DNA of 52,640 nucleotides from Brevibacterium sp. p3-SID960. Lineage in GTDB: Bacteria > Actinomycetota > Actinomycetes > Actinomycetales > Brevibacteriaceae. The position numbers and the translations under genes are program-made. The notes below the pieces were generated by a model that saw only the letters and a list, made by a program, of their open reading frames with translations, ran no database searches and was not told the origin of the DNA. Location of the stretch: contig NZ_JALXKS010000017.1 in NCBI RefSeq assembly GCF_025144725.1, forward strand, positions 1 through 52,640. Reading direction: 5' to 3'. Position 1 is the stretch's first letter, and every line of letters starts with the position of its first letter. Of this stretch, positions 1 to 52,640 are shown one piece after another.

Positions 1-12
1 TCACTTTGACCT

Positions 13-43
13 AAGAGCCCTGACCACGGCGGTCAGGGCTCTT
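13..43. terminator. Strong hairpin, probable intrinsic terminator of an upstream gene
   Basis: Perfect 13-bp inverted repeat (arms 13-25 and 31-43) with a 5-nt loop, ending in CTT. It lies before the sirtuin gene and most likely ends transcription of a gene left of the window. There is no long T-tract, as is common in GC-rich actinobacteria. Confidence 0.75.
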
Positions 44-124
44 CGGCATTCACGGCTCTCTTCTGCCGTGGCATCAGCCGGGCGCGTCTAGCTGCACCCG
101 GTTCATCCGATCACCTCATGCTTA

Positions 125-130
125 TACGCT
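125..130 (+). promoter_or_regulatory. -10 element TACGCT of the sirtuin gene (leaderless candidate)
   Basis: TACGCT fits the TANNNT pattern of actinobacterial -10 elements and lies 6 nt before the ATG at 137. No Shine-Dalgarno sequence precedes that ATG, so transcription probably starts on or next to the A of the start codon. No convincing -35 box was seen. Confidence 0.4.
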
Positions 131-136
131 TAGGGC

Positions 137-856
137 ATGGATCGAATCACGTTTCTCACCGGCGCCGGGATCTCGACGGGAGCTGGCATCCCGGACTTCC
201 GCGGGCCGGAAGGGATATGGACCAAGGATCCGGAAGCCGAACTCACCTCGACGCTGTCGCACTATGTCGGCAGCGCCTCCATTCGCCAGAAGGCATGGCA
301 GTATCGTTCGCAGTCGCGCTTTTGGGAAGCCGCACCGACGAGGGCCCACACGGCGATCGCTGAGTTCGAGAAGCGCACCGGCAGGGTGCGCGGCATCATC
401 ACCCAGAACGTCGACGGTCTGCACCAGTTGGCCGGCAGTTCTCCAGAGCTCGTACATGAGGTTCATGGCAATGTGCGCACCTGGCGCTGCGAGGACTGTC
501 AGGCAACCGGACCGATGCAGGAGATGATCAACCGGGTGCGTTCCGGAGAGATCGAACCGCGCTGCCCCGGCTGCGGCGGCATTATCCGCGCCACGACGAT
601 CCTGTTCGGCGAAATGCTCGACGGAGACGTCCTCGATGCGGCCATCGACGCGGCAGAGGGCTGTGAGGTCATCATCGCCGTCGGCACCAGCCTCAACGTC
701 ACTCCAGTCGCATCGCTGTTCCCGCTGGCCATCGAAAACGGCGCTGTCGGCTACATCGTCAATGCCGAGCCGACGCCCTTCGACGCCTGGGCCGATGACG
801 TCCTCGACGGAGACATCGAAGACGTGCTGCCGCCCCTGCTGGCCAAGCTCGGCTGA
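137..856 (+). CDS. cobB: SIR2 family NAD-dependent protein deacylase
   Basis: A sirtuin of 239 residues that removes acyl groups from lysines using NAD+. The Rossmann-fold NAD motif TGAGIS followed by GIPDFRGPEGIW lies at residues 8-28, and QNVDGLH at about 90-96. His110 in EVHGNV is the expected general base. Two zinc pairs, CEDC (118/121) and CPGC (143/146), form the structural zinc site. The length is normal for short bacterial class sirtuins. Which acyl group is preferred cannot be settled from these motifs. The gene stands alone: a strong hairpin lies upstream, and it converges on the GNAT gene with only 9 bp between stop codons. The start at 137 is supported by the conserved N-terminus and a -10 element 6 nt upstream. 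Confidence 0.95.
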   Translation: MDRITFLTGAGISTGAGIPDFRGPEGIWTKDPEAELTSTLSHYVGSASIRQKAWQYRSQSRFWEAAPTRAHTAIAEFEKRTGRVRGIITQNVDGLHQLAGSSPELVHEVHGNVRTWRCEDCQATGPMQEMINRVRSGEIEPRCPGCGGIIRATTILFGEMLDGDVLDAAIDAAEGCEVIIAVGTSLNVTPVASLFPLAIENGAVGYIVNAEPTPFDAWADDVLDGDIEDVLPPLLAKLG

Positions 857-865
857 ACTCCAGCC

Positions 866-1555
866 TCACTCCACCGGCTCGGAAGGTGCGGTTGGAAGCT
901 GCAAGAACTCAGCGACCGCCTCGGCGCCGGTCACGGTGACCTCCTCGGCTGGGCGGACCAGTCGATCCGGGGTCAGCAGCATCCTGTGCTCGCGGCCGAC
1001 ATGGGAGCCGCTGGCCGAGACATCGATGAGCGAGCCGTTGTCGACGTAGCCGACCTTCTCCGAGACCCGCCGACTCGAATCGTTGCCGCTGAAGTACGAC
1101 GTGACGAGCTCCCGGGCACCGAAGTGATCGAAGCACGCGACGGCGATCGCCTGGCGCATCCGGGTGCCGATGTCATGGCCCTGATGGTTCCTGCTCAGCC
1201 AGGATCCGGTGCCCACGGTGCGTCGCTTGGCGAAGGCACGAGCGCCAGCACTCTGCACGCCGACAGCTTCTCCGCCGACGCGCACCGCGAGCTCAAGCGT
1301 CCACTCTTCGGGGTTGATCGCACCGCGGGTGCGCCAGTGATAGGTCGCGAGATTCCGGGCGACCTCCTCTGCAGTGCCCTGATCCCAATCGACGATGAAC
1401 GCCCCCGGATGTGCTGTCACACCACCGGCGGCAAGGGCCGCCAGTTCGGGCAGGTCGGAGTCCCGCACGGGGGAGAGGGTTATGTTCCCGCACGAGATCG
1501 TCAGAGCGTACGGCGGCCAGATCTCTTCAAGGGACATCGCATGGGTGTGCTGCAT
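866..1555 (-). CDS. GNAT family N-acetyltransferase
   Basis: GCN5-related acetyltransferase of the RimJ/RimL-like type. The acetyl-CoA site is visible as NHQGHDIGTRMRQA (a Q-x-x-G-x-G/A variant), followed by a helix and the typical SGNDSSRRVSEKVGY segment of the last strands. The substrate is unknown. The frame stays open to 1657, but those codons would run into the end of the next upstream gene and its terminator, so I place the start at 1555 (MQHTHAMSL...). The ATG at 1537 (MSLEEIW...) is an equally possible start, and neither has a clear Shine-Dalgarno sequence. A terminator hairpin separates it from the LPXTG protein gene upstream on the same strand, so it probably has its own promoter. 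Confidence 0.85.
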   Translation of the reverse strand: MQHTHAMSLEEIWPPYALTISCGNITLSPVRDSDLPELAALAAGGVTAHPGAFIVDWDQGTAEEVARNLATYHWRTRGAINPEEWTLELAVRVGGEAVGVQSAGARAFAKRRTVGTGSWLSRNHQGHDIGTRMRQAIAVACFDHFGARELVTSYFSGNDSSRRVSEKVGYVDNGSLIDVSASGSHVGREHRMLLTPDRLVRPAEEVTVTGAEAVAEFLQLPTAPSEPVE

Positions 1556-1583
1556 GAGGTGAAGCCTAGCAATGAGACAGACG

Positions 1584-1618
1584 CATCGGGCCCGCATCGT
1601 TTCGACGCGGGCCCGATG
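1584..1618 (-). terminator. Terminator hairpin after the LPXTG protein gene
   Basis: Perfect 12-bp inverted repeat (arms 1584-1595 and 1607-1618), extended by three more pairs inside the loop. It begins 15 bp past the stop codon of the minus-strand LPXTG gene and should end its transcript. Confidence 0.8.
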
Positions 1619-1632
1619 TCCTGCTTCAGCTA

Positions 1633-3714
1633 TCAGCTGCGGCGGCGTGCGATCCACACAGCGGCGCCACCGGCTGCTGCCAGCAGGGCGCCGAGGACCG
1701 CCAGCGCGCCGATCTGGGCTCCGGTGCGCGGCAACCTGCCCTTGTCGTCATCACCGGGCTTGTCGCTCGGCTTCGGCGAGGGCTCGGCCGACGGGCTGTC
1801 GGTCGGCTGCTGGGTCGGGTCGTCGGTCGGCTCACCGGTCGGGTCAGCGGTGGGCTCATTGGTCGGGTCGTCGGTCGGCTCACCGGTCGGGTCAGCGGTG
1901 GGCTCATTGGTCGGGTCGTCGGTCGGCTCCTCAGTCGGATCGTCTCCGACGCGGCTGGAGTCGACGGCGTAGAACGTGGTCGAACCGGTCACCTCATTGC
2001 CGACGATGAGCATGCCGGCATTGCCGGCCTCACCGGCAGCTGCTGCACCGTCGGCCTGGAGATCAGCCGAAGGGACGAAGACGATGCTCTCCGGGCCGGA
2101 GTCTCCGGCCTCGGCGACATTGTCCTCAGGCTGGACGGCGAAGTTGCGGTTGTTGACGTAGGTGACGTACTCAGACTTCGCAGGATCGGTGATGTCGTAG
2201 ACGAAGATCCCGCCGATGCGCTCCATGCCGATGAACGCATAGGTCTTCTCACCGATCTGGCCGACCTCGATCGCCTCAGGCTCAGGACCCTTGTCATCGG
2301 AGCGGTTGTCGAAGTTCGACTCGGAGTTGTTGGAGTTGAAGTTCTTCGGCAGCACCTCCGCCGTGATGCGCTCGAAATCATCAGCAGAGTCGAAAACCTG
2401 TTTGCCATCGGTGTCGAGGATCGAGAACGAGCGACCGCCGACGCCGTAGATCGTCTCGTAGCAGCTGCCGTCTTCCTTCAGCCCGTCGGCCTTGGTGATC
2501 GTCAGGCGGCCGAGGTTCTCCTCCTTCTGCAGGTCCTCGATCGTCATCGGCGAGCCATCCTCGTTCGTCATGCCTTCGACGACCGATTCGCAGATCGGAG
2601 CCAAGCCCTTCTTCTCACTGCCGAGATCCTTGACCCGGATCTCCTCGGAGTAGCCGTCCCAGTCGCGGGTGTCACCCTCATTGGCCGTCAGCAGGTAGTC
2701 GCGTCCGCCGATCTCGATCGAGCGGATCGTATCCGGCTGCAGGAACGACTGCACCGGCCAGTTCGCCCGGTTGATCCCCTGGTCCTTGTTCGAGACATCG
2801 AAAGGCACCTCGGCCACATCCTGGGTGCCCAGCGGCATGAGCTTCTCTGTTGTCGCCGAGGCGAGGTCGACCACTGCGATCGCATTGGCCTCCTGCAGGG
2901 TGACGTACGCCTTGCCGTCGATGGCGGTGCTGTACTCGGGCTCGAGGTTCTCCGACACCGGGTACTCCGGGGTGCCGGTGCCGGCGTCCTCACGACCGCC
3001 GAAGACCCGCACACCTTCCGGCAGGGCATCGCCTTCGAAGGCCCGGAAGTCTGCAGTCTTGACATCCTCCTGGCTGGGAGCCTGGACCGCCTCGGGAAGG
3101 GAGACGACGCTGACGGTGCCCTCCGGGTCGACAGAGTAGTCCTCTGCGGGCTCGCCTTCATTGGCGACGACTGCGTGCTTGCCCTCGTCATCGAAGACGA
3201 CCGAATCCGGCAGCGCACCTGCGCGCACCGCACCCAGCGGCTTCGGCTCATCGCCTGAGAGGTCGAAGAACCCAACCCAGCCGTCGTCGGTCTTCGTCGG
3301 CGCCTCGAGAGCAACAGCAGCCAGACCGTCGGCACGCACTGCCACCGAGTTCGCCACCGCTCCGGCTGGCACCGAGGCCCCGTCAGCTGAGCTCATGCCC
3401 GCTGTCGTCAGCTCGGTCACTGCGGTCGGCTTCTCCGGGTTGGAGGAGTCGAGGACCTGCACGGTGCCGGCTTCGGCGTTGACGACGAGCGTCTGCTGCT
3501 TGGCAGCGTAGTGGGCGACGATCTCCGCGGCACCGGCGTCGAAGATGTCAGCGCGGTGCGATCCGAGCACCGAGAGCTCCACCTCGGCGCCGGGGGCCGA
3601 ATGAGAGGTGAAGTAGTCGGGGTTGGCGGCCGTGGCCGGCATGAGGCCGACGGGAGCCAGGGCGGTGAGGCTGACGACGCTGAGCGCGGTCAGCCCGGAG
3701 ATGAAGCGAGGCAT
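1633..3714 (-). CDS. LPXTG-anchored choice-of-anchor I family protein (predicted secreted phosphatase/phytase-like beta-propeller)
   Basis: Secreted, cell-wall-anchored protein of 693 residues. The N-terminus has a signal peptide (basic MPRF start, hydrophobic stretch, likely cleavage after the ATA-A region near residue 29). The large middle part reads as a beta-propeller: repeated hydrophobic strands ending in polar turns, and EPEAIEVGQIGEKTYAFIGM and SGPESIVFVPSADL segments typical of choice-of-anchor I proteins, which are often labelled alkaline phosphatase or esterase-like. Near the C-terminus lies a Pro/Thr/Asp/Glu stalk built on a 16-residue repeat, then LPRTG, a hydrophobic helix and an ARRRS tail, which is a complete sortase signal. 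The start at 3714 is chosen because GGAGA lies 8 nt upstream and the signal peptide begins there. The frame extends upstream to 4536, but only opposite the next gene. Enzyme activity is inferred from the family name and not proven. Confidence 0.88.
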   Translation of the reverse strand: MPRFISGLTALSVVSLTALAPVGLMPATAANPDYFTSHSAPGAEVELSVLGSHRADIFDAGAAEIVAHYAAKQQTLVVNAEAGTVQVLDSSNPEKPTAVTELTTAGMSSADGASVPAGAVANSVAVRADGLAAVALEAPTKTDDGWVGFFDLSGDEPKPLGAVRAGALPDSVVFDDEGKHAVVANEGEPAEDYSVDPEGTVSVVSLPEAVQAPSQEDVKTADFRAFEGDALPEGVRVFGGREDAGTGTPEYPVSENLEPEYSTAIDGKAYVTLQEANAIAVVDLASATTEKLMPLGTQDVAEVPFDVSNKDQGINRANWPVQSFLQPDTIRSIEIGGRDYLLTANEGDTRDWDGYSEEIRVKDLGSEKKGLAPICESVVEGMTNEDGSPMTIEDLQKEENLGRLTITKADGLKEDGSCYETIYGVGGRSFSILDTDGKQVFDSADDFERITAEVLPKNFNSNNSESNFDNRSDDKGPEPEAIEVGQIGEKTYAFIGMERIGGIFVYDITDPAKSEYVTYVNNRNFAVQPEDNVAEAGDSGPESIVFVPSADLQADGAAAAGEAGNAGMLIVGNEVTGSTTFYAVDSSRVGDDPTEEPTDDPTNEPTADPTGEPTDDPTNEPTADPTGEPTDDPTQQPTDSPSAEPSPKPSDKPGDDDKGRLPRTGAQIGALAVLGALLAAAGGAAVWIARRRS
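1813..1929. repeat. 48-bp tandem repeat, 2.4 copies, in the wall-spanning stalk
   Basis: Two identical 48-bp units (1813-1860 and 1861-1908) are followed by a partial third copy to 1929. On the minus strand each unit encodes 16 residues of the pattern PTNEPTADPTGEPTDD. The unit length keeps the frame, so copy-number changes would only lengthen or shorten the stalk. Confidence 0.92.
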
Positions 3715-3830
3715 GCAGATTCTCCAGTTGAGAGCAGATGGGCAGATACCGACATTAGAAGCCCAGCTGGGCCCTGAATTGAGAAGAAGGTGACGCGGGT
3801 ATGAATTCTCTCCCCACCGCGCCGGGGCGA

Positions 3831-3836
3831 TAGACT
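3831..3836 (+). promoter_or_regulatory. Candidate -10 element TAGACT before the TPR-like gene
   Basis: TAGACT lies 37 nt before the GTG start and 27 nt before the AGGGAG ribosome-binding site. The same hexamer precedes the genes starting at 14835, 28976 and 37195. A clear -35 box was not found. Confidence 0.35.
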
Positions 3837-3873
3837 GGGCGGGCATCTCACCGACAGTCACATAGGGAGCACA

Positions 3874-5349
3874 GTGTCGAAGTCTGACGACGAACCACAG
3901 GACCGCCCGCGCCGCGACGACGGCGGGCATCAGCGTCCCCGCGGCGGCGGCAAGCACCATCAGAAGCCCCGCTCGCAGCGTGGTGATCGTGGCTTCGGCG
4001 ACCGCGGCCGAGGGGGCAAGGACTTCCGGCGCGGGGATCGGCGTAATGATCGCCGTCGCGATGACCGCAGGCACGGCGACCGCCGCGGTGGTGAGGGGTT
4101 CCGCCGCGACGACCGTGCGCGAGGTGGCCAGGATTTCCGGCGTGACGACCGGCGCCGAGATGATCGCCGACGTGACGACCGACGCGGTGGCAAGGACTTC
4201 CGCCGCGATGGCCGCAAGCGTGACGACCGGGAGCGCGGAGGTACCCGCCGCGAACGTCGGCACGAACCGGCCATCCCTGAGGGCATCACCGGCAAGGAGC
4301 TGCACTCTGAGGCACGTCGCCAGCTGCGCCCGCTGGAGAAGACCAACGCCGAGGTCGTCGCCAAGCATCTCGTCGCTGCCGGCCAGCTCGTCGACGTCGC
4401 ACCTGAGCTCGCCTATGAACACACGCAGGCAGCCCTCGGCCGGGCTGCCCGGATCGGTGCCGTTCGCGAGGCCGTCGGTATCGTGGCCTACCAGCTGGAG
4501 AACTACGGTGAGGCACTGCGTGAGCTGCGCACGCACCGCCGGATCACCGGCTCGAATGACAACGCCGCACTCATGGCCGACTGCGAACGCGGCCGCGGAA
4601 ACCCCGCCAAGGCCATCGCAGTAGCCGAGGAGTTCGAGGCAGCCGATCTCGACCCGTCAGTGCGCATCGAGCTGCTCATCGTTAAGGCCGGTGCCCACAG
4701 CGACCTCGGTGACAATGAGAAGGCCAAGACCCTGCTCAGCAGTGCCGGCTTCACCGGCCACCCGGCTGGCGCGACCGTGAGGCTGCTGTCGGCGTACGCT
4801 GATCTGCTGCGCGTCGACGGTGAGACCGAACTGGCTGACAAGTACGAGCAGCTGGCCCGCCGGACGGCGAAGATGAAGAACGTCATGTACGGCGATGAGG
4901 AGCCAGACCCCAACGCCGACGTCGAGATCATGACGATCGACGAGCTGCCCGATGAGGAAACCGGCGGCGAGAGCACCAGCGACAGCACAGACGAAACCGC
5001 ACTGGGACCCGCAGCCACAGACACAGAGGCAGCAGACGACTCGGCTGACGAGGCCGCCGATACGCCGGAACTGGAAGAGCCCGCCGCTGAAGACACAGGT
5101 GAGACACCTGCAGAGCCGGCCGCCGCCGCGGACGCGGGCTCCGCTTTCGAGAAGGCAGACCAGACCGAGCAGCCGGCAGACGAGACCGAGAAGGCCACCG
5201 TGCAGACCGAGGCGCCTGCGCCGATGTCGTTCGAAGACGAGATCGAGGCTGAACTCGAGGAGATCCTCGTCGAGGCTGGCATCGAACCCGACGCCGGCAC
5301 ACAGGCACCCTCTGAGGAGGAGCCACCGCAGGAGGAGACCCTCTTCTGA
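3874..5349 (+). CDS. TPR-like repeat protein with Arg/Asp/Gly-rich N-terminal and acidic C-terminal disordered regions
   Basis: A 491-residue three-part protein. Residues 1 to about 135 are almost only R, D, G, F and K, with repeated GGKDFRR, RRDDRR and GFRRDD units, which resembles RNA-binding RGG tails. The centre (about 140-345) is helical and TPR-like, with repeated A-x-x-L-G/A-x-x-x-x-A patterns such as NYGEALRELRTHRRI and GDNEKAKTLLSSAGF. The last ~130 residues are acidic (E, D, A, T, P) and likely disordered. The GTG start at 3874 has AGGGAG 5 nt upstream. The position just before the HAD/TlyA genes matches a TPR-type gene upstream of tlyA in mycobacteria (from memory). Role unknown; the charge layout suggests nucleic-acid or ribosome-associated function, which is inference. 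Confidence 0.88.
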   Translation: MSKSDDEPQDRPRRDDGGHQRPRGGGKHHQKPRSQRGDRGFGDRGRGGKDFRRGDRRNDRRRDDRRHGDRRGGEGFRRDDRARGGQDFRRDDRRRDDRRRDDRRGGKDFRRDGRKRDDRERGGTRRERRHEPAIPEGITGKELHSEARRQLRPLEKTNAEVVAKHLVAAGQLVDVAPELAYEHTQAALGRAARIGAVREAVGIVAYQLENYGEALRELRTHRRITGSNDNAALMADCERGRGNPAKAIAVAEEFEAADLDPSVRIELLIVKAGAHSDLGDNEKAKTLLSSAGFTGHPAGATVRLLSAYADLLRVDGETELADKYEQLARRTAKMKNVMYGDEEPDPNADVEIMTIDELPDEETGGESTSDSTDETALGPAATDTEAADDSADEAADTPELEEPAAEDTGETPAEPAAAADAGSAFEKADQTEQPADETEKATVQTEAPAPMSFEDEIEAELEEILVEAGIEPDAGTQAPSEEEPPQEETLF

Positions 5350-5391
5350 GGCCGTGAGCACCAGTCGTCTGCAACACCAGGAGGCACGCGA

Positions 5392-6255
5392 ATGAACCCA
5401 GGCGCACCCACGACCACCGGTGAACCGCTGCTGGCAGCAGCCGCCCACCTCGGCGACGTCGATGGCGTCCTGTTCGATCTCGACGGGGTCATCTATGCCG
5501 GCCCCGAGGTGGTGCCCGGGGCACACGAGGCGCTCACCCGGCTAGCCGAGGCGGGGATCCCCTACGGGTTCGTGACGAACAACGGCTCGCGCAGCGCAGC
5601 CGACATCGCCGCCCAGATCCGCTCCTACGGTCTGCCGGCCGAGGCAGAGCAGGTGACGACCTCTGCACAGGTCGCCGCCCGCGCGCTGGCCGCCGAATTC
5701 CCCGCCGCAGCACCGGTCCTGGCGATCGGCTCACCGGCACTGGCCGAGTGCCTGCGCGAGAACGGACTCCACGCGATCGCAGCTGATTCGGCCCAGACCC
5801 CCGTGGCTGTCGTGCAAGGCTTCCACCGCGAACTCAACTGGTACGACCTCGCTGCCGCCTGCGAGGCGATCCGCGCCGGTGCCGCCTACTGGGCGACCAA
5901 CCGCGACATCAGCATGCCCACCGACCGCGGCCCGATGCCGGGCAACGGCTCCTTCGTGCGCATCGTCGAGACCATCACCGAGGTCACCCCGACCGTGACC
6001 GGCAAACCCTCAGCCCTCATGATCTCCGCAGCCGCCGCCGCGATCGGGGTGCGTCGGCCGCTCATGATCGGCGACCGGCTCGACACCGACATCGCAGGCG
6101 GCAAGGCAGCCGGCTGCCCGACAGCCCTCGTGCTCACCGGCATTCACCAGGTCGACGACGTCGAAGCAGCCGATGCCGGCTGTCGGCCCGACCTCATCCT
6201 CTCCCGCCTGCCGGAGCTCTTCAGCCCGGCCACCGACACCCAGGAGAACCCATGA
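5392..6255 (+). CDS. HAD-IIA family phosphatase (NagD-like; possible glycerol-3-phosphate phosphatase)
   Basis: HAD hydrolase of subfamily IIA, 287 residues. Motif I is LFDLDGVIYAG near residue 24 (nucleophile Asp and acid/base Asp), motif II is TNNGSR, the conserved Lys is in GKPSALM, and motif III is MIGDRLDTDIAGG with the magnesium-binding Asp residues. The start at 5392 has a good AGGAGG site upstream. The gene at the matching place in Mycobacterium tuberculosis (Rv1692, from memory) encodes a phosphatase acting on glycerol 3-phosphate in phospholipid recycling, so that substrate is plausible but not shown here. The stop overlaps the start of the next, 58-codon gene by the ATGA tetranucleotide, so the two are translationally coupled. 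Confidence 0.92.
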   Translation: MNPGAPTTTGEPLLAAAAHLGDVDGVLFDLDGVIYAGPEVVPGAHEALTRLAEAGIPYGFVTNNGSRSAADIAAQIRSYGLPAEAEQVTTSAQVAARALAAEFPAAAPVLAIGSPALAECLRENGLHAIAADSAQTPVAVVQGFHRELNWYDLAAACEAIRAGAAYWATNRDISMPTDRGPMPGNGSFVRIVETITEVTPTVTGKPSALMISAAAAAIGVRRPLMIGDRLDTDIAGGKAAGCPTALVLTGIHQVDDVEAADAGCRPDLILSRLPELFSPATDTQENP

Positions 6256-6428
6256 GCGAGTCCATCGCCTCGGGCCCGGCCGCCAGCCCCGCCGCGGCCG
6301 CCGGCGCCCTGGAGACCGCCAGCTGGAAGGAGGCTGACGAGGCCATCGACCAGGCTGATGACGCCACCGCCCTCGACCAGGCCGGGCGCCTGCTCGAGGA
6401 GATGGAACGCGGCCTGTCCTCCCTATGA
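6252..6428 (+). CDS. Small acidic/alanine-rich protein of unknown function (58 aa)
   Basis: A 58-codon ORF. Its ATG overlaps the HAD stop (ATGA, 6252-6255) and its TGA overlaps the tlyA start (ATGA, 6425-6428); both junctions argue that it is really translated. The first ~20 residues are Ala/Ser/Pro-rich. Residues 22-58 (about SWKEADEAIDQADDATALDQ followed by GRLLEEMERGL) look like one or two amphipathic acidic helices with no Cys, no signal peptide and no membrane segment. A short conserved hypothetical sits in the same place between the HAD and tlyA genes in mycobacteria (Rv1693, from memory). The function is unknown; a partner or adaptor of TlyA, the phosphatase or the ribosome would fit the size and coupling. 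Confidence 0.8.
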   Translation: MSESIASGPAASPAAAAGALETASWKEADEAIDQADDATALDQAGRLLEEMERGLSSL

Positions 6429-7210
6429 TCCAGCCGCTGCAGCGCATCGACGCAGCACTTGTCACCCGCGGACTGGCCGTCAGCCGCAACCGCGCAGCCC
6501 GGCAGATCGCCGCCGGCCACGTGCTCATCAACGGCCAGCCGGCGCAGAAGTCCTCCCAGAAGGTCAGCGCTGTCGACGTCATCGAAGTCTCCGGCGAGGA
6601 TCCCTGGGTCGCCCGCAGCGCCCACAAGCTGCTCGGTGCGCTGCGTGACTTCGGCCTGGAGGATCTGCCTGATGGTGCCATGTGCCTCGATGCCGGTGCC
6701 TCGACCGGCGGGTTCACCCAGGTGCTGCTCGCTGCCGGTGCGGCACACGTCTACGCTGTCGACGTCGGCCACGACCAGCTGGCCGCACAGCTGCGCACTG
6801 ATGCCCGTGTGTCGAATATGGAAGGCACCAACCTCAGGCAGCTGACCCGCGACCAGCTGCCCGGCCGGCCGGACGGCTCCCCGGGTGTCGACCTCATCGT
6901 CGCCGATGTATCCTTCATCTCCCTGACCCTGCTCATCGAACCGCTGCTGGCCCTCACCCGGCCCGGCGGAACCCTGCTGCTCATGGTCAAACCCCAGTTC
7001 GAACGCGGTCGCCACGCTGTGAACAAACACGGCGTCGTCACCGACCCAGCCGAACGCCAGGCCGCCATCGCCACCGTCGCCGACGCCGCCACAGACGCCG
7101 GAGCCCGCGTCCACGGGTGGGTCGAAACCCAACTGCCCGGCCCCAGCGGCAACCGCGAGTTCTTCATCCACATCACCCAAGCAGATTCCCAGGCTTGTAC
7201 AGTTGACTGA
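6425..7210 (+). CDS. tlyA: TlyA family rRNA 2'-O-methyltransferase / hemolysin-like protein
   Basis: A 261-residue protein. The N-terminal S4 RNA-binding domain spans about residues 5-65 (RIDAALVTRGLAVSRNRAAR, then VLINGQPAQK). The FtsJ-like methyltransferase domain shows the SAM motif CLDAGASTGGFTQVLL, DLIVADVSFISL and VKPQFE. The Lys in SAHKLLG, the Asp in VADVS, the Lys in VKPQF and the Glu in NREFF make up a K-D-K-E set as in RrmJ. In actinobacteria TlyA methylates 16S and 23S rRNA and its loss gives capreomycin resistance. The start is fixed by the ATGA overlap with the 58-codon ORF. A 77-bp gap separates it from nadK. Confidence 0.95.
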   Translation: MIQPLQRIDAALVTRGLAVSRNRAARQIAAGHVLINGQPAQKSSQKVSAVDVIEVSGEDPWVARSAHKLLGALRDFGLEDLPDGAMCLDAGASTGGFTQVLLAAGAAHVYAVDVGHDQLAAQLRTDARVSNMEGTNLRQLTRDQLPGRPDGSPGVDLIVADVSFISLTLLIEPLLALTRPGGTLLLMVKPQFERGRHAVNKHGVVTDPAERQAAIATVADAATDAGARVHGWVETQLPGPSGNREFFIHITQADSQACTVD

Positions 7211-7287
7211 GATCAGCGCGCCAGCCGGCAGCCGTCCAAGTTCCGGCACGTGCGGAGACAGTCGAGACGACGAGGAAGGGGAGATAC

Positions 7288-8265
7288 GTGGATCGCAGCA
7301 TCGTCGTCGTGCTTCACCCGCAGCGAGCCGACTCGCGCGAAGCAGCCTTACGTGCGTGCCAGACGCTGCACTCCGATGGCATCCAGCCGGTCATGCTCGC
7401 CTCCGACTACGAGATGCTCCTCAGCCACATCGACAGCCTCGACACCCCCGTGCAGGTCTGCGACGACGACGCCATCGACACCCTCAAACGCGACTGCGAA
7501 CTCGTCATGGTCCTAGGCGGCGACGGCACGATCCTGCGGGCGGCCGAGAAGTTCCGCCACCTCAGCGTCCCGCTGCTCGGTGTCAACCTCGGCCATGTCG
7601 GATTCCTGGCCGAAAGCGAACGCGAGAACCTCGACGTCGCCGTCCACCGGGCCGTCAGCCGCGACTACGACGTCGACGAGCGCATGGCCCTCGACATCCG
7701 CGTCATCGCCGAGGGCCGGGTCATCCACCGCACCTGGGCGCTGAATGAGGTGACGATCGAAAAGAGCGGAGACACCCGCATGATCGACGTGATCCTAGGC
7801 GTCGACTCCCGGCCGGTGTCCTCCTTCGGCTGTGACGGCGTCATCCTCGCCACCCCCACCGGCTCAACCGCCTACGCCTTCTCCGCCGGCGGGCCGATCG
7901 TGTGGCCGGACGTCGAAGCGCTGCTCATGCTGCCGATCTCCGCCCACGCCCTATTCACCGAACCGCTCGTCGTCAGCCCCGACTCCCGCCTCGGCGTCGA
8001 ATTCCGGCCCTCCCAGCCAGGCATGCACGCCGGCCTGTGGTGCGACGGCCGCCACGAGATCGAACTGCCCGCCGGTGCCCGCATCGAAGCCCGCCGCTCG
8101 AAGACCCCGGTGGCCCTGGCGCGCCTGTCGACCCGCCGGTTCGCCGACCGGCTGGTCGCGAAGTTCCAGCTGCCGGTCACCGGATGGCGCGGGCCCAGCA
8201 ACACCGCTGACACGAACGCCGTGCCGGTCGTCAGCGCCGAGGAGCAGCAGCGAGGAGATCGATGA
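7288..8265 (+). CDS. nadK: NAD kinase
   Basis: Phosphorylates NAD+ to NADP+ in the cytoplasm. The signature GGDGT lies at residues 77-81, and the substrate-binding region ATPTGSTAYAFSAGGPIV follows near residue 190. At 325 residues it is slightly long, because a disordered tail follows the catalytic domain. The GTG start at 7288 has AGGAAGGGGAG upstream. The stop codon overlaps the recN start by ATGA, so NAD kinase and RecN are co-translated, as is usual in actinobacteria. Confidence 0.96.
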   Translation: MDRSIVVVLHPQRADSREAALRACQTLHSDGIQPVMLASDYEMLLSHIDSLDTPVQVCDDDAIDTLKRDCELVMVLGGDGTILRAAEKFRHLSVPLLGVNLGHVGFLAESERENLDVAVHRAVSRDYDVDERMALDIRVIAEGRVIHRTWALNEVTIEKSGDTRMIDVILGVDSRPVSSFGCDGVILATPTGSTAYAFSAGGPIVWPDVEALLMLPISAHALFTEPLVVSPDSRLGVEFRPSQPGMHAGLWCDGRHEIELPAGARIEARRSKTPVALARLSTRRFADRLVAKFQLPVTGWRGPSNTADTNAVPVVSAEEQQRGDR

Positions 8266-9971
8266 TCTCGAGTCTGCGCATCGAGAACCTCGGCGTCATC
8301 TCGGCAGCCGACATCGACCTCGGCGCCGGCCTGACCGTCGTGACCGGTGAGACCGGTGCCGGAAAGACGATGTTCGTCACCGCCCTCGACATGCTCACCG
8401 GCGCCCGCGCCGAACCCCGCGTCGTGCGGGCAGGGGCCGACAAAGCGATCGTCGAAGGCATCTTCGACTTAAGCGACCAGTCAGCTGAGGCACGAGACCA
8501 GCTCACCGCCCGCATCGACGAAGCCGGGGGAGAAGCCGACGAGGAGGCCATCCTCACCCGCAGCATCCCCGCCGAGGGACGCGCCCGCGCGACAGCCGGC
8601 GGCCGCACCGTCCCGCTGGCCGTGCTCAAGGACGTCGGCGACGCCCTTGTGTCGATGCATGGCCAGTCTGAGCAGATCACCCTGCGCTCGGCGGCCAAAC
8701 AGCGCGCCCTGCTCGACCGCTACGGCGGCACCGCGATCGCCGATGCGCTCACCAGCTACCAGCAGGCCTACCACCGCTGGCAGGAGCTTGAAGCCGAGGC
8801 TGCCCGGCTGCGTGAGACCGCCTCCGAACGCGCCGCCCGCATCGCCTATCTGACCGAGAGCCTCGAGACCATCGACGCGGTCCGCCCGGTCGAAGGCGAG
8901 GACGAGGAGCTCAAGGCGCTCGCCGCCCGCCTCGGCGCCGCCGAGGACCTCAAACAGGCCGTCGGCACCGCCCATGACGCACTGGCCGGCAGTGACTGGC
9001 AGGAGACCCACAACGCCCTCGACGCCGTCGAGCAGGCGATCGCCGAAGTCACCCGCGCCGCGCGCTCCGACGCCAGCCTGGAGACCCACGTCGAGGCGCT
9101 GACCGATGTGCGCATCCGGCTGACCGACACCGCCACCGAACTGTCGGCCTACGTCGCCTCCTTCACCGACCTCGAAGGCCAGTCCCTGGAGGACACCGAG
9201 GCCCGCCGGGCGGCCCTCGGCTCGCTGTCGGCCTTCGGCGCTGATGTCACCGAGGTGCTCGCCTTCGAAACGCAGGCCGGGGCTGAGCTGCTGGAGCTGC
9301 AGAACGCCGAGAGCTCCTCAGCCGGGATGGACGATGCGGTGGCAGCCGCCGCCGAGGCGGTCGCAGAGACCGGACAGCGGCTGCGTCAGCTGCGCGAACA
9401 GGCGGCTGCGGAGTTCGCCGCCGCCGTCTCCGCTGAGCTGTCAGCACTGTCGATGCCGCGGGCGAGGATCGTCTTCGACATCGCTGAGGCCGCCCCGCAC
9501 AGCCTCGGCACCGATGCGGTGGCGATGCTCTTCAGTGCCCACGACGCCGCCGCCCCCGGGGAGATCGGCAAGCTCGCCTCCGGCGGTGAGCTCTCCCGCG
9601 TGATGCTCGCCATCGAAGTCGTCAAAGCCGCCAAGGACACCTTCCCCACCTTCGTGTTCGACGAGGTCGACGCCGGCGTCGGCGGCAAAGCCGCCATCGA
9701 GATCGGCCGCCGGCTCGCCCGTCTGGCCGCCCACTCCCAGGTCATCGTCGTCACCCACCTCGCCCAGGTCGCCGCGTGGGCCGACACCCACATCACCGTC
9801 GTCAAGGACGATCAGACCGGCGGCGCCGTCTCCGGCGTCACCGCCCTCGACCGTGCCGGACGCGAAGAGGAGCTGGCCAGGATGCTCGGTGGGATGGCCG
9901 ATTCCGGATCAGCTCGCGCCCACGCCGTCGAACTCATGGACACCGCAGCCGAGGCGAAGGCGCAGTTCTGA
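8262..9971 (+). CDS. recN: DNA repair protein RecN
   Basis: SMC-like ATPase of 569 residues acting at DNA double-strand breaks. Walker A is GETGAGKT at residues 29-36, the ABC signature is LASGGELSRVMLAIE, and Walker B is FVFDEVDAGVGGKAA followed by VIVVTHLAQVAAW. The middle (about 150-370) is a heptad-rich coiled-coil region, as expected. The length is normal. Coupled by ATGA to nadK. No SOS box is evident at the junction, because the start lies inside the upstream gene. Confidence 0.96.
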   Translation: MISSLRIENLGVISAADIDLGAGLTVVTGETGAGKTMFVTALDMLTGARAEPRVVRAGADKAIVEGIFDLSDQSAEARDQLTARIDEAGGEADEEAILTRSIPAEGRARATAGGRTVPLAVLKDVGDALVSMHGQSEQITLRSAAKQRALLDRYGGTAIADALTSYQQAYHRWQELEAEAARLRETASERAARIAYLTESLETIDAVRPVEGEDEELKALAARLGAAEDLKQAVGTAHDALAGSDWQETHNALDAVEQAIAEVTRAARSDASLETHVEALTDVRIRLTDTATELSAYVASFTDLEGQSLEDTEARRAALGSLSAFGADVTEVLAFETQAGAELLELQNAESSSAGMDDAVAAAAEAVAETGQRLRQLREQAAAEFAAAVSAELSALSMPRARIVFDIAEAAPHSLGTDAVAMLFSAHDAAAPGEIGKLASGGELSRVMLAIEVVKAAKDTFPTFVFDEVDAGVGGKAAIEIGRRLARLAAHSQVIVVTHLAQVAAWADTHITVVKDDQTGGAVSGVTALDRAGREEELARMLGGMADSGSARAHAVELMDTAAEAKAQF

Positions 9972-9998
9972 TATGCCGCATGCGACAATGGCGGCACC

Positions 9999-11270
9999 AT
10001 GAAGATCCGCAAGAGCCGCGAGACCATCGAGACCGATCTGACGATCGGACCAGCTGTGACGCGCGTCGACCGCCGCACGAAGGATCTCACCAAACGACTC
10101 CAGCCCGGTGAGATCGCCGTCATCTGCCACTCGGACATCGACCGCGTCTCCGCTGAGGCTCTCGTCGAATGCCGCCCGGCGGCCGTCGTCAACACTGTCA
10201 AGTCGATCTCGGGACGCTACCCCAACCTCGGGCCCGGGATCATCGTCGACGCCGGCATCCCGCTCATCGACGAGGCCGGCGAAGAGCTCATGGACTCCAT
10301 CACCGAAGGTGAGGAGCTGCATCTGAGAGACGGCGTCCTCGAACGCAACGGCACGCCCCTGGGCGACGGACGCGTGCACACCCGGCTGAGCATCGAAGAG
10401 CAGATGAAAGACGCCGAGTCCGGGATGAACAAGGTGCTCGTCGACTTCGTCGAGAACACCATCGAGTACATCCGCAAAGACTCAGATCTGCTCTCGGAGG
10501 ACTTCGTCGTCCCTCACGTGCGCACGAGCTTCGCCGGTCGGCACGCGCTCATCGTCGTGCGCGGCTACCACTACAAAGAAGACCTCGCGATGCTGGGGAC
10601 CTACATCCGCGAGTATCGGCCGATCCTCATCGGCGTCGACGGGGGCGCCGATGCGATCCTCGAAGCCGGCCACTCACCGGACATGATCGTCGGCGACATG
10701 GACTCCGTCTCCGATGCCGCCCTGAGCTCCGGTGCCGAACTCGTCGTCCACGCCTACCGCGACGGCCGCGCACCCGGTGTCGAGCGTCTGCACGGCCTCG
10801 GTCTCGAATGCGTCATCTTCCCCGCCTCGGGCACCAGTGAGGACATCGCGATGCTGCTCGCCGATGACAAGGGCTCCCCGCTCATCGTCGCCGTCGGCAC
10901 CCACGACACGCTCATCGAGTTCCTCGACAAGGGCCGCCGCGGCATGGCCTCGACGTTCCTCACCCGGCTGCGCGTCGGCTCGAAGCTGCTCGACGCCAAG
11001 GGCGTGTCCCTGCTGTACCGGCAGCGGATCTCAAACTGGCAGCTGTCGATCCTCGCCCTGGCCGGACTGTTCGCACTGTTTGTCGCGATGTCGGCCACTC
11101 CGGCCGGACAGACGCTGCTCGGGCTCATCGGCGCCCAGTTCGACGGGCTCATCCAGTGGATCGAGAACCTGTTCTCACCGACTCCCACTCCTGAAGCGCT
11201 GGCTGTGCCGCCGCCCGAATCCCATCTGCCCGCCACCCACCTGCTCGACGAAGGGCCTCCTCTGACGTGA
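9999..11270 (+). CDS. steA: SteA-like cytokinetic-ring / cell-separation protein
   Basis: A 423-residue protein. The middle has a thiamin-pyrophosphokinase-like fold with the conserved GVDGGADAILEAGHSPDMIVGDMDSVSD stretch (residues about 211-240). One transmembrane helix follows near residue 345-370 (LSILALAGLFALFVAM), then a short Pro-rich external tail. In Corynebacterium, SteA works with SteB in the RipC-FtsEX cell-separation pathway. No Shine-Dalgarno sequence is visible. GACAAT lies 9 nt before the ATG, so a leaderless start is possible. The stop overlaps the steB start by GTGA. Confidence 0.9.
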   Translation: MKIRKSRETIETDLTIGPAVTRVDRRTKDLTKRLQPGEIAVICHSDIDRVSAEALVECRPAAVVNTVKSISGRYPNLGPGIIVDAGIPLIDEAGEELMDSITEGEELHLRDGVLERNGTPLGDGRVHTRLSIEEQMKDAESGMNKVLVDFVENTIEYIRKDSDLLSEDFVVPHVRTSFAGRHALIVVRGYHYKEDLAMLGTYIREYRPILIGVDGGADAILEAGHSPDMIVGDMDSVSDAALSSGAELVVHAYRDGRAPGVERLHGLGLECVIFPASGTSEDIAMLLADDKGSPLIVAVGTHDTLIEFLDKGRRGMASTFLTRLRVGSKLLDAKGVSLLYRQRISNWQLSILALAGLFALFVAMSATPAGQTLLGLIGAQFDGLIQWIENLFSPTPTPEALAVPPPESHLPATHLLDEGPPLT

Positions 11271-12271
11271 TCGACTTCCGCTACCACCTCGTGTCCCTCA
11301 TCTCGGTGTTCGTCGCCTTGGCAATCGGCATCGTGCTCGGCGCAGGACCGCTGAAGGAGCCGATCGGCGAATCCCTGCAGAGCCAGGTCGACTCACTGCG
11401 CTCCGACCGCGACGAACTGCGCACCGAGCTCGACCAGTCGAAGGCCGACGTCAGCGACCTCAACGAATTCATCGCCGCCACCGCCCCGGACCTTCTCAAG
11501 GACCGGCTGGCCGAGGTGCCGGTGACCCTCGTGCGCGCCGCCGACACGAACGCCGACGCCGTCAACGCAGTGCGCGACCGCCTGTCCGAGGCCGACGCCA
11601 CCGTCAACGACGGCGGCGAGCTCTCCGCCGACGCCTTCGACCCGAAGGGCGCTGAGGACCTGCTCGACACCCTGCGCTCGATCGACCCGAACCTGCCCGA
11701 TGACGATGCGAGCGCGCTCACCACGGCGCTGGCGGCAGCCGTCTCCGCCGGCGGTGCCGCCGAGGAAGCCGCCACCGCGGCCCCGGCCGGCGATGCGACC
11801 GAGGTCACCGCCGCCCCCGGGGACGGTGAGGGCACCCGGTATGACCAGAAGCAGTCCGAAGACGTGCTCCAGGCTTTCGGCGCCGCCGGCCGGCTCAACG
11901 GCGGCAGCTATGCCACCGCCGAGGTCATCGTCCTCATCGCCCCGCCGGTTCCCGAGGCACAGCCAGGCCAGGGCGATGCCGGAGCCACCGACGCGCCGCG
12001 CCCGGAAGCCAACGCCTACTCAGCCTTCGCCGCCGACCTCGATAGAGCCACTCCGACCGTGGTCGCCAGCACGACCGCCGGCGCTGAGAGCGGCCTGGTC
12101 GGCTACGTGCGCGAGAACGACACTGGCGTCTCCAGTGTCGACAGCATCGAGCTCGGTGCTGGACCGGTCATCACCGCACTCACCGTCGCCGCCCTGCACG
12201 ACGACACGTCCGAAGGCCACTACGGCTTCGCCGCCAACGCCGACGCCCTCATGCCAGGAGCTGAGAAATGA
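11267..12271 (+). CDS. steB: SteB / MctB-family membrane protein ('copper transporter' family)
   Basis: A 334-residue protein beginning with the family hallmark MIDFRYHLVSLISVFVALA, a cytoplasmic tip and one transmembrane helix. A coiled coil follows (residues about 35-75) and then a large external domain. An Ala/Gly-rich insertion at about 150-190 is low complexity. Homologues are annotated as copper transporter MctB in mycobacteria and as SteB, partner of SteA, in corynebacteria. The direct overlap with steA favours the cell-separation role here. GTG start within the GTGA overlap; the stop also overlaps the next gene by ATGA. Confidence 0.88.
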   Translation: MIDFRYHLVSLISVFVALAIGIVLGAGPLKEPIGESLQSQVDSLRSDRDELRTELDQSKADVSDLNEFIAATAPDLLKDRLAEVPVTLVRAADTNADAVNAVRDRLSEADATVNDGGELSADAFDPKGAEDLLDTLRSIDPNLPDDDASALTTALAAAVSAGGAAEEAATAAPAGDATEVTAAPGDGEGTRYDQKQSEDVLQAFGAAGRLNGGSYATAEVIVLIAPPVPEAQPGQGDAGATDAPRPEANAYSAFAADLDRATPTVVASTTAGAESGLVGYVRENDTGVSSVDSIELGAGPVITALTVAALHDDTSEGHYGFAANADALMPGAEK

Positions 12272-13113
12272 TCCGCACGCTCGTCACCGCCTCCGTCGCC
12301 GCCGTCGCAGGCTACGCCGCCACCCGCGGCGTCAGCGCCGCCCGCAGCCGGTTCGGCTTCAACAATCGCCTCGACCGCACCAACCACGCCGGAGAGACCG
12401 TCTCGCTCATCGAAGGTCCGGCCGCTGCCGCCGGCGCCACCACCGTCGCGATCTTCGCCGACCCGCTGCCGCATCGTCTGGCCGCCACCCTGGCCACCAC
12501 CGCGGCCGGCGTGCTCGGCGCCGTCGACGACTTCGCCGAATCCGGCAGCGAGAAGGGACTGCGCGGACACCTGAGCGCCCTGACCCGCGGCGAGGTCACC
12601 ACCGGCGGCCTCAAAGTCCTCGGCATCTCCGCCTCCTCGGTCGTCGCCGCGCTCATCGGCCGGGACGCCGACGAGCTGTTCGGCTCCCAGCTCGCAGGCA
12701 GCCTCGCCGATGCGGTGCTGGCAGGCGGCGTCATCGCCGGCACCGCCAACCTCATCAACCTCCTCGACCTGCGCCCGGCCCGGGCGCTCAAGGCCAGCGC
12801 CCTGCTCGCCGGCATCGGCCTGCTCAGCGGCCGCGGGTCCGCCCTCGTGCTCAGCGGCGGCAGCCTCGGCGTCATCGCTGCAGCCTTCGCCGATGACGCA
12901 GCCGGGCTCACGATGCTCGGCGACACCGGCGCCAATGCCCTCGGCAGCCTGCTCGGCACCGCAGCCGCACTCGATGCCTCCCGCACCGAACTCGCCCTCA
13001 GCCTCGCCCTGCTGGCCGGCCTGACCCTGGCCAGCGAGAAGGTCTCCTTCACCGAGGTCATCGAAAGCACCCCGGGACTGCGCGAGCTCGACGCCTGGGC
13101 ACGAGTGCGCTGA
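12268..13113 (+). CDS. PNPT-like (MraY/WecA-superfamily) membrane protein
   Basis: A 281-residue, mostly hydrophobic protein with about six to eight membrane segments. Several features recall polyprenyl-phosphate N-acetylhexosamine-1-phosphate transferases: RTNHAGETVSLIEGP near residue 36 (like the RxNHRGxxVxxxGG motif), GAVDDFAESGSEKGLRGHL (an Asp-Asp pair followed by KGLxGH), NLINLLDLRP, and MLGDTGANALGSLLG (like GDxGS). It is shorter than MraY or WecA (around 320-360 aa) and the NxxDGxDG motif is altered to NLLDLRP, so activity is uncertain. It overlaps steB (ATGA) and the murJ-like gene (1 bp). A role in starting a lipid-linked saccharide flipped by the next protein is inference. Confidence 0.75.
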   Translation: MIRTLVTASVAAVAGYAATRGVSAARSRFGFNNRLDRTNHAGETVSLIEGPAAAAGATTVAIFADPLPHRLAATLATTAAGVLGAVDDFAESGSEKGLRGHLSALTRGEVTTGGLKVLGISASSVVAALIGRDADELFGSQLAGSLADAVLAGGVIAGTANLINLLDLRPARALKASALLAGIGLLSGRGSALVLSGGSLGVIAAAFADDAAGLTMLGDTGANALGSLLGTAAALDASRTELALSLALLAGLTLASEKVSFTEVIESTPGLRELDAWARVR

Positions 13114-14741
13114 TGCCCCGCTGGCTGCGGGCCACGGCCGGGGCGGCACTGGCCGTCTCCGTCATCACCCTGCTGACTCGGATCATCGGGTTCGTCCGCT
13201 GGCTCGTCTTCTCACCGACCGTCGGCGCCGGCGTCGTCGGCACCGCCTACCAGGCCGCGAACCAGGTCCCGAACATCCTCTACGAGGTCGTTGCCGGAGG
13301 CGCGCTGGCCGGAGCGGTTGTGCCGCTGCTGGCCGCCCCGATTGCCCGGGCCGACCGCGCACAGGTCAACCGGATCGCCTCAGCCCTGCTGACCTGGTCA
13401 TTGGCGCTGACCCTGCCATTGGCCGTCCTCGTGGCCGTCTTTCACCAGCCGCTGGCCGCAGCCCTCATCTCCGGCGGTGCTGATGCCAGCCCGGCCGCGG
13501 CCCACTACGCCGGGCAGTTCCTCCTCATCTTCGCCGCCCAGCTGCCGCTCTACGCAGTCGGGGCGGTGCTCACCGGCGTGCTGCAGGCCCACCGGAAGTT
13601 CCTATGGCCGGCGTTCATGCCGCTGTTCTCCAGCCTCGTCGTCATCGGCACCTACCTTGCCTACGGCGCCGTGCCCACTGACCCGAACCACGCTGCCGCC
13701 GGGCCCCTGGCCCTGCTCGCCTGGGGCACCACGGCCGGAGTCGTCGCCCTGGCCCTGCCGCTGTGGCTGCCGACCGCTGCGGCCGGGGTGCGGCTGCGGC
13801 CGACCTTCACCTTCCCCGACGGCGTGGCCCGCCGCGCCGTGCGCCTGGGCGCCGCCGGCATGACCGCACTCATCGCCCAGCAGATCGCGATCCTCTCGGT
13901 CCTCACCGTCTCCAACCGCACCGGCGGCACCGGCGTGTTCGTGCTGTTCAACTACATCCAGGCCGTGTACATGCTCCCGTACGCAGTGCTCGCCGTGCCG
14001 ATCGCCACCGTCGTGTTCCCGCGCCTGTCCCGGCAGGTCGCCGAGGCCGGCGCCGAGGTGCCGCGCACCGTGGCGACGACAACCTCCGCGATCCTCATCG
14101 CCGGCGGCCTGGGAGCCGCGATCCTCGTGGCCGCAGCCGTGCCGCTGCAGCAGTTCTTCACCGCCTTCGACGCCGCCTCCGGTTCCGAGGCGGTGCCCTT
14201 CGCTGCGATGTCGACCGCCATCCTCGTGATGGCACTCGCCGTGCCCGGCTGGTGCATGATCGCCTGGGCGATGCGCATGTACGCCGCCCTCGAATCCGCC
14301 CGCTATGCCGCCATCGGCACCACCACCGGATGGATATCCGTCATCGCCACCGTGCTCAGCGGAGCCGCCGTCATCACCACCACCGACCCCAGCCACCGCG
14401 CTGCGGCCACCCTCATCCTCGTCTGCCTCGGACATGCCATCGGCATGACGGTCGCTGCCGTGCTCCACCTGTCCTTCCTGCGCCGGGCCGTCGGGCCCGA
14501 GGCGCTGCAGGGGATGACGCGCAACCTGTCGCTCACCGTGCTCACCTCCCTTGCCGCAGCGGTCGCCGGCTACGGCAGCGCCCAGCTCATGCTCGCCCTG
14601 GCAGGAAGCTGGCCGCCGGCAGGCGGAGCAGTCGTCTCCGGTCTCATCGCAGGGGTTGTCGCGGTCGCCGTCATGGCCGGACTCACCTTCGCGCTCAACC
14701 GCCGGCTCATCACCTCGATGCGCCAGCTGGCCAGCCGCTGA
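13113..14741 (+). CDS. murJ: MurJ/MviN-family lipid flippase
   Basis: A 542-residue integral membrane protein with about 14 transmembrane helices. The N-terminal family signature is LLTRIIGFVRWLVF followed by AYQAANQVPNILYEVVAGGALAGAVVPLL. MurJ flips lipid II across the membrane. Unlike the long mycobacterial MviN it has no pseudokinase or carbohydrate-binding tail. The start at 13113 overlaps the PNPT-like stop by one base (TGATG). Its neighbours, a PNPT-like protein and glycosyltransferases, leave open whether the cargo is lipid II or another lipid-linked glycan. Confidence 0.9.
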   Translation: MPRWLRATAGAALAVSVITLLTRIIGFVRWLVFSPTVGAGVVGTAYQAANQVPNILYEVVAGGALAGAVVPLLAAPIARADRAQVNRIASALLTWSLALTLPLAVLVAVFHQPLAAALISGGADASPAAAHYAGQFLLIFAAQLPLYAVGAVLTGVLQAHRKFLWPAFMPLFSSLVVIGTYLAYGAVPTDPNHAAAGPLALLAWGTTAGVVALALPLWLPTAAAGVRLRPTFTFPDGVARRAVRLGAAGMTALIAQQIAILSVLTVSNRTGGTGVFVLFNYIQAVYMLPYAVLAVPIATVVFPRLSRQVAEAGAEVPRTVATTTSAILIAGGLGAAILVAAAVPLQQFFTAFDAASGSEAVPFAAMSTAILVMALAVPGWCMIAWAMRMYAALESARYAAIGTTTGWISVIATVLSGAAVITTTDPSHRAAATLILVCLGHAIGMTVAAVLHLSFLRRAVGPEALQGMTRNLSLTVLTSLAAAVAGYGSAQLMLALAGSWPPAGGAVVSGLIAGVVAVAVMAGLTFALNRRLITSMRQLASR

Positions 14742-14773
14742 TCCGACCGGCCAGCAGAGCCCTGCGGATTCGC

Positions 14774-14779
14774 TAGACT
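14774..14779 (+). promoter_or_regulatory. Candidate -10 TAGACT of the GT4 glycosyltransferase gene
   Basis: TAGACT lies in the 93-bp gap after the murJ-like gene, 55 nt before the chosen ATG. It repeats the hexamer seen before other genes of the window. No convincing -35 box. Confidence 0.3.
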
Positions 14780-14834
14780 GGCTGAAGCGGTGCCGAGAGG
14801 CGCCGGTGAGCGATCGACTGAGAGGACATCGTCC

Positions 14835-15971
14835 ATGCGCAGCCTGCGGATTCTGTTGGTCTTAGCCACCTCCACCGGGGGAGTGGGAACCCACGTCGCC
14901 TCCCTGGCCCGGGAGTTCGCGCAGGCAGGCCACACCGTCGGCGTCATCGGGCCATCGGCCACCAATGAGCAGTTCGGCTTCGACGCCCTCGGCCAGGTGG
15001 TCTTCGCACCCCTCGAACTCGGCACCAGCCTCAGCGTCAAAGACACCGCCTCGATCAACCGGCTGCGCAAGCTCATCGCCACCTTCGACGCCGACATCGT
15101 CCACGCCCACGGCTTCCGCGCCGGCTTCACCACACTCATGGCCACCAACCGGCTCTCGAAGCGCAATCGCCCCCACACCGTCGTCTCCTGGCACAACCAG
15201 GCGATGGGCAGCGGCATCCGGGAACTGGCCGAGAAGGCCGTGCAGATGTACGTCGCCCGCGGTGCCGACCTGACGATCGGAGCCAGCTCCGACCTCGTCG
15301 TCCGAGCCCGCGATCACGGTGCCCGCAACGCTGTCTTCGCCCCAGCCGCAGCACCTGACCCGCAGTTCGCCGAAGACGTCAACAACCGGTTGCTGCGCTC
15401 CAGACTGCTGCGTGAACTGGCCCTGCCGCGCGAGACCGTCCTCATGCTCGCCGTCGGCCGGATCGCCCCGCAGAAGAACTACGGTCTGCTCTTCGACGCA
15501 CTGGCCCGGCTCGATGACGACCGGGTGCACCTGCTCATCGCCGGGGCCGCCGATGAGGACGAGCTGCGGGTGCTGCGCAAGCGCGTGATCGCCGAGCAGC
15601 TGCCGGTGCACTTCCTCGGTCAGCGCGATGATGTCACCACGCTGAACCAGGCCGCTGACATCTTCGTCCTCTCCAGCCTGTGGGAGGCCCGCGCACTCGT
15701 GCTGCAGGAGGCGATGATGGCCGGCAAGGCGATCATCGCCACCGCCACCGGCGGCACCCCCGAACTGCTCGGCGATGCAGGCCTGCTCGTCACCCCCGGG
15801 GACGCCGAGGCGATGGCCGAGGGCATCAGGATGCTCGCTGCAGAAGAGCAGATGCGCGCCGAGCTCGGCCGCCGCGCAGCCCACAAGGCACTCGACCTGC
15901 CGCGCGAACCCGAAGTCGCCCGCACGGTCCTCCGCCATTACACCTCTCTGCTCGATGCCGGCGGCCGTTGA
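14835..15971 (+). CDS. GT4-type glycosyltransferase
   Basis: GT-B fold glycosyltransferase of 378 residues. The N-terminus MRSLRILLVLATSTGGVGTHVASLA carries the acceptor-side Gly-rich loop, and DIVHAHGFRAG is the usual HAHG motif. The C-terminal donor domain has VGRIAPQKNYGLLFDAL and the retaining EX7E motif in LWEARALVLQEAMMAGKAII. Both parts are intact, so this looks active. The start at 14835 has GAGAGGA upstream; the open frame from 14790 would place the start inside the leader. The donor and acceptor are unknown. It follows the PNPT-like and MurJ-like genes and precedes a second, degenerate glycosyltransferase. Confidence 0.9.
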   Translation: MRSLRILLVLATSTGGVGTHVASLAREFAQAGHTVGVIGPSATNEQFGFDALGQVVFAPLELGTSLSVKDTASINRLRKLIATFDADIVHAHGFRAGFTTLMATNRLSKRNRPHTVVSWHNQAMGSGIRELAEKAVQMYVARGADLTIGASSDLVVRARDHGARNAVFAPAAAPDPQFAEDVNNRLLRSRLLRELALPRETVLMLAVGRIAPQKNYGLLFDALARLDDDRVHLLIAGAADEDELRVLRKRVIAEQLPVHFLGQRDDVTTLNQAADIFVLSSLWEARALVLQEAMMAGKAIIATATGGTPELLGDAGLLVTPGDAEAMAEGIRMLAAEEQMRAELGRRAAHKALDLPREPEVARTVLRHYTSLLDAGGR

Positions 15972-16031
15972 AACATCGCTAGGCTAGAGACAGACGCAAC
16001 CCACCCGCGACCAGCAGAAAGAGCGACAGCC

Positions 16032-17213
16032 ATGAGCGAACTCGCCAGCCAGACGCCCCTCGGACCGGATCCCAGCACCCGGATCATGCACGTTCTCGAC
16101 ACTGCCGATTCCGTCGTCGTCGAGATGGCCCGCGAGACCATCGCCCGCCACCTGCAAGCCGGCTACCCGACTGCCGTCGCCGCCCGCCGATCCGTGTTCG
16201 ACACGCTCGGCCTCGACACCGCTGACCCGCTGCTCGTCCACATCGAGATCGGCGCGGTGCGCGGCATCCGCGTCTCCGACGCCTCGCACGCCTTCACGCT
16301 GCACAAGTACTACCGGCACGTCGATCTCGTCCACGCCCACGGTCTGCACGCCGGTGCGCTGGCCGGTCTCGCCCTGACCGGCCTGCCGCAGCGGATGCAC
16401 CCGGCGATCATCACCACCGTCGAGCGCTTCGACGAGTCCAGCACCGTCGACACGCTGCTGGCCCGCACCGTTGCCCGCACCTCGACAGCCGTGCTCGGCA
16501 CCACCGACCCGGTCTGCGAGTACTTCGCCGACCTCGAGGTCCCGGTCACCGAACGCGCCCCGCTGCTGCGCCCCGACCTCGACCCGCGGGGCGACCTGCA
16601 GACGGCGATCACCCGCGACCGCAGACGCGTGCGCCGCGACCTCGACGTGCCTGCCGGCTACTGGCTCATCGCCAGCCCGATCGAGATGCGCGACGGCACA
16701 GACCTGACCACCGTGCTCGACGCCGCGATCAGGCTGCCGAGCCACCGTGCCGACCGCCGCTGGGTCGTCGCCTTCACCGGCGGGGGAGCAGCCCGCGACC
16801 AGGTCAGCCGCGAGATCGCCAACCGCTTCGACCACATCCGCGTGGCCAGCGAATACTCCGCCGCCGAAGTGGCCGCTGCCGCCGATCTCGTCGTCGCAGC
16901 CGACCGGATGACCGGGCTGAGCACCGAAGGGCTCATGCAGATGCGCAGGCCCGTCATCCACATCGGCCGGGAGCGCGGCGCCCGCATCTGGGGTGATAGC
17001 GTCACCCACGTCGCCGCCGACGACACACCCGGACTGCTGGCCGCCATCGCCGACTACGTCGACAACCCCGCCGCCCGTGCCACCGCAGCAGTGGCAGCCA
17101 AGGACCGGGTCGCCGCCTCCACCAGCGTCGACACCGCCGGGCTGATCCTGCTCGACATCTACGACACGGTGCTCGGCATGCACGCCGGCACCCGCCCGAT
17201 CGAGCGCCGCTGA
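16032..17213 (+). CDS. Degenerate GT-B glycosyltransferase-like protein
   Basis: A 393-residue protein related to GT4 enzymes: it has RIMHVLDTADSVVVEMARE at the N-terminus, DLVHAHGLHAGALAGLAL matching the HAHG motif, and a C-terminal Rossmann half with WVVAFTGGGAARDQV. The position that should carry EX7E reads STEGLMQMRRPVIHIG, with the first Glu but no second one, and the Gly-rich N-terminal loop is absent. It may be inactive or use another mechanism; pairing with the intact glycosyltransferase just upstream is plausible. The 60-bp gap before it contains AGAAAGAG as a weak ribosome-binding site. It ends 57 bp before pyrG. Confidence 0.78.
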   Translation: MSELASQTPLGPDPSTRIMHVLDTADSVVVEMARETIARHLQAGYPTAVAARRSVFDTLGLDTADPLLVHIEIGAVRGIRVSDASHAFTLHKYYRHVDLVHAHGLHAGALAGLALTGLPQRMHPAIITTVERFDESSTVDTLLARTVARTSTAVLGTTDPVCEYFADLEVPVTERAPLLRPDLDPRGDLQTAITRDRRRVRRDLDVPAGYWLIASPIEMRDGTDLTTVLDAAIRLPSHRADRRWVVAFTGGGAARDQVSREIANRFDHIRVASEYSAAEVAAAADLVVAADRMTGLSTEGLMQMRRPVIHIGRERGARIWGDSVTHVAADDTPGLLAAIADYVDNPAARATAAVAAKDRVAASTSVDTAGLILLDIYDTVLGMHAGTRPIERR

Positions 17214-17229
17214 CGTCTGTCGCCTCCCT

Positions 17230-18937
<1,708 letters not shown>

Positions 18938-18938
<1 letters not shown>

Positions 18939-19675
18939 TGCACGCACGACACACCAGCTCGGCGGCCGAAGCGCTGACCGCCGGGCAGCACCCGGCAGGC
19001 GAGCTGCGCGACGAGTTCGCACCCGCCGAGGTGACCGCGAGCGAAACCGCCTTCCGCGGCTACGTATGGGATGTGCGGCGCGAGACCTTCTCCGTACCCG
19101 AATCCGAGGAGCCGCTGACCCGCGACTTCGTCCAGCACACCGGGGCCGTCGCGATCGCTGCGATCGATGCCCGGGACCGGATCCTGCTCATCCAGCAGTA
19201 CCGGCACCCGGTGCTGTGCCGGGACTGGGAGATTCCAGCTGGCCTGCTCGACGTGCCCGGCGAGGAACCGCTGCACGCCGCGCAGCGCGAACTCGGTGAG
19301 GAAGCAGACCTGCACGCAGGACAGTGGCGCCTGCTCGCCGATCAGCTCTCAACCCCCGGAGGTGTCAGCGAGACGCTGCGGATCTTCACCGCCCGCGACC
19401 TCTGCGCCGTCCCGGAAGCCGAACGCCACCTGCGCGACGGGGAGGAGAACGGCATCGTGCCCGTCTGGATCCCGCTGACCGAAGCTGTCGAGGCGGTGCT
19501 GGCCGGACGCATCACCAACGGCACCGCAGCTCTGGCGATCCTCCACGCCGAACATGCCCGCACCCGCGGCTGGGAGAACATGCGTCCAGCCGACGAACCG
19601 TGGCCGGCCAGAGACGTGCAGCTGCGCGCTCGCGGCCCCCGCGCCCGAACCGGGCCCGTCGCCGACGGACCCTGA
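18938..19675 (+). CDS. NUDIX hydrolase, ADP-ribose pyrophosphatase type
   Basis: A 245-residue NUDIX protein. After an N-terminal beta domain, the NUDIX box reads GLLDVPGEEPLHAAQRELGEEADL, with the metal-binding Glu residues in RELGEE. The canonical Gly near the box end is Asp here. The upstream AIAAIDARDRILLIQQYRHPV segment is typical of ADP-ribose pyrophosphatases. The C-terminal ~25 residues (RARGPRARTGP...) are probably disordered. It lies between pyrG and xerD and overlaps each by one base, the order known from M. tuberculosis (Rv1699-Rv1701, from memory). Confidence 0.92.
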
Positions 19676-20637
19676 TGGCTCGCCACGCAGCCGAACTGCT
19701 GCCCGAGGCGCCGGCCAGGCTCGGCGACCCGGTCCGCGACTACCTCGCTCACCTGCAGCTCGAACGCGGCCTGTCGCACAACACGCTCGACGCCTACGCC
19801 CGCGACCTCGCCCGGCTGCTCACCTGGCTCGACGACCAGCAGATCCGCGACCTCACCGCCGTCACCGGCGCTGATCTGGAGACCTTCCTCGTATACATCG
19901 CCGACACCGGCCTGTCGGTGCGCTCCCGCGCCCGGCTGACCGTGGCGATCCGGCGGCTCTTCGGCTTCCTCCATGCCGAAGGTCGAGTCCCCGACGACCC
20001 GGCCGCTGAGATCTCCCCGCCCCGGGACGTCGACTCGCTGCCGCATGCGCTGACCATCGCCGAGGTCGAACGGCTGCTCGCCGCCTGCGCCGGAGACGAA
20101 CCGGTCCAGCTGCGGGCACGGGCCCTGCTGGAGTTCCTCTATGCCACCGGCGCGCGCATCAGCGAGGCGATCGGTGTCGACATCGACGACATCGACCTCG
20201 AATCCCGAATCGTGCGCCTGTACGGCAAGGGCAGCAAGGAGCGCCTCGTGCCGCTGGGCTCACACGCCTCCGAGGCGCTCGAAGCCTGGCTTGTGCGCGC
20301 CCGGCCGGACATGACCGCCCGCGTCGGCACCGGCCAGCAGCCCGGCCGCCAGGGCGCCGGCGCCGTGTTCGTCAACCAGCGCGGCGGCAGGCTCAGCCGC
20401 CAATCCGCGTGGCAGACCATCAAGACCGCCGCCCAGCATGCCGGCCTCGACGACGACATCAGCCCGCACTCACTGCGCCACTCATTCGCCACCCACCTGC
20501 TCGAAGGCGGCGCCGACATCCGGGTCGTGCAGGAGCTGCTCGGTCACGCCGCCGTGACGACCACCCAGATCTACACGCGGGTGACGAGCCAGACCCTGCG
20601 CGAGGTCTACGCCACCACCCACCCGCGGGCCCACTGA
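19675..20637 (+). CDS. xerD: Site-specific tyrosine recombinase XerD
   Basis: A 320-residue recombinase for resolving chromosome dimers at dif. The SAM-like N-terminal domain (YLAHLQLERGLSHNTLDAYARDL) binds DNA. The catalytic set is complete: Arg in TGARISE, Lys in GKGSKERLVPLG, HSLRHSFATHLL (HxxR), His in LLGHAAVTTTQIYT, and the nucleophile Tyr300. The start at 19675 (MARHAAELL...) overlaps the NUDIX stop by one base. Longer readings of this frame upstream lie inside the NUDIX gene. Confidence 0.95.
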   Translation: MARHAAELLPEAPARLGDPVRDYLAHLQLERGLSHNTLDAYARDLARLLTWLDDQQIRDLTAVTGADLETFLVYIADTGLSVRSRARLTVAIRRLFGFLHAEGRVPDDPAAEISPPRDVDSLPHALTIAEVERLLAACAGDEPVQLRARALLEFLYATGARISEAIGVDIDDIDLESRIVRLYGKGSKERLVPLGSHASEALEAWLVRARPDMTARVGTGQQPGRQGAGAVFVNQRGGRLSRQSAWQTIKTAAQHAGLDDDISPHSLRHSFATHLLEGGADIRVVQELLGHAAVTTTQIYTRVTSQTLREVYATTHPRAH

Positions 20638-20653
20638 ACCGGCGCGCAGCCCA

Positions 20654-20669
20654 GCCTGCGGCGGCAGGC
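20654..20669 (+). terminator. Weak hairpin after xerD
   Basis: GCCTGC and GCAGGC pair around a 4-nt loop, 16 bp past the xerD stop. It is short and has no T-tract; it could attenuate read-through into parA. Confidence 0.35.
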
Positions 20670-20702
20670 GCGGTGGAGCGGCGAAACTGCCGGTGCGCAC
20701 GA

Positions 20703-20708
20703 TAAGCT
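20703..20708 (+). promoter_or_regulatory. Candidate -10 TAAGCT of the parA-scpA-scpB operon
   Basis: TAAGCT lies 31 nt before the parA GTG, leaving room for the AAAGGTGAG ribosome-binding site. The -35 region is not clear. Confidence 0.3.
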
Positions 20709-20739
20709 GAACACATCCGAGACGAAAGGTGAGACTGGC

Positions 20740-21621
20740 GTGGCTGATTCGCAGCAGAAGCTGGACATCCCAGATGCCGAGGTGATGGGCCCGACCGGGC
20801 GACCGCAGGTCGAGTACCCTGAACCGCCGCCGCTCGACGGGCACGGCCCAGCACGGATCATCGCGATGGTGAACCAGAAGGGCGGCGTCGGCAAGACGAC
20901 CTCGTCGATCAACCTCGGAGCGGCGCTGGCCGACTACGGTCGCCGTGTGCTGCTTGTCGACTTCGACCCGCAGGGCGCACTCTCCGTCGGGCTCGGCCTC
21001 AACCCGCACGATCTCGAGCGCAGCGTGTACAACGTGCTGATGAACTCCCGCCTCGACCCGCACGAGGTCATCGAGCCCTCCAATGTCGAAGGCATCGACA
21101 TCCTGCCGGCCAATATCGACCTCTCGGCTGCCGAAGTGCAGCTCGTCGGCGAAGTCGCCCGCGAACAGGTTCTCGCCCGCGCCCTGGCCAAGGTCGCCGA
21201 TGAGTACGACGTCATCCTCATCGACTGCCAGCCCTCGCTCGGCCTGCTGACCGTCAACGCGCTCACCGCCGCCCATGGCGTCATCATCCCGTTGGAGACC
21301 GAGTTCTTCGCCCTGCGCGGCGTCGCCCTGCTCGTCGAGACGATCGAGAAGGTCCAGGACCGCCTCAACCCCGGCCTGGAGATCGACGGCATCCTCGCCA
21401 CGATGTTCGACGGGCGCACGCTGCACGCCAAGGAGGTCATCGCCCGGGTCGTCGAGGCCTTCGGAGACCGGGTCTTCGACACCGTCATCAGCCGCACTGT
21501 GAAGTTCCCCGACGCATCGGTGGCAGCCGAGCCGATCATCTCGTTCGCCCCCACCCACACCGGAGCACAGGCCTACCGTCAGCTGGCATGCGAGCTCGTC
21601 GCCCGTGGGGGAGCACCCTGA
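20740..21621 (+). CDS. ParA/Soj-family ATPase (orphan, linked to ScpAB)
   Basis: A 293-residue P-loop ATPase with the deviant Walker A KGGVGKTTSSINLGAAL at about residue 47, the LLVDFDPQGALSVGLG switch I region, and DVILIDCQPSLGLLTVNAL as Walker B. The N-terminal ~35 residues are a flexible extension. No ParB or parS-like gene is nearby; the partner genes are scpA and scpB, a link that is widespread in actinobacteria. The probable role is chromosome organisation or segregation together with condensin. GTG start with AAAGGTGAG upstream. The ORF overlaps the scpA frame at its 3' end. Confidence 0.93.
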   Translation: MADSQQKLDIPDAEVMGPTGRPQVEYPEPPPLDGHGPARIIAMVNQKGGVGKTTSSINLGAALADYGRRVLLVDFDPQGALSVGLGLNPHDLERSVYNVLMNSRLDPHEVIEPSNVEGIDILPANIDLSAAEVQLVGEVAREQVLARALAKVADEYDVILIDCQPSLGLLTVNALTAAHGVIIPLETEFFALRGVALLVETIEKVQDRLNPGLEIDGILATMFDGRTLHAKEVIARVVEAFGDRVFDTVISRTVKFPDASVAAEPIISFAPTHTGAQAYRQLACELVARGGAP

Positions 21622-22523
21622 GCCCAGCGACGACCACGGCACAGCAGGACGCCTCGGCCCCGGCCACCAGCGATGCCGAGAGCAGCGGAGCCGCCGGGCA
21701 GCACGAGTCCGGCGGCTTCGTCGTCAGGCTGGAGAACTTCTCCGGTCCCTTCGACCTGCTGCTCGGGCTCATCTCCAAGCGCAAGCTCGACATCACCGAT
21801 GTCGCCCTGGCAGAAGTGACCGACGAGTTCATCGCCTACGTCGCCGCGCTGCGCGAAGAGCAGAGCCTCGAGGAGCTGTCGAACTTCCTGCTCGTGGCAG
21901 CGACCCTGCTCGACCTCAAGACCGCCCGGCTGCTGCCGCGCGGCGACGTCGACGACGAACTCGACTTAGAGCTGCTCGAAGCCCGCGACCTGCTCTTCGC
22001 CCGGCTGTTGCAGTACCGTGCCTACAAGGCCGTCTCCGCCGTCCTCGCCGAGCAGATGGCCCACGCCGCCACCCGCACCGCCCGCTCAGTGCCGCTGGAA
22101 GACGGGCTGCGCGACATCCTGCCGCCCCTGGAGATCACCGCCACCCCGCAGGTCCTGGCAGCGATCTACGCGACCGTCCTGCAGCGCGACCACACCCCGC
22201 CGACGGTGAGCACCGACCACCTGCACCTGCCCCAGATCAGCGTCGCCGAACAGCGCACCGTGGTCCTCACCCGCCTCGGCCAGCACGGCCGGCTGACTTT
22301 CTCCGACCTCATCGCCGATGCCGAGAGCACCCTTGTCGTCGTCGCCCGGTTCCTGGCACTGCTCGAGCTCTTCAAAGCCGGGATGTGCGACTTCGACCAG
22401 CCCGCCCCGCTCGGCGAGCTCACCGTTGTGTCCGCCGAAGCCGAGGACCTGGCGACCATCGCACTGCCCGACACCGACGAATGGGACGCCCCGACGCCAC
22501 CCGATGACGAGGAGCCGACATGA
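21588..22523 (+). CDS. scpA: Segregation and condensation protein A
   Basis: Kleisin subunit of the SMC-ScpAB condensin. The core begins at FVVRLENFSGPFDLLLGLISKRKLDITDVALAEVTDEFI, the ScpA N-terminal helix bundle that contacts SMC, followed by LLVAATLLDLKTARLLPR; the winged-helix C-terminus ends before an acidic tail. At 311 residues it is normal to slightly long. The only ATG/GTG/TTG before the core is the ATG at 21588, which overlaps parA by 34 bp and has no good ribosome-binding site. A CTG at 21618, overlapping the parA stop and preceded by GGGGGAG, is a serious alternative. It is coupled to scpB by ATGA. Confidence 0.9.
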   Translation: MRARRPWGSTLSPATTTAQQDASAPATSDAESSGAAGQHESGGFVVRLENFSGPFDLLLGLISKRKLDITDVALAEVTDEFIAYVAALREEQSLEELSNFLLVAATLLDLKTARLLPRGDVDDELDLELLEARDLLFARLLQYRAYKAVSAVLAEQMAHAATRTARSVPLEDGLRDILPPLEITATPQVLAAIYATVLQRDHTPPTVSTDHLHLPQISVAEQRTVVLTRLGQHGRLTFSDLIADAESTLVVVARFLALLELFKAGMCDFDQPAPLGELTVVSAEAEDLATIALPDTDEWDAPTPPDDEEPT

Positions 22524-23230
22524 GCGAGCAGCACACCCTGCAGGGCGGGGGACCGGCCGCAGCGCGGGGCGGGGAACCAGCCGCGCCACAGGGCGAGGAC
22601 ACGCTGCTGGCCGGGATCGAAGCCGTGCTCATGATCGCCGACGCCCCCGTCACCGCCGAAGCGCTGGCGGTCAGCCTCGGTATCGACACCGGCGCCGCCA
22701 TCGCCGCCTGCCGGCAGCTGCAGGCCGACTACGACGGACGGCAGCCGGGCACCCGGCGACGCGGCTTCGAACTGCGTGAGGCCTCCGGCGGCTGGCGGAT
22801 CTACTCGCGCAGCGACTACCACGACCTCGTCTCCGACTTCCTCACCGCAGGCCAGACCGCCACCCTGTCCCAGGCGGCCTTGGAGACCCTGGCCGTCATC
22901 GCCTACCGGCAGCCGGTCACCCGCGCACGGATCTCCGCGATCCGCGGCGTCAACGTCGACGGCGTCGTGCGCACCCTGCTCATGCGCGGGCTCATCGTCG
23001 AAGCCGGCACCGAGGAGGTCACCGGCGCACGCCAGTTCACCACCACCGGCCAGTTCCTCGAAAGCCTCGGCATCGACAGCCTCGACGAACTGCCGGACAT
23101 CGCACCTTTCCTGCCCCCAGACGACGACGTGGCCACCGGCGACGACATCGACCTCGACGCAGACGCCGACGAACCGGCAGCACCGGCCGAGGTCGGCCTG
23201 GAAGCCAGCGGTGAGCCCGCCGGCACCTGA
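22520..23230 (+). CDS. scpB: Segregation and condensation protein B
   Basis: Double winged-helix kite protein of 236 residues that binds ScpA. The family pattern is clear: EAVLMIADAPVTAEALAVSLG, LREASGGWRIYSR, ALETLAVIAYRQPVTRARISAIRGV and TGRARQF-like (EVTGARQFTTTGQFLESLGI). The N-terminus (about 30 residues) and the acidic C-terminal tail are disordered extras. Starts within the ATGA overlap with scpA. Confidence 0.93.
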   Translation: MSEQHTLQGGGPAAARGGEPAAPQGEDTLLAGIEAVLMIADAPVTAEALAVSLGIDTGAAIAACRQLQADYDGRQPGTRRRGFELREASGGWRIYSRSDYHDLVSDFLTAGQTATLSQAALETLAVIAYRQPVTRARISAIRGVNVDGVVRTLLMRGLIVEAGTEEVTGARQFTTTGQFLESLGIDSLDELPDIAPFLPPDDDVATGDDIDLDADADEPAAPAEVGLEASGEPAGT

Positions 23231-23303
23231 GCGGCAGCACGACCCGCAGCCACACCTCGTGCCCGGTTCGGCAACCACGTGCGGGTTTGAGACAATGACC
23301 CCT

Positions 23304-24149
23304 ATGACTCGCAGCAATCCTCGCGGACCCGGTCACCGGTCCAACCGCCCGACCCGCCGACAGCGCAGCCACGCGCAGCGCACCGCCCAGCAGAGCGCCT
23401 CGGCGGCCAGTGCCGTCCACCAGCCAGACGGTGTGCGCCTGCAGAAGGTCCTCGCCGATGCCGGCCTCGGCTCCCGGCGCGCCTGCGAGCAGCTCATCGC
23501 CGATGCCCGCGTCGAAGTCGACGGGCAGATCGTGACCGAACTCGGAACCCGCATCGACCCGGAGATCCAGACCGTCCACGTCGACTCGATGCGCATCGTC
23601 ACCGCCCCCGACCGCGTCTACCTCGCCTTCAACAAGCCCTCCGGAGTCGTCTCGACGATGGACGACCCCGAAGGCCGGCCGAGCCTGGCTGAGTACCTGC
23701 GCGACCGGCCCGAACGGCTCTTCCACGTCGGCCGACTCGACGCCGAGACCGAGGGGCTGCTGCTCATCACCAACGACGGGGAGCTGTCCAACCGCCTGAC
23801 CCACCCGTCCTATGAGATCCCCAAGACCTACCTCGCCCAGGTGCGCGGCCCGGTTGCCAAGGACGTCGGCGCCCGGCTGCGCGAGGGCATCGAACTCGAC
23901 GACGGTATCGCCCGGGTCGACTCCTTCAGACTCATCGACTCAACCCCCGGACGCGCGCTCGTCGAACTCGTCCTCCACGAAGGCCGCAACCGGATCGTGC
24001 GCCGCCTGCTCGACGCCGTCGGCAACCCCGTCGACCGGCTCGTGCGCACCCACTTCGGCCCGATCGCCCTGGCCGAACAGCGCCAGGGCAAGGTCCGCGA
24101 CCTGCGCCCCGACGAGATCGGCGAGCTCATGCAGGCGGTCGGTCTGTGA
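23304..24149 (+). CDS. rluB: 23S rRNA pseudouridine synthase, RluB family
   Basis: A 281-residue enzyme. A basic, Ser/Arg-rich head (residues 1-35) is followed by an S4 domain (RLQKVLADAGLGSRRACEQLI...VEVDG) and the pseudouridine synthase core with the catalytic Asp in GRLDAETEGLLLITNDGELSNRLTHP. RluB-type enzymes modify the peptidyl-transferase region of 23S rRNA. The frame is open far upstream into scpB, but the ATG at 23304 is in the 73-bp gap, with the -10-like GACAAT 7 nt before it and no Shine-Dalgarno sequence, so a leaderless start is likely. GTGA overlap with the next gene. Confidence 0.93.
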   Translation: MTRSNPRGPGHRSNRPTRRQRSHAQRTAQQSASAASAVHQPDGVRLQKVLADAGLGSRRACEQLIADARVEVDGQIVTELGTRIDPEIQTVHVDSMRIVTAPDRVYLAFNKPSGVVSTMDDPEGRPSLAEYLRDRPERLFHVGRLDAETEGLLLITNDGELSNRLTHPSYEIPKTYLAQVRGPVAKDVGARLREGIELDDGIARVDSFRLIDSTPGRALVELVLHEGRNRIVRRLLDAVGNPVDRLVRTHFGPIALAEQRQGKVRDLRPDEIGELMQAVGL

Positions 24150-25246
24150 GCCAGACGATGCGCGTGCACATCGTCGGCACCGGCCTGCTCGGCACCTCAC
24201 TGGGACTCGCGCTCACCGGTGCCGGCCACGCGGTGACGCTCGCCGACCTGTCACCGACCGCCCAGCGGCTGGCCTCCGACCTCGGTGCCGGCACCGTCGG
24301 CGAACCTGAGGCCACCGATGTGGTCATCGTCGCCACCCCGCCCGACGTGGCCGGACAGGCGATCCTCACCGCACTCGACCGGTTCCCCGGGGCGACCGTG
24401 ACCGATGTCGCCAGTGTTAAGACCGTGCTGCTGCACGAGGTGCGCGGCGCCTGCGCACCCGGTGACCTCGACCGCTACATCGGCTCCCATCCGATGGCTG
24501 GCCGCGAGAAGTCCGGAGCGATCGCCGCCCGCGACGACCTGTTCGTCGGCCGGCCCTGGGTGGTGTGCTCCGATGACGACACCCCGGCTGAGCGCCTCGC
24601 CCAGATCGTCGCGCTGGCCACTGACGTCGGTGCGGCCGTCGTCCACCTCGATCCGGAGTTCCACGACTCCTCAGTCGCCCGCGTCTCGCACGCCCCGCAG
24701 GTGATGGCCAGCCTCATGGCCGCCCAGCTCGTCGACATGCCGCCGGACGGAGTGGCACTGGCCGGGCAGGGACTGCGCGACGTCACCCGCATCGCCGCTT
24801 CCGACGCCAGCCTGTGGACCCAGATCCTGGCGGGCAACGCCGCCGAGGTCCGCGACGTGCTCACCGCAATCCGGGCAGACCTCGACACCCTCATCAGCGC
24901 CCTCGACCTGGAACCGGGATCGATCGCGACGATCGCGCAGACGATCACCGCCGGCAACGACGGCTACGACCGGATCCCCGGCAAGCACGGCCAGGCACCG
25001 CAGAAGTACGCCGAGATCACCGTCCTCATCGACGACACCCCCGGTATGCTCGGCAAGCTCTTCGCCGACGTCGGCGAGCTCGGCATCAACATCGAAGACA
25101 TCCGGATCGAGCACGCCACCGGCGTTAAGCTGGGCAGTGTCGAAGTCGCTGTCGTGCCGGCACGCCAGCGCGAACTCGAAGAGGGCCTCACCTCCCGCGG
25201 CTGGTGGGTTCCCGAAGCCGTCATCGAACACGAAGGACAGGAATGA
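24146..25246 (+). CDS. tyrA: Prephenate dehydrogenase
   Basis: Converts prephenate to 4-hydroxyphenylpyruvate in tyrosine synthesis. The NAD(P)-binding motif GTGLLGTSLG is at residues 12-21, and IGSHPMAGREKSGAIAARDDLF carries the substrate-binding His. A C-terminal ACT domain (YAEITVLIDDTPGMLGKLFADVGELGINIEDIRIE) suggests feedback control by tyrosine. At 366 residues it has the usual size for the ACT-containing type. It begins with GTG in the overlap with rluB and ends in an ATGA overlap with cmk; its place between rluB and cmk is common in Micrococcales but not in mycobacteria (from memory). Confidence 0.94.
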   Translation: MSQTMRVHIVGTGLLGTSLGLALTGAGHAVTLADLSPTAQRLASDLGAGTVGEPEATDVVIVATPPDVAGQAILTALDRFPGATVTDVASVKTVLLHEVRGACAPGDLDRYIGSHPMAGREKSGAIAARDDLFVGRPWVVCSDDDTPAERLAQIVALATDVGAAVVHLDPEFHDSSVARVSHAPQVMASLMAAQLVDMPPDGVALAGQGLRDVTRIAASDASLWTQILAGNAAEVRDVLTAIRADLDTLISALDLEPGSIATIAQTITAGNDGYDRIPGKHGQAPQKYAEITVLIDDTPGMLGKLFADVGELGINIEDIRIEHATGVKLGSVEVAVVPARQRELEEGLTSRGWWVPEAVIEHEGQE

Positions 25247-25908
25247 CCGTTATCGCCATCGACGGCCCCAGCGGCGTCGGAAAATCCAGCGTCTCGAAGG
25301 CCGTGGCCGCCCACCTCGGCTACGCCTACCTCGACACCGGGGCGATGTACCGGGCGATGGGCTGGCTGTGCATGACCCGCGGCATCACCGACCCCGGCGA
25401 TGTCGTCGAACTCGTCCGCGGCGCTGACCTGGAGATCTCCACCGACCCGAGCGCCCCGACCGTCGCCGTCGACGGCATCGACGTGACCGAGGAGATCCGC
25501 TCGGCAGAGGTCTCGGCCAGCGTTCAGGTCGTCTCGGCCGTGCCTGAGGCGCGCAGCGAGCTCATCGAGCAGCAGCGGCAGATCATCGCCGCAGCTGAGC
25601 CCGGAATCGTCGTCGAAGGCCGCGACATCACCACCGTGGTCGCCCCCGACGCCCCGGTCCGCATCCTCATGACCGCCGATGATGAGGTGCGCGTGGCCCG
25701 CCGCGCCAGGGAGACCCACGGCAATGCCGACGCCGAGGCGGTGGCTGCCACCCGCGACGTCACCCTCGGCCGCGATGCCAAGGACGCCCAGACGACGAGC
25801 TTCCTCACCGCCGCAGACGGCGTGCACACACTCGACACCACCCACATCGATTTCGACCAGTCGGTCGGCGCAGTCCTCGCACTCGTCGCCGCCGCACAGA
25901 AAGCCTGA
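25243..25908 (+). CDS. cmk: Cytidylate kinase
   Basis: Phosphorylates CMP and dCMP. The P-loop [16 protein letters not shown] begins at residue 4, and [14 protein letters not shown] is the CMP-binding segment. [22 protein letters not shown] and the RD.[16 protein letters not shown] motif lie in the C-terminal part. It is 221 residues long. The start at 25243 is fixed by the ATGA overlap with tyrA; the stop overlaps der by one base. Separate cmk and der genes, not fused as in some actinobacteria. Confidence 0.95.
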
Positions 25909-27455
25909 TGACCATGTCACCCTCTGCACAGGAGCCCGGATCTCAGCCTGCCGACGGATTCGTCGAGCACCCCGACGATTCGCTGCCCGAGCGCGTGCAG
26001 GCGATCGACCACGATGACGCCGAACAGCGCGCCGCCTCGCTGCGCGCCGGCCTCGACCAGTACGAACTGGAAGAGGAGGACCGGGAGCTGCTCGAGGCCT
26101 ACGGCGTCATCGAGGCCGAAGACGGCGGACGCGGACCGGCCCCGGTGCTCGCCATCGTCGGCCGGCCCAACGTGGGCAAGTCGACGCTGGTCAACAGGAT
26201 CCTCGGGCGCCGCGAGGCCGTCGTCGAAGACGTCCCCGGCGTCACCCGCGACCGGGTGAGCTACCACGCCGAATGGAACGGCCGCCCGCTCACCCTCGTC
26301 GACACCGGCGGCTGGGACATCGATTCGCGCGGCATGGCGTCCCGCATCGCCGAACAGGCCGAGATCGCCGTGCGGATGGCCGATGGCGTCGTCTTCGTCG
26401 TCGACGCCACCACCGGGCCGACGGCCACCGACGAACATGTCGTGCGGATGCTGCGCCGGTCCGGCAAGCCGGTGCTGCTGGCAGCGAACAAGGTCGATGA
26501 CGAACGCGGAGAACTCATGGCCGCCGAACTCTGGTCACTCGGGCTGGGCGAACCGCACCCGATCTCCGCCATGCACGGCAGGGGAGTCGCCGACTTCCTC
26601 GACGCGATCATGGAGATGCTGCCGGAGGTCTCGGCGACCGGACAGACCGAAGAGGTCGGCGGCCCGCGCCGCATCGCCCTCGTCGGCAGGCCCAACGTCG
26701 GCAAATCCTCGCTTCTCAACCAGCTCGTCGGCACCGAACGCGTCATCGTCGACAACACCGCCGGCACTACCCGCGACCCGGTCGACGAGCTCGTCGATCT
26801 CGGCGGCAGGCAGTGGCGATTCATCGACACTGCCGGCATCCGCAAGCGTGCCCGCCAGTCCTCCGGGGCGGACTTCTACGCGGCCCTGCGCACCCAGACC
26901 GCGCTCGAGCGCGCCGAGGTCGCCGTCGTGCTGCTGGAGGCCAATGAGCCGCTGAGCGATCAGGACATGAAGATCATCCGCCTCGTCCTCGACGCCGGCC
27001 GTGCACTCGTGCTCGCCTTCAACAAATGGGATCTGCTCGATGAGGAGCGCCGCCATTTCCTCGAACGCGAGATCGAACGCGATCTCGGCCACGTCGCCTG
27101 GGCCCCGCGCGTCAACATCTCCGCCAAGACCGGCCGGCACGCCGAGAAGCTCGTGCCCGCTATGGAGGCGGCTCTCGAAGGCTGGGACACCCGCATCCCG
27201 ACCGGCCGGTTCAACGCTTTCCTCGGCGAGCTCTCAGCTGCCAATCCGCACCCGCTGCGCGGCGGGAAGCAGCCGCGCATCCTCTTCGGCACGCAGGCCT
27301 CGTCCCGGCCGCCGAAGTTCGTGCTCTTCACCACCGGGTTCCTCGATCCCAGCTACCGCCGGTTCATCATCCGGCGGCTGCGGGAGACCTTCGGCTTCAC
27401 CGGCACCCCGATCGATGTGAGCATGCGGATCCGGGAGAAGAGGAAGGGACGTTGA
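25908..27455 (+). CDS. der: Ribosome biogenesis GTPase Der (EngA)
   Basis: Double GTPase needed for 50S assembly, 515 residues. An acidic N-terminal extension of about 80 residues precedes the first G domain ([15 protein letters not shown] near residue 85, DTGGWD, NKVD). The second G domain ([28 protein letters not shown]) and the C-terminal KH-like domain ([33 protein letters not shown]) follow. The extension is typical of actinobacteria. The start may be 25908 or the ATG two codons later. Confidence 0.96.
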
Positions 27456-28687
27456 CCAGCGCGGGCCGGCCGGGGACCGCTGAGGCGGTCCGGCCCCGCG
27501 AGTGGGCGCTGCCGCGGTTCACGATCATCGTCCTCGGCTTGGCCGGGCTGTTCTTCGCCGTCGGATTCATCAAGGACCTCCAGCTCATCATTGCCCCGGT
27601 GTTCCTGGCCTTCAACCTCGTGATCGTCGGCTATCCGGTGCAGGCCTGGCTGGTCCGCCGCCGCGTCCCGGCCGCCGCTGCCGCTGTTGTGACCGTGCTG
27701 CTGGTGCTCAGCGTCGTGGCGGCCTTCTTCGCACTGACCGGCTGGTCGATCGCCGAGCTCGTCCTCGTCATCCCCGAATACTCCGATGAACTCGACAAGC
27801 TCTACCGCGACCTGCTCGCCGGCAGCTCATCGCTGGGTCTGACTCCCGAGTTCGTCAAGGAGCAGATGGCGAACTTCGACGTCAACCAGCTCGCCGCCGC
27901 GCTGCGCGAAGTGCTGTCGAACGCGACCCTGGTCGTGACGCTCGTGACGACTGCGATCATGGCGACCTTCTTCATCGTCATGGACTCTCTGGCCTTCCCA
28001 CGGCGCATGACCCTGGCCTCGGGCGTGCAGCCGCGCTTCGTAGAGGCGATGAACACCTTCGCCGTCGGCGTGCGCCGCTACTGGGTCGTCGCCACCGTCT
28101 TCGGCCTCATCGTCGCCGCCCTCGACGTCGTCGCCCTCATCATCATCGGCGTGCCGCTGGCGCTCGTGTGGGGTGTGCTGGCGTTCCTGACCAACTACAT
28201 CCCCAACATCGGCTTTGTCATCGGCCTGGTGCCGCCGGCCATCATGGCGCTGATCGAAGGCGGCTGGTGGGACGCCCTGTGGGTCGTGATTGCCTACAGC
28301 CTGCTCAACTTCGTCATCCAGGCGATCATCCAGCCGAAGTTCACCGGCCAGTCCGTCGGCGTCACCCCCTTCATCTCGTTTTTGTCCCTGCTGTTCTGGG
28401 TGTGGGTCCTCGGGTGGTTCGGTGCGCTGCTGGCCCTGCCGGCGACCCTGCTGGTCAAGGCTCTGCTCGTCGACGTCGACCCGCGCGCCCGCTGGATCAA
28501 CCTGCTTGTCGCCTCCGATGTGCGCGCTGCAGAGTCCCCACTCCTTGCCAGCCCGAGCGAGTCGATGGACACCTCAGGTGAGGAGTCTCACGCCGAGACG
28601 GTGGAGGACTCCCAGCCGGGGCTGACGATGAGTGAAACGGCAGTACCTGGTCGCTCACCGAAGCGTGCGGTCATCGACCTCGACTGA
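27452..28687 (+). CDS. AI-2E family transporter (PerM-like permease)
   Basis: A 411-residue membrane protein with about eight transmembrane helices in the AI-2E/PerM arrangement: two N-terminal helices, a long soluble loop (about 100-165), then [26 protein letters not shown] and [30 protein letters not shown] segments, which are the family's best-conserved part. The acidic C-terminal ~60 residues are cytoplasmic and disordered. The substrate is unknown. TTG start in the TTGA overlap with der, with GAAGAGGAAGGGA upstream, so it is translated with der. Confidence 0.9.
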
Positions 28688-28711
28688 CCGCCCCTGCAGG
28701 AAGGCGCAGTC

Positions 28712-28966
28712 GTGAAGACCCTCCTCAGCATCATCGTGAGTGCTCTGCTGCGGGTCGTCAGCGCCGCAGCCGTGTGTGCGCTCGCCGCCCTCGTGCTCCT
28801 GGCGCTGGCCGGGCGGCAGGTGAAAAGCTGCGTCCAGACGGCACCCATCTCAGCCTCACAGCACTGGCCGCGCAGTCGCCGTCGCCACCGCGGTGACGCT
28901 CATGGCCCGACGGCGGGTTGCCGGGCTGGACTGAGACCGGTGTGCACAGCCTGCCTCTCTCGATAG
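28712..28966 (+). CDS. Possible small membrane protein, apparently frameshifted
   Basis: An 84-codon GTG-started ORF with AGGAAGG upstream. The first ~36 codons have the strong GC-third-position bias of real genes and encode one hydrophobic helix (MKTLLSIIVSALLRVVSAAA...). After the AAAA run at 28823-28826 this frame loses that bias. The frame that takes over, as if one A were absent, ends at 28934 and encodes a second hydrophobic stretch (AVAVATAVTLMARRR). Either the gene is frameshifted, or recoded, or only the first part is real. It ends on top of the next gene's promoter. Function unknown. Confidence 0.3.
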   Translation: MKTLLSIIVSALLRVVSAAAVCALAALVLLALAGRQVKSCVQTAPISASQHWPRSRRRHRGDAHGPTAGCRAGLRPVCTACLSR

Positions 28967-28969
28967 ACT
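28964..28969 (+). promoter_or_regulatory. -10 element TAGACT of the Sua5/YciO gene (leaderless candidate)
   Basis: TAGACT lies 6 nt before the ATG at 28976 and no ribosome-binding site fits between them. Transcription should begin at the start codon. Confidence 0.45.
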
Positions 28970-28975
28970 TGGCCA

Positions 28976-29611
28976 ATGGCACAGATACTCGATATCCATC
29001 CTGAGAACCCGCAGCCGCGGCTCATCCGCCAGGCCGCCAAGGCCATCGCCGATGGCGGTCTCGTCGCCTACCCGACCGACTCCTGCTACGCGCTCGGGTG
29101 CGCGCTGGAGAACAAGGACGGCATCGAGCGGATCGTCCGCATCCGCCAGCTCGACTCCAAGCACCACTTCACGCTCATGTGCCACGACTTCGCGCAGCTG
29201 GGCCAGTTCGTCATCGTCGACAACTACGCCTTCCGCACCATCAAGTCCCTGACGCCGGGGCCCTACACCTTCATCATGAAGGCGACGAAAGACGTGCCGC
29301 GGAAGATGATGCATCCGAAGAAGCACTCGGTCGGCGCCCGGATTCCGCAGAACGCCACCGCACTCGCACTGGTCGAGGAGGTCGGCGAGCCGATCCTGTC
29401 CTCAACCCTGCTGCTGCCCGATCACGAGGAGCCGCTGACCCACGCTGAGGACGTCGCCGAGGCGCTCGGAAAGCACGTCGACGTCATCATCGACTCCGGC
29501 GTGCCCGGCACCACTCCGACCTCGGTCATCGACTTCACACCCGGCTCACCGGTCGTGCGCCGGATCGGCGCCGGCGACATCTCCCGCTTCGACGACATCG
29601 ACGAAGCGTAA
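28976..29611 (+). CDS. L-threonylcarbamoyladenylate synthase-like protein (Sua5/YciO/YrdC family)
   Basis: A 211-residue protein of the YrdC fold. LIRQAAKAIADGGLVAYPTDSCYALGC is the conserved ATP/bicarbonate-binding start, and R-x-L-x-x-KHHFTLMC, TPGPYTFIMKATK and VGARIPQNATALALVEEVGEPILSSTLL follow. The HHF variant and length match the YciO subfamily better than true TsaC, which makes the precursor of t6A in tRNA; the exact reaction of YciO is less certain. Start chosen at the ATG next to a -10 element. It converges with the tetR gene 50 bp away. Confidence 0.9.
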   Translation: MAQILDIHPENPQPRLIRQAAKAIADGGLVAYPTDSCYALGCALENKDGIERIVRIRQLDSKHHFTLMCHDFAQLGQFVIVDNYAFRTIKSLTPGPYTFIMKATKDVPRKMMHPKKHSVGARIPQNATALALVEEVGEPILSSTLLLPDHEEPLTHAEDVAEALGKHVDVIIDSGVPGTTPTSVIDFTPGSPVVRRIGAGDISRFDDIDEA

Positions 29612-29661
29612 CCGCCAGTCCCGAAAGCCCGAGCCGCGGGGCCCAGCCCAGTGTTTAGCTC

Positions 29662-30336
29662 TCAGCGCTGCCCGGGGCTGAGCTCGAGAGCCGAGACCCA
29701 CAGCTGTGAGAGCTTGTCGGCCAGTTCCTCGACGCCTGCTTCGCTGCAGTAGCGCTGCTGGGGCTCGTCGACGTAGATCGACTTGCACGTGCGGCTCACC
29801 ATCGCCGAGAGCGCCTTGGCCGTCAGGTCCGGGTCGAGGTCGGAGCGGATGTGCCCGGCTGCCTGCATCTGCTCGATGCTGCGCCTGTTGCGCCGGTAGA
29901 ACACCCGGTTGCGCGCCAGCCGGATGTCCCGGATCTCCGGATCGACCGCAGCGACCTGATCCATGAGCGCAACCTCCCGGGCGTTGTCCCGGTACCGGCG
30001 CACGTACACTCCAGTGGCCTTCCGGATCTTGGCGATGAGCGCCTCGGGACCGGGAACGTCTGTGCCGGGGTCATGGTCCGGGGCGCCCCACGCATGATCG
30101 GCTGCGACCACCGGGGCGTAGGACTCCTCGATGATCGCGGCGAGGATCTCCTGCCGGTTGGCGAAGTACGTGTACAGCGTGCCGGTCGAGCAGCCGGCCC
30201 GCTCGGTGATCGCCGAGAGCCGGGTGGAGAAGTAACCCTGCTCATAGAACACGTCGATCGCCGCGTCGATGAGGGCCTGCCGGGTGCGGCGGCCGCGCTC
30301 AGTCAGCGGTGCACCGGGCTGACGCTGGATGGTCAT
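29662..30336 (-). CDS. TetR family transcriptional regulator
   Basis: A 224-residue repressor. The N-terminal helix-turn-helix (residues about 17-63, ending LSAITERAGCSTGTLYTYFANRQEILAAI) binds DNA. The C-terminal part is a ligand domain with no family-wide motif; in such clusters the ligand is often an acyl-CoA. It lies 11 bp downstream of the acyl-CoA ligase gene on the same strand, so it is transcribed with it and probably controls the divergent promoter at about 31.87-31.93 kb, making it autoregulated. That link is inference. Confidence 0.92.
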   Translation of the reverse strand: MTIQRQPGAPLTERGRRTRQALIDAAIDVFYEQGYFSTRLSAITERAGCSTGTLYTYFANRQEILAAIIEESYAPVVAADHAWGAPDHDPGTDVPGPEALIAKIRKATGVYVRRYRDNAREVALMDQVAAVDPEIRDIRLARNRVFYRRNRRSIEQMQAAGHIRSDLDPDLTAKALSAMVSRTCKSIYVDEPQQRYCSEAGVEELADKLSQLWVSALELSPGQR

Positions 30337-30347
30337 CGCTCACTCCT

Positions 30348-31850
30348 TCACAGTTCGATCGAGCGCTTGCGGATCTTGCCCGTCGGGCCCTTCGGCAGGC
30401 CGTCGACGATGCGGATGATGCGCGGGACCTTATAGGCCGACAGCGACTGCCGGCACCACGCCTCAATCTCATCATCGGTCAGCTCGGCGCCGGGCATCGG
30501 GGTGACGACAGCGGCGACCTGCTGGCCGTAGTGGTCGTCGGCAGCCCCGATGACAGCGGCTTCGAAGACCTGCGGATGGGCGTAGAGAACCTCCTCGACC
30601 TCACGCGGATAGACGTTGTAGCCGCCGTGGATGATGAGGTCCTTGAGCCGGTCGACGATGAAGAGATAGCCGTCCTCATCGACATACCCGAGATCCCCGG
30701 TGCAGAAGAACCCGTCGGCATCGAACGCCTCAGCGGTGGCCTCGGGCTGGTTCCAATAGCCGAGCATCACGAGCGGGCCGCGCAGCCGCACCTCGCCGGT
30801 CTGTCCCGAGCCGCACGCCTGACCGGTGGCAGGATCGACGATCCGCACGTCCATCGTCGGGGCAGGCAGGCCGACCGAGCCGATCTTGTCCTCACCCTCG
30901 GCGGCGTTGAACGTGCCGAACGCGCAGGTCTCAGTCAGCCCGTAGCCCTCGGTGATCGACGCGCCGAACCGGGTGTGGAAGGCGCGCATGAGGTCCAGCG
31001 AGATCGCCGCCCCACCGGAGAGCGCCAAGCGCAGCTGCGGAGTCATGACGTCCTCGTGGGCAGTCGCGTAGGTGAGCGCATTCCACATCGTCGGCACGCC
31101 TGCGACGATCGTGAGCTCGTCGGCGATGATCGTCTCCAGCAGCTCATCGGGATCGAAACGCGGCAGCAGGGTGATGGCGGCGCCGTTGGCGAGCACTGGG
31201 TAAGCCACCGAACCGAGCCCGAAGACGTGGAACAGCGGCAGTGCGGTGCCGGCCCGGTCGGCAGGGGACAGGCCGGCCACCGTCTCGCCGGCGGTGACGC
31301 CGGTGAGCAGGGTGCGCGCTGAGAGCATCGCCCCCTTCGGGCGGCCGGTGGTGCCCGAGGTGTAGAGCAGCAGCACGCAGTCCCCGGGATCCCGGGTCAC
31401 CGGGGCGAAGTCCGGGCTCGCCTGCGGCAGCGCGTCCATGTCGACGGGTGTGAGCAGTTCGGCGGTGATGCCGAGCGCCTCTGCGGCCGCAGTGCCCGCC
31501 TCAGGGCAGATCGGGTGCATGATGAGGCGGCTGGCGCCGGAATCGGAGAGCACGAAGCTCAGTTCGGGAACCGTTGAAAGGGGATTGAGGCACACGGTGA
31601 TCGCCCCGCAGGCCTCGACCGCGAAGAACTCGATGAGGAACTCAGGACAGGTCGGGGCGATGAGGCCGACGCGCTCACCTGGTTGGAGTCCGGCCGCCTG
31701 GAGCCGGCGTGCGCGAGCGGCGATCGCATCGACGAACTGCCGGTAGGTCAGGGATGTGCGCTGAGCGGCGCGCGGGCCGCGCACCGCGATGTTCTCCGGC
31801 CGGGTGCGCGCGTGCTCCAGCAGCGGGTCGAGAAGCGACACCTGCGACAT
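30348..31850 (-). CDS. Class I adenylate-forming acyl-CoA ligase (FadD-like)
   Basis: A 500-residue AMP-binding enzyme that activates a carboxylic acid to its CoA thioester. The P-loop VLLLYTSGTTGRPKGAML, ITEGYGLTETCAFGTFN, the GDLGYVDEDGYLFIVDRLKDLIIHGGYNVYP hinge, and the catalytic Lys in PTGKIRKRSIEL at the C-terminus are all present. Chain-length preference cannot be read. The ATG at 31850 has AAAGGAGA upstream. First gene of a two-gene operon with tetR, divergent from the SDR gene; the leader carries a TetR-like operator candidate. Confidence 0.93.
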   Translation of the reverse strand: MSQVSLLDPLLEHARTRPENIAVRGPRAAQRTSLTYRQFVDAIAARARRLQAAGLQPGERVGLIAPTCPEFLIEFFAVEACGAITVCLNPLSTVPELSFVLSDSGASRLIMHPICPEAGTAAAEALGITAELLTPVDMDALPQASPDFAPVTRDPGDCVLLLYTSGTTGRPKGAMLSARTLLTGVTAGETVAGLSPADRAGTALPLFHVFGLGSVAYPVLANGAAITLLPRFDPDELLETIIADELTIVAGVPTMWNALTYATAHEDVMTPQLRLALSGGAAISLDLMRAFHTRFGASITEGYGLTETCAFGTFNAAEGEDKIGSVGLPAPTMDVRIVDPATGQACGSGQTGEVRLRGPLVMLGYWNQPEATAEAFDADGFFCTGDLGYVDEDGYLFIVDRLKDLIIHGGYNVYPREVEEVLYAHPQVFEAAVIGAADDHYGQQVAAVVTPMPGAELTDDEIEAWCRQSLSAYKVPRIIRIVDGLPKGPTGKIRKRSIEL

Positions 31851-31870
31851 GAGGATCTCCTTTCAGGAGG

Positions 31871-31887
31871 TAAACGTTCGTTCGTTA
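31871..31887. promoter_or_regulatory. Candidate TetR operator in the leader of the acyl-CoA ligase gene
   Basis: TAAACGTTCGTTCGTTA is an imperfect palindrome (arms TAACG and CGTTA with one extra base) that also contains three direct CGTT copies. The size and AACG/CGTT arms resemble operators of TetR repressors of acyl-CoA genes. Confidence 0.35.
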
Positions 31888-31891
31888 GTTC

Positions 31892-31920
31892 TTGAAATTG
31901 ACGCTCACCTCAACTATAAG
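31892..31920 (+). promoter_or_regulatory. Sigma-70-type promoter of the SDR/acyl-CoA dehydrogenase operon
   Basis: -35 TTGAAA (31892-31897), a 17-bp spacer and -10 TATAAG (31915-31920): the best-matching promoter of the window. On the other strand TATAGT (31913-31918) could serve the acyl-CoA ligase gene. Confidence 0.6.
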
Positions 31921-31925
31921 TTGAG
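31909..31925. promoter_or_regulatory. Perfect palindrome over the divergent -10 elements
   Basis: CTCAACTATAAGTTGAG has 7-bp perfect arms around ATA. It covers the -10 elements of both directions, so one bound repressor could silence both operons. The co-transcribed TetR protein is the natural candidate. Confidence 0.5.
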
Positions 31926-31926
31926 A

Positions 31927-31942
31927 TGTCACCTGCATCACA
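31927..31942. promoter_or_regulatory. CRP/GlxR-like site at the SDR operon start
   Basis: TGTCA-N6-TCACA differs by one base from the TGTGA-N6-TCACA consensus of CRP/GlxR proteins. It lies right at the predicted transcription start, where binding would repress. Confidence 0.35.
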
Positions 31943-31976
31943 GACGCAGCAGGAGAGTTCTTCAGAAGGGGCACCC

Positions 31977-32792
31977 ATGGACGTCTCAGGCGCAGTCGCC
32001 GTCGTCACCGGCGGCGCCGGCGGCATCGGCCAGGCCATCGCCGCACAGCTCATCGACCGCGGGGCCTCCGTGATGCTCGCCGACGTCGCCGACACAGTCT
32101 CCGTGGTCGCCTCCGCACTCGGCTGCCGCGCCTGGCAGGGCGACTGCGCATCCGAAGACGGCATCACCGAACTCCTCGCCCGCACCCGCGCCGAACTCGG
32201 TGAGATCGACCTCTACTTCGCCAATGCCGGCATCGCCGGTGCGCGCGGACTCGGCGAATCCGACGCCGACTGGGACGCGATCCTCCACATCAACCTGCGC
32301 GCCCACATCCGCGCTGCCCAGGCGCTCATCCCCACCTGGCAGGCCAGGGGAGCAGGCTGCTTCGTCACCACCGCCTCGGCGGCGGGCCTGCTGACCCAGA
32401 TCGGACAGGCCGGCTACGCCGTGTCCAAGCACGCCGCGCTCGCCTTCGCCGAATGGCTGTCCATCACCTACGGCGATGACGGCATCCAGGTCGCCTGCCT
32501 GTGCCCGATGGGCGTGCGCACCGAACTGCTCATGGCCGGGCTCGACAGCGAGGACCCCGCCGAACGCGTTGCCAGCCGCTCAGTCTCCGAGGCCGGTGAG
32601 GTGCTCAGCCCCGAATACGTCGCCGCCTGCATCATGAGGGCGATCGACGACGGCACGTTCCTCATCCTGCCCCACCCGGAAGTCGCCGAGATGTTCCAGA
32701 TGAAGGGCTCCGACTACGACCGATGGCTGCGCGGCATGCGCCGCTACCAGGCCCGGCTCAAAGCCGAGGCCCGCACACACGAGAACACCTGA
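31977..32792 (+). CDS. SDR family oxidoreductase
   Basis: Short-chain dehydrogenase of 271 residues. [11 protein letters not shown] near the N-terminus binds NAD(P), followed by NAG in FANAGIAG, the catalytic Ser in TTASAAG, and YAVSK (Tyr-x3-Lys). The Asp after the second strand (MLADVAD) suggests NAD preference. The start at 31977 has AGAAGGGG upstream. An in-frame ATG at 31926, directly at the predicted transcription start, could give a leaderless form 17 residues longer. The substrate, presumably a hydroxyacyl-CoA or alcohol, is unknown. First gene of the plus-strand acyl-CoA operon. Confidence 0.9.
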
Positions 32793-32806
32793 GAGAAAGG
32801 CCAGCG

Positions 32807-34012
32807 ATGTTCGACGAGACCGACCGCGCCAAGGAGCTGCGCGAGAAGCTGGAGTCCTTCATGGACTCCCACATCTATCCAGCCGAACCCGTCTACCGCG
32901 AGCAGATGGCATCCCAGGATGACCCGCATGCCGTCCCGCCGATCCTCCAGGAGCTCAAGGGCGAAGCCCGATCCCGAGGACTGTGGAACCTCTTCCACCC
33001 GCACGAGGAATGGGGCCCGGGCCTGACGAACCTCGAATACGCCCCACTGGCCGAGATCATGGGCCGTTCACCGAACCTGGCGCCTGAGGCGACGAACTGC
33101 AACGCCCCGGACACCGGCAACATGGAGGTTCTCACGCTCTTCGGCACCGATGAGCACAAGGAGAAGTACCTGCGCCCGCTGCTCGACGGTGAGATCGCCT
33201 CCGGGTTCGCGATGACCGAACCGGCCGTGGCCAGCTCGGATGCCACCAACATCGAGATGCGCATGGAGAAGGACGGCGACGGCTACCTTCTCAACGGCCG
33301 CAAATGGTTCACCTCCAATGGCGCCCGCCCGGACTGCAAGGTCCTCATCGTCATGGGCAAGACGGACCCGAACGCCGAGAAGCACCGCCAGCAGTCGATG
33401 ATGGTCGTGCCCACCGGTGCCCCCGGTGTCGAGATCGTCCGCTCCCTGCCGGTCTTCGGCTACCTCGACCGCGAAAGCCACGCCGAAGTGACCTTCACCG
33501 ATGTGCGCGTCGAGGCCAAGGACGTGCTCAAGGGCGAAGGCGAGGGATTCGCGATCTCCCAGGCCCGCCTCGGTCCTGGCCGCATCCACCATTGCATGCG
33601 CGCCATCGGCATGGCCGAACGCGCTCTGGAATCCATGTGCCGCCGCGCCCATGAACGGGTGGTCTTCGGCGAGCCGCTGGCAGCCAAAGCCAACATTCAG
33701 GACTGGATCGCCGAATCCCGCGTCGACATCGACCAGGCCCGCCTGCTGACCCTGCATGCCGCTGACATGATGGACAAGGTCGGCAACAAGGAGGCCCGCA
33801 ACCTCATCTCCGAGATCAAGGTCGCAGCACCGAAGGTCGCCCTGAGCGTCATCGACCGAGCGATCCAGGTCCACGGTGGAGCCGGTTTGACCGACGACTT
33901 CCCACTGGCCGAGATGTACGCCCACGCCCGCACCCTGCGGATCGTCGACGGCGCCGATGAGGTCCACAAGATGACCATCGCCCGCCGTGAGCTGCGCAAG
34001 TACGCATCCTGA
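32807..34012 (+). CDS. Acyl-CoA dehydrogenase family protein
   Basis: FAD enzyme of 401 residues that introduces the 2,3 double bond into acyl-CoA. It has [40 protein letters not shown] (flavin and substrate contacts), the FAD-binding R-x-x-x-FG pattern in [12 protein letters not shown] and [34 protein letters not shown] near the end. The N-terminus [30 protein letters not shown] matches the family seen with medium/long-chain substrates. Start at 32807 with GAGAAAGG upstream, 14 bp after the SDR stop. Confidence 0.93.
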
Positions 34013-34058
34013 CCCGCACAGCCACCTGACCACACACCCCGAACCTGAAGGAGAACTT

Positions 34059-34811
34059 ATGACCCAGCGCACCGCCATCGTCACCGGAGGCGCCCGCGGC
34101 ATCGGCGCCGCGATCGCCGAGCGGCTGGCCGCCGACGGCATGAAGGTCGCCGTCGTCGACCTGAGCGAAGACGCCTGCAGCGATGTCGTCGCCCGCATCG
34201 GCGCAGCCGGCGGACAGGCCATCGGCATCGGTGCCGACATCACCGATGAGGACCAGGCCAACGCCGCCGTTCAGCGCACCGCTGAGGAGCTCGGCGCCCC
34301 GACTGTGCTCGTCAACAACGCCGGCATCATCAAGGACAACCTGCTGTTCAAGATGACCTCGGCTGACTTCACGAAGGTCCTCGACGTCCACCTGACCGGC
34401 AACTTCCTCATGACCAAGGCCTGCCAGTCCCATATGGTCGAGCAGAAGTTCGGCCGCATCATCTCGATGTCCTCGACCTCGGCGCTGGGCAACCGCGGAC
34501 AGACGAACTACTCGGCCGCCAAGGCCGGCATCCAGGGGATGACGAAGACGTATGCGATTGAGCTCGGCAAGTTCGGCGTCACCGCCAACGCGATCGCCCC
34601 GGGCTTCATCGAAACCGATATGACGAAGGCGACCGCCGAGCGCGTCGGCGTCGAGTTCGACGACTTCGTCGCCATGGCCGTCAGCCAGATCCCGGTCGCC
34701 CGCTCCGGCAAGCCCGAGGACATCGCCCACACCGCATCGTTCCTCGCCAGCGAAGGAGCCGGCTTCGTCTCCGGCCAGGTCATCTACGTCGCCGGCGGAC
34801 CCAAGGACTGA
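34059..34811 (+). CDS. FabG-like 3-oxoacyl reductase / 3-hydroxyacyl-CoA dehydrogenase (SDR)
   Basis: A 250-residue SDR. TGGARGIGAAI, NNAGI, the catalytic Ser in SMSSTSALGN, and YSAAKAG are present, and the end IPVARSGKPEDIAHTASFLAS...GQVIYVAGG is classic FabG. In a beta-oxidation cluster it more likely oxidises 3-hydroxyacyl-CoA than reduces 3-oxoacyl-ACP. The start at 34059 has AAGGAGA upstream; an upstream in-frame ATG at 33987 lies inside the preceding gene and is rejected. Confidence 0.92.
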   Translation: MTQRTAIVTGGARGIGAAIAERLAADGMKVAVVDLSEDACSDVVARIGAAGGQAIGIGADITDEDQANAAVQRTAEELGAPTVLVNNAGIIKDNLLFKMTSADFTKVLDVHLTGNFLMTKACQSHMVEQKFGRIISMSSTSALGNRGQTNYSAAKAGIQGMTKTYAIELGKFGVTANAIAPGFIETDMTKATAERVGVEFDDFVAMAVSQIPVARSGKPEDIAHTASFLASEGAGFVSGQVIYVAGGPKD

Positions 34812-34815
34812 CCTG

Positions 34816-36003
34816 GTGAGCGAACACGCACGCATTGACGAGGCGGTCGCGGCAGCCACAGCCGCGGCCGCCGGGCTCACCGGCGCCGAGGCGGAAGCGC
34901 GGGCCCCGCACGCCGGGCTGCTCTACGACTACGGCCTGGCCTGGGTGAACTTCCCGCGCGGCGCCGGCGGTCTGGGCGTCTCGGCGAGCCTGCAGGACTA
35001 CGCCGATGCCGCCGTTGACGCCGCTGGGCTGCACCGGCCGGACCCGCACGACAACGCGATCGGCTTCGGCATGGCCGCCCCGACTATCGCCGCCTACGGC
35101 ACCGCTGAACAGAAGACGTGGCTCAGACGCATCTACACGCTTGAGACGATCGTCTGCCAGCTCTTCAGCGAACCCGGCGCCGGTTCCGACCTCGCCGCCG
35201 TCGCAACGAAGGCCGTCCGCGACGGGGACACCTACCGGGTGACCGGGCAGAAGGTGTGGACCTCCGGAGCGCACAACGCTGACCTGGCGATCCTCATCGC
35301 CCGCACCGACCCGAGTGTGCCCAAGCATCGCGGACTGAGCTACTTCCTGCTCGACATGCACGCCCCCGGGGTCGAGACCCGCGGACTGCGCCAGATCACC
35401 GGCGAGGCCGAATTCAACGAAGTGTTCCTCACCGATGTGCCGGTGCCTGCATCCATGCGCCTCGGTGAGCCTGGCGAGGGCTGGAAGATCGCGAACACCA
35501 CGCTGAACAACGAACGGGTGGCGATCGGCGGGGGAGCACCGCGCGAAGGCGGCATGCTCGGCGTTGTCACGCGGGCCTGGCGCGAGCAGCCGGAGGTGCG
35601 CGATCCGCTGCTGCACGACGAGCTCATGCGGCTGTGGGTCGAATCCGAAGCCGCCCGGATGCTCGGAGAGCGCACCGCCCAGCAGGTCGCCGCCGGCCAG
35701 CCCGGGCCCGAAGGGTCTGGTGCGAAGCTGTCCTTTGCGCGCAACGCCCAGCAGCTCTCCGCCCTTGATGTGCGGATGCGGGGAGTCGACGGGCTGCGCC
35801 ACGACAGCTACGAGATGCGCCGGCCCGAGCACTATTCGATGACCGGCCGCACCCCGGTCTACCGGTACCTGCGTGCGAAGGGCAACTCGATCGAAGGCGG
35901 CACCAGCGAGATCATCCGCAACATCATCGCCGAACGCGTCCTCGGACTGCCCGGCGAACACCGCACCGACAAAGACCTGCCGTTCAAGGATCTGCCCAGA
36001 TGA
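34816..36003 (+). CDS. Acyl-CoA dehydrogenase, large partner of a two-gene pair
   Basis: A 395-residue dehydrogenase with CQLFSEPGAGSDLAAVATKAVRDGDTYRVTGQKVWTSGA and the C-terminal RAKGNSIEGGTSEIIRNIIAERVLGLPG signature. The next gene overlaps it by ATGA and encodes a second, divergent dehydrogenase. In actinobacteria such adjacent pairs often form alpha2-beta2 enzymes with one combined active site per dimer, acting on steroid side chains or other bulky acyl-CoAs. GTG start 4 bp after the previous stop, so the operon is tight here. Confidence 0.92.
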   Translation: MSEHARIDEAVAAATAAAAGLTGAEAEARAPHAGLLYDYGLAWVNFPRGAGGLGVSASLQDYADAAVDAAGLHRPDPHDNAIGFGMAAPTIAAYGTAEQKTWLRRIYTLETIVCQLFSEPGAGSDLAAVATKAVRDGDTYRVTGQKVWTSGAHNADLAILIARTDPSVPKHRGLSYFLLDMHAPGVETRGLRQITGEAEFNEVFLTDVPVPASMRLGEPGEGWKIANTTLNNERVAIGGGAPREGGMLGVVTRAWREQPEVRDPLLHDELMRLWVESEAARMLGERTAQQVAAGQPGPEGSGAKLSFARNAQQLSALDVRMRGVDGLRHDSYEMRRPEHYSMTGRTPVYRYLRAKGNSIEGGTSEIIRNIIAERVLGLPGEHRTDKDLPFKDLPR

Positions 36004-37136
36004 CCATCGAAATGCTCGACACCGAACTGGCCGCCGACCTCAGACGCACCGTGCGCGCGTTCCTCACCGAACGCTGCGACCCCGGCACCGTCGCCGAGGT
36101 GTACGACGACCCTGCCATCGCCTCCCGCGAGCTCAACGACGGGTGGGCTCGCGAACTCGGGCTCGCGGGACTGCTCGTCCCCGAAGCAGACGGCGGAGCC
36201 GGCGCCAGCCTCGCCGAAGCCGCCGTCGTCGCCCACGCGATCGGTCGGCATGCCGCACCGCTGCGCTTCCTCACCTCCGGCGTCATCGCCACCACCCTGG
36301 CAACCCGCGCCGGAGACCGCGACCTGGCAGCCGCCCTGGCTGCGGGCGACCGGTACGCCGCCGTCGCCTTTCCGGCCACCAGCCCGACCCTGAACAGCGG
36401 ACTGGCGGCAGCCACCGCCTCGAATGCGGACGAGGCGGGCACAGCCCACGTCAGCGGCACCATCGCAGGTGTGATGGAAGCAGCAGGTGCTGATGATCTC
36501 ATCGCCGTGCTCGGCAGCGGGGAGGACACAACGATCGTCGTCATCGACCCCGCGGAGGCACGCATTCTGCCCTTCCTCAGCCTGGACGAGACCCGCAGAC
36601 TCGCCGACATCACCGTCGAGAACGCAGCGGCACGGATCGTCGCCACCGGCCCCCAGGCGGTGGCTGCGGTCGAGGCGGCGACGCTGGCCGGGCAGGTGGC
36701 GCTGGCTGCCGAACTCGCCGGAACCGCGGCCCAGGCGCTCTCCACCACCCTGGACTACGTGCGCACCCGCGTGCAGTTCGGGCGTGCGGTCGGCTCCTAC
36801 CAGGCGATCAAACATCGGCTCGCCGATCTGTGGCTGGCCGTCAGCCAGGCCGATGCCGCTGCCACATACGCTGCTCAGACGGCGGCGAACTGGCAGCGCG
36901 GGGACGAGGATCTGCGCGAGGCCCGGATCTGCGCACTCACCGCGCTCGCCTACGCCGCTCCGGTCGCCGTGCAGGCCGCCGAGGAAGCCGTGCAGCTGCA
37001 CGGCGGAAACGGCATGACCTGGGAGTATCCGATCCACCTGCTGCTCAAGCGGGCCAAGGCCGGCGAGCTGACCCTCGGACATCCGGCAGCCAACCGCGCA
37101 GCCCTGGCCGAACTCACTGAGCTTCCCGTGTGGTGA
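36000..37136 (+). CDS. Acyl-CoA dehydrogenase, small partner of the pair
   Basis: A 378-residue dehydrogenase-like protein. It keeps the flavin-domain end RVQFGRAVGSYQAIKHRLADLWL and VQLHGGNGMTWEYPIHLLLKRAK, but the middle strands are Ala-rich and poorly conserved, and the EPGAGSD-type motif is replaced by VAFPATSP. This loss is typical of the non-catalytic subunit in heteromeric acyl-CoA dehydrogenases. ATGA overlap with the partner gene. Its 3' end contains half of a CRP-like site. Confidence 0.9.
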   Translation: MTIEMLDTELAADLRRTVRAFLTERCDPGTVAEVYDDPAIASRELNDGWARELGLAGLLVPEADGGAGASLAEAAVVAHAIGRHAAPLRFLTSGVIATTLATRAGDRDLAAALAAGDRYAAVAFPATSPTLNSGLAAATASNADEAGTAHVSGTIAGVMEAAGADDLIAVLGSGEDTTIVVIDPAEARILPFLSLDETRRLADITVENAAARIVATGPQAVAAVEAATLAGQVALAAELAGTAAQALSTTLDYVRTRVQFGRAVGSYQAIKHRLADLWLAVSQADAAATYAAQTAANWQRGDEDLREARICALTALAYAAPVAVQAAEEAVQLHGGNGMTWEYPIHLLLKRAKAGELTLGHPAANRAALAELTELPVW

Positions 37137-37145
37137 GGATCACAC
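37130..37145. promoter_or_regulatory. CRP/GlxR-like site before the thiolase gene
   Basis: TGTGG-N6-TCACA, one base off the TGTGA-N6-TCACA consensus. It straddles the stop codon of the dehydrogenase and lies 8 bp before the thiolase -10 element. Confidence 0.4.
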
Positions 37146-37153
37146 AGACGCAA

Positions 37154-37159
37154 TAGACT
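37154..37159 (+). promoter_or_regulatory. Candidate -10 TAGACT of the thiolase gene
   Basis: TAGACT lies 35 nt before the thiolase ATG, in a 58-bp gap. An AGAAAGGA ribosome-binding site follows. The -35 position is covered by the CRP-like site. Confidence 0.35.
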
Positions 37160-37194
37160 GACGGGGCGCCCCTCGTCATCCAGAAAGGACACCC

Positions 37195-38394
37195 ATGACA
37201 GACGCAGTCATCGTCTCCACCGCCCGCACGCCGATCGGCAGGGCCTATCGCGGCGCCTTCAACAACACCCAGCCGCAGGAACTCGCCGGCCACGCCATCC
37301 GCCACGCCGTCGAGCGCGCCGGCATCGAGGGTGCTGAAGTCGACGACGTCATCCTCGGCGCCGCCCTCCAGCAGGGCTCCCAGAGCGGCAACATCGCCCG
37401 CCAGGCCGCCTTGCGCGCCGGCCTGCCCGTCACCGTCTCCGGCATGACGATCGACCGGCAGTGCTCCTCCGGCCTGATGGCGATCGCCACCGCGGCCAAG
37501 CAGATCACCCACGACGGCATGAAGATCGCCGTCGGCGGCGGTGTCGAATCGGTCTCACTCGTCCAGAACGACAAGATGAACACCTTCCGCGCCAAGGACC
37601 CGTGGCTGGTCGAGAACATCCCAGGCCTGTACCTGCCGATGCTCCACACCGCCGAGGTCGTCGCCGAACGCTACGAGGTCTCCCGCGAGGACCAGGACGC
37701 CTACGCGTACGAATCCCAGATGCGCACCGCCGCCGCCCAGGATGGCGGCCGCCTCGATGCGGAGATCGTGCCGCTGGAGTCCGTGCAGCTGATCCAGGAC
37801 AGGGAGACCAAGGAGATCTCCGAGAAGACCGTCACCCTGACCAAGGACGAGGGCAACCGCCCGCAGACCACCCTGGACGGACTCGCCGGCCTCAACCCGG
37901 TGCTCGAACCCGGTGTCGCCTCCGCCCACCCGTCTATCACCGCCGGCAACGCCTCCCAGCTCTCCGACGGCGCCTCGGCCGCGGTTCTCATGTCCGATGA
38001 CGAGGCCTCCCGCCGTGGGCTCGAGCCGCTGGGCGTCTACCGCGGCATGGCCGTGGCCGGCTGCGAACCGGATGAGATGGGAATCGGCCCGGTCTTCGCC
38101 GTGCCGAAGCTGCTCGATCAGCACGGACTGAGCGTCGACGACATCGATCTGTGGGAGCTCAATGAGGCCTTCGCCGTGCAGGCACTGTACTGCCGCGACC
38201 GGCTCGGCATCGACCCGGAGCGCTATAACGTCGACGGCGGCGGCATCTCCGTCGGCCACCCCTACGGCATGACCGGCGCCCGGCTCACCGGCCACGCCCT
38301 CATCGAGGGCAAGCGACGCGGCGCGAAGCTCGTCGTCGTCACCATGTGCATCGGCGGCGGCATGGGCGCCGCCGGCCTCTTCGAGGTCTGCTGA
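37195..38394 (+). CDS. Acetyl-CoA C-acyltransferase (thiolase)
   Basis: Cleaves 3-oxoacyl-CoA with CoA in the last step of beta-oxidation. In the 399-residue chain the acylated Cys is in [12 protein letters not shown], the active-site His and Gly in [11 protein letters not shown], and the second Cys in [15 protein letters not shown]. The [16 protein letters not shown] segment is also present. Length is normal. It has its own gap with a candidate promoter, and a strong terminator follows, so it can be expressed apart from the dehydrogenases. No enoyl-CoA hydratase gene is present in the cluster. Confidence 0.95.
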
Positions 38395-38409
38395 CATCAG
38401 CCGGCCCGC

Positions 38410-38437
38410 GCCCGGCGGTCACCGTTGACCGCCGGGC
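38410..38437 (+). terminator. Terminator hairpin after the thiolase gene
   Basis: Perfect 12-bp stem (38410-38421 with 38426-38437) and a 4-nt loop, 16 bp past the thiolase stop. Confidence 0.7.
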
Positions 38438-38475
38438 ACACCCGAATTCCGAACATCACGATCCGAGGAGAGACG

Positions 38476-40149
38476 ATGAGCATTTCGGAGACCCGTCCCT
38501 GGCTCAAGACCTACAGCCACCTGTCCCAGCTCCATGAGCCCGTCCCGCACACCACCGGCGATGCGCTGCTGCGCGAGACGGTCGAGAAGTTCCCCGATCG
38601 CCGCGCCATCGCCTACTTCGGATACGAGCCCACGTGGGCCGACATCGCCCGCCAGACCGACGCCTACGCCGCCTGGCTGACCGACAAGGGCATCGGCAAG
38701 GGCGACCGGATCGGCGTGTACCTGCAGAACACTCCGCACTACCACATCGCTGTGTTCGGGGCGTGGAAGGTCGGCGCGATCCCGGTGCCGCTCAACCCGA
38801 TGTACCGCGACGAGCTCAGCCATATCTTCGCCGATTCCGGCATCCGCGGCCTCGTCGTCTCCGCCGCCGCCCACCTCGACCGGGTCAAGACCTACAGCCA
38901 GGACCTCGAATGGGTGCTCACCTGCCAGGACACCGACTTCCAGACGACCAACGACGAACGCATCTTCGGGATCTTCGCCGACCACTACGACACCGGCTGC
39001 GAAGAGCTCCTCGACGTCGTCAAAGCCAACGAGGGCCGTGCGGTGCCCGCCCCTGAGCTCAGCCCAGACGACACCGCGATCATCGGCTACACCTCCGGTA
39101 CCTCCGGCCGGTCGAAGGGCGCAGCGGTCACCCATCGCGGCGTGAGCGTCAACTCCCTGTCCCTGGGCATGCACCAGGGGCTTGACGAGAACGACGTCAT
39201 CTTCACCCTCGCCCCGGTCTTCCACATCACCGGCTTCGTCTGCCAGTTCATCGCCTCCGTCGCCATCGGCGCGGCCCTGGCGATGAACTACCGGTTCGAA
39301 CCGGCCAGCACCCTGGAGATCTTCCGCCGCGAGAAGCCGCAGTACATGGCCGGCCCGGCCACGGCTTACATGGCGCTGCTGGCGCACCCGACCTTCGAGA
39401 CCGACGCCTTCGACTCCTTCAAATCACTCATGTCCGGCGGTGCTCCGCTGCCCGATGCGATCGTGCGGAAGTTCGAAGAGCGCACCGGCCACTACATCGG
39501 CCAGGGCTACGGGCTGACTGAGACGACCGCGCAGTGCATCGTCGTCCCGCCGGGCATGCGCGCCCCGGTCGACCCCGACAGCGGCAACCTGTCCTGCGGG
39601 CTGCCGGTGCCCGACACCGTCGTGCGCATCCTCGACGACGACGGCAACGAACTCGGCCCCCGTGAGGTCGGTGAGATCTGCGTGCGCGGCCCGATGGTCG
39701 TCAGCGAGTACATCAACAACCCAAGCGCCTCGGCCTCGGAGATCCCCGGCGGGGAGCTCAGAACCGGCGATGTCGGTTTCATGGACGAAGACGGCTGGGT
39801 GTTCATCGTCGACCGCAAGAAGGACATGATCAACGCCGCCGGCTTCAAAGTCTGGCCGCGCGAGGTCGAAGACGTCCTCTACACCCACCCTGCCGTGCTC
39901 GAAGCCGCCGTCGTCGGCGTACCCGATGAGTACCGCGGCGAAACGGTCACCGCCTTTGTCAGCCTGCAGCCCGGCGCTGAGGCCACCGAGGACGAGCTCG
40001 TCGCCTACTGCCGTGAGCACCTGGCCGCCTACAAGGCCCCGCGCCACGTCAACTTCATCGAAGCGCTGCCCAAGACTGCCTCGGGCAAGATCCTGCGCCG
40101 CGAGATGCGCCGCATCGGAGCCGAGCAGGTCTCCGGCGAGGCGAGCTGA
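38476..40149 (+). CDS. Class I adenylate-forming acyl-CoA synthetase
   Basis: A 557-residue AMP-binding enzyme with AIIGYTSGTSGRSKGAAVTHRG (P-loop), IGQGYGLTETTAQCIV, TGDVGFMDEDGWVFIVDRKKDMINAAGFKVWP, and the catalytic Lys in PKTASGKILRREMR. It differs clearly from the ligase at 30.3-31.9 kb, so the cluster can activate two kinds of acids. The start at 38476 has GAGGAGAG upstream; the in-frame codon at 38425 lies inside the terminator region. Two hairpins follow the stop. Confidence 0.93.
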   Translation: MSISETRPWLKTYSHLSQLHEPVPHTTGDALLRETVEKFPDRRAIAYFGYEPTWADIARQTDAYAAWLTDKGIGKGDRIGVYLQNTPHYHIAVFGAWKVGAIPVPLNPMYRDELSHIFADSGIRGLVVSAAAHLDRVKTYSQDLEWVLTCQDTDFQTTNDERIFGIFADHYDTGCEELLDVVKANEGRAVPAPELSPDDTAIIGYTSGTSGRSKGAAVTHRGVSVNSLSLGMHQGLDENDVIFTLAPVFHITGFVCQFIASVAIGAALAMNYRFEPASTLEIFRREKPQYMAGPATAYMALLAHPTFETDAFDSFKSLMSGGAPLPDAIVRKFEERTGHYIGQGYGLTETTAQCIVVPPGMRAPVDPDSGNLSCGLPVPDTVVRILDDDGNELGPREVGEICVRGPMVVSEYINNPSASASEIPGGELRTGDVGFMDEDGWVFIVDRKKDMINAAGFKVWPREVEDVLYTHPAVLEAAVVGVPDEYRGETVTAFVSLQPGAEATEDELVAYCREHLAAYKAPRHVNFIEALPKTASGKILRREMRRIGAEQVSGEAS

Positions 40150-40168
40150 GTCACACGCCCGACCCGCT

Positions 40169-40186
40169 CCCGCAAGCTGCTGCGGG
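40169..40186 (+). terminator. Small hairpin after the acyl-CoA synthetase gene
   Basis: CCCGCA and TGCGGG pair around a 6-nt loop, 20 bp past the stop codon. Confidence 0.4.
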
Positions 40187-40195
40187 ACTATGATC

Positions 40196-40227
40196 GAGAG
40201 GCGGATGCCACACGGCGTCCGCCTCTC
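40196..40227 (+). terminator. Long hairpin between the synthetase and MATE genes
   Basis: A 14-bp stem with one G-T pair (40196-40209 with 40214-40227) and a 4-nt loop. It is either the terminator of the synthetase gene or a 5' leader structure of the MATE gene, because TATGAT (40189-40194) directly before it looks like a -10 element. Confidence 0.6.
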
Positions 40228-41599
40228 GGCACGTTCGCCCCCCACCGTCCGTCGAAAGGCCCGACCGATCGCCAGCCGCAACCGCTTCCTCGACAGGGAG
40301 ATCCTCGCCCTCGCGCTGCCGGCACTCGGCGCGCTGGCCGCCGAACCGGTGTTCCTGCTCGCCGACACCGCGATGGTCGGACACCTGGGACCGGCCTCGC
40401 TGGGTGCGCTTGCGATCGCCTCAACGATCATCCAGACGGTGCTCGGCCTCATGATCTTCCTCGCCTATGCCACCACCCCGCGGGTCGCCCGCAAGCTCGG
40501 TGAAGGCAACACCCCGGCCGCGATCGGCGCCGGCTTCGATGGCATCTGGCTGGCGCTGCTGACCTCGGTGCTCCTGCTGGCAGCAGGACTGCCGCTGCTT
40601 CAGGTGCCGATCAGCTGGTTCAACCCCACGCCCGCGGTGGCAGCCGGCGCTCACGCCTATCTTGCGATCTCCTGGTGGGGACTGCCGTTCATGCTCATCG
40701 TCATTGCCGCCACCGGGCTGCTGCGCGGTCTGCAGGACACCAAAACCCCGCTGTACGTGGCCGTCGGCGGGTTCCTGGCCAACATCGTCCTCAATGCCGT
40801 GTTCATCTACGGCCTCGGCATGGGCGTGGCCGGTTCTGCGCTGGGCTCGGTCATGGCGCATGTGGGCATGTGCTCGATCTACCTCGTCATCGCTGTGCGC
40901 GCCGCCCGCCGCCACCACGCACCCATCCGGCCGGACTGGTCCGGCGTGCTCGCCTCGGCCCGGACCTCCGGCTGGCTGCTCATGCGCAATATGTCGCTGC
41001 GGGCAGCGATGATCGTCCTCATCGTGCTCGCCACCGGCTTGGGAACCGTCCAGCTGGCGGCCATCCAGATCATCCAGACGCTGTTCAACTCCCTCGCCCT
41101 CGTCCTCGACGCGCTCGCCATCGCCGGACAGGCGATGATCGGCCTGCAGCTGGGCTACCGCAACCGCGAACAGGTCTCAGCGATCAACCGGCGGCTCGTC
41201 CAGTGGGGTATCGGCTTCGGTGTCCTCGTCGGCATCGTTCTGGCCGCCGTCTCACCGCTCATCGGCTTCGTCTTCACCTCCGATGCGGATGTGCGCAGCC
41301 TGCTGACCCCGCTCGTCATCGTCCTGGCGATCGGCATGCCGCTCGCCGGATACGTCTTCACTCTCGACGGCGTGCTCATGGGCGCCGAGGACGCCCGCTA
41401 CCTCGCCTTTGCGCAGCTGGCCGCCTTCCTCGGCTACTGCGGCATCCTCGCGCTCATCTACGCCCAATGGCCGACGGTGACGGTGCTGTGGGCCTGCTTC
41501 GGGATCGGCTTCGTCGCCCTGCGCGCGATCGGCCTGGGCTTCCGGGTGCGCAACGACGGCTGGATCCGCCGCGCCGAGGCAGTCGCCGAGCGCTCCTGA
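40205..41599 (+). CDS. MATE family efflux transporter
   Basis: Multidrug/metabolite antiporter with about 12 transmembrane helices, in the DinF-like branch. Conserved parts are REILALALPALGALAAEPVFLLADTAMVGHLG and the second-half equivalent RNMSLRAAMIVLIVLATGLGTVQLAAIQIIQ. The start is unclear. The family homology begins only at about 40275, and the codons before it (from the ATG at 40205 or 40190) lie in a strong hairpin. CGAAAGG at 40253-40259 sits 8 nt before an ATC codon at 40268, which would be a non-canonical start. Possible cargo: toxic organic cations. Confidence 0.88.
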   Translation: MPHGVRLSARSPPTVRRKARPIASRNRFLDREILALALPALGALAAEPVFLLADTAMVGHLGPASLGALAIASTIIQTVLGLMIFLAYATTPRVARKLGEGNTPAAIGAGFDGIWLALLTSVLLLAAGLPLLQVPISWFNPTPAVAAGAHAYLAISWWGLPFMLIVIAATGLLRGLQDTKTPLYVAVGGFLANIVLNAVFIYGLGMGVAGSALGSVMAHVGMCSIYLVIAVRAARRHHAPIRPDWSGVLASARTSGWLLMRNMSLRAAMIVLIVLATGLGTVQLAAIQIIQTLFNSLALVLDALAIAGQAMIGLQLGYRNREQVSAINRRLVQWGIGFGVLVGIVLAAVSPLIGFVFTSDADVRSLLTPLVIVLAIGMPLAGYVFTLDGVLMGAEDARYLAFAQLAAFLGYCGILALIYAQWPTVTVLWACFGIGFVALRAIGLGFRVRNDGWIRRAEAVAERS

Positions 41600-41675
41600 C
41601 CGCCAGACGGGATCTGCGCAGAAACCGCGGCTGCGACCATTACGCTGGTGGAGGCCGATGACGGAGAGGACACTC

Positions 41676-42170
41676 ATGCACATCACACCGCTGCCTGCAG
41701 ACTACACGCCTGAGCGCGCACGCGCGCTGCTGCTGCCCTTCCTGCTGCAGTGCATCAACTGGTCGCACAGCTCACCGGAGCTCGACGCCTCGGTCATCGA
41801 AGCCGACGACCAGCTCGCTGCCTACGTCGACGGCTGGGGCCGCGACGGCGACATCGCCGTCATCGCCTGGGATGAGGATCACCAGCCGGTCGGCGCTGCC
41901 TGGTGTCGGCTGCTGAGCGATCCGCCCGGCTACGGGTGGGTGGCCGATGACATTCCCGAGGTGTCCATCGCCGTGGCGCCCGACGCCCAGGGCAAGGGGG
42001 CCGGCCGCCAGCTGCTGCACACGCTGTGCCGACTCGCTGCTGTGTCCGGTCACCCGGCGCTGAGTCTGTCGGTGTCCGACGGCAACATGTCCAAGCACCT
42101 CTACACGCAGCTCGGATTCTCAGACATCGGCCGCTCAGGCGACAGCGATGTCATGCTCAAGGTGCTCTGA
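41676..42170 (+). CDS. GNAT family N-acetyltransferase
   Basis: A 164-residue acetyltransferase. The acetyl-CoA loop is VAPDAQGKGAGRQLLHTLCRLA (Q/R-x-x-G-x-G), and the last strands read ALSLSVSDGNMSKHLYTQLGF. Substrate unknown. The start at 41676 is chosen for GGAGAGGA 5 nt upstream; an ATG at 41658 is also in frame. TACGCT (41641-41646) may be its -10 element. It converges on the M1 peptidase gene, with a shared hairpin between them. Confidence 0.88.
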   Translation: MHITPLPADYTPERARALLLPFLLQCINWSHSSPELDASVIEADDQLAAYVDGWGRDGDIAVIAWDEDHQPVGAAWCRLLSDPPGYGWVADDIPEVSIAVAPDAQGKGAGRQLLHTLCRLAAVSGHPALSLSVSDGNMSKHLYTQLGFSDIGRSGDSDVMLKVL

Positions 42171-42172
42171 GG

Positions 42173-42198
42173 CCGCCGCTTTGCCGAGAACGCGGCGG
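42173..42198. terminator. Bidirectional hairpin between the GNAT and M1 peptidase genes
   Basis: CCGCCGC and GCGGCGG pair (42173-42179 and 42192-42198) across a 12-nt loop in the 34-bp space between convergent stops. Confidence 0.45.
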
Positions 42199-42204
42199 GG
42201 CAGG

Positions 42205-43512
42205 TCACCTCGGCAGCTGCGGCAGCTTCTCCTCGTACAGCCACGGGTCGACGATCGGCGCGACTGAGGAGCCGGTGACCTCTGCTGCCAGGTCGAGGAA
42301 GTCGGCGGTCGTGACGTAGCCGTACCGGTGGCGCTGCGTCCAGCCGCGCAGCAGCCGCCGGAACCACTCCTCGCCTACGTGAAGCCTGAGGGCGTGCAGC
42401 GTCAGCGCCCCGCGCTTGTAGATCCGGTCATCGAACATGTCGGCTGGGCCGGGATCGGCCAGCACCAGATCCTGGCGCTGGCTGTCGAGCAGGTCCCAGT
42501 GGATCTGGGCGAGCTCATCGGTGCGGCCGCGTCCGGCGGCCTGGGCCCACAGCCATTCGGCGTAGCAGGCGAAGCCCTCATTGAGCCAGATGTCCGACCA
42601 GTGGGTGAGAGTGAGTGAATTGCCGAACCACTGGTGGGCCATCTCGTGGGCGACGAGCCGTTCGGCCTCCCAGGTCGCGGCCAGGTGGTTCGGGCCCAGG
42701 ATCGACAGCGGCTGGGACTCCAGCGGGATCTCGAGGACGTCATCGGTGATGACGACGCCGTAGTGCTCGAAGGGGTACGGGCCGAACCAGTCGGTGAAGA
42801 TGCGCATCATGTCGTGCTGCTTGCCCAGAGCCCGCTGGGCGCGCTCCCGCAGTCCGCGTGAGCAGGCGATGCTCATCGGCACCGGGCCCGGCCGCTGGGC
42901 CGGTGCCAGCTCGGTCGTCTCGTACTGCCCGATCTGCACGGTCGCCAGGTACGGGGCCAGCGGCGCCTGGGACTCCCACACCCACCGGGTGCGCCCGGCC
43001 TTGCGGGAGGTGCTCACGAGCCGGCCGTTGGAGATGACGGCATACGGCGACTCGACGAGCACCGAGATGCGGAAGTCGGCTTTGTTCGAGGGATGGTCGT
43101 TGCACGGAAACCAGGTGGCCGCACCGTTGGGCTGGCCGGCGACGAGCACCCCGTCGGTCAGCTCCTCCCAGCCGACATCTCCCCACATGCCCATCGCCGG
43201 CTGCGGATTGCCGGCGTAGGAGATCTCGACGGTGCTCACAGTACCGCGCTGATAGGTCCGGCGGGGGAGGACGATGAGTTTGCGGCCGCGCTGCCGCCAC
43301 CGTGCCCGGGTGCCGTCGACGATCGCCTTGGACACCTGCAGGCCGGCGAGGTCGAGTTCGAAGGCGCTGCTGTCCTCCAGCAGCCGCACCCGCAGCCGGG
43401 CGTGGCCGGCGAGCCGGTTGGGGGCGATGCGGTAATCGAGCGTGAGGTCGTAGTGCTCGACACGCAGCATGGTGGTGCCGGAGTCAGGTGTGTAGGAGTC
43501 GACAGCGGTCAA
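42205..43512 (-). CDS. M1 family zinc metallopeptidase (aminopeptidase type)
   Basis: A 435-residue gluzincin. HEMAHQWFGN gives His289, Glu290 and His293, and NEGFACY gives the third zinc ligand Glu312, exactly 18 residues after His293. The usual GAMEN exopeptidase motif is replaced by IPLESQ (Glu265). The chain stops after the catalytic domain, so it lacks the long helical C-terminal domain of classical 850-residue M1 enzymes; this short form is known in actinobacteria. No signal peptide is seen. Its start overlaps the stop of the Pls-like synthetase by 4 bp, so it is translated with it. Epsilon-poly-lysine degrading enzymes of Streptomyces are zinc aminopeptidases (from memory), which makes degradation or self-protection a reasonable role. 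Confidence 0.92.
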   Translation of the reverse strand: MTAVDSYTPDSGTTMLRVEHYDLTLDYRIAPNRLAGHARLRVRLLEDSSAFELDLAGLQVSKAIVDGTRARWRQRGRKLIVLPRRTYQRGTVSTVEISYAGNPQPAMGMWGDVGWEELTDGVLVAGQPNGAATWFPCNDHPSNKADFRISVLVESPYAVISNGRLVSTSRKAGRTRWVWESQAPLAPYLATVQIGQYETTELAPAQRPGPVPMSIACSRGLRERAQRALGKQHDMMRIFTDWFGPYPFEHYGVVITDDVLEIPLESQPLSILGPNHLAATWEAERLVAHEMAHQWFGNSLTLTHWSDIWLNEGFACYAEWLWAQAAGRGRTDELAQIHWDLLDSQRQDLVLADPGPADMFDDRIYKRGALTLHALRLHVGEEWFRRLLRGWTQRHRYGYVTTADFLDLAAEVTGSSVAPIVDPWLYEEKLPQLPR

Positions 43513-46500
43513 CGGGCGTCCTCGGAATCGGTCGGGGTCTCAGCTGGGCAGGTGGTGCGTTCTGTGCCGGCCGGTGCGGGCCGGTGCGGGGTCTCCGGCA
43601 GCGGCGGGGCGTCGATCCAGGGGACGACGGGGTTGCCGGAGAAGTAGGCGTGCGGGGGCACGAACTCACCGCGCATGACCAGCGAGGTTGGCCCGACGGT
43701 GGCGGCCTGGCCGATCGTGGCCGCGGGCAGGATGACGCTGTTGGGCCCGAGTGTAGCGCCTGGGTCGAGGGTGACGGTGTCGAGTGCCATCACCCGGTCG
43801 TGGAACAGGTGCGTCTGGACGACACAGCCGCGGTTGACGGTCGAATTGTCGGCCAGGGTCACGAGGTCGGCTTCGGGCAGCCAGTAGGTCTCGCACCACA
43901 CGCCGTGGCCGATCTTCGCGCCGAGAGCGCGGAGGAACCACACGAGTGCCGGGGTGCCGACGGCAGTGCGCGCGAACCACGGGGCGGCGACGAGTTCGAC
44001 GAAGCAGTCGGCGACCTCATTGCGCCAGATGAAGCTCGACCACAGCGGATGCTCACTCGGCTGTGTCCTGCCGACAAGGACCCACTTGGCGATGACCGCA
44101 GTGCCGGCGGCGACCGCGCCAGCGGCCATCATGACGACACCGGAGCCGATGACCAGCGTCAACGGTGCCAGCACCGCCGCCGAGGTGCCGGTCGCCTGGG
44201 CCAGCTGCGCACCAGCCGACAGCAGCCCGTAGAGGGTGATGAGCAGCCCGGTGATGAGCAGGCCCGCGGTGATGACCGACAGGCCGCGCAGCGCCTCCCA
44301 GCAGCCGCGGGCGAACTTGAGCCGAGCCGGCGGATTGTAGGTCAGCGACTCATCGGCATCGACTTCGCTGCGGCGCAGCTCCACCGGCGGCGACCCGATC
44401 CACGAGCTGCCCTTCTTCGCCTTGGCGGGTGCTGCTGAGAGCACGGCGACGAGGGCGTTCTTCGGCACCCGGCGGCCGGCGGCGGCGATGCCGGAGTTGC
44501 CGAGGAAGGCGCGTTTGCCGACCTTCGCCCGGCCGATGCGCATCCAGCCGTGGCCGAGCTCATAAGAGGCGACCATCGTGTCATCGGCGAGGAACGCCCC
44601 GGAGGCGATCTGCGTCATCGACGGCACCAGCAGCACGGTGGAGATCTCGACATCGCGCCCGACCTTCGCGCCGAGGATCCGCAGCCACACCGGAGTGATG
44701 AGGCTGGCGTAGAGCGGGAACAGCAGCTCCCGGGCCATGTCGAGGATCCGCTCAGTGGCCCACAGCCGGAAGCCCATCATCGAACGCACCGGGAACAGCC
44801 CCTCACGCATCCCGAGGGCCAGCGTGCGCACTGCGATGACGACGAGTGCGGCGGTGGAGACGAACCACAGCAGCGCCTGCACCGGCGCCCAGGCCAGCAG
44901 CGTCAGCGGCTGGGCGAACACCTCGGGCCCGGTGAGCGCGAGCATGAGCGCCACGCCCGGGATGAGCGCGAGATACGGGATGAGGGCATGGAACTGGGAG
45001 CCGAGCGCGTAGAACAGGAACGGGGTGCGGGCCCGGCGGGTCGGCGGATCGGGCCAGGTGCGGCGCTTCTTGCCGATCCGCACGGCAGGCGAGCCGGAGA
45101 ACACCTGGTTCTTGCGCACCCGGCCGGTGACCGCGGAGCCGGGCTCGACGCGGGCGTCGGCACCGATCCGGGTGCCGGGCATGAGGGTCGAGCGGGCGCC
45201 GACGGTGGCGTCGCGGCCGATGTCGATCGTGCCGATGCGCAGCAGGTCGCCGTCGACCCACCAGCCCTTGAGGTCGACCTCGGGTTCGACGGCGGCACCG
45301 CGGTCGATCGTCAGCAGTCCGGTGACCGGCGGGATGGTGTGCATGTCGACGTCCGGGCCGATCCGGTTGCCCAGCAGCCGGGCGTACCACGTCACCCAGG
45401 GTGCGTTGGCGACGGACACCGCGCCGGCGAGGTCCTGGATGTGCTCGGCGAGCCACAGTCGCAGGTGCACGCTGCCTGAGCGCGGGTACACTCCCGGCCT
45501 GACTCCTGCCATGAGGGCGCGGGCGCTGAGCGCGGAGACGAGCATCTTGCCCCAGCCGGAGACGAACCCCGCCCACAGCACGATGACGAGCCACCACGGG
45601 GTGGTGATGAGCGGTGCGCCCTGCCAGGCGGCGAGGTTGGCTGCGGCCATGAGGAGGACGACCCAGCGCATCCCGGCCAGGATCGTCACGAGCGTGCCGA
45701 GCAGCGTCTGCAGCAACTGCATCGACCGGCGGGTGCGGGTGACGGTGCGATGCTGGCCGGGCACCGCGCTGCCGGTGCCCTCGTCGCCGAGGCACAGTTC
45801 GGCCAGCGCCCCGAAGCGCGGATGGGAGTAGACGTCGCCGACGGTGATGGTGGTGTGCCGGGCGCGCAACCGGGAGACGAGCTGGGCGGCGGCCAGGGAG
45901 CCGCCGCCGGCGGTGAAGAAGTCGGTGTCCATGCTCGGGCGGCCGCCGAGGACCGCCTGCCACTGCTCGGCGATCCAGTCGGCCTCCTCGGGCACCGCCT
46001 CACCGGAGGTGTCGTCGACGAGGTCGGCAAGCGGCCACGGCAGGGCATTGCGGTCGACCTTGCCGGAGGTCTTCGTCGGCAGCGTGTCGACGACCGCCAG
46101 GCGGGGCACCAGCGCCGGTGGCAGCACCTCGCGCAGCTGGGCTTCCCAGTCGGCAAGGGGCGCCGGCGCCGCGGTGTCGGCTGGGGCGAGGTAGCCGATG
46201 AGCAGCTCGGTGCCGGCGGGGGTGGATTTGACCGCGGCGGCGGCACCGGAGACGCCGGGCAGCGCCTGCAGGGCGGCGTCGATCTCCCCGAGTTCGATGC
46301 GCCGGCCGCCGAGCTTGATCTGCTCATCGGCGCGGCCGACGAACAGCAGCCCGGCGGGGTCGTTGACGACGAGGTCGCCGGAGCGGTAGGCGCGCTGCCA
46401 GCCGAGCGTAGGCATCGGCGCGTACTTCTCGGCATCCTTGGCCGGGTCGAGGTAGCGGGCCAGGCCGACGCCGCCGATGATGAGCTCGCCGGTCTCGCCG

Positions 46501-47501
46501 TCTGCGACGGGGATCCCCTCAGCGTCGACGATGGCCAGATCCCAGCCGTCGAGCGGCAAGCCGATGCGCACCGGGCCGGGCCCGCCGAGCGGGGCGGCGC
46601 AGGCGACGACGGTCGCTTCGGTCGGGCCGTAGGTGTTCCACACCTCGCGGGTGCCGTCGGAGAGACGCTGGGCAAGCTCCGGCGGACAGGCCTCACCGCC
46701 GAAGATCAGCAGCCGCACACTCTCAAGCGTCTCCGCCGGCCACAGCGCGGCCAGGGTCGGCACGGTCGAGACGATGCTGATGCGCCGGCCTGCCAGCCAG
46801 GGGCCCAGGTCCATGCCCGACTTCACGAGTGCGCGCGGGGCGGGCACCAGGCAGGCCCCGTGCGCCCACGCCAGCCACATCTCCTCGCAGCTGGCGTCGA
46901 AGGCCACTGAGAGCCCGGCGAGCACCCGGTCGCCGGGGCCGATCGGCTCGTCCTGGCAGAAGACCCGGGCTTCGGCGTCGACGAAGGCGGCAGCTGAGCG
47001 GTGGGTGACGGCCACGCCCTTGGGCTTGCCGGTCGAACCGGAGGTGAAGATCACCCAGCAGTCATCATCCGGCTGCGGGGCACGCAGGGCAGGCACCGCC
47101 TCGGCCGCAGGATCGCGGCGCGACTCGATCTGCAGCCCGGCGGTGACGATCGCGGTGACCGAGGCTTCGGAGAACACGGTGGCGGCCCGCTCATCGGGAT
47201 CGTCGACGTCAACGGGGACGTAGGCTGCGCCGATCATGAGGGTCGAGAGGATCGCAATGTAGAGGTCGGGGGTGCCGGAGGGCACACGGACACCGACCGT
47301 GTCGCCGGGGCCGACACCGGCGTCGTGAAGCTGATGGCCGAAGTCGCGCATCGCCTCCAGCAGCTGGGTGTAGCTGATCGAGCGCACCCCGTCGTCAAGC
47401 GCCGGTGCTTCGGGGTGCTGGGATGCGACGTCGATGAGGATGTCGATGAGCGTGCGTTCCGGGGCTGCGCGATGCGCTCCCGGGAACTGCGGTGCATGCA
47501 C
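43509..47501 (-). CDS. Pls/PosA-type non-ribosomal peptide synthetase (epsilon-poly-lysine synthetase-like)
   Basis: A 1330-residue membrane enzyme. Residues ~14-490 are an adenylation domain (CWVIFTSGSTGKPKGVAVTH, WNTYGPTEATVV, YRSGDLV, catalytic Lys481 in TSGKVDR). Residues ~505-570 are a carrier domain, with Ser535 in AGGGSLAAAQ for phosphopantetheine. Three membrane pairs (about 604-650, 825-895, 1066-1145) each precede a domain with hexapeptide-like beta-helix turns (for example IGRDATVGARSTLMPGTRIG), the tandem C1-C3 domains of Pls. There is no thioesterase. Aligned from memory to GrsA, the pocket residues are D202 A203 E206 S245 I266 G268 T290 V298 V299 K481, close to a lysine code. 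GTG start with GGAGGA 11 nt upstream. Product unproven; a cationic isopeptide homopolymer is the best guess. Confidence 0.92.
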   Translation of the reverse strand: MHAPQFPGAHRAAPERTLIDILIDVASQHPEAPALDDGVRSISYTQLLEAMRDFGHQLHDAGVGPGDTVGVRVPSGTPDLYIAILSTLMIGAAYVPVDVDDPDERAATVFSEASVTAIVTAGLQIESRRDPAAEAVPALRAPQPDDDCWVIFTSGSTGKPKGVAVTHRSAAAFVDAEARVFCQDEPIGPGDRVLAGLSVAFDASCEEMWLAWAHGACLVPAPRALVKSGMDLGPWLAGRRISIVSTVPTLAALWPAETLESVRLLIFGGEACPPELAQRLSDGTREVWNTYGPTEATVVACAAPLGGPGPVRIGLPLDGWDLAIVDAEGIPVADGETGELIIGGVGLARYLDPAKDAEKYAPMPTLGWQRAYRSGDLVVNDPAGLLFVGRADEQIKLGGRRIELGEIDAALQALPGVSGAAAAVKSTPAGTELLIGYLAPADTAAPAPLADWEAQLREVLPPALVPRLAVVDTLPTKTSGKVDRNALPWPLADLVDDTSGEAVPEEADWIAEQWQAVLGGRPSMDTDFFTAGGGSLAAAQLVSRLRARHTTITVGDVYSHPRFGALAELCLGDEGTGSAVPGQHRTVTRTRRSMQLLQTLLGTLVTILAGMRWVVLLMAAANLAAWQGAPLITTPWWLVIVLWAGFVSGWGKMLVSALSARALMAGVRPGVYPRSGSVHLRLWLAEHIQDLAGAVSVANAPWVTWYARLLGNRIGPDVDMHTIPPVTGLLTIDRGAAVEPEVDLKGWWVDGDLLRIGTIDIGRDATVGARSTLMPGTRIGADARVEPGSAVTGRVRKNQVFSGSPAVRIGKKRRTWPDPPTRRARTPFLFYALGSQFHALIPYLALIPGVALMLALTGPEVFAQPLTLLAWAPVQALLWFVSTAALVVIAVRTLALGMREGLFPVRSMMGFRLWATERILDMARELLFPLYASLITPVWLRILGAKVGRDVEISTVLLVPSMTQIASGAFLADDTMVASYELGHGWMRIGRAKVGKRAFLGNSGIAAAGRRVPKNALVAVLSAAPAKAKKGSSWIGSPPVELRRSEVDADESLTYNPPARLKFARGCWEALRGLSVITAGLLITGLLITLYGLLSAGAQLAQATGTSAAVLAPLTLVIGSGVVMMAAGAVAAGTAVIAKWVLVGRTQPSEHPLWSSFIWRNEVADCFVELVAAPWFARTAVGTPALVWFLRALGAKIGHGVWCETYWLPEADLVTLADNSTVNRGCVVQTHLFHDRVMALDTVTLDPGATLGPNSVILPAATIGQAATVGPTSLVMRGEFVPPHAYFSGNPVVPWIDAPPLPETPHRPAPAGTERTTCPAETPTDSEDAR

Positions 47502-47541
47502 GATGATGTGGTTCCTCCGGGCTCAGACAGGCTTCGAGTGA

Positions 47542-47547
47542 ATCTTA
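47542..47547 (-). promoter_or_regulatory. Candidate -10 TAAGAT of the Pls-like operon
   Basis: On the minus strand TAAGAT lies 40 nt before the GTG start, with room for a leader and the GGAGGA ribosome-binding site. No clear -35 box; the 100 bp beyond it hold nothing else recognisable. Confidence 0.3.
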
Positions 47548-47652
47548 GCCCGTGGCCGGGCGGCGCTGCGGGAGCACCGGGCCGGGGCGCGGGGCAGGCA
47601 GGCTCACACCGCTCGGCCGGACTCCCAGGTGAGGCGAACCGAAGTGAGGGTC

Positions 47653-47658
47653 TACGAT
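47653..47658 (+). promoter_or_regulatory. -10 element TACGAT of the DedA-like gene (leaderless candidate)
   Basis: TACGAT lies 6 nt before the GTG at 47665, where the protein similarity also begins. This spacing is the same as for the sirtuin and Sua5/YciO genes. Confidence 0.45.
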
Positions 47659-47664
47659 GGAGCG

Positions 47665-48168
47665 GTGAATCCTGCCGACTGGCCGCTGCCGCTCTTCGTC
47701 GTGTGGCTCATCATGTACGCCGTCATCATCGTCCGCGCCGGCGGAACCTATCTGCTCGGCAGGCTCGCCCGCCGGGGTGTCAGCCGCATCCAGCGGGTCG
47801 AGCGGATCATGCAGTCTGCCCGCTATCAGCATGCCGAGCAGCTGCTGCGCCGCTACGGGGCGGCCGCGGTGGCGGTGAGCTTCCTGCTCATCGGCGTGCA
47901 GACCGTCGTCAACCTGGCCGCCGGGTCGATCGGCATGAGCCTGCGCCGCTACCTGCCGGCGCTCGGTCTGGGCGGAGCTGTGTGGGCGCTCATCTACTCG
48001 ACTGTCGGGCTCGTCGGCCTCAGTGCGATCGTCACCGCCTATCGGGAGAGCCCGGCCGTCACGCTCGGGATCAGCGCCGTCTTCGTCGCCGTGATCGTCG
48101 GGCTGACTTTCGGGCTGCGCCGCGCCGAGGCTGACCCGGGCCCCGAAGACCCGGACCCCGGAGCCTGA
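47665..48168 (+). CDS. DedA/VTT-family membrane protein
   Basis: A 167-residue membrane protein with four or five helices. The core LRRYGAAAVAVSFLLIGVQTVVNLAAGSIGMSLRRYLPALGLGGAVWALIYSTVGL matches the DedA/VTT re-entrant loop and following helix. DedA proteins recycle undecaprenyl phosphate carriers and affect resistance to cationic peptides. It is shorter than usual (~200 aa). The open frame runs upstream to a GTG at 47629, but the GTG at 47665 has a -10 element 6 nt before it and begins right at the first helix, so I prefer it. It is divergent from the Pls-like gene; a link to polycation resistance is a guess. Confidence 0.82.
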   Translation: MNPADWPLPLFVVWLIMYAVIIVRAGGTYLLGRLARRGVSRIQRVERIMQSARYQHAEQLLRRYGAAAVAVSFLLIGVQTVVNLAAGSIGMSLRRYLPALGLGGAVWALIYSTVGLVGLSAIVTAYRESPAVTLGISAVFVAVIVGLTFGLRRAEADPGPEDPDPGA

Positions 48169-48217
48169 ACCCGCGGGACTGACCCCAGCCTCGGCCCAGG
48201 ATCCCTGCTGATGCACA

Positions 48218-48244
48218 AGGGCCCCGGTCGGTGACCGGGGCCCT
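48218..48244. terminator. Strong bidirectional terminator between DedA-like gene and tRNA-Pro
   Basis: Perfect 12-bp stem (48218-48229 with 48233-48244) and a 3-nt loop. It serves the DedA-like gene on the plus strand and the tRNA on the minus strand. Confidence 0.75.
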
Positions 48245-48250
48245 CATCGC

Positions 48251-48327
48251 TGGTCGGGCTAGCGGGATTCGAACCCACGACCTCTGCACCCCCAGTGCAG
48301 CGCGCTACCAAGCTGCGCCATAGCCCG
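48251..48327 (-). tRNA. tRNA-Pro (anticodon GGG)
   Basis: Minus-strand tRNA of 77 nt including an encoded CCA end. The acceptor stem CGGGCTA/TAGCCCG, D-arm GCGC...GCGC, anticodon stem CTGCA/TGCAG with loop CTGGGGG (GGG at positions 34-36), 5-nt variable region, and T-arm GTGGG-TTCGAAT-CCCGC all fit perfectly. Discriminator base A. Confidence 0.97.
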
Positions 48328-48369
48328 ATGCCGACCATGCAGACGATCCTGCGAATCGGCTCGTCTAAC

Positions 48370-48375
48370 TGTATA
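48370..48375 (-). promoter_or_regulatory. Candidate -10 TATACA of tRNA-Pro
   Basis: On the minus strand TATACA lies about 42 nt before the tRNA 5' end, leaving a plausible leader. TTTTGC sits 17 bp further upstream as a poor -35. Confidence 0.3.
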
Positions 48376-48470
48376 TCGGCGCTTCGGCTGGAGCAAAAAC
48401 TCCCGCACGACTGCGGCACACCTCACAGCCGCGCCATCGGCGCCGACGGTCATGAGATGATCGGTCTCAG

Positions 48471-48476
48471 TATACT
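48471..48476 (+). promoter_or_regulatory. Candidate -10 TATACT of the DUF881 operon
   Basis: TATACT is close to the TATAAT consensus and lies in the 237-bp gap between tRNA-Pro and the first DUF881 gene. It would give a leader of about 80 nt. No other element was recognised in this gap apart from the tRNA promoter. Confidence 0.4.
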
Positions 48477-48564
48477 GCTGCGCATTCGGCCCCGCTGATG
48501 GGCGCGACGCGCTGCACGCAGTCTCACGCTCACCCGGGTGCGATCAACGAGAGGAGGCCGCCGG

Positions 48565-49470
48565 ATGCCCGAGACCAAGCGCCTGCGGCGCGCTCGCAGG
48601 TTCGCCGAACGACGGGTGACATCCCGCGGCAGCGGCGCGCTGCGCGAGTCGTACTCGTCCTCGCTGCTCGAATCGCTGTGGCTGCGAACGCCAGAGCCGG
48701 ACTACGAGCTGGCAGCCAAGTCCGGGGCACCCAAGCGGCCGAGCACCAAGCTCATCGCCGGCATCGTCGCCGTGTTCCTCGGGCTCACCGGCTCGATCGC
48801 CGTGGTCCAGCTGACCCGCGGCAGCGGGGGAGAGCGCACGACAGCGGACTACCTCATCGAGCAGATCGAACAGCGCTCGCAGGAGAACGAGAACCTCGCC
48901 GCCTCCAATGAGCAGCGTGCCGCCCGGCTCAGCGAAGCGCAGACGTCAGTCCTCGGCGAAGACCGCAGCAGCGAGCTGGAGGTGCTGGCTGAGAAGGCCG
49001 CGCTGACCCCGGTCACCGGACCCGGCGTGACGCTGACGCTCATCGACCAGGACACCAGCGCGCTTGACAATGACCCGCGGGAGGCCCCGCCGGAAGCCAA
49101 CAAGGTCCACGATGAGGACATCCAGGCCGTCATCAATGCGATGTTCGCCTCAGGCGCCTACGCCGTGGCCGTCAACGACCACCGGATCACCACCACCTCG
49201 GCGGTGCGCAGCGCAGGCGGGGCGATCCTCGTCAACTACGACCCGCTGCGCCCACCGTATGAGGTCGTCGCCGTCGGCCCAGACGACCTCATCGACCGCC
49301 TCGACCAGACCCAGGCGGCCAGCTACCTGGCCACCATCAGCAAGGACTACGGGATCGGCTACTCCGCCTCGACCTCCGCTGAGGTGACGATCCCGGCAGC
49401 CGAGCTCTCACAACCCCGGTACGCTCAGCCGAAGGGCGAACAACCAGCAGACTCTGAGGAGACACTGTGA
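48565..49470 (+). CDS. DUF881 family membrane-anchored protein (first copy)
   Basis: A 301-residue protein with a basic cytoplasmic N-terminus of about 70 residues, one transmembrane helix (LIAGIVAVFLGLTGSIAVVQL), an external coiled coil (YLIEQIEQRSQENENLAASNEQRAARL) and a globular DUF881 domain (TGPGVTLTLID..., VINAMFASGAYAVAVNDHRI, GGAILVNYDPLRPPYEVVAVG). Function is not known; division-linked roles have been suggested for relatives. The start at 48565 has GAGGAGG upstream; the codon at 48538 also lies in frame but precedes that site. It overlaps the Sbp gene by GTGA. Confidence 0.9.
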   Translation: MPETKRLRRARRFAERRVTSRGSGALRESYSSSLLESLWLRTPEPDYELAAKSGAPKRPSTKLIAGIVAVFLGLTGSIAVVQLTRGSGGERTTADYLIEQIEQRSQENENLAASNEQRAARLSEAQTSVLGEDRSSELEVLAEKAALTPVTGPGVTLTLIDQDTSALDNDPREAPPEANKVHDEDIQAVINAMFASGAYAVAVNDHRITTTSAVRSAGGAILVNYDPLRPPYEVVAVGPDDLIDRLDQTQAASYLATISKDYGIGYSASTSAEVTIPAAELSQPRYAQPKGEQPADSEETL

Positions 49471-49799
49471 TCGCGATCATCGGGCTCATCATCGGCATCG
49501 TCTTGGGGATCGTGCTCAATCCCGAAGTGCCCGCCGTCATCCAGCCGTACCTGCCGATCGCCGTGGTCGCAGCCCTCGACGCGCTCGCAGGCGGCCTGCG
49601 CGCCGTGCTCTCGGGCAACTTCGACGACCGCGTCTTCGTCATCTCGTTCTTCTCAAACTCGCTCGTCGCCGCGCTCATCGTCTTCCTCGGCGACAAGCTC
49701 GGCGTCGGCTCGCAGCTCTCGACCGGCGTCGTCGTCGTCCTCGGCATCCGCATCTTCACCAACGCCGCCGCAATCCGCCGGCAGCTGTTCAAGGCGTAA
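49467..49799 (+). CDS. sbp: Small basic protein (Sbp, DUF1290 family)
   Basis: A 110-residue membrane protein with three or four helices and the family core YLPIAVVAALDALAGGLRAVLSGNFDDRVFVISFFSNSLVAALIVFLGDKLG. It sits between two DUF881 genes, an arrangement found across actinobacteria and other Gram-positive bacteria near division genes. Biochemical role unknown. GTG start in the overlap with the first DUF881 gene; the second follows after 3 bp. Confidence 0.92.
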   Translation: MIAIIGLIIGIVLGIVLNPEVPAVIQPYLPIAVVAALDALAGGLRAVLSGNFDDRVFVISFFSNSLVAALIVFLGDKLGVGSQLSTGVVVVLGIRIFTNAAAIRRQLFKA

Positions 49800-49802
49800 C
49801 AG

Positions 49803-50696
49803 ATGGCTGATCGAGACGAAGACATGAGCGCCCAGCAGCCGCACCCAGAGGACCGGCCGCTGACCCGGCGTCAGGCGCTGGCCCGTGAGCAGGGCACGCC
49901 GCTGCCGGATTCCAGTCCCGAGGCCGACGGCGAGCAGGATGCGCCTTCCGCCCCCCGTCTGCCCGGGCCCAACCCCGAGCCTGAGGACGCTGGCACCCGG
50001 CGCGACGTCGTCGGGCGGCTCGCAAGCGCGCTGAAGTTCCGGGCCAATCGCTCCCAGCTGCTGGCCGGCGTGCTGTGTGCGCTGCTGGGCTTCGCTTTCG
50101 TCGCCCAGCTGCAGCAGACCGAGGACGCCGGATTCTCGCAGCTGTCCGAACCTGAGCTCATCCGCATCCTCGGCGACGTCGATTCCCGCAACCAGCGCCT
50201 GGAGCAGGAATCCGCCTCGCTGCGCCGCGATGAAGACGAGCTGCGATCCTCGACCAACCAGCAGGAGGCTGCGCAGAAGCAGGCCGAGGAGCGGGCTCGG
50301 TCGATGCAGATCATCACCGGCACGGTCCCGGTGACCGGGCCCGGCATAGACGTGACGATCACTGCCCAGCCCGGTCAGCTCAGCGCCTCCAATCTCGTCA
50401 CGCTGGTCCAGGAGCTGCGCGATGCTGGGGCGGAGGCGATCGAGATCAGCGGGCACCGCGTGGTCGTGTCCACCTACTTCACTGACACCCCGACCGGCGG
50501 CCTGGAGATCGACGGCGAACCGGTGGACCTACCGATCCGGATCCTGGCGATCGGGCAGCCGGACACGATGGACACCGCCCTGCGCATCCCCGGCGGCATC
50601 TACGACACGGTCGAGAAGCGCGGCGGCGCGATGACCATCAACCAGGAGACGAGCCTCGACATCGACAGCACCGTCCCGCAGCTGGGCAGCGGATGA
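49803..50696 (+). CDS. DUF881 family membrane-anchored protein (second copy)
   Basis: A 297-residue protein with the same plan as the first copy: disordered cytoplasmic head (about 75 residues), one helix (LLAGVLCALLGFAFVAQL), an external coiled coil (SRNQRLEQESASLRRDEDELRSST) and the DUF881 domain (TGPGIDVTITAQPGQLSASNLVTLVQELRDAGAEAIEISGHRVVV). The two copies share little sequence outside motifs and probably form a heteromer with Sbp. A 108-bp gap separates it from gcvH. Confidence 0.9.
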   Translation: MADRDEDMSAQQPHPEDRPLTRRQALAREQGTPLPDSSPEADGEQDAPSAPRLPGPNPEPEDAGTRRDVVGRLASALKFRANRSQLLAGVLCALLGFAFVAQLQQTEDAGFSQLSEPELIRILGDVDSRNQRLEQESASLRRDEDELRSSTNQQEAAQKQAEERARSMQIITGTVPVTGPGIDVTITAQPGQLSASNLVTLVQELRDAGAEAIEISGHRVVVSTYFTDTPTGGLEIDGEPVDLPIRILAIGQPDTMDTALRIPGGIYDTVEKRGGAMTINQETSLDIDSTVPQLGSG

Positions 50697-50744
50697 CCTC
50701 GCCTGCGTTTTCGCGTGCACGGTTTCTGTGATGTTGCTCTAGTG

Positions 50745-50773
50745 TTATCGTCATTCTGTTGACCAGTTATGCT
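50745..50773 (+). promoter_or_regulatory. Possible promoter of the gcvH-FHA-nuclease operon
   Basis: TATGCT (50768-50773) may be the -10 element, with TTATCG 17 bp upstream as a poor -35. No glycine riboswitch is visible in the gap before gcvH. Confidence 0.25.
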
Positions 50774-50804
50774 GGGTGCATCACCACAATGAGCAGGAGA
50801 CAAC

Positions 50805-51209
50805 ATGCCCGACCTGACCTTCCCAGCCTCACTGCGGTATTCGCGTGACCACGAGTGGGTCACCGAAACTCGTGAGGGATCTGTCGTGCGAGTGGGCATC
50901 TCCGACTTTGCGCAGGATCAGCTCGGCGACGTCGTGTTCGTCGATCTCCCCGACGTGGGTGACAGCGTCACGGCCAATGAGAACTGCGGCGAGGTCGAGA
51001 GCACCAAGAGTGTCTCCGACATCGTCGCCCCGGTCAGCGGTGAGGTCATCGCGGTCAATGAGTCCCTCGAAGACGCCCCGGAAGTGATCAACTCCGATCC
51101 CTATGGTGACGGGTGGCTCTTCGACGTTGAGCTCAGCGATGTCTCTGAGCTTGATACGCTCATGGATGCAGACGCGTACGCCGCCGCAGTGGAAAGCGAG
51201 GGAGCCTGA
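50805..51209 (+). CDS. gcvH: Glycine cleavage system H protein
   Basis: A 134-residue lipoyl carrier. Lys68 in [12 protein letters not shown] is the lipoylation site, and [35 protein letters not shown] is the conserved first half. No gcvT or gcvP lies nearby. Its fixed neighbour in actinobacteria is the FHA regulator of 2-oxoglutarate metabolism, as here. AGGAGA ribosome-binding site; one-base overlap with the next gene. Confidence 0.95.
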
Positions 51210-52135
51210 TGTCCCAGCAGAACTACCCGCAGGATGAGGCGGGACAGACTCCGTGGTACGGCGGCGATGACTCCGCCCGCGAACCGCGTGCTTTCCCGTA
51301 TCAGACCGGTGAGACCCCGACCGACCCGAGCCAGAACCAAGGCGGTTCCCACGCTGCCGGTGAGCAGATTGCTGCCGCAGCACCGCAGCGGCAGGGCTAC
51401 AACGCCCAGCAGTACGGCAGCGGCCCTGCCGCTCAGCCGCAGTACGGCTCGCAGCCGCCCTATGGTGGACAGCCGGAGTACGATGCCGACTCGCAGCCCC
51501 AGCAGCAATACGGCTCGCAGCCCTACGAACCGCAGCAACAATATGGCCAGCAGTCCTACGAACCGCAGCAGCAGGGCGGACAGCCGGCCTATGGTTCCCA
51601 GCCGCAGCAGGGCTACCCCCAGCAGTACGACTCCGGTGCACAGCCCCAGTACAGTTCAGAGCCTCAGTACGGCTCGCAGCCGCAGGGAAGCCAGCCCGAA
51701 GCCGGCACACAGGCGTCTCCGAATGCCTACGGCAACCAGCCTGTCGGCGGCCACGACCAGCAGGTGCCGAGCATCCTCGACCCGCGTACCGGTGAGATCC
51801 ATCCGGTCTCCGACCTCAACCACCTGCAGGAGACCGATGCGCTCCTCGTCGTCGTCTCCGGCCCCGACGCCGGAGCGCAGATCCTGCTCGACACCGACGT
51901 GGTCACCGTAGGACGCAGCCCGAATGCCGACATCTTCCTCGATGACGTAACCGTCTCGCGCAAGCACGCTGAGTTCGTCCGCACCCCGAGCGGATTCACC
52001 CTGCGCGACACCGGTTCGCTCAACGGCACCTACGTGGGCCGTCAGCTCATCGATTCGATCGAGCTGCAGAACGGCGCGGACGTGCAGATCGGGAAGTTCC
52101 GGATGATCTTCCAGCAGCGTCCGCTCAGCAGCTGA
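51209..52135 (+). CDS. FHA domain protein with a Q/Y-rich disordered N-terminus (GarA/OdhI-like)
   Basis: A 308-residue protein. Residues ~60-165 are almost only Q, Y, G, S and P, with repeated QPQYGSQP and YEPQQQ units. The FHA domain at ~212-303 is intact: Gly235-Arg236, Ser250-x-x-His253 and Asn272 in SLNGTY bind phosphothreonine. The gcvH-FHA order marks it as the GarA/OdhI orthologue, the switch that inhibits 2-oxoglutarate dehydrogenase. However, the ETTSVFR motif normally phosphorylated by PknB/PknG just before the FHA domain is missing, so its control differs. Confidence 0.9.
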   Translation: MSQQNYPQDEAGQTPWYGGDDSAREPRAFPYQTGETPTDPSQNQGGSHAAGEQIAAAAPQRQGYNAQQYGSGPAAQPQYGSQPPYGGQPEYDADSQPQQQYGSQPYEPQQQYGQQSYEPQQQGGQPAYGSQPQQGYPQQYDSGAQPQYSSEPQYGSQPQGSQPEAGTQASPNAYGNQPVGGHDQQVPSILDPRTGEIHPVSDLNHLQETDALLVVVSGPDAGAQILLDTDVVTVGRSPNADIFLDDVTVSRKHAEFVRTPSGFTLRDTGSLNGTYVGRQLIDSIELQNGADVQIGKFRMIFQQRPLSS

Positions 52136-52140
52136 GCGAA

Positions 52141-52617
52141 ATGGCCTACGTCAGCGTCGAAGTCGTCGGGGTGCGCATCGAGTTGCCCGCCAACCAGCCG
52201 ATTCTGCTGCTCAAGGCCCTGTATCTGCCGCGCTATCTGCCGATCTGGATCGGCACGGCCGAAGCCAACGCCATCGGCATCGCCCAGCGCGGTCTGACAC
52301 CGCCGCGGCCGCTGAGCCACCACCTCATGCTCGACATCCTCGAATCCTACGGGGCCGAACTGACTGAAGTGGTCATCACCGGCAAGGAGAACCACACCTT
52401 CCTCGCCGAACTGCACACCTCGGACGGCAAGACGATCTCCGCTCGCCCGTCCGACGCCGTCGCACTTGCGCTCATCGCCGAATGCCCGGTGCTGGCCGAT
52501 GAGCAGCTCATTCAGGAGAACGGCATCGAAGCTCCGGAGGCAGACGAAGAGGAGGTCGCACAGTTCCGCGACTTCCTCGACCATGTCTCACCGGAGGACT
52601 TCGAAGGCGAAAGCTGA
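52141..52617 (+). CDS. Bifunctional nuclease family protein (DUF151)
   Basis: A 158-residue protein with VEVVGVRIELPANQPILLLKAL...YLPIWIGTAEANAIGIAQRG, RPLSHHLMLDILESYGAELTEVVIT and DGKTISARPSDAVALALIAECPV, the full DUF151 core; relatives have DNase and RNase activity. An acidic C-terminal helix follows. It starts 5 bp after the FHA stop; the MerR gene found between these two in mycobacteria (from memory) is not there. The window ends 23 bp later. Confidence 0.93.
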   Translation: MAYVSVEVVGVRIELPANQPILLLKALYLPRYLPIWIGTAEANAIGIAQRGLTPPRPLSHHLMLDILESYGAELTEVVITGKENHTFLAELHTSDGKTISARPSDAVALALIAECPVLADEQLIQENGIEAPEADEEEVAQFRDFLDHVSPEDFEGES

Positions 52618-52640
52618 GCTTTCCCACCCCGCCGTTCGCA

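Follow-up and report, generated by a model that had tools for sequence, protein, structure and literature searches.

A predicted epsilon-poly-L-lysine synthetase gene and its adjoining M1-type peptidase gene in Brevibacterium

The pls locus and its neighbors

The window, which is the whole stretch of DNA that was analyzed (52,640 nucleotides), carries a gene for a Pls/PosA-family protein, here called pls, followed on the same strand by a metallopeptidase gene (Table 1). The pls gene is one open frame from 47501 down to 43509, with its frame and motifs intact, and a GGAGG stands 12 bases 5' of its start on the minus strand. The ORF check returned the coordinates and length given in an earlier sequence-only reading of this DNA and supplied the strand, which that reading did not give.

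Table 1. Features of the locus. DNA coordinates of the domains within pls were converted from residue numbers.
Feature	Position	Strand	Basis or remarks
pls, predicted Pls/PosA-family NRPS-like epsilon-poly-L-lysine synthetase	43509..47501	-	ORF, 1330 aa, GTG start
Adenylation domain, residues 12-492, code DAESIGTVV + K481	46026..47468	-	phmmer alignment to 7wew_A; code via GrsA 1amu
Peptidyl carrier domain, residues 508-569, phosphopantetheine Ser535	45795..45980	-	PF00550; GGGS at 532-535
C-terminal membrane polymerization module, residues 597-1292	43626..45713	-	TIGR02353 profile 2-695 of 695; hydropathy clusters
M1-family metallopeptidase ORF, 435 aa, HEMAH at residues 289-293	42205..43512	-	PF01433 + PF17900
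GNAT acetyltransferase, convergent with the pls-peptidase pair	41658-42170	+	
MATE-family exporter, convergent with the pls-peptidase pair	39926-41599	+	
Three acyl-CoA dehydrogenase-type ORFs and a thiolase, then an acyl-CoA ligase-type ORF	32723-40149	+	
tRNA-Arg (ACG)	29550-29643	-	
VTT-domain membrane protein gene, divergent from pls	47629-48168	+	Protein conservation, codon-position GC
tRNA-Pro (GGG)	48251-48327	-	

Pfam analysis of the Pls sequence shows an AMP-binding domain (residues 25-349, E 3.9e-64), a PP-binding domain (508-569, E 1.6e-8) and a hexapeptide repeat (761-793, E 8.2e-9), and neither a thioesterase nor a condensation domain was found by Pfam at E<=1e-3. The C-terminal subdomain of the AMP-binding region falls under its Pfam cut-off (20.9 vs 24.5 bits), and the TIGR01733 model for amino-acid adenylation is passed with 327.0 bits (cut-off 317.4). 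The terminal part of the protein matches the complete TIGR02353 profile (NRPS_term_dom, residues 597-1292) at E 1.4e-198, with 661.6 bits (cut-off 423.1). Given such E-values, chance is no concern for these matches. The tandem C-terminal domains of Pls have been described as acetyltransferase-related (PMC8117764), with which the hexapeptide-repeat match agrees. The domain order of the sequence-only reading, namely adenylation, a carrier with Ser535 as its serine and a membrane module without a thioesterase, is therefore retained. A simple hydropathy scan results in three hydrophobic clusters (599-657, 836-899 and 1070-1145) and a weak stretch at 79-100, within the adenylation domain. The clusters are consistent with the three membrane-pair units that had been proposed, but the scan itself gives no count of six helices.

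On the other side of pls, a minus-strand ORF (47545-48216) was considered as an upstream partner and dropped, because protein conservation and codon-position GC favor the divergent VTT-domain gene; the ORF has no family match in Pfam or NCBIfam. Homologues of the VTT-domain protein, 51-57% identical, appear in five of the seven named Brevibacterium loci. Among the loci compared, matches to the MATE and GNAT genes were confined to those of the genus Brevibacterium, and any link of these two to the polymer is a guess. The genes further along the plus strand (32723-40149) are of the kind found in fatty-acid or related degradation.

The peptidase pair and its distribution in Brevibacterium

The listed TTG start of the peptidase ORF overlaps the pls TGA by four bases (TTGA), and translation could begin deeper within the ORF. 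Against the NCBIfam equivalog models for aminopeptidase N, the ORF scores far under the cut-offs (at best 123.9 vs 591.2 bits) and a motif search of the ORF did not find the G-x-M/A-E-N pattern, and on these grounds we read its sequence as that of an M1 relative and not of a standard aminopeptidase N. A homologue (at least 361 bits) lies downstream of pls on the same strand in all 80 named related loci; as these are the best 80 of at least 595 confirmed relatives, the uniformity is partly a matter of selection. The distance between the two genes, extrapolated from alignment ends, is within about 121 bases in 75 of the 80 and about 620 to 2161 bases in the other five.

Such a pair was described in S. 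albulus and in C. variabile, in the latter as an operon, and the peptidase gene adjoins pls here as it does in Streptomyces (PMC8117764). In contrast, posA is reported to stand alone in its operon (PMC10522769). PldII of S. albulus breaks down epsilon-poly-lysine, and a role in shielding the producing cell from its product has been postulated (PMC8117764). By analogy, the overlapping M1 peptidase is a candidate poly-lysine degrader, probably with the same self-protecting role.

The window DNA aligns best with seven Brevibacterium loci (L001-L007), with gene order conserved wherever flanks are present. The nearest genome among those searched (G001) encodes a Pls that is 96% identical, and this genome and its genus represent the window strain in the genome comparison. 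Over about 6.9 kb, four loci of that genus match B. epidermidis, B. iodinum, B. aurantiacum and a Brevibacterium MAG at 100% identity, which identifies the genus of G001 as Brevibacterium. A tree was built from 34 chosen rows (the window and 33 of its 117 relatives). The window Pls falls inside a 14-row Brevibacterium clade with support of 100/100, beside G001 and G020; the subgroup forks within the clade are weaker (93/90 and 85/82). A pls orthologue at an identity of at least 69% occurs in 43 of the 57 genus genomes searched, in two pieces in G013, G034 and G051. No close orthologue was found in 14 of the 57, among them G055, which has a 46% relative only. One in-match TGA is seen in six of the 43 genomes with an orthologue, and in two of these six (L089 and L105) the open frame ends near the C-terminus.

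One possible option, compatible with a Pls-type enzyme, is that the gene is a true pls that is silent in ordinary culture or is losing its role in the lineage. According to PMC8117764, C. variabile itself gave no detectable epsilon-poly-lysine in the cultures tried and its Pls protein went undetected; C. glutamicum expressing the C. variabile pls made no epsilon-poly-lysine either. The C. variabile cultures fit this option, as do the genomes that lack a close orthologue and those with an in-match TGA. Yet the frame and motifs of the window gene are intact, and most genomes of the genus keep an orthologue, with only three in two pieces. We regard a silent or decaying pls as unlikely.

The adenylation code and the predicted substrate

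The top structural relative of the window Pls is PDB 7wew, an epsilon-poly-L-lysine synthase, with 633.6 bits by phmmer; the comparison covers the adenylation domain only, which aligns throughout residues 12-492 and has identical specificity residues. The code alignment took in the window Pls, a GrsA segment with zero mismatches to PDB 1amu, a stretch of 7wew and the 117 relatives. Against GrsA, the nine core residues are D202, A203, E206, S245, I266, G268, T290, V298 and V299, and the A10 lysine is K481. These are the ten residues named in the sequence-only reading, all re-derived unchanged. The code of 7wew has the same nine core letters (DAESIGTVV), and the A10 motif TSGKVDR is common to both proteins. 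The earlier comparison had been made with DAESIGSVAK, which that reading gave as the lysine code of bacitracin synthetase and which has two differences from the window code. Pls itself is the better yardstick, since the match to 7wew is complete. The proposal of a lysine-type code is thus strengthened; the alignment with GrsA and 7wew gave no non-basic code, and the 7wew score, the complete TIGR02353 match and the code identity together bear out a Pls-type enzyme.

The code DAESIGTVV was found in 113 of the 117 extracted relatives (106 of 110 without identical extracts) and in all 80 named loci. The other four relatives, L114 to L117, are all more distant, with 29-45% identity to the window Pls. 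L114 (G055), L115 (G044) and L116 (G054), from three genomes of the genus, are a distinct Pls/PosA-type synthetase, 44-45% identical, with the code DAESIGTVI in L114 and DAESIGSVI in the other two, and no M1 peptidase homologue was found in roughly 16 kb of these loci. G044 and G054 carry this divergent synthetase alongside an ordinary pls, and with two in-frame TGA codons in G044 and one in G054 the divergent copies may not be intact. The fourth, of 1523 residues (L117:5317-9888, in G009), is 29% identical, sits on a very long branch of the tree with an unsure placement, and has the code DFECLSVVT, whose second letter is the Phe reported for diaminopropionate/diaminobutyrate synthetases. It lies on one strand with an amidase, M20 and M28 peptidases and, overlapping the end of the synthetase gene, an HGSNAT-type acyltransferase ORF. 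Such a membrane acyltransferase ORF follows the divergent synthetase on the same strand in both loci examined for it (L116:4625-6319, minus; L117:9885-11156, plus), where it might modify the polymer.

Position 2 of the code is described as Ala in Pls, Met in PosA and Phe in the PDAP/PDAB (diaminopropionate/diaminobutyrate) synthetases (PMC10522769). The window Pls has Ala203, hence neither the Met of PosA nor the Phe of PDAP/PDAB, and by this published rule it would be a lysine enzyme. With PosA, the delta-poly-L-ornithine synthetase of Acinetobacter baumannii, it shares the family architecture together with Asp at position 1 and Glu at position 3 (PMC10522769); in the same report, activity with L-Orn was undetectable for PosA mutated at this Glu (E221A). 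In a comparison limited to these two enzyme types, the adenylation domain is far nearer to Pls than to PosA, as 8g95, the PosA adenylation domain (PMC10522769), scores 186.1 bits against 633.6 for 7wew. Since isolated PosA was co-crystallized with both L-Orn and L-Lys (PMC10522769), the code of an adenylation domain is no proof of its substrate. From the sequence, lysine is favored, and better supported than the sequence-only reading supposed: of the products it had listed, a cationic isopeptide stays likely and poly-lysine is preferred, whereas poly-ornithine and poly-diaminobutyrate are disfavored by the Ala at position 2. That the product is a different cationic isopeptide (poly-ornithine, poly-diaminobutyrate, poly-beta-lysine or a mixed chain) seems very improbable to us, for although the family includes such enzymes (PMC10522769) and the terminal-domain model is Pls/PosA-wide and blind to product type, the code and adenylation-domain scores point to Pls, the nearby genes are those of the peptidase, the GNAT acetyltransferase, the MATE transporter and the VTT-domain protein, and no aminomutase, aminotransferase or aspartate kinase was found in the 20 window ORFs scanned (base 13113 onward; 191 ORFs of at least 100 aa listed).

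Predicted function and place in the genus

Epsilon-poly-lysine is an antimicrobial polymer of joined lysines. We are highly confident, judging from the predicted protein, that the gene encodes an epsilon-poly-L-lysine synthetase common in Brevibacterium, that is, Pls in the functional sense; we are far less sure that the window strain makes the polymer under ordinary culture conditions. By homology, the adenylation domain would activate L-lysine as lysyl-AMP and the lysyl group would be loaded on the phosphopantetheine of Ser535. As in characterized members of the family, the tandem soluble domains of the C-terminal part, which would lie between membrane segments, would then form one amide bond after another, each from the carboxyl of a lysine to the epsilon-amine of the following one, and the chain would be delivered outside with no thioesterase involved. 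In analogy to PldII, the overlapping M1 peptidase probably degrades poly-lysine and so protects the producer.

Published results disagree on what sets chain length (PMC9223678). Repression of pldII led to longer chains; in earlier work cited there, the 25-35 range stayed the same when pld and pldII were inactivated, and mutations in the Pls linker, also cited there, alter chain length. We give little credence to the idea that the Brevibacterium isopeptide differs from known epsilon-poly-lysine in its length, residue mixture or fate (for example, being kept on the cell surface and not released), with the M1 peptidase helping to set the length.

The proposed synthetase had been thought not previously ascribed to such a locus, a view that does not stand beside the published record. 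Of the 15 Brevibacterium isolates considered by Jiang et al. (2021; PMC8117764), 14 were reported to have a Pls homologue, the pockets being either identical with those of confirmed Pls or very similar to them, and the C. variabile pls expressed in S. coelicolor gave a product confirmed as epsilon-poly-lysine. By the description in that paper, the Pls of C. variabile DSM 44702 and those of the Brevibacterium cheese and skin isolates have the same architecture as the window protein. The window strain very probably belongs to the same genus as these isolates; it may be absent from their list, and may itself be unlisted in print. The window pls is thus a genuine gene of an already known kind.

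What the locus adds is one more well-supported pls-peptidase pair in brevibacteria, and it opens no new question. The live question is one already raised in PMC8117764, namely whether coryneform bacteria express pls in nature. A literature query pairing brevibacteria with the skin microbiome returned nothing. Brevibacteria are found on cheese and skin, and epsilon-poly-lysine might serve there as a natural antimicrobial.
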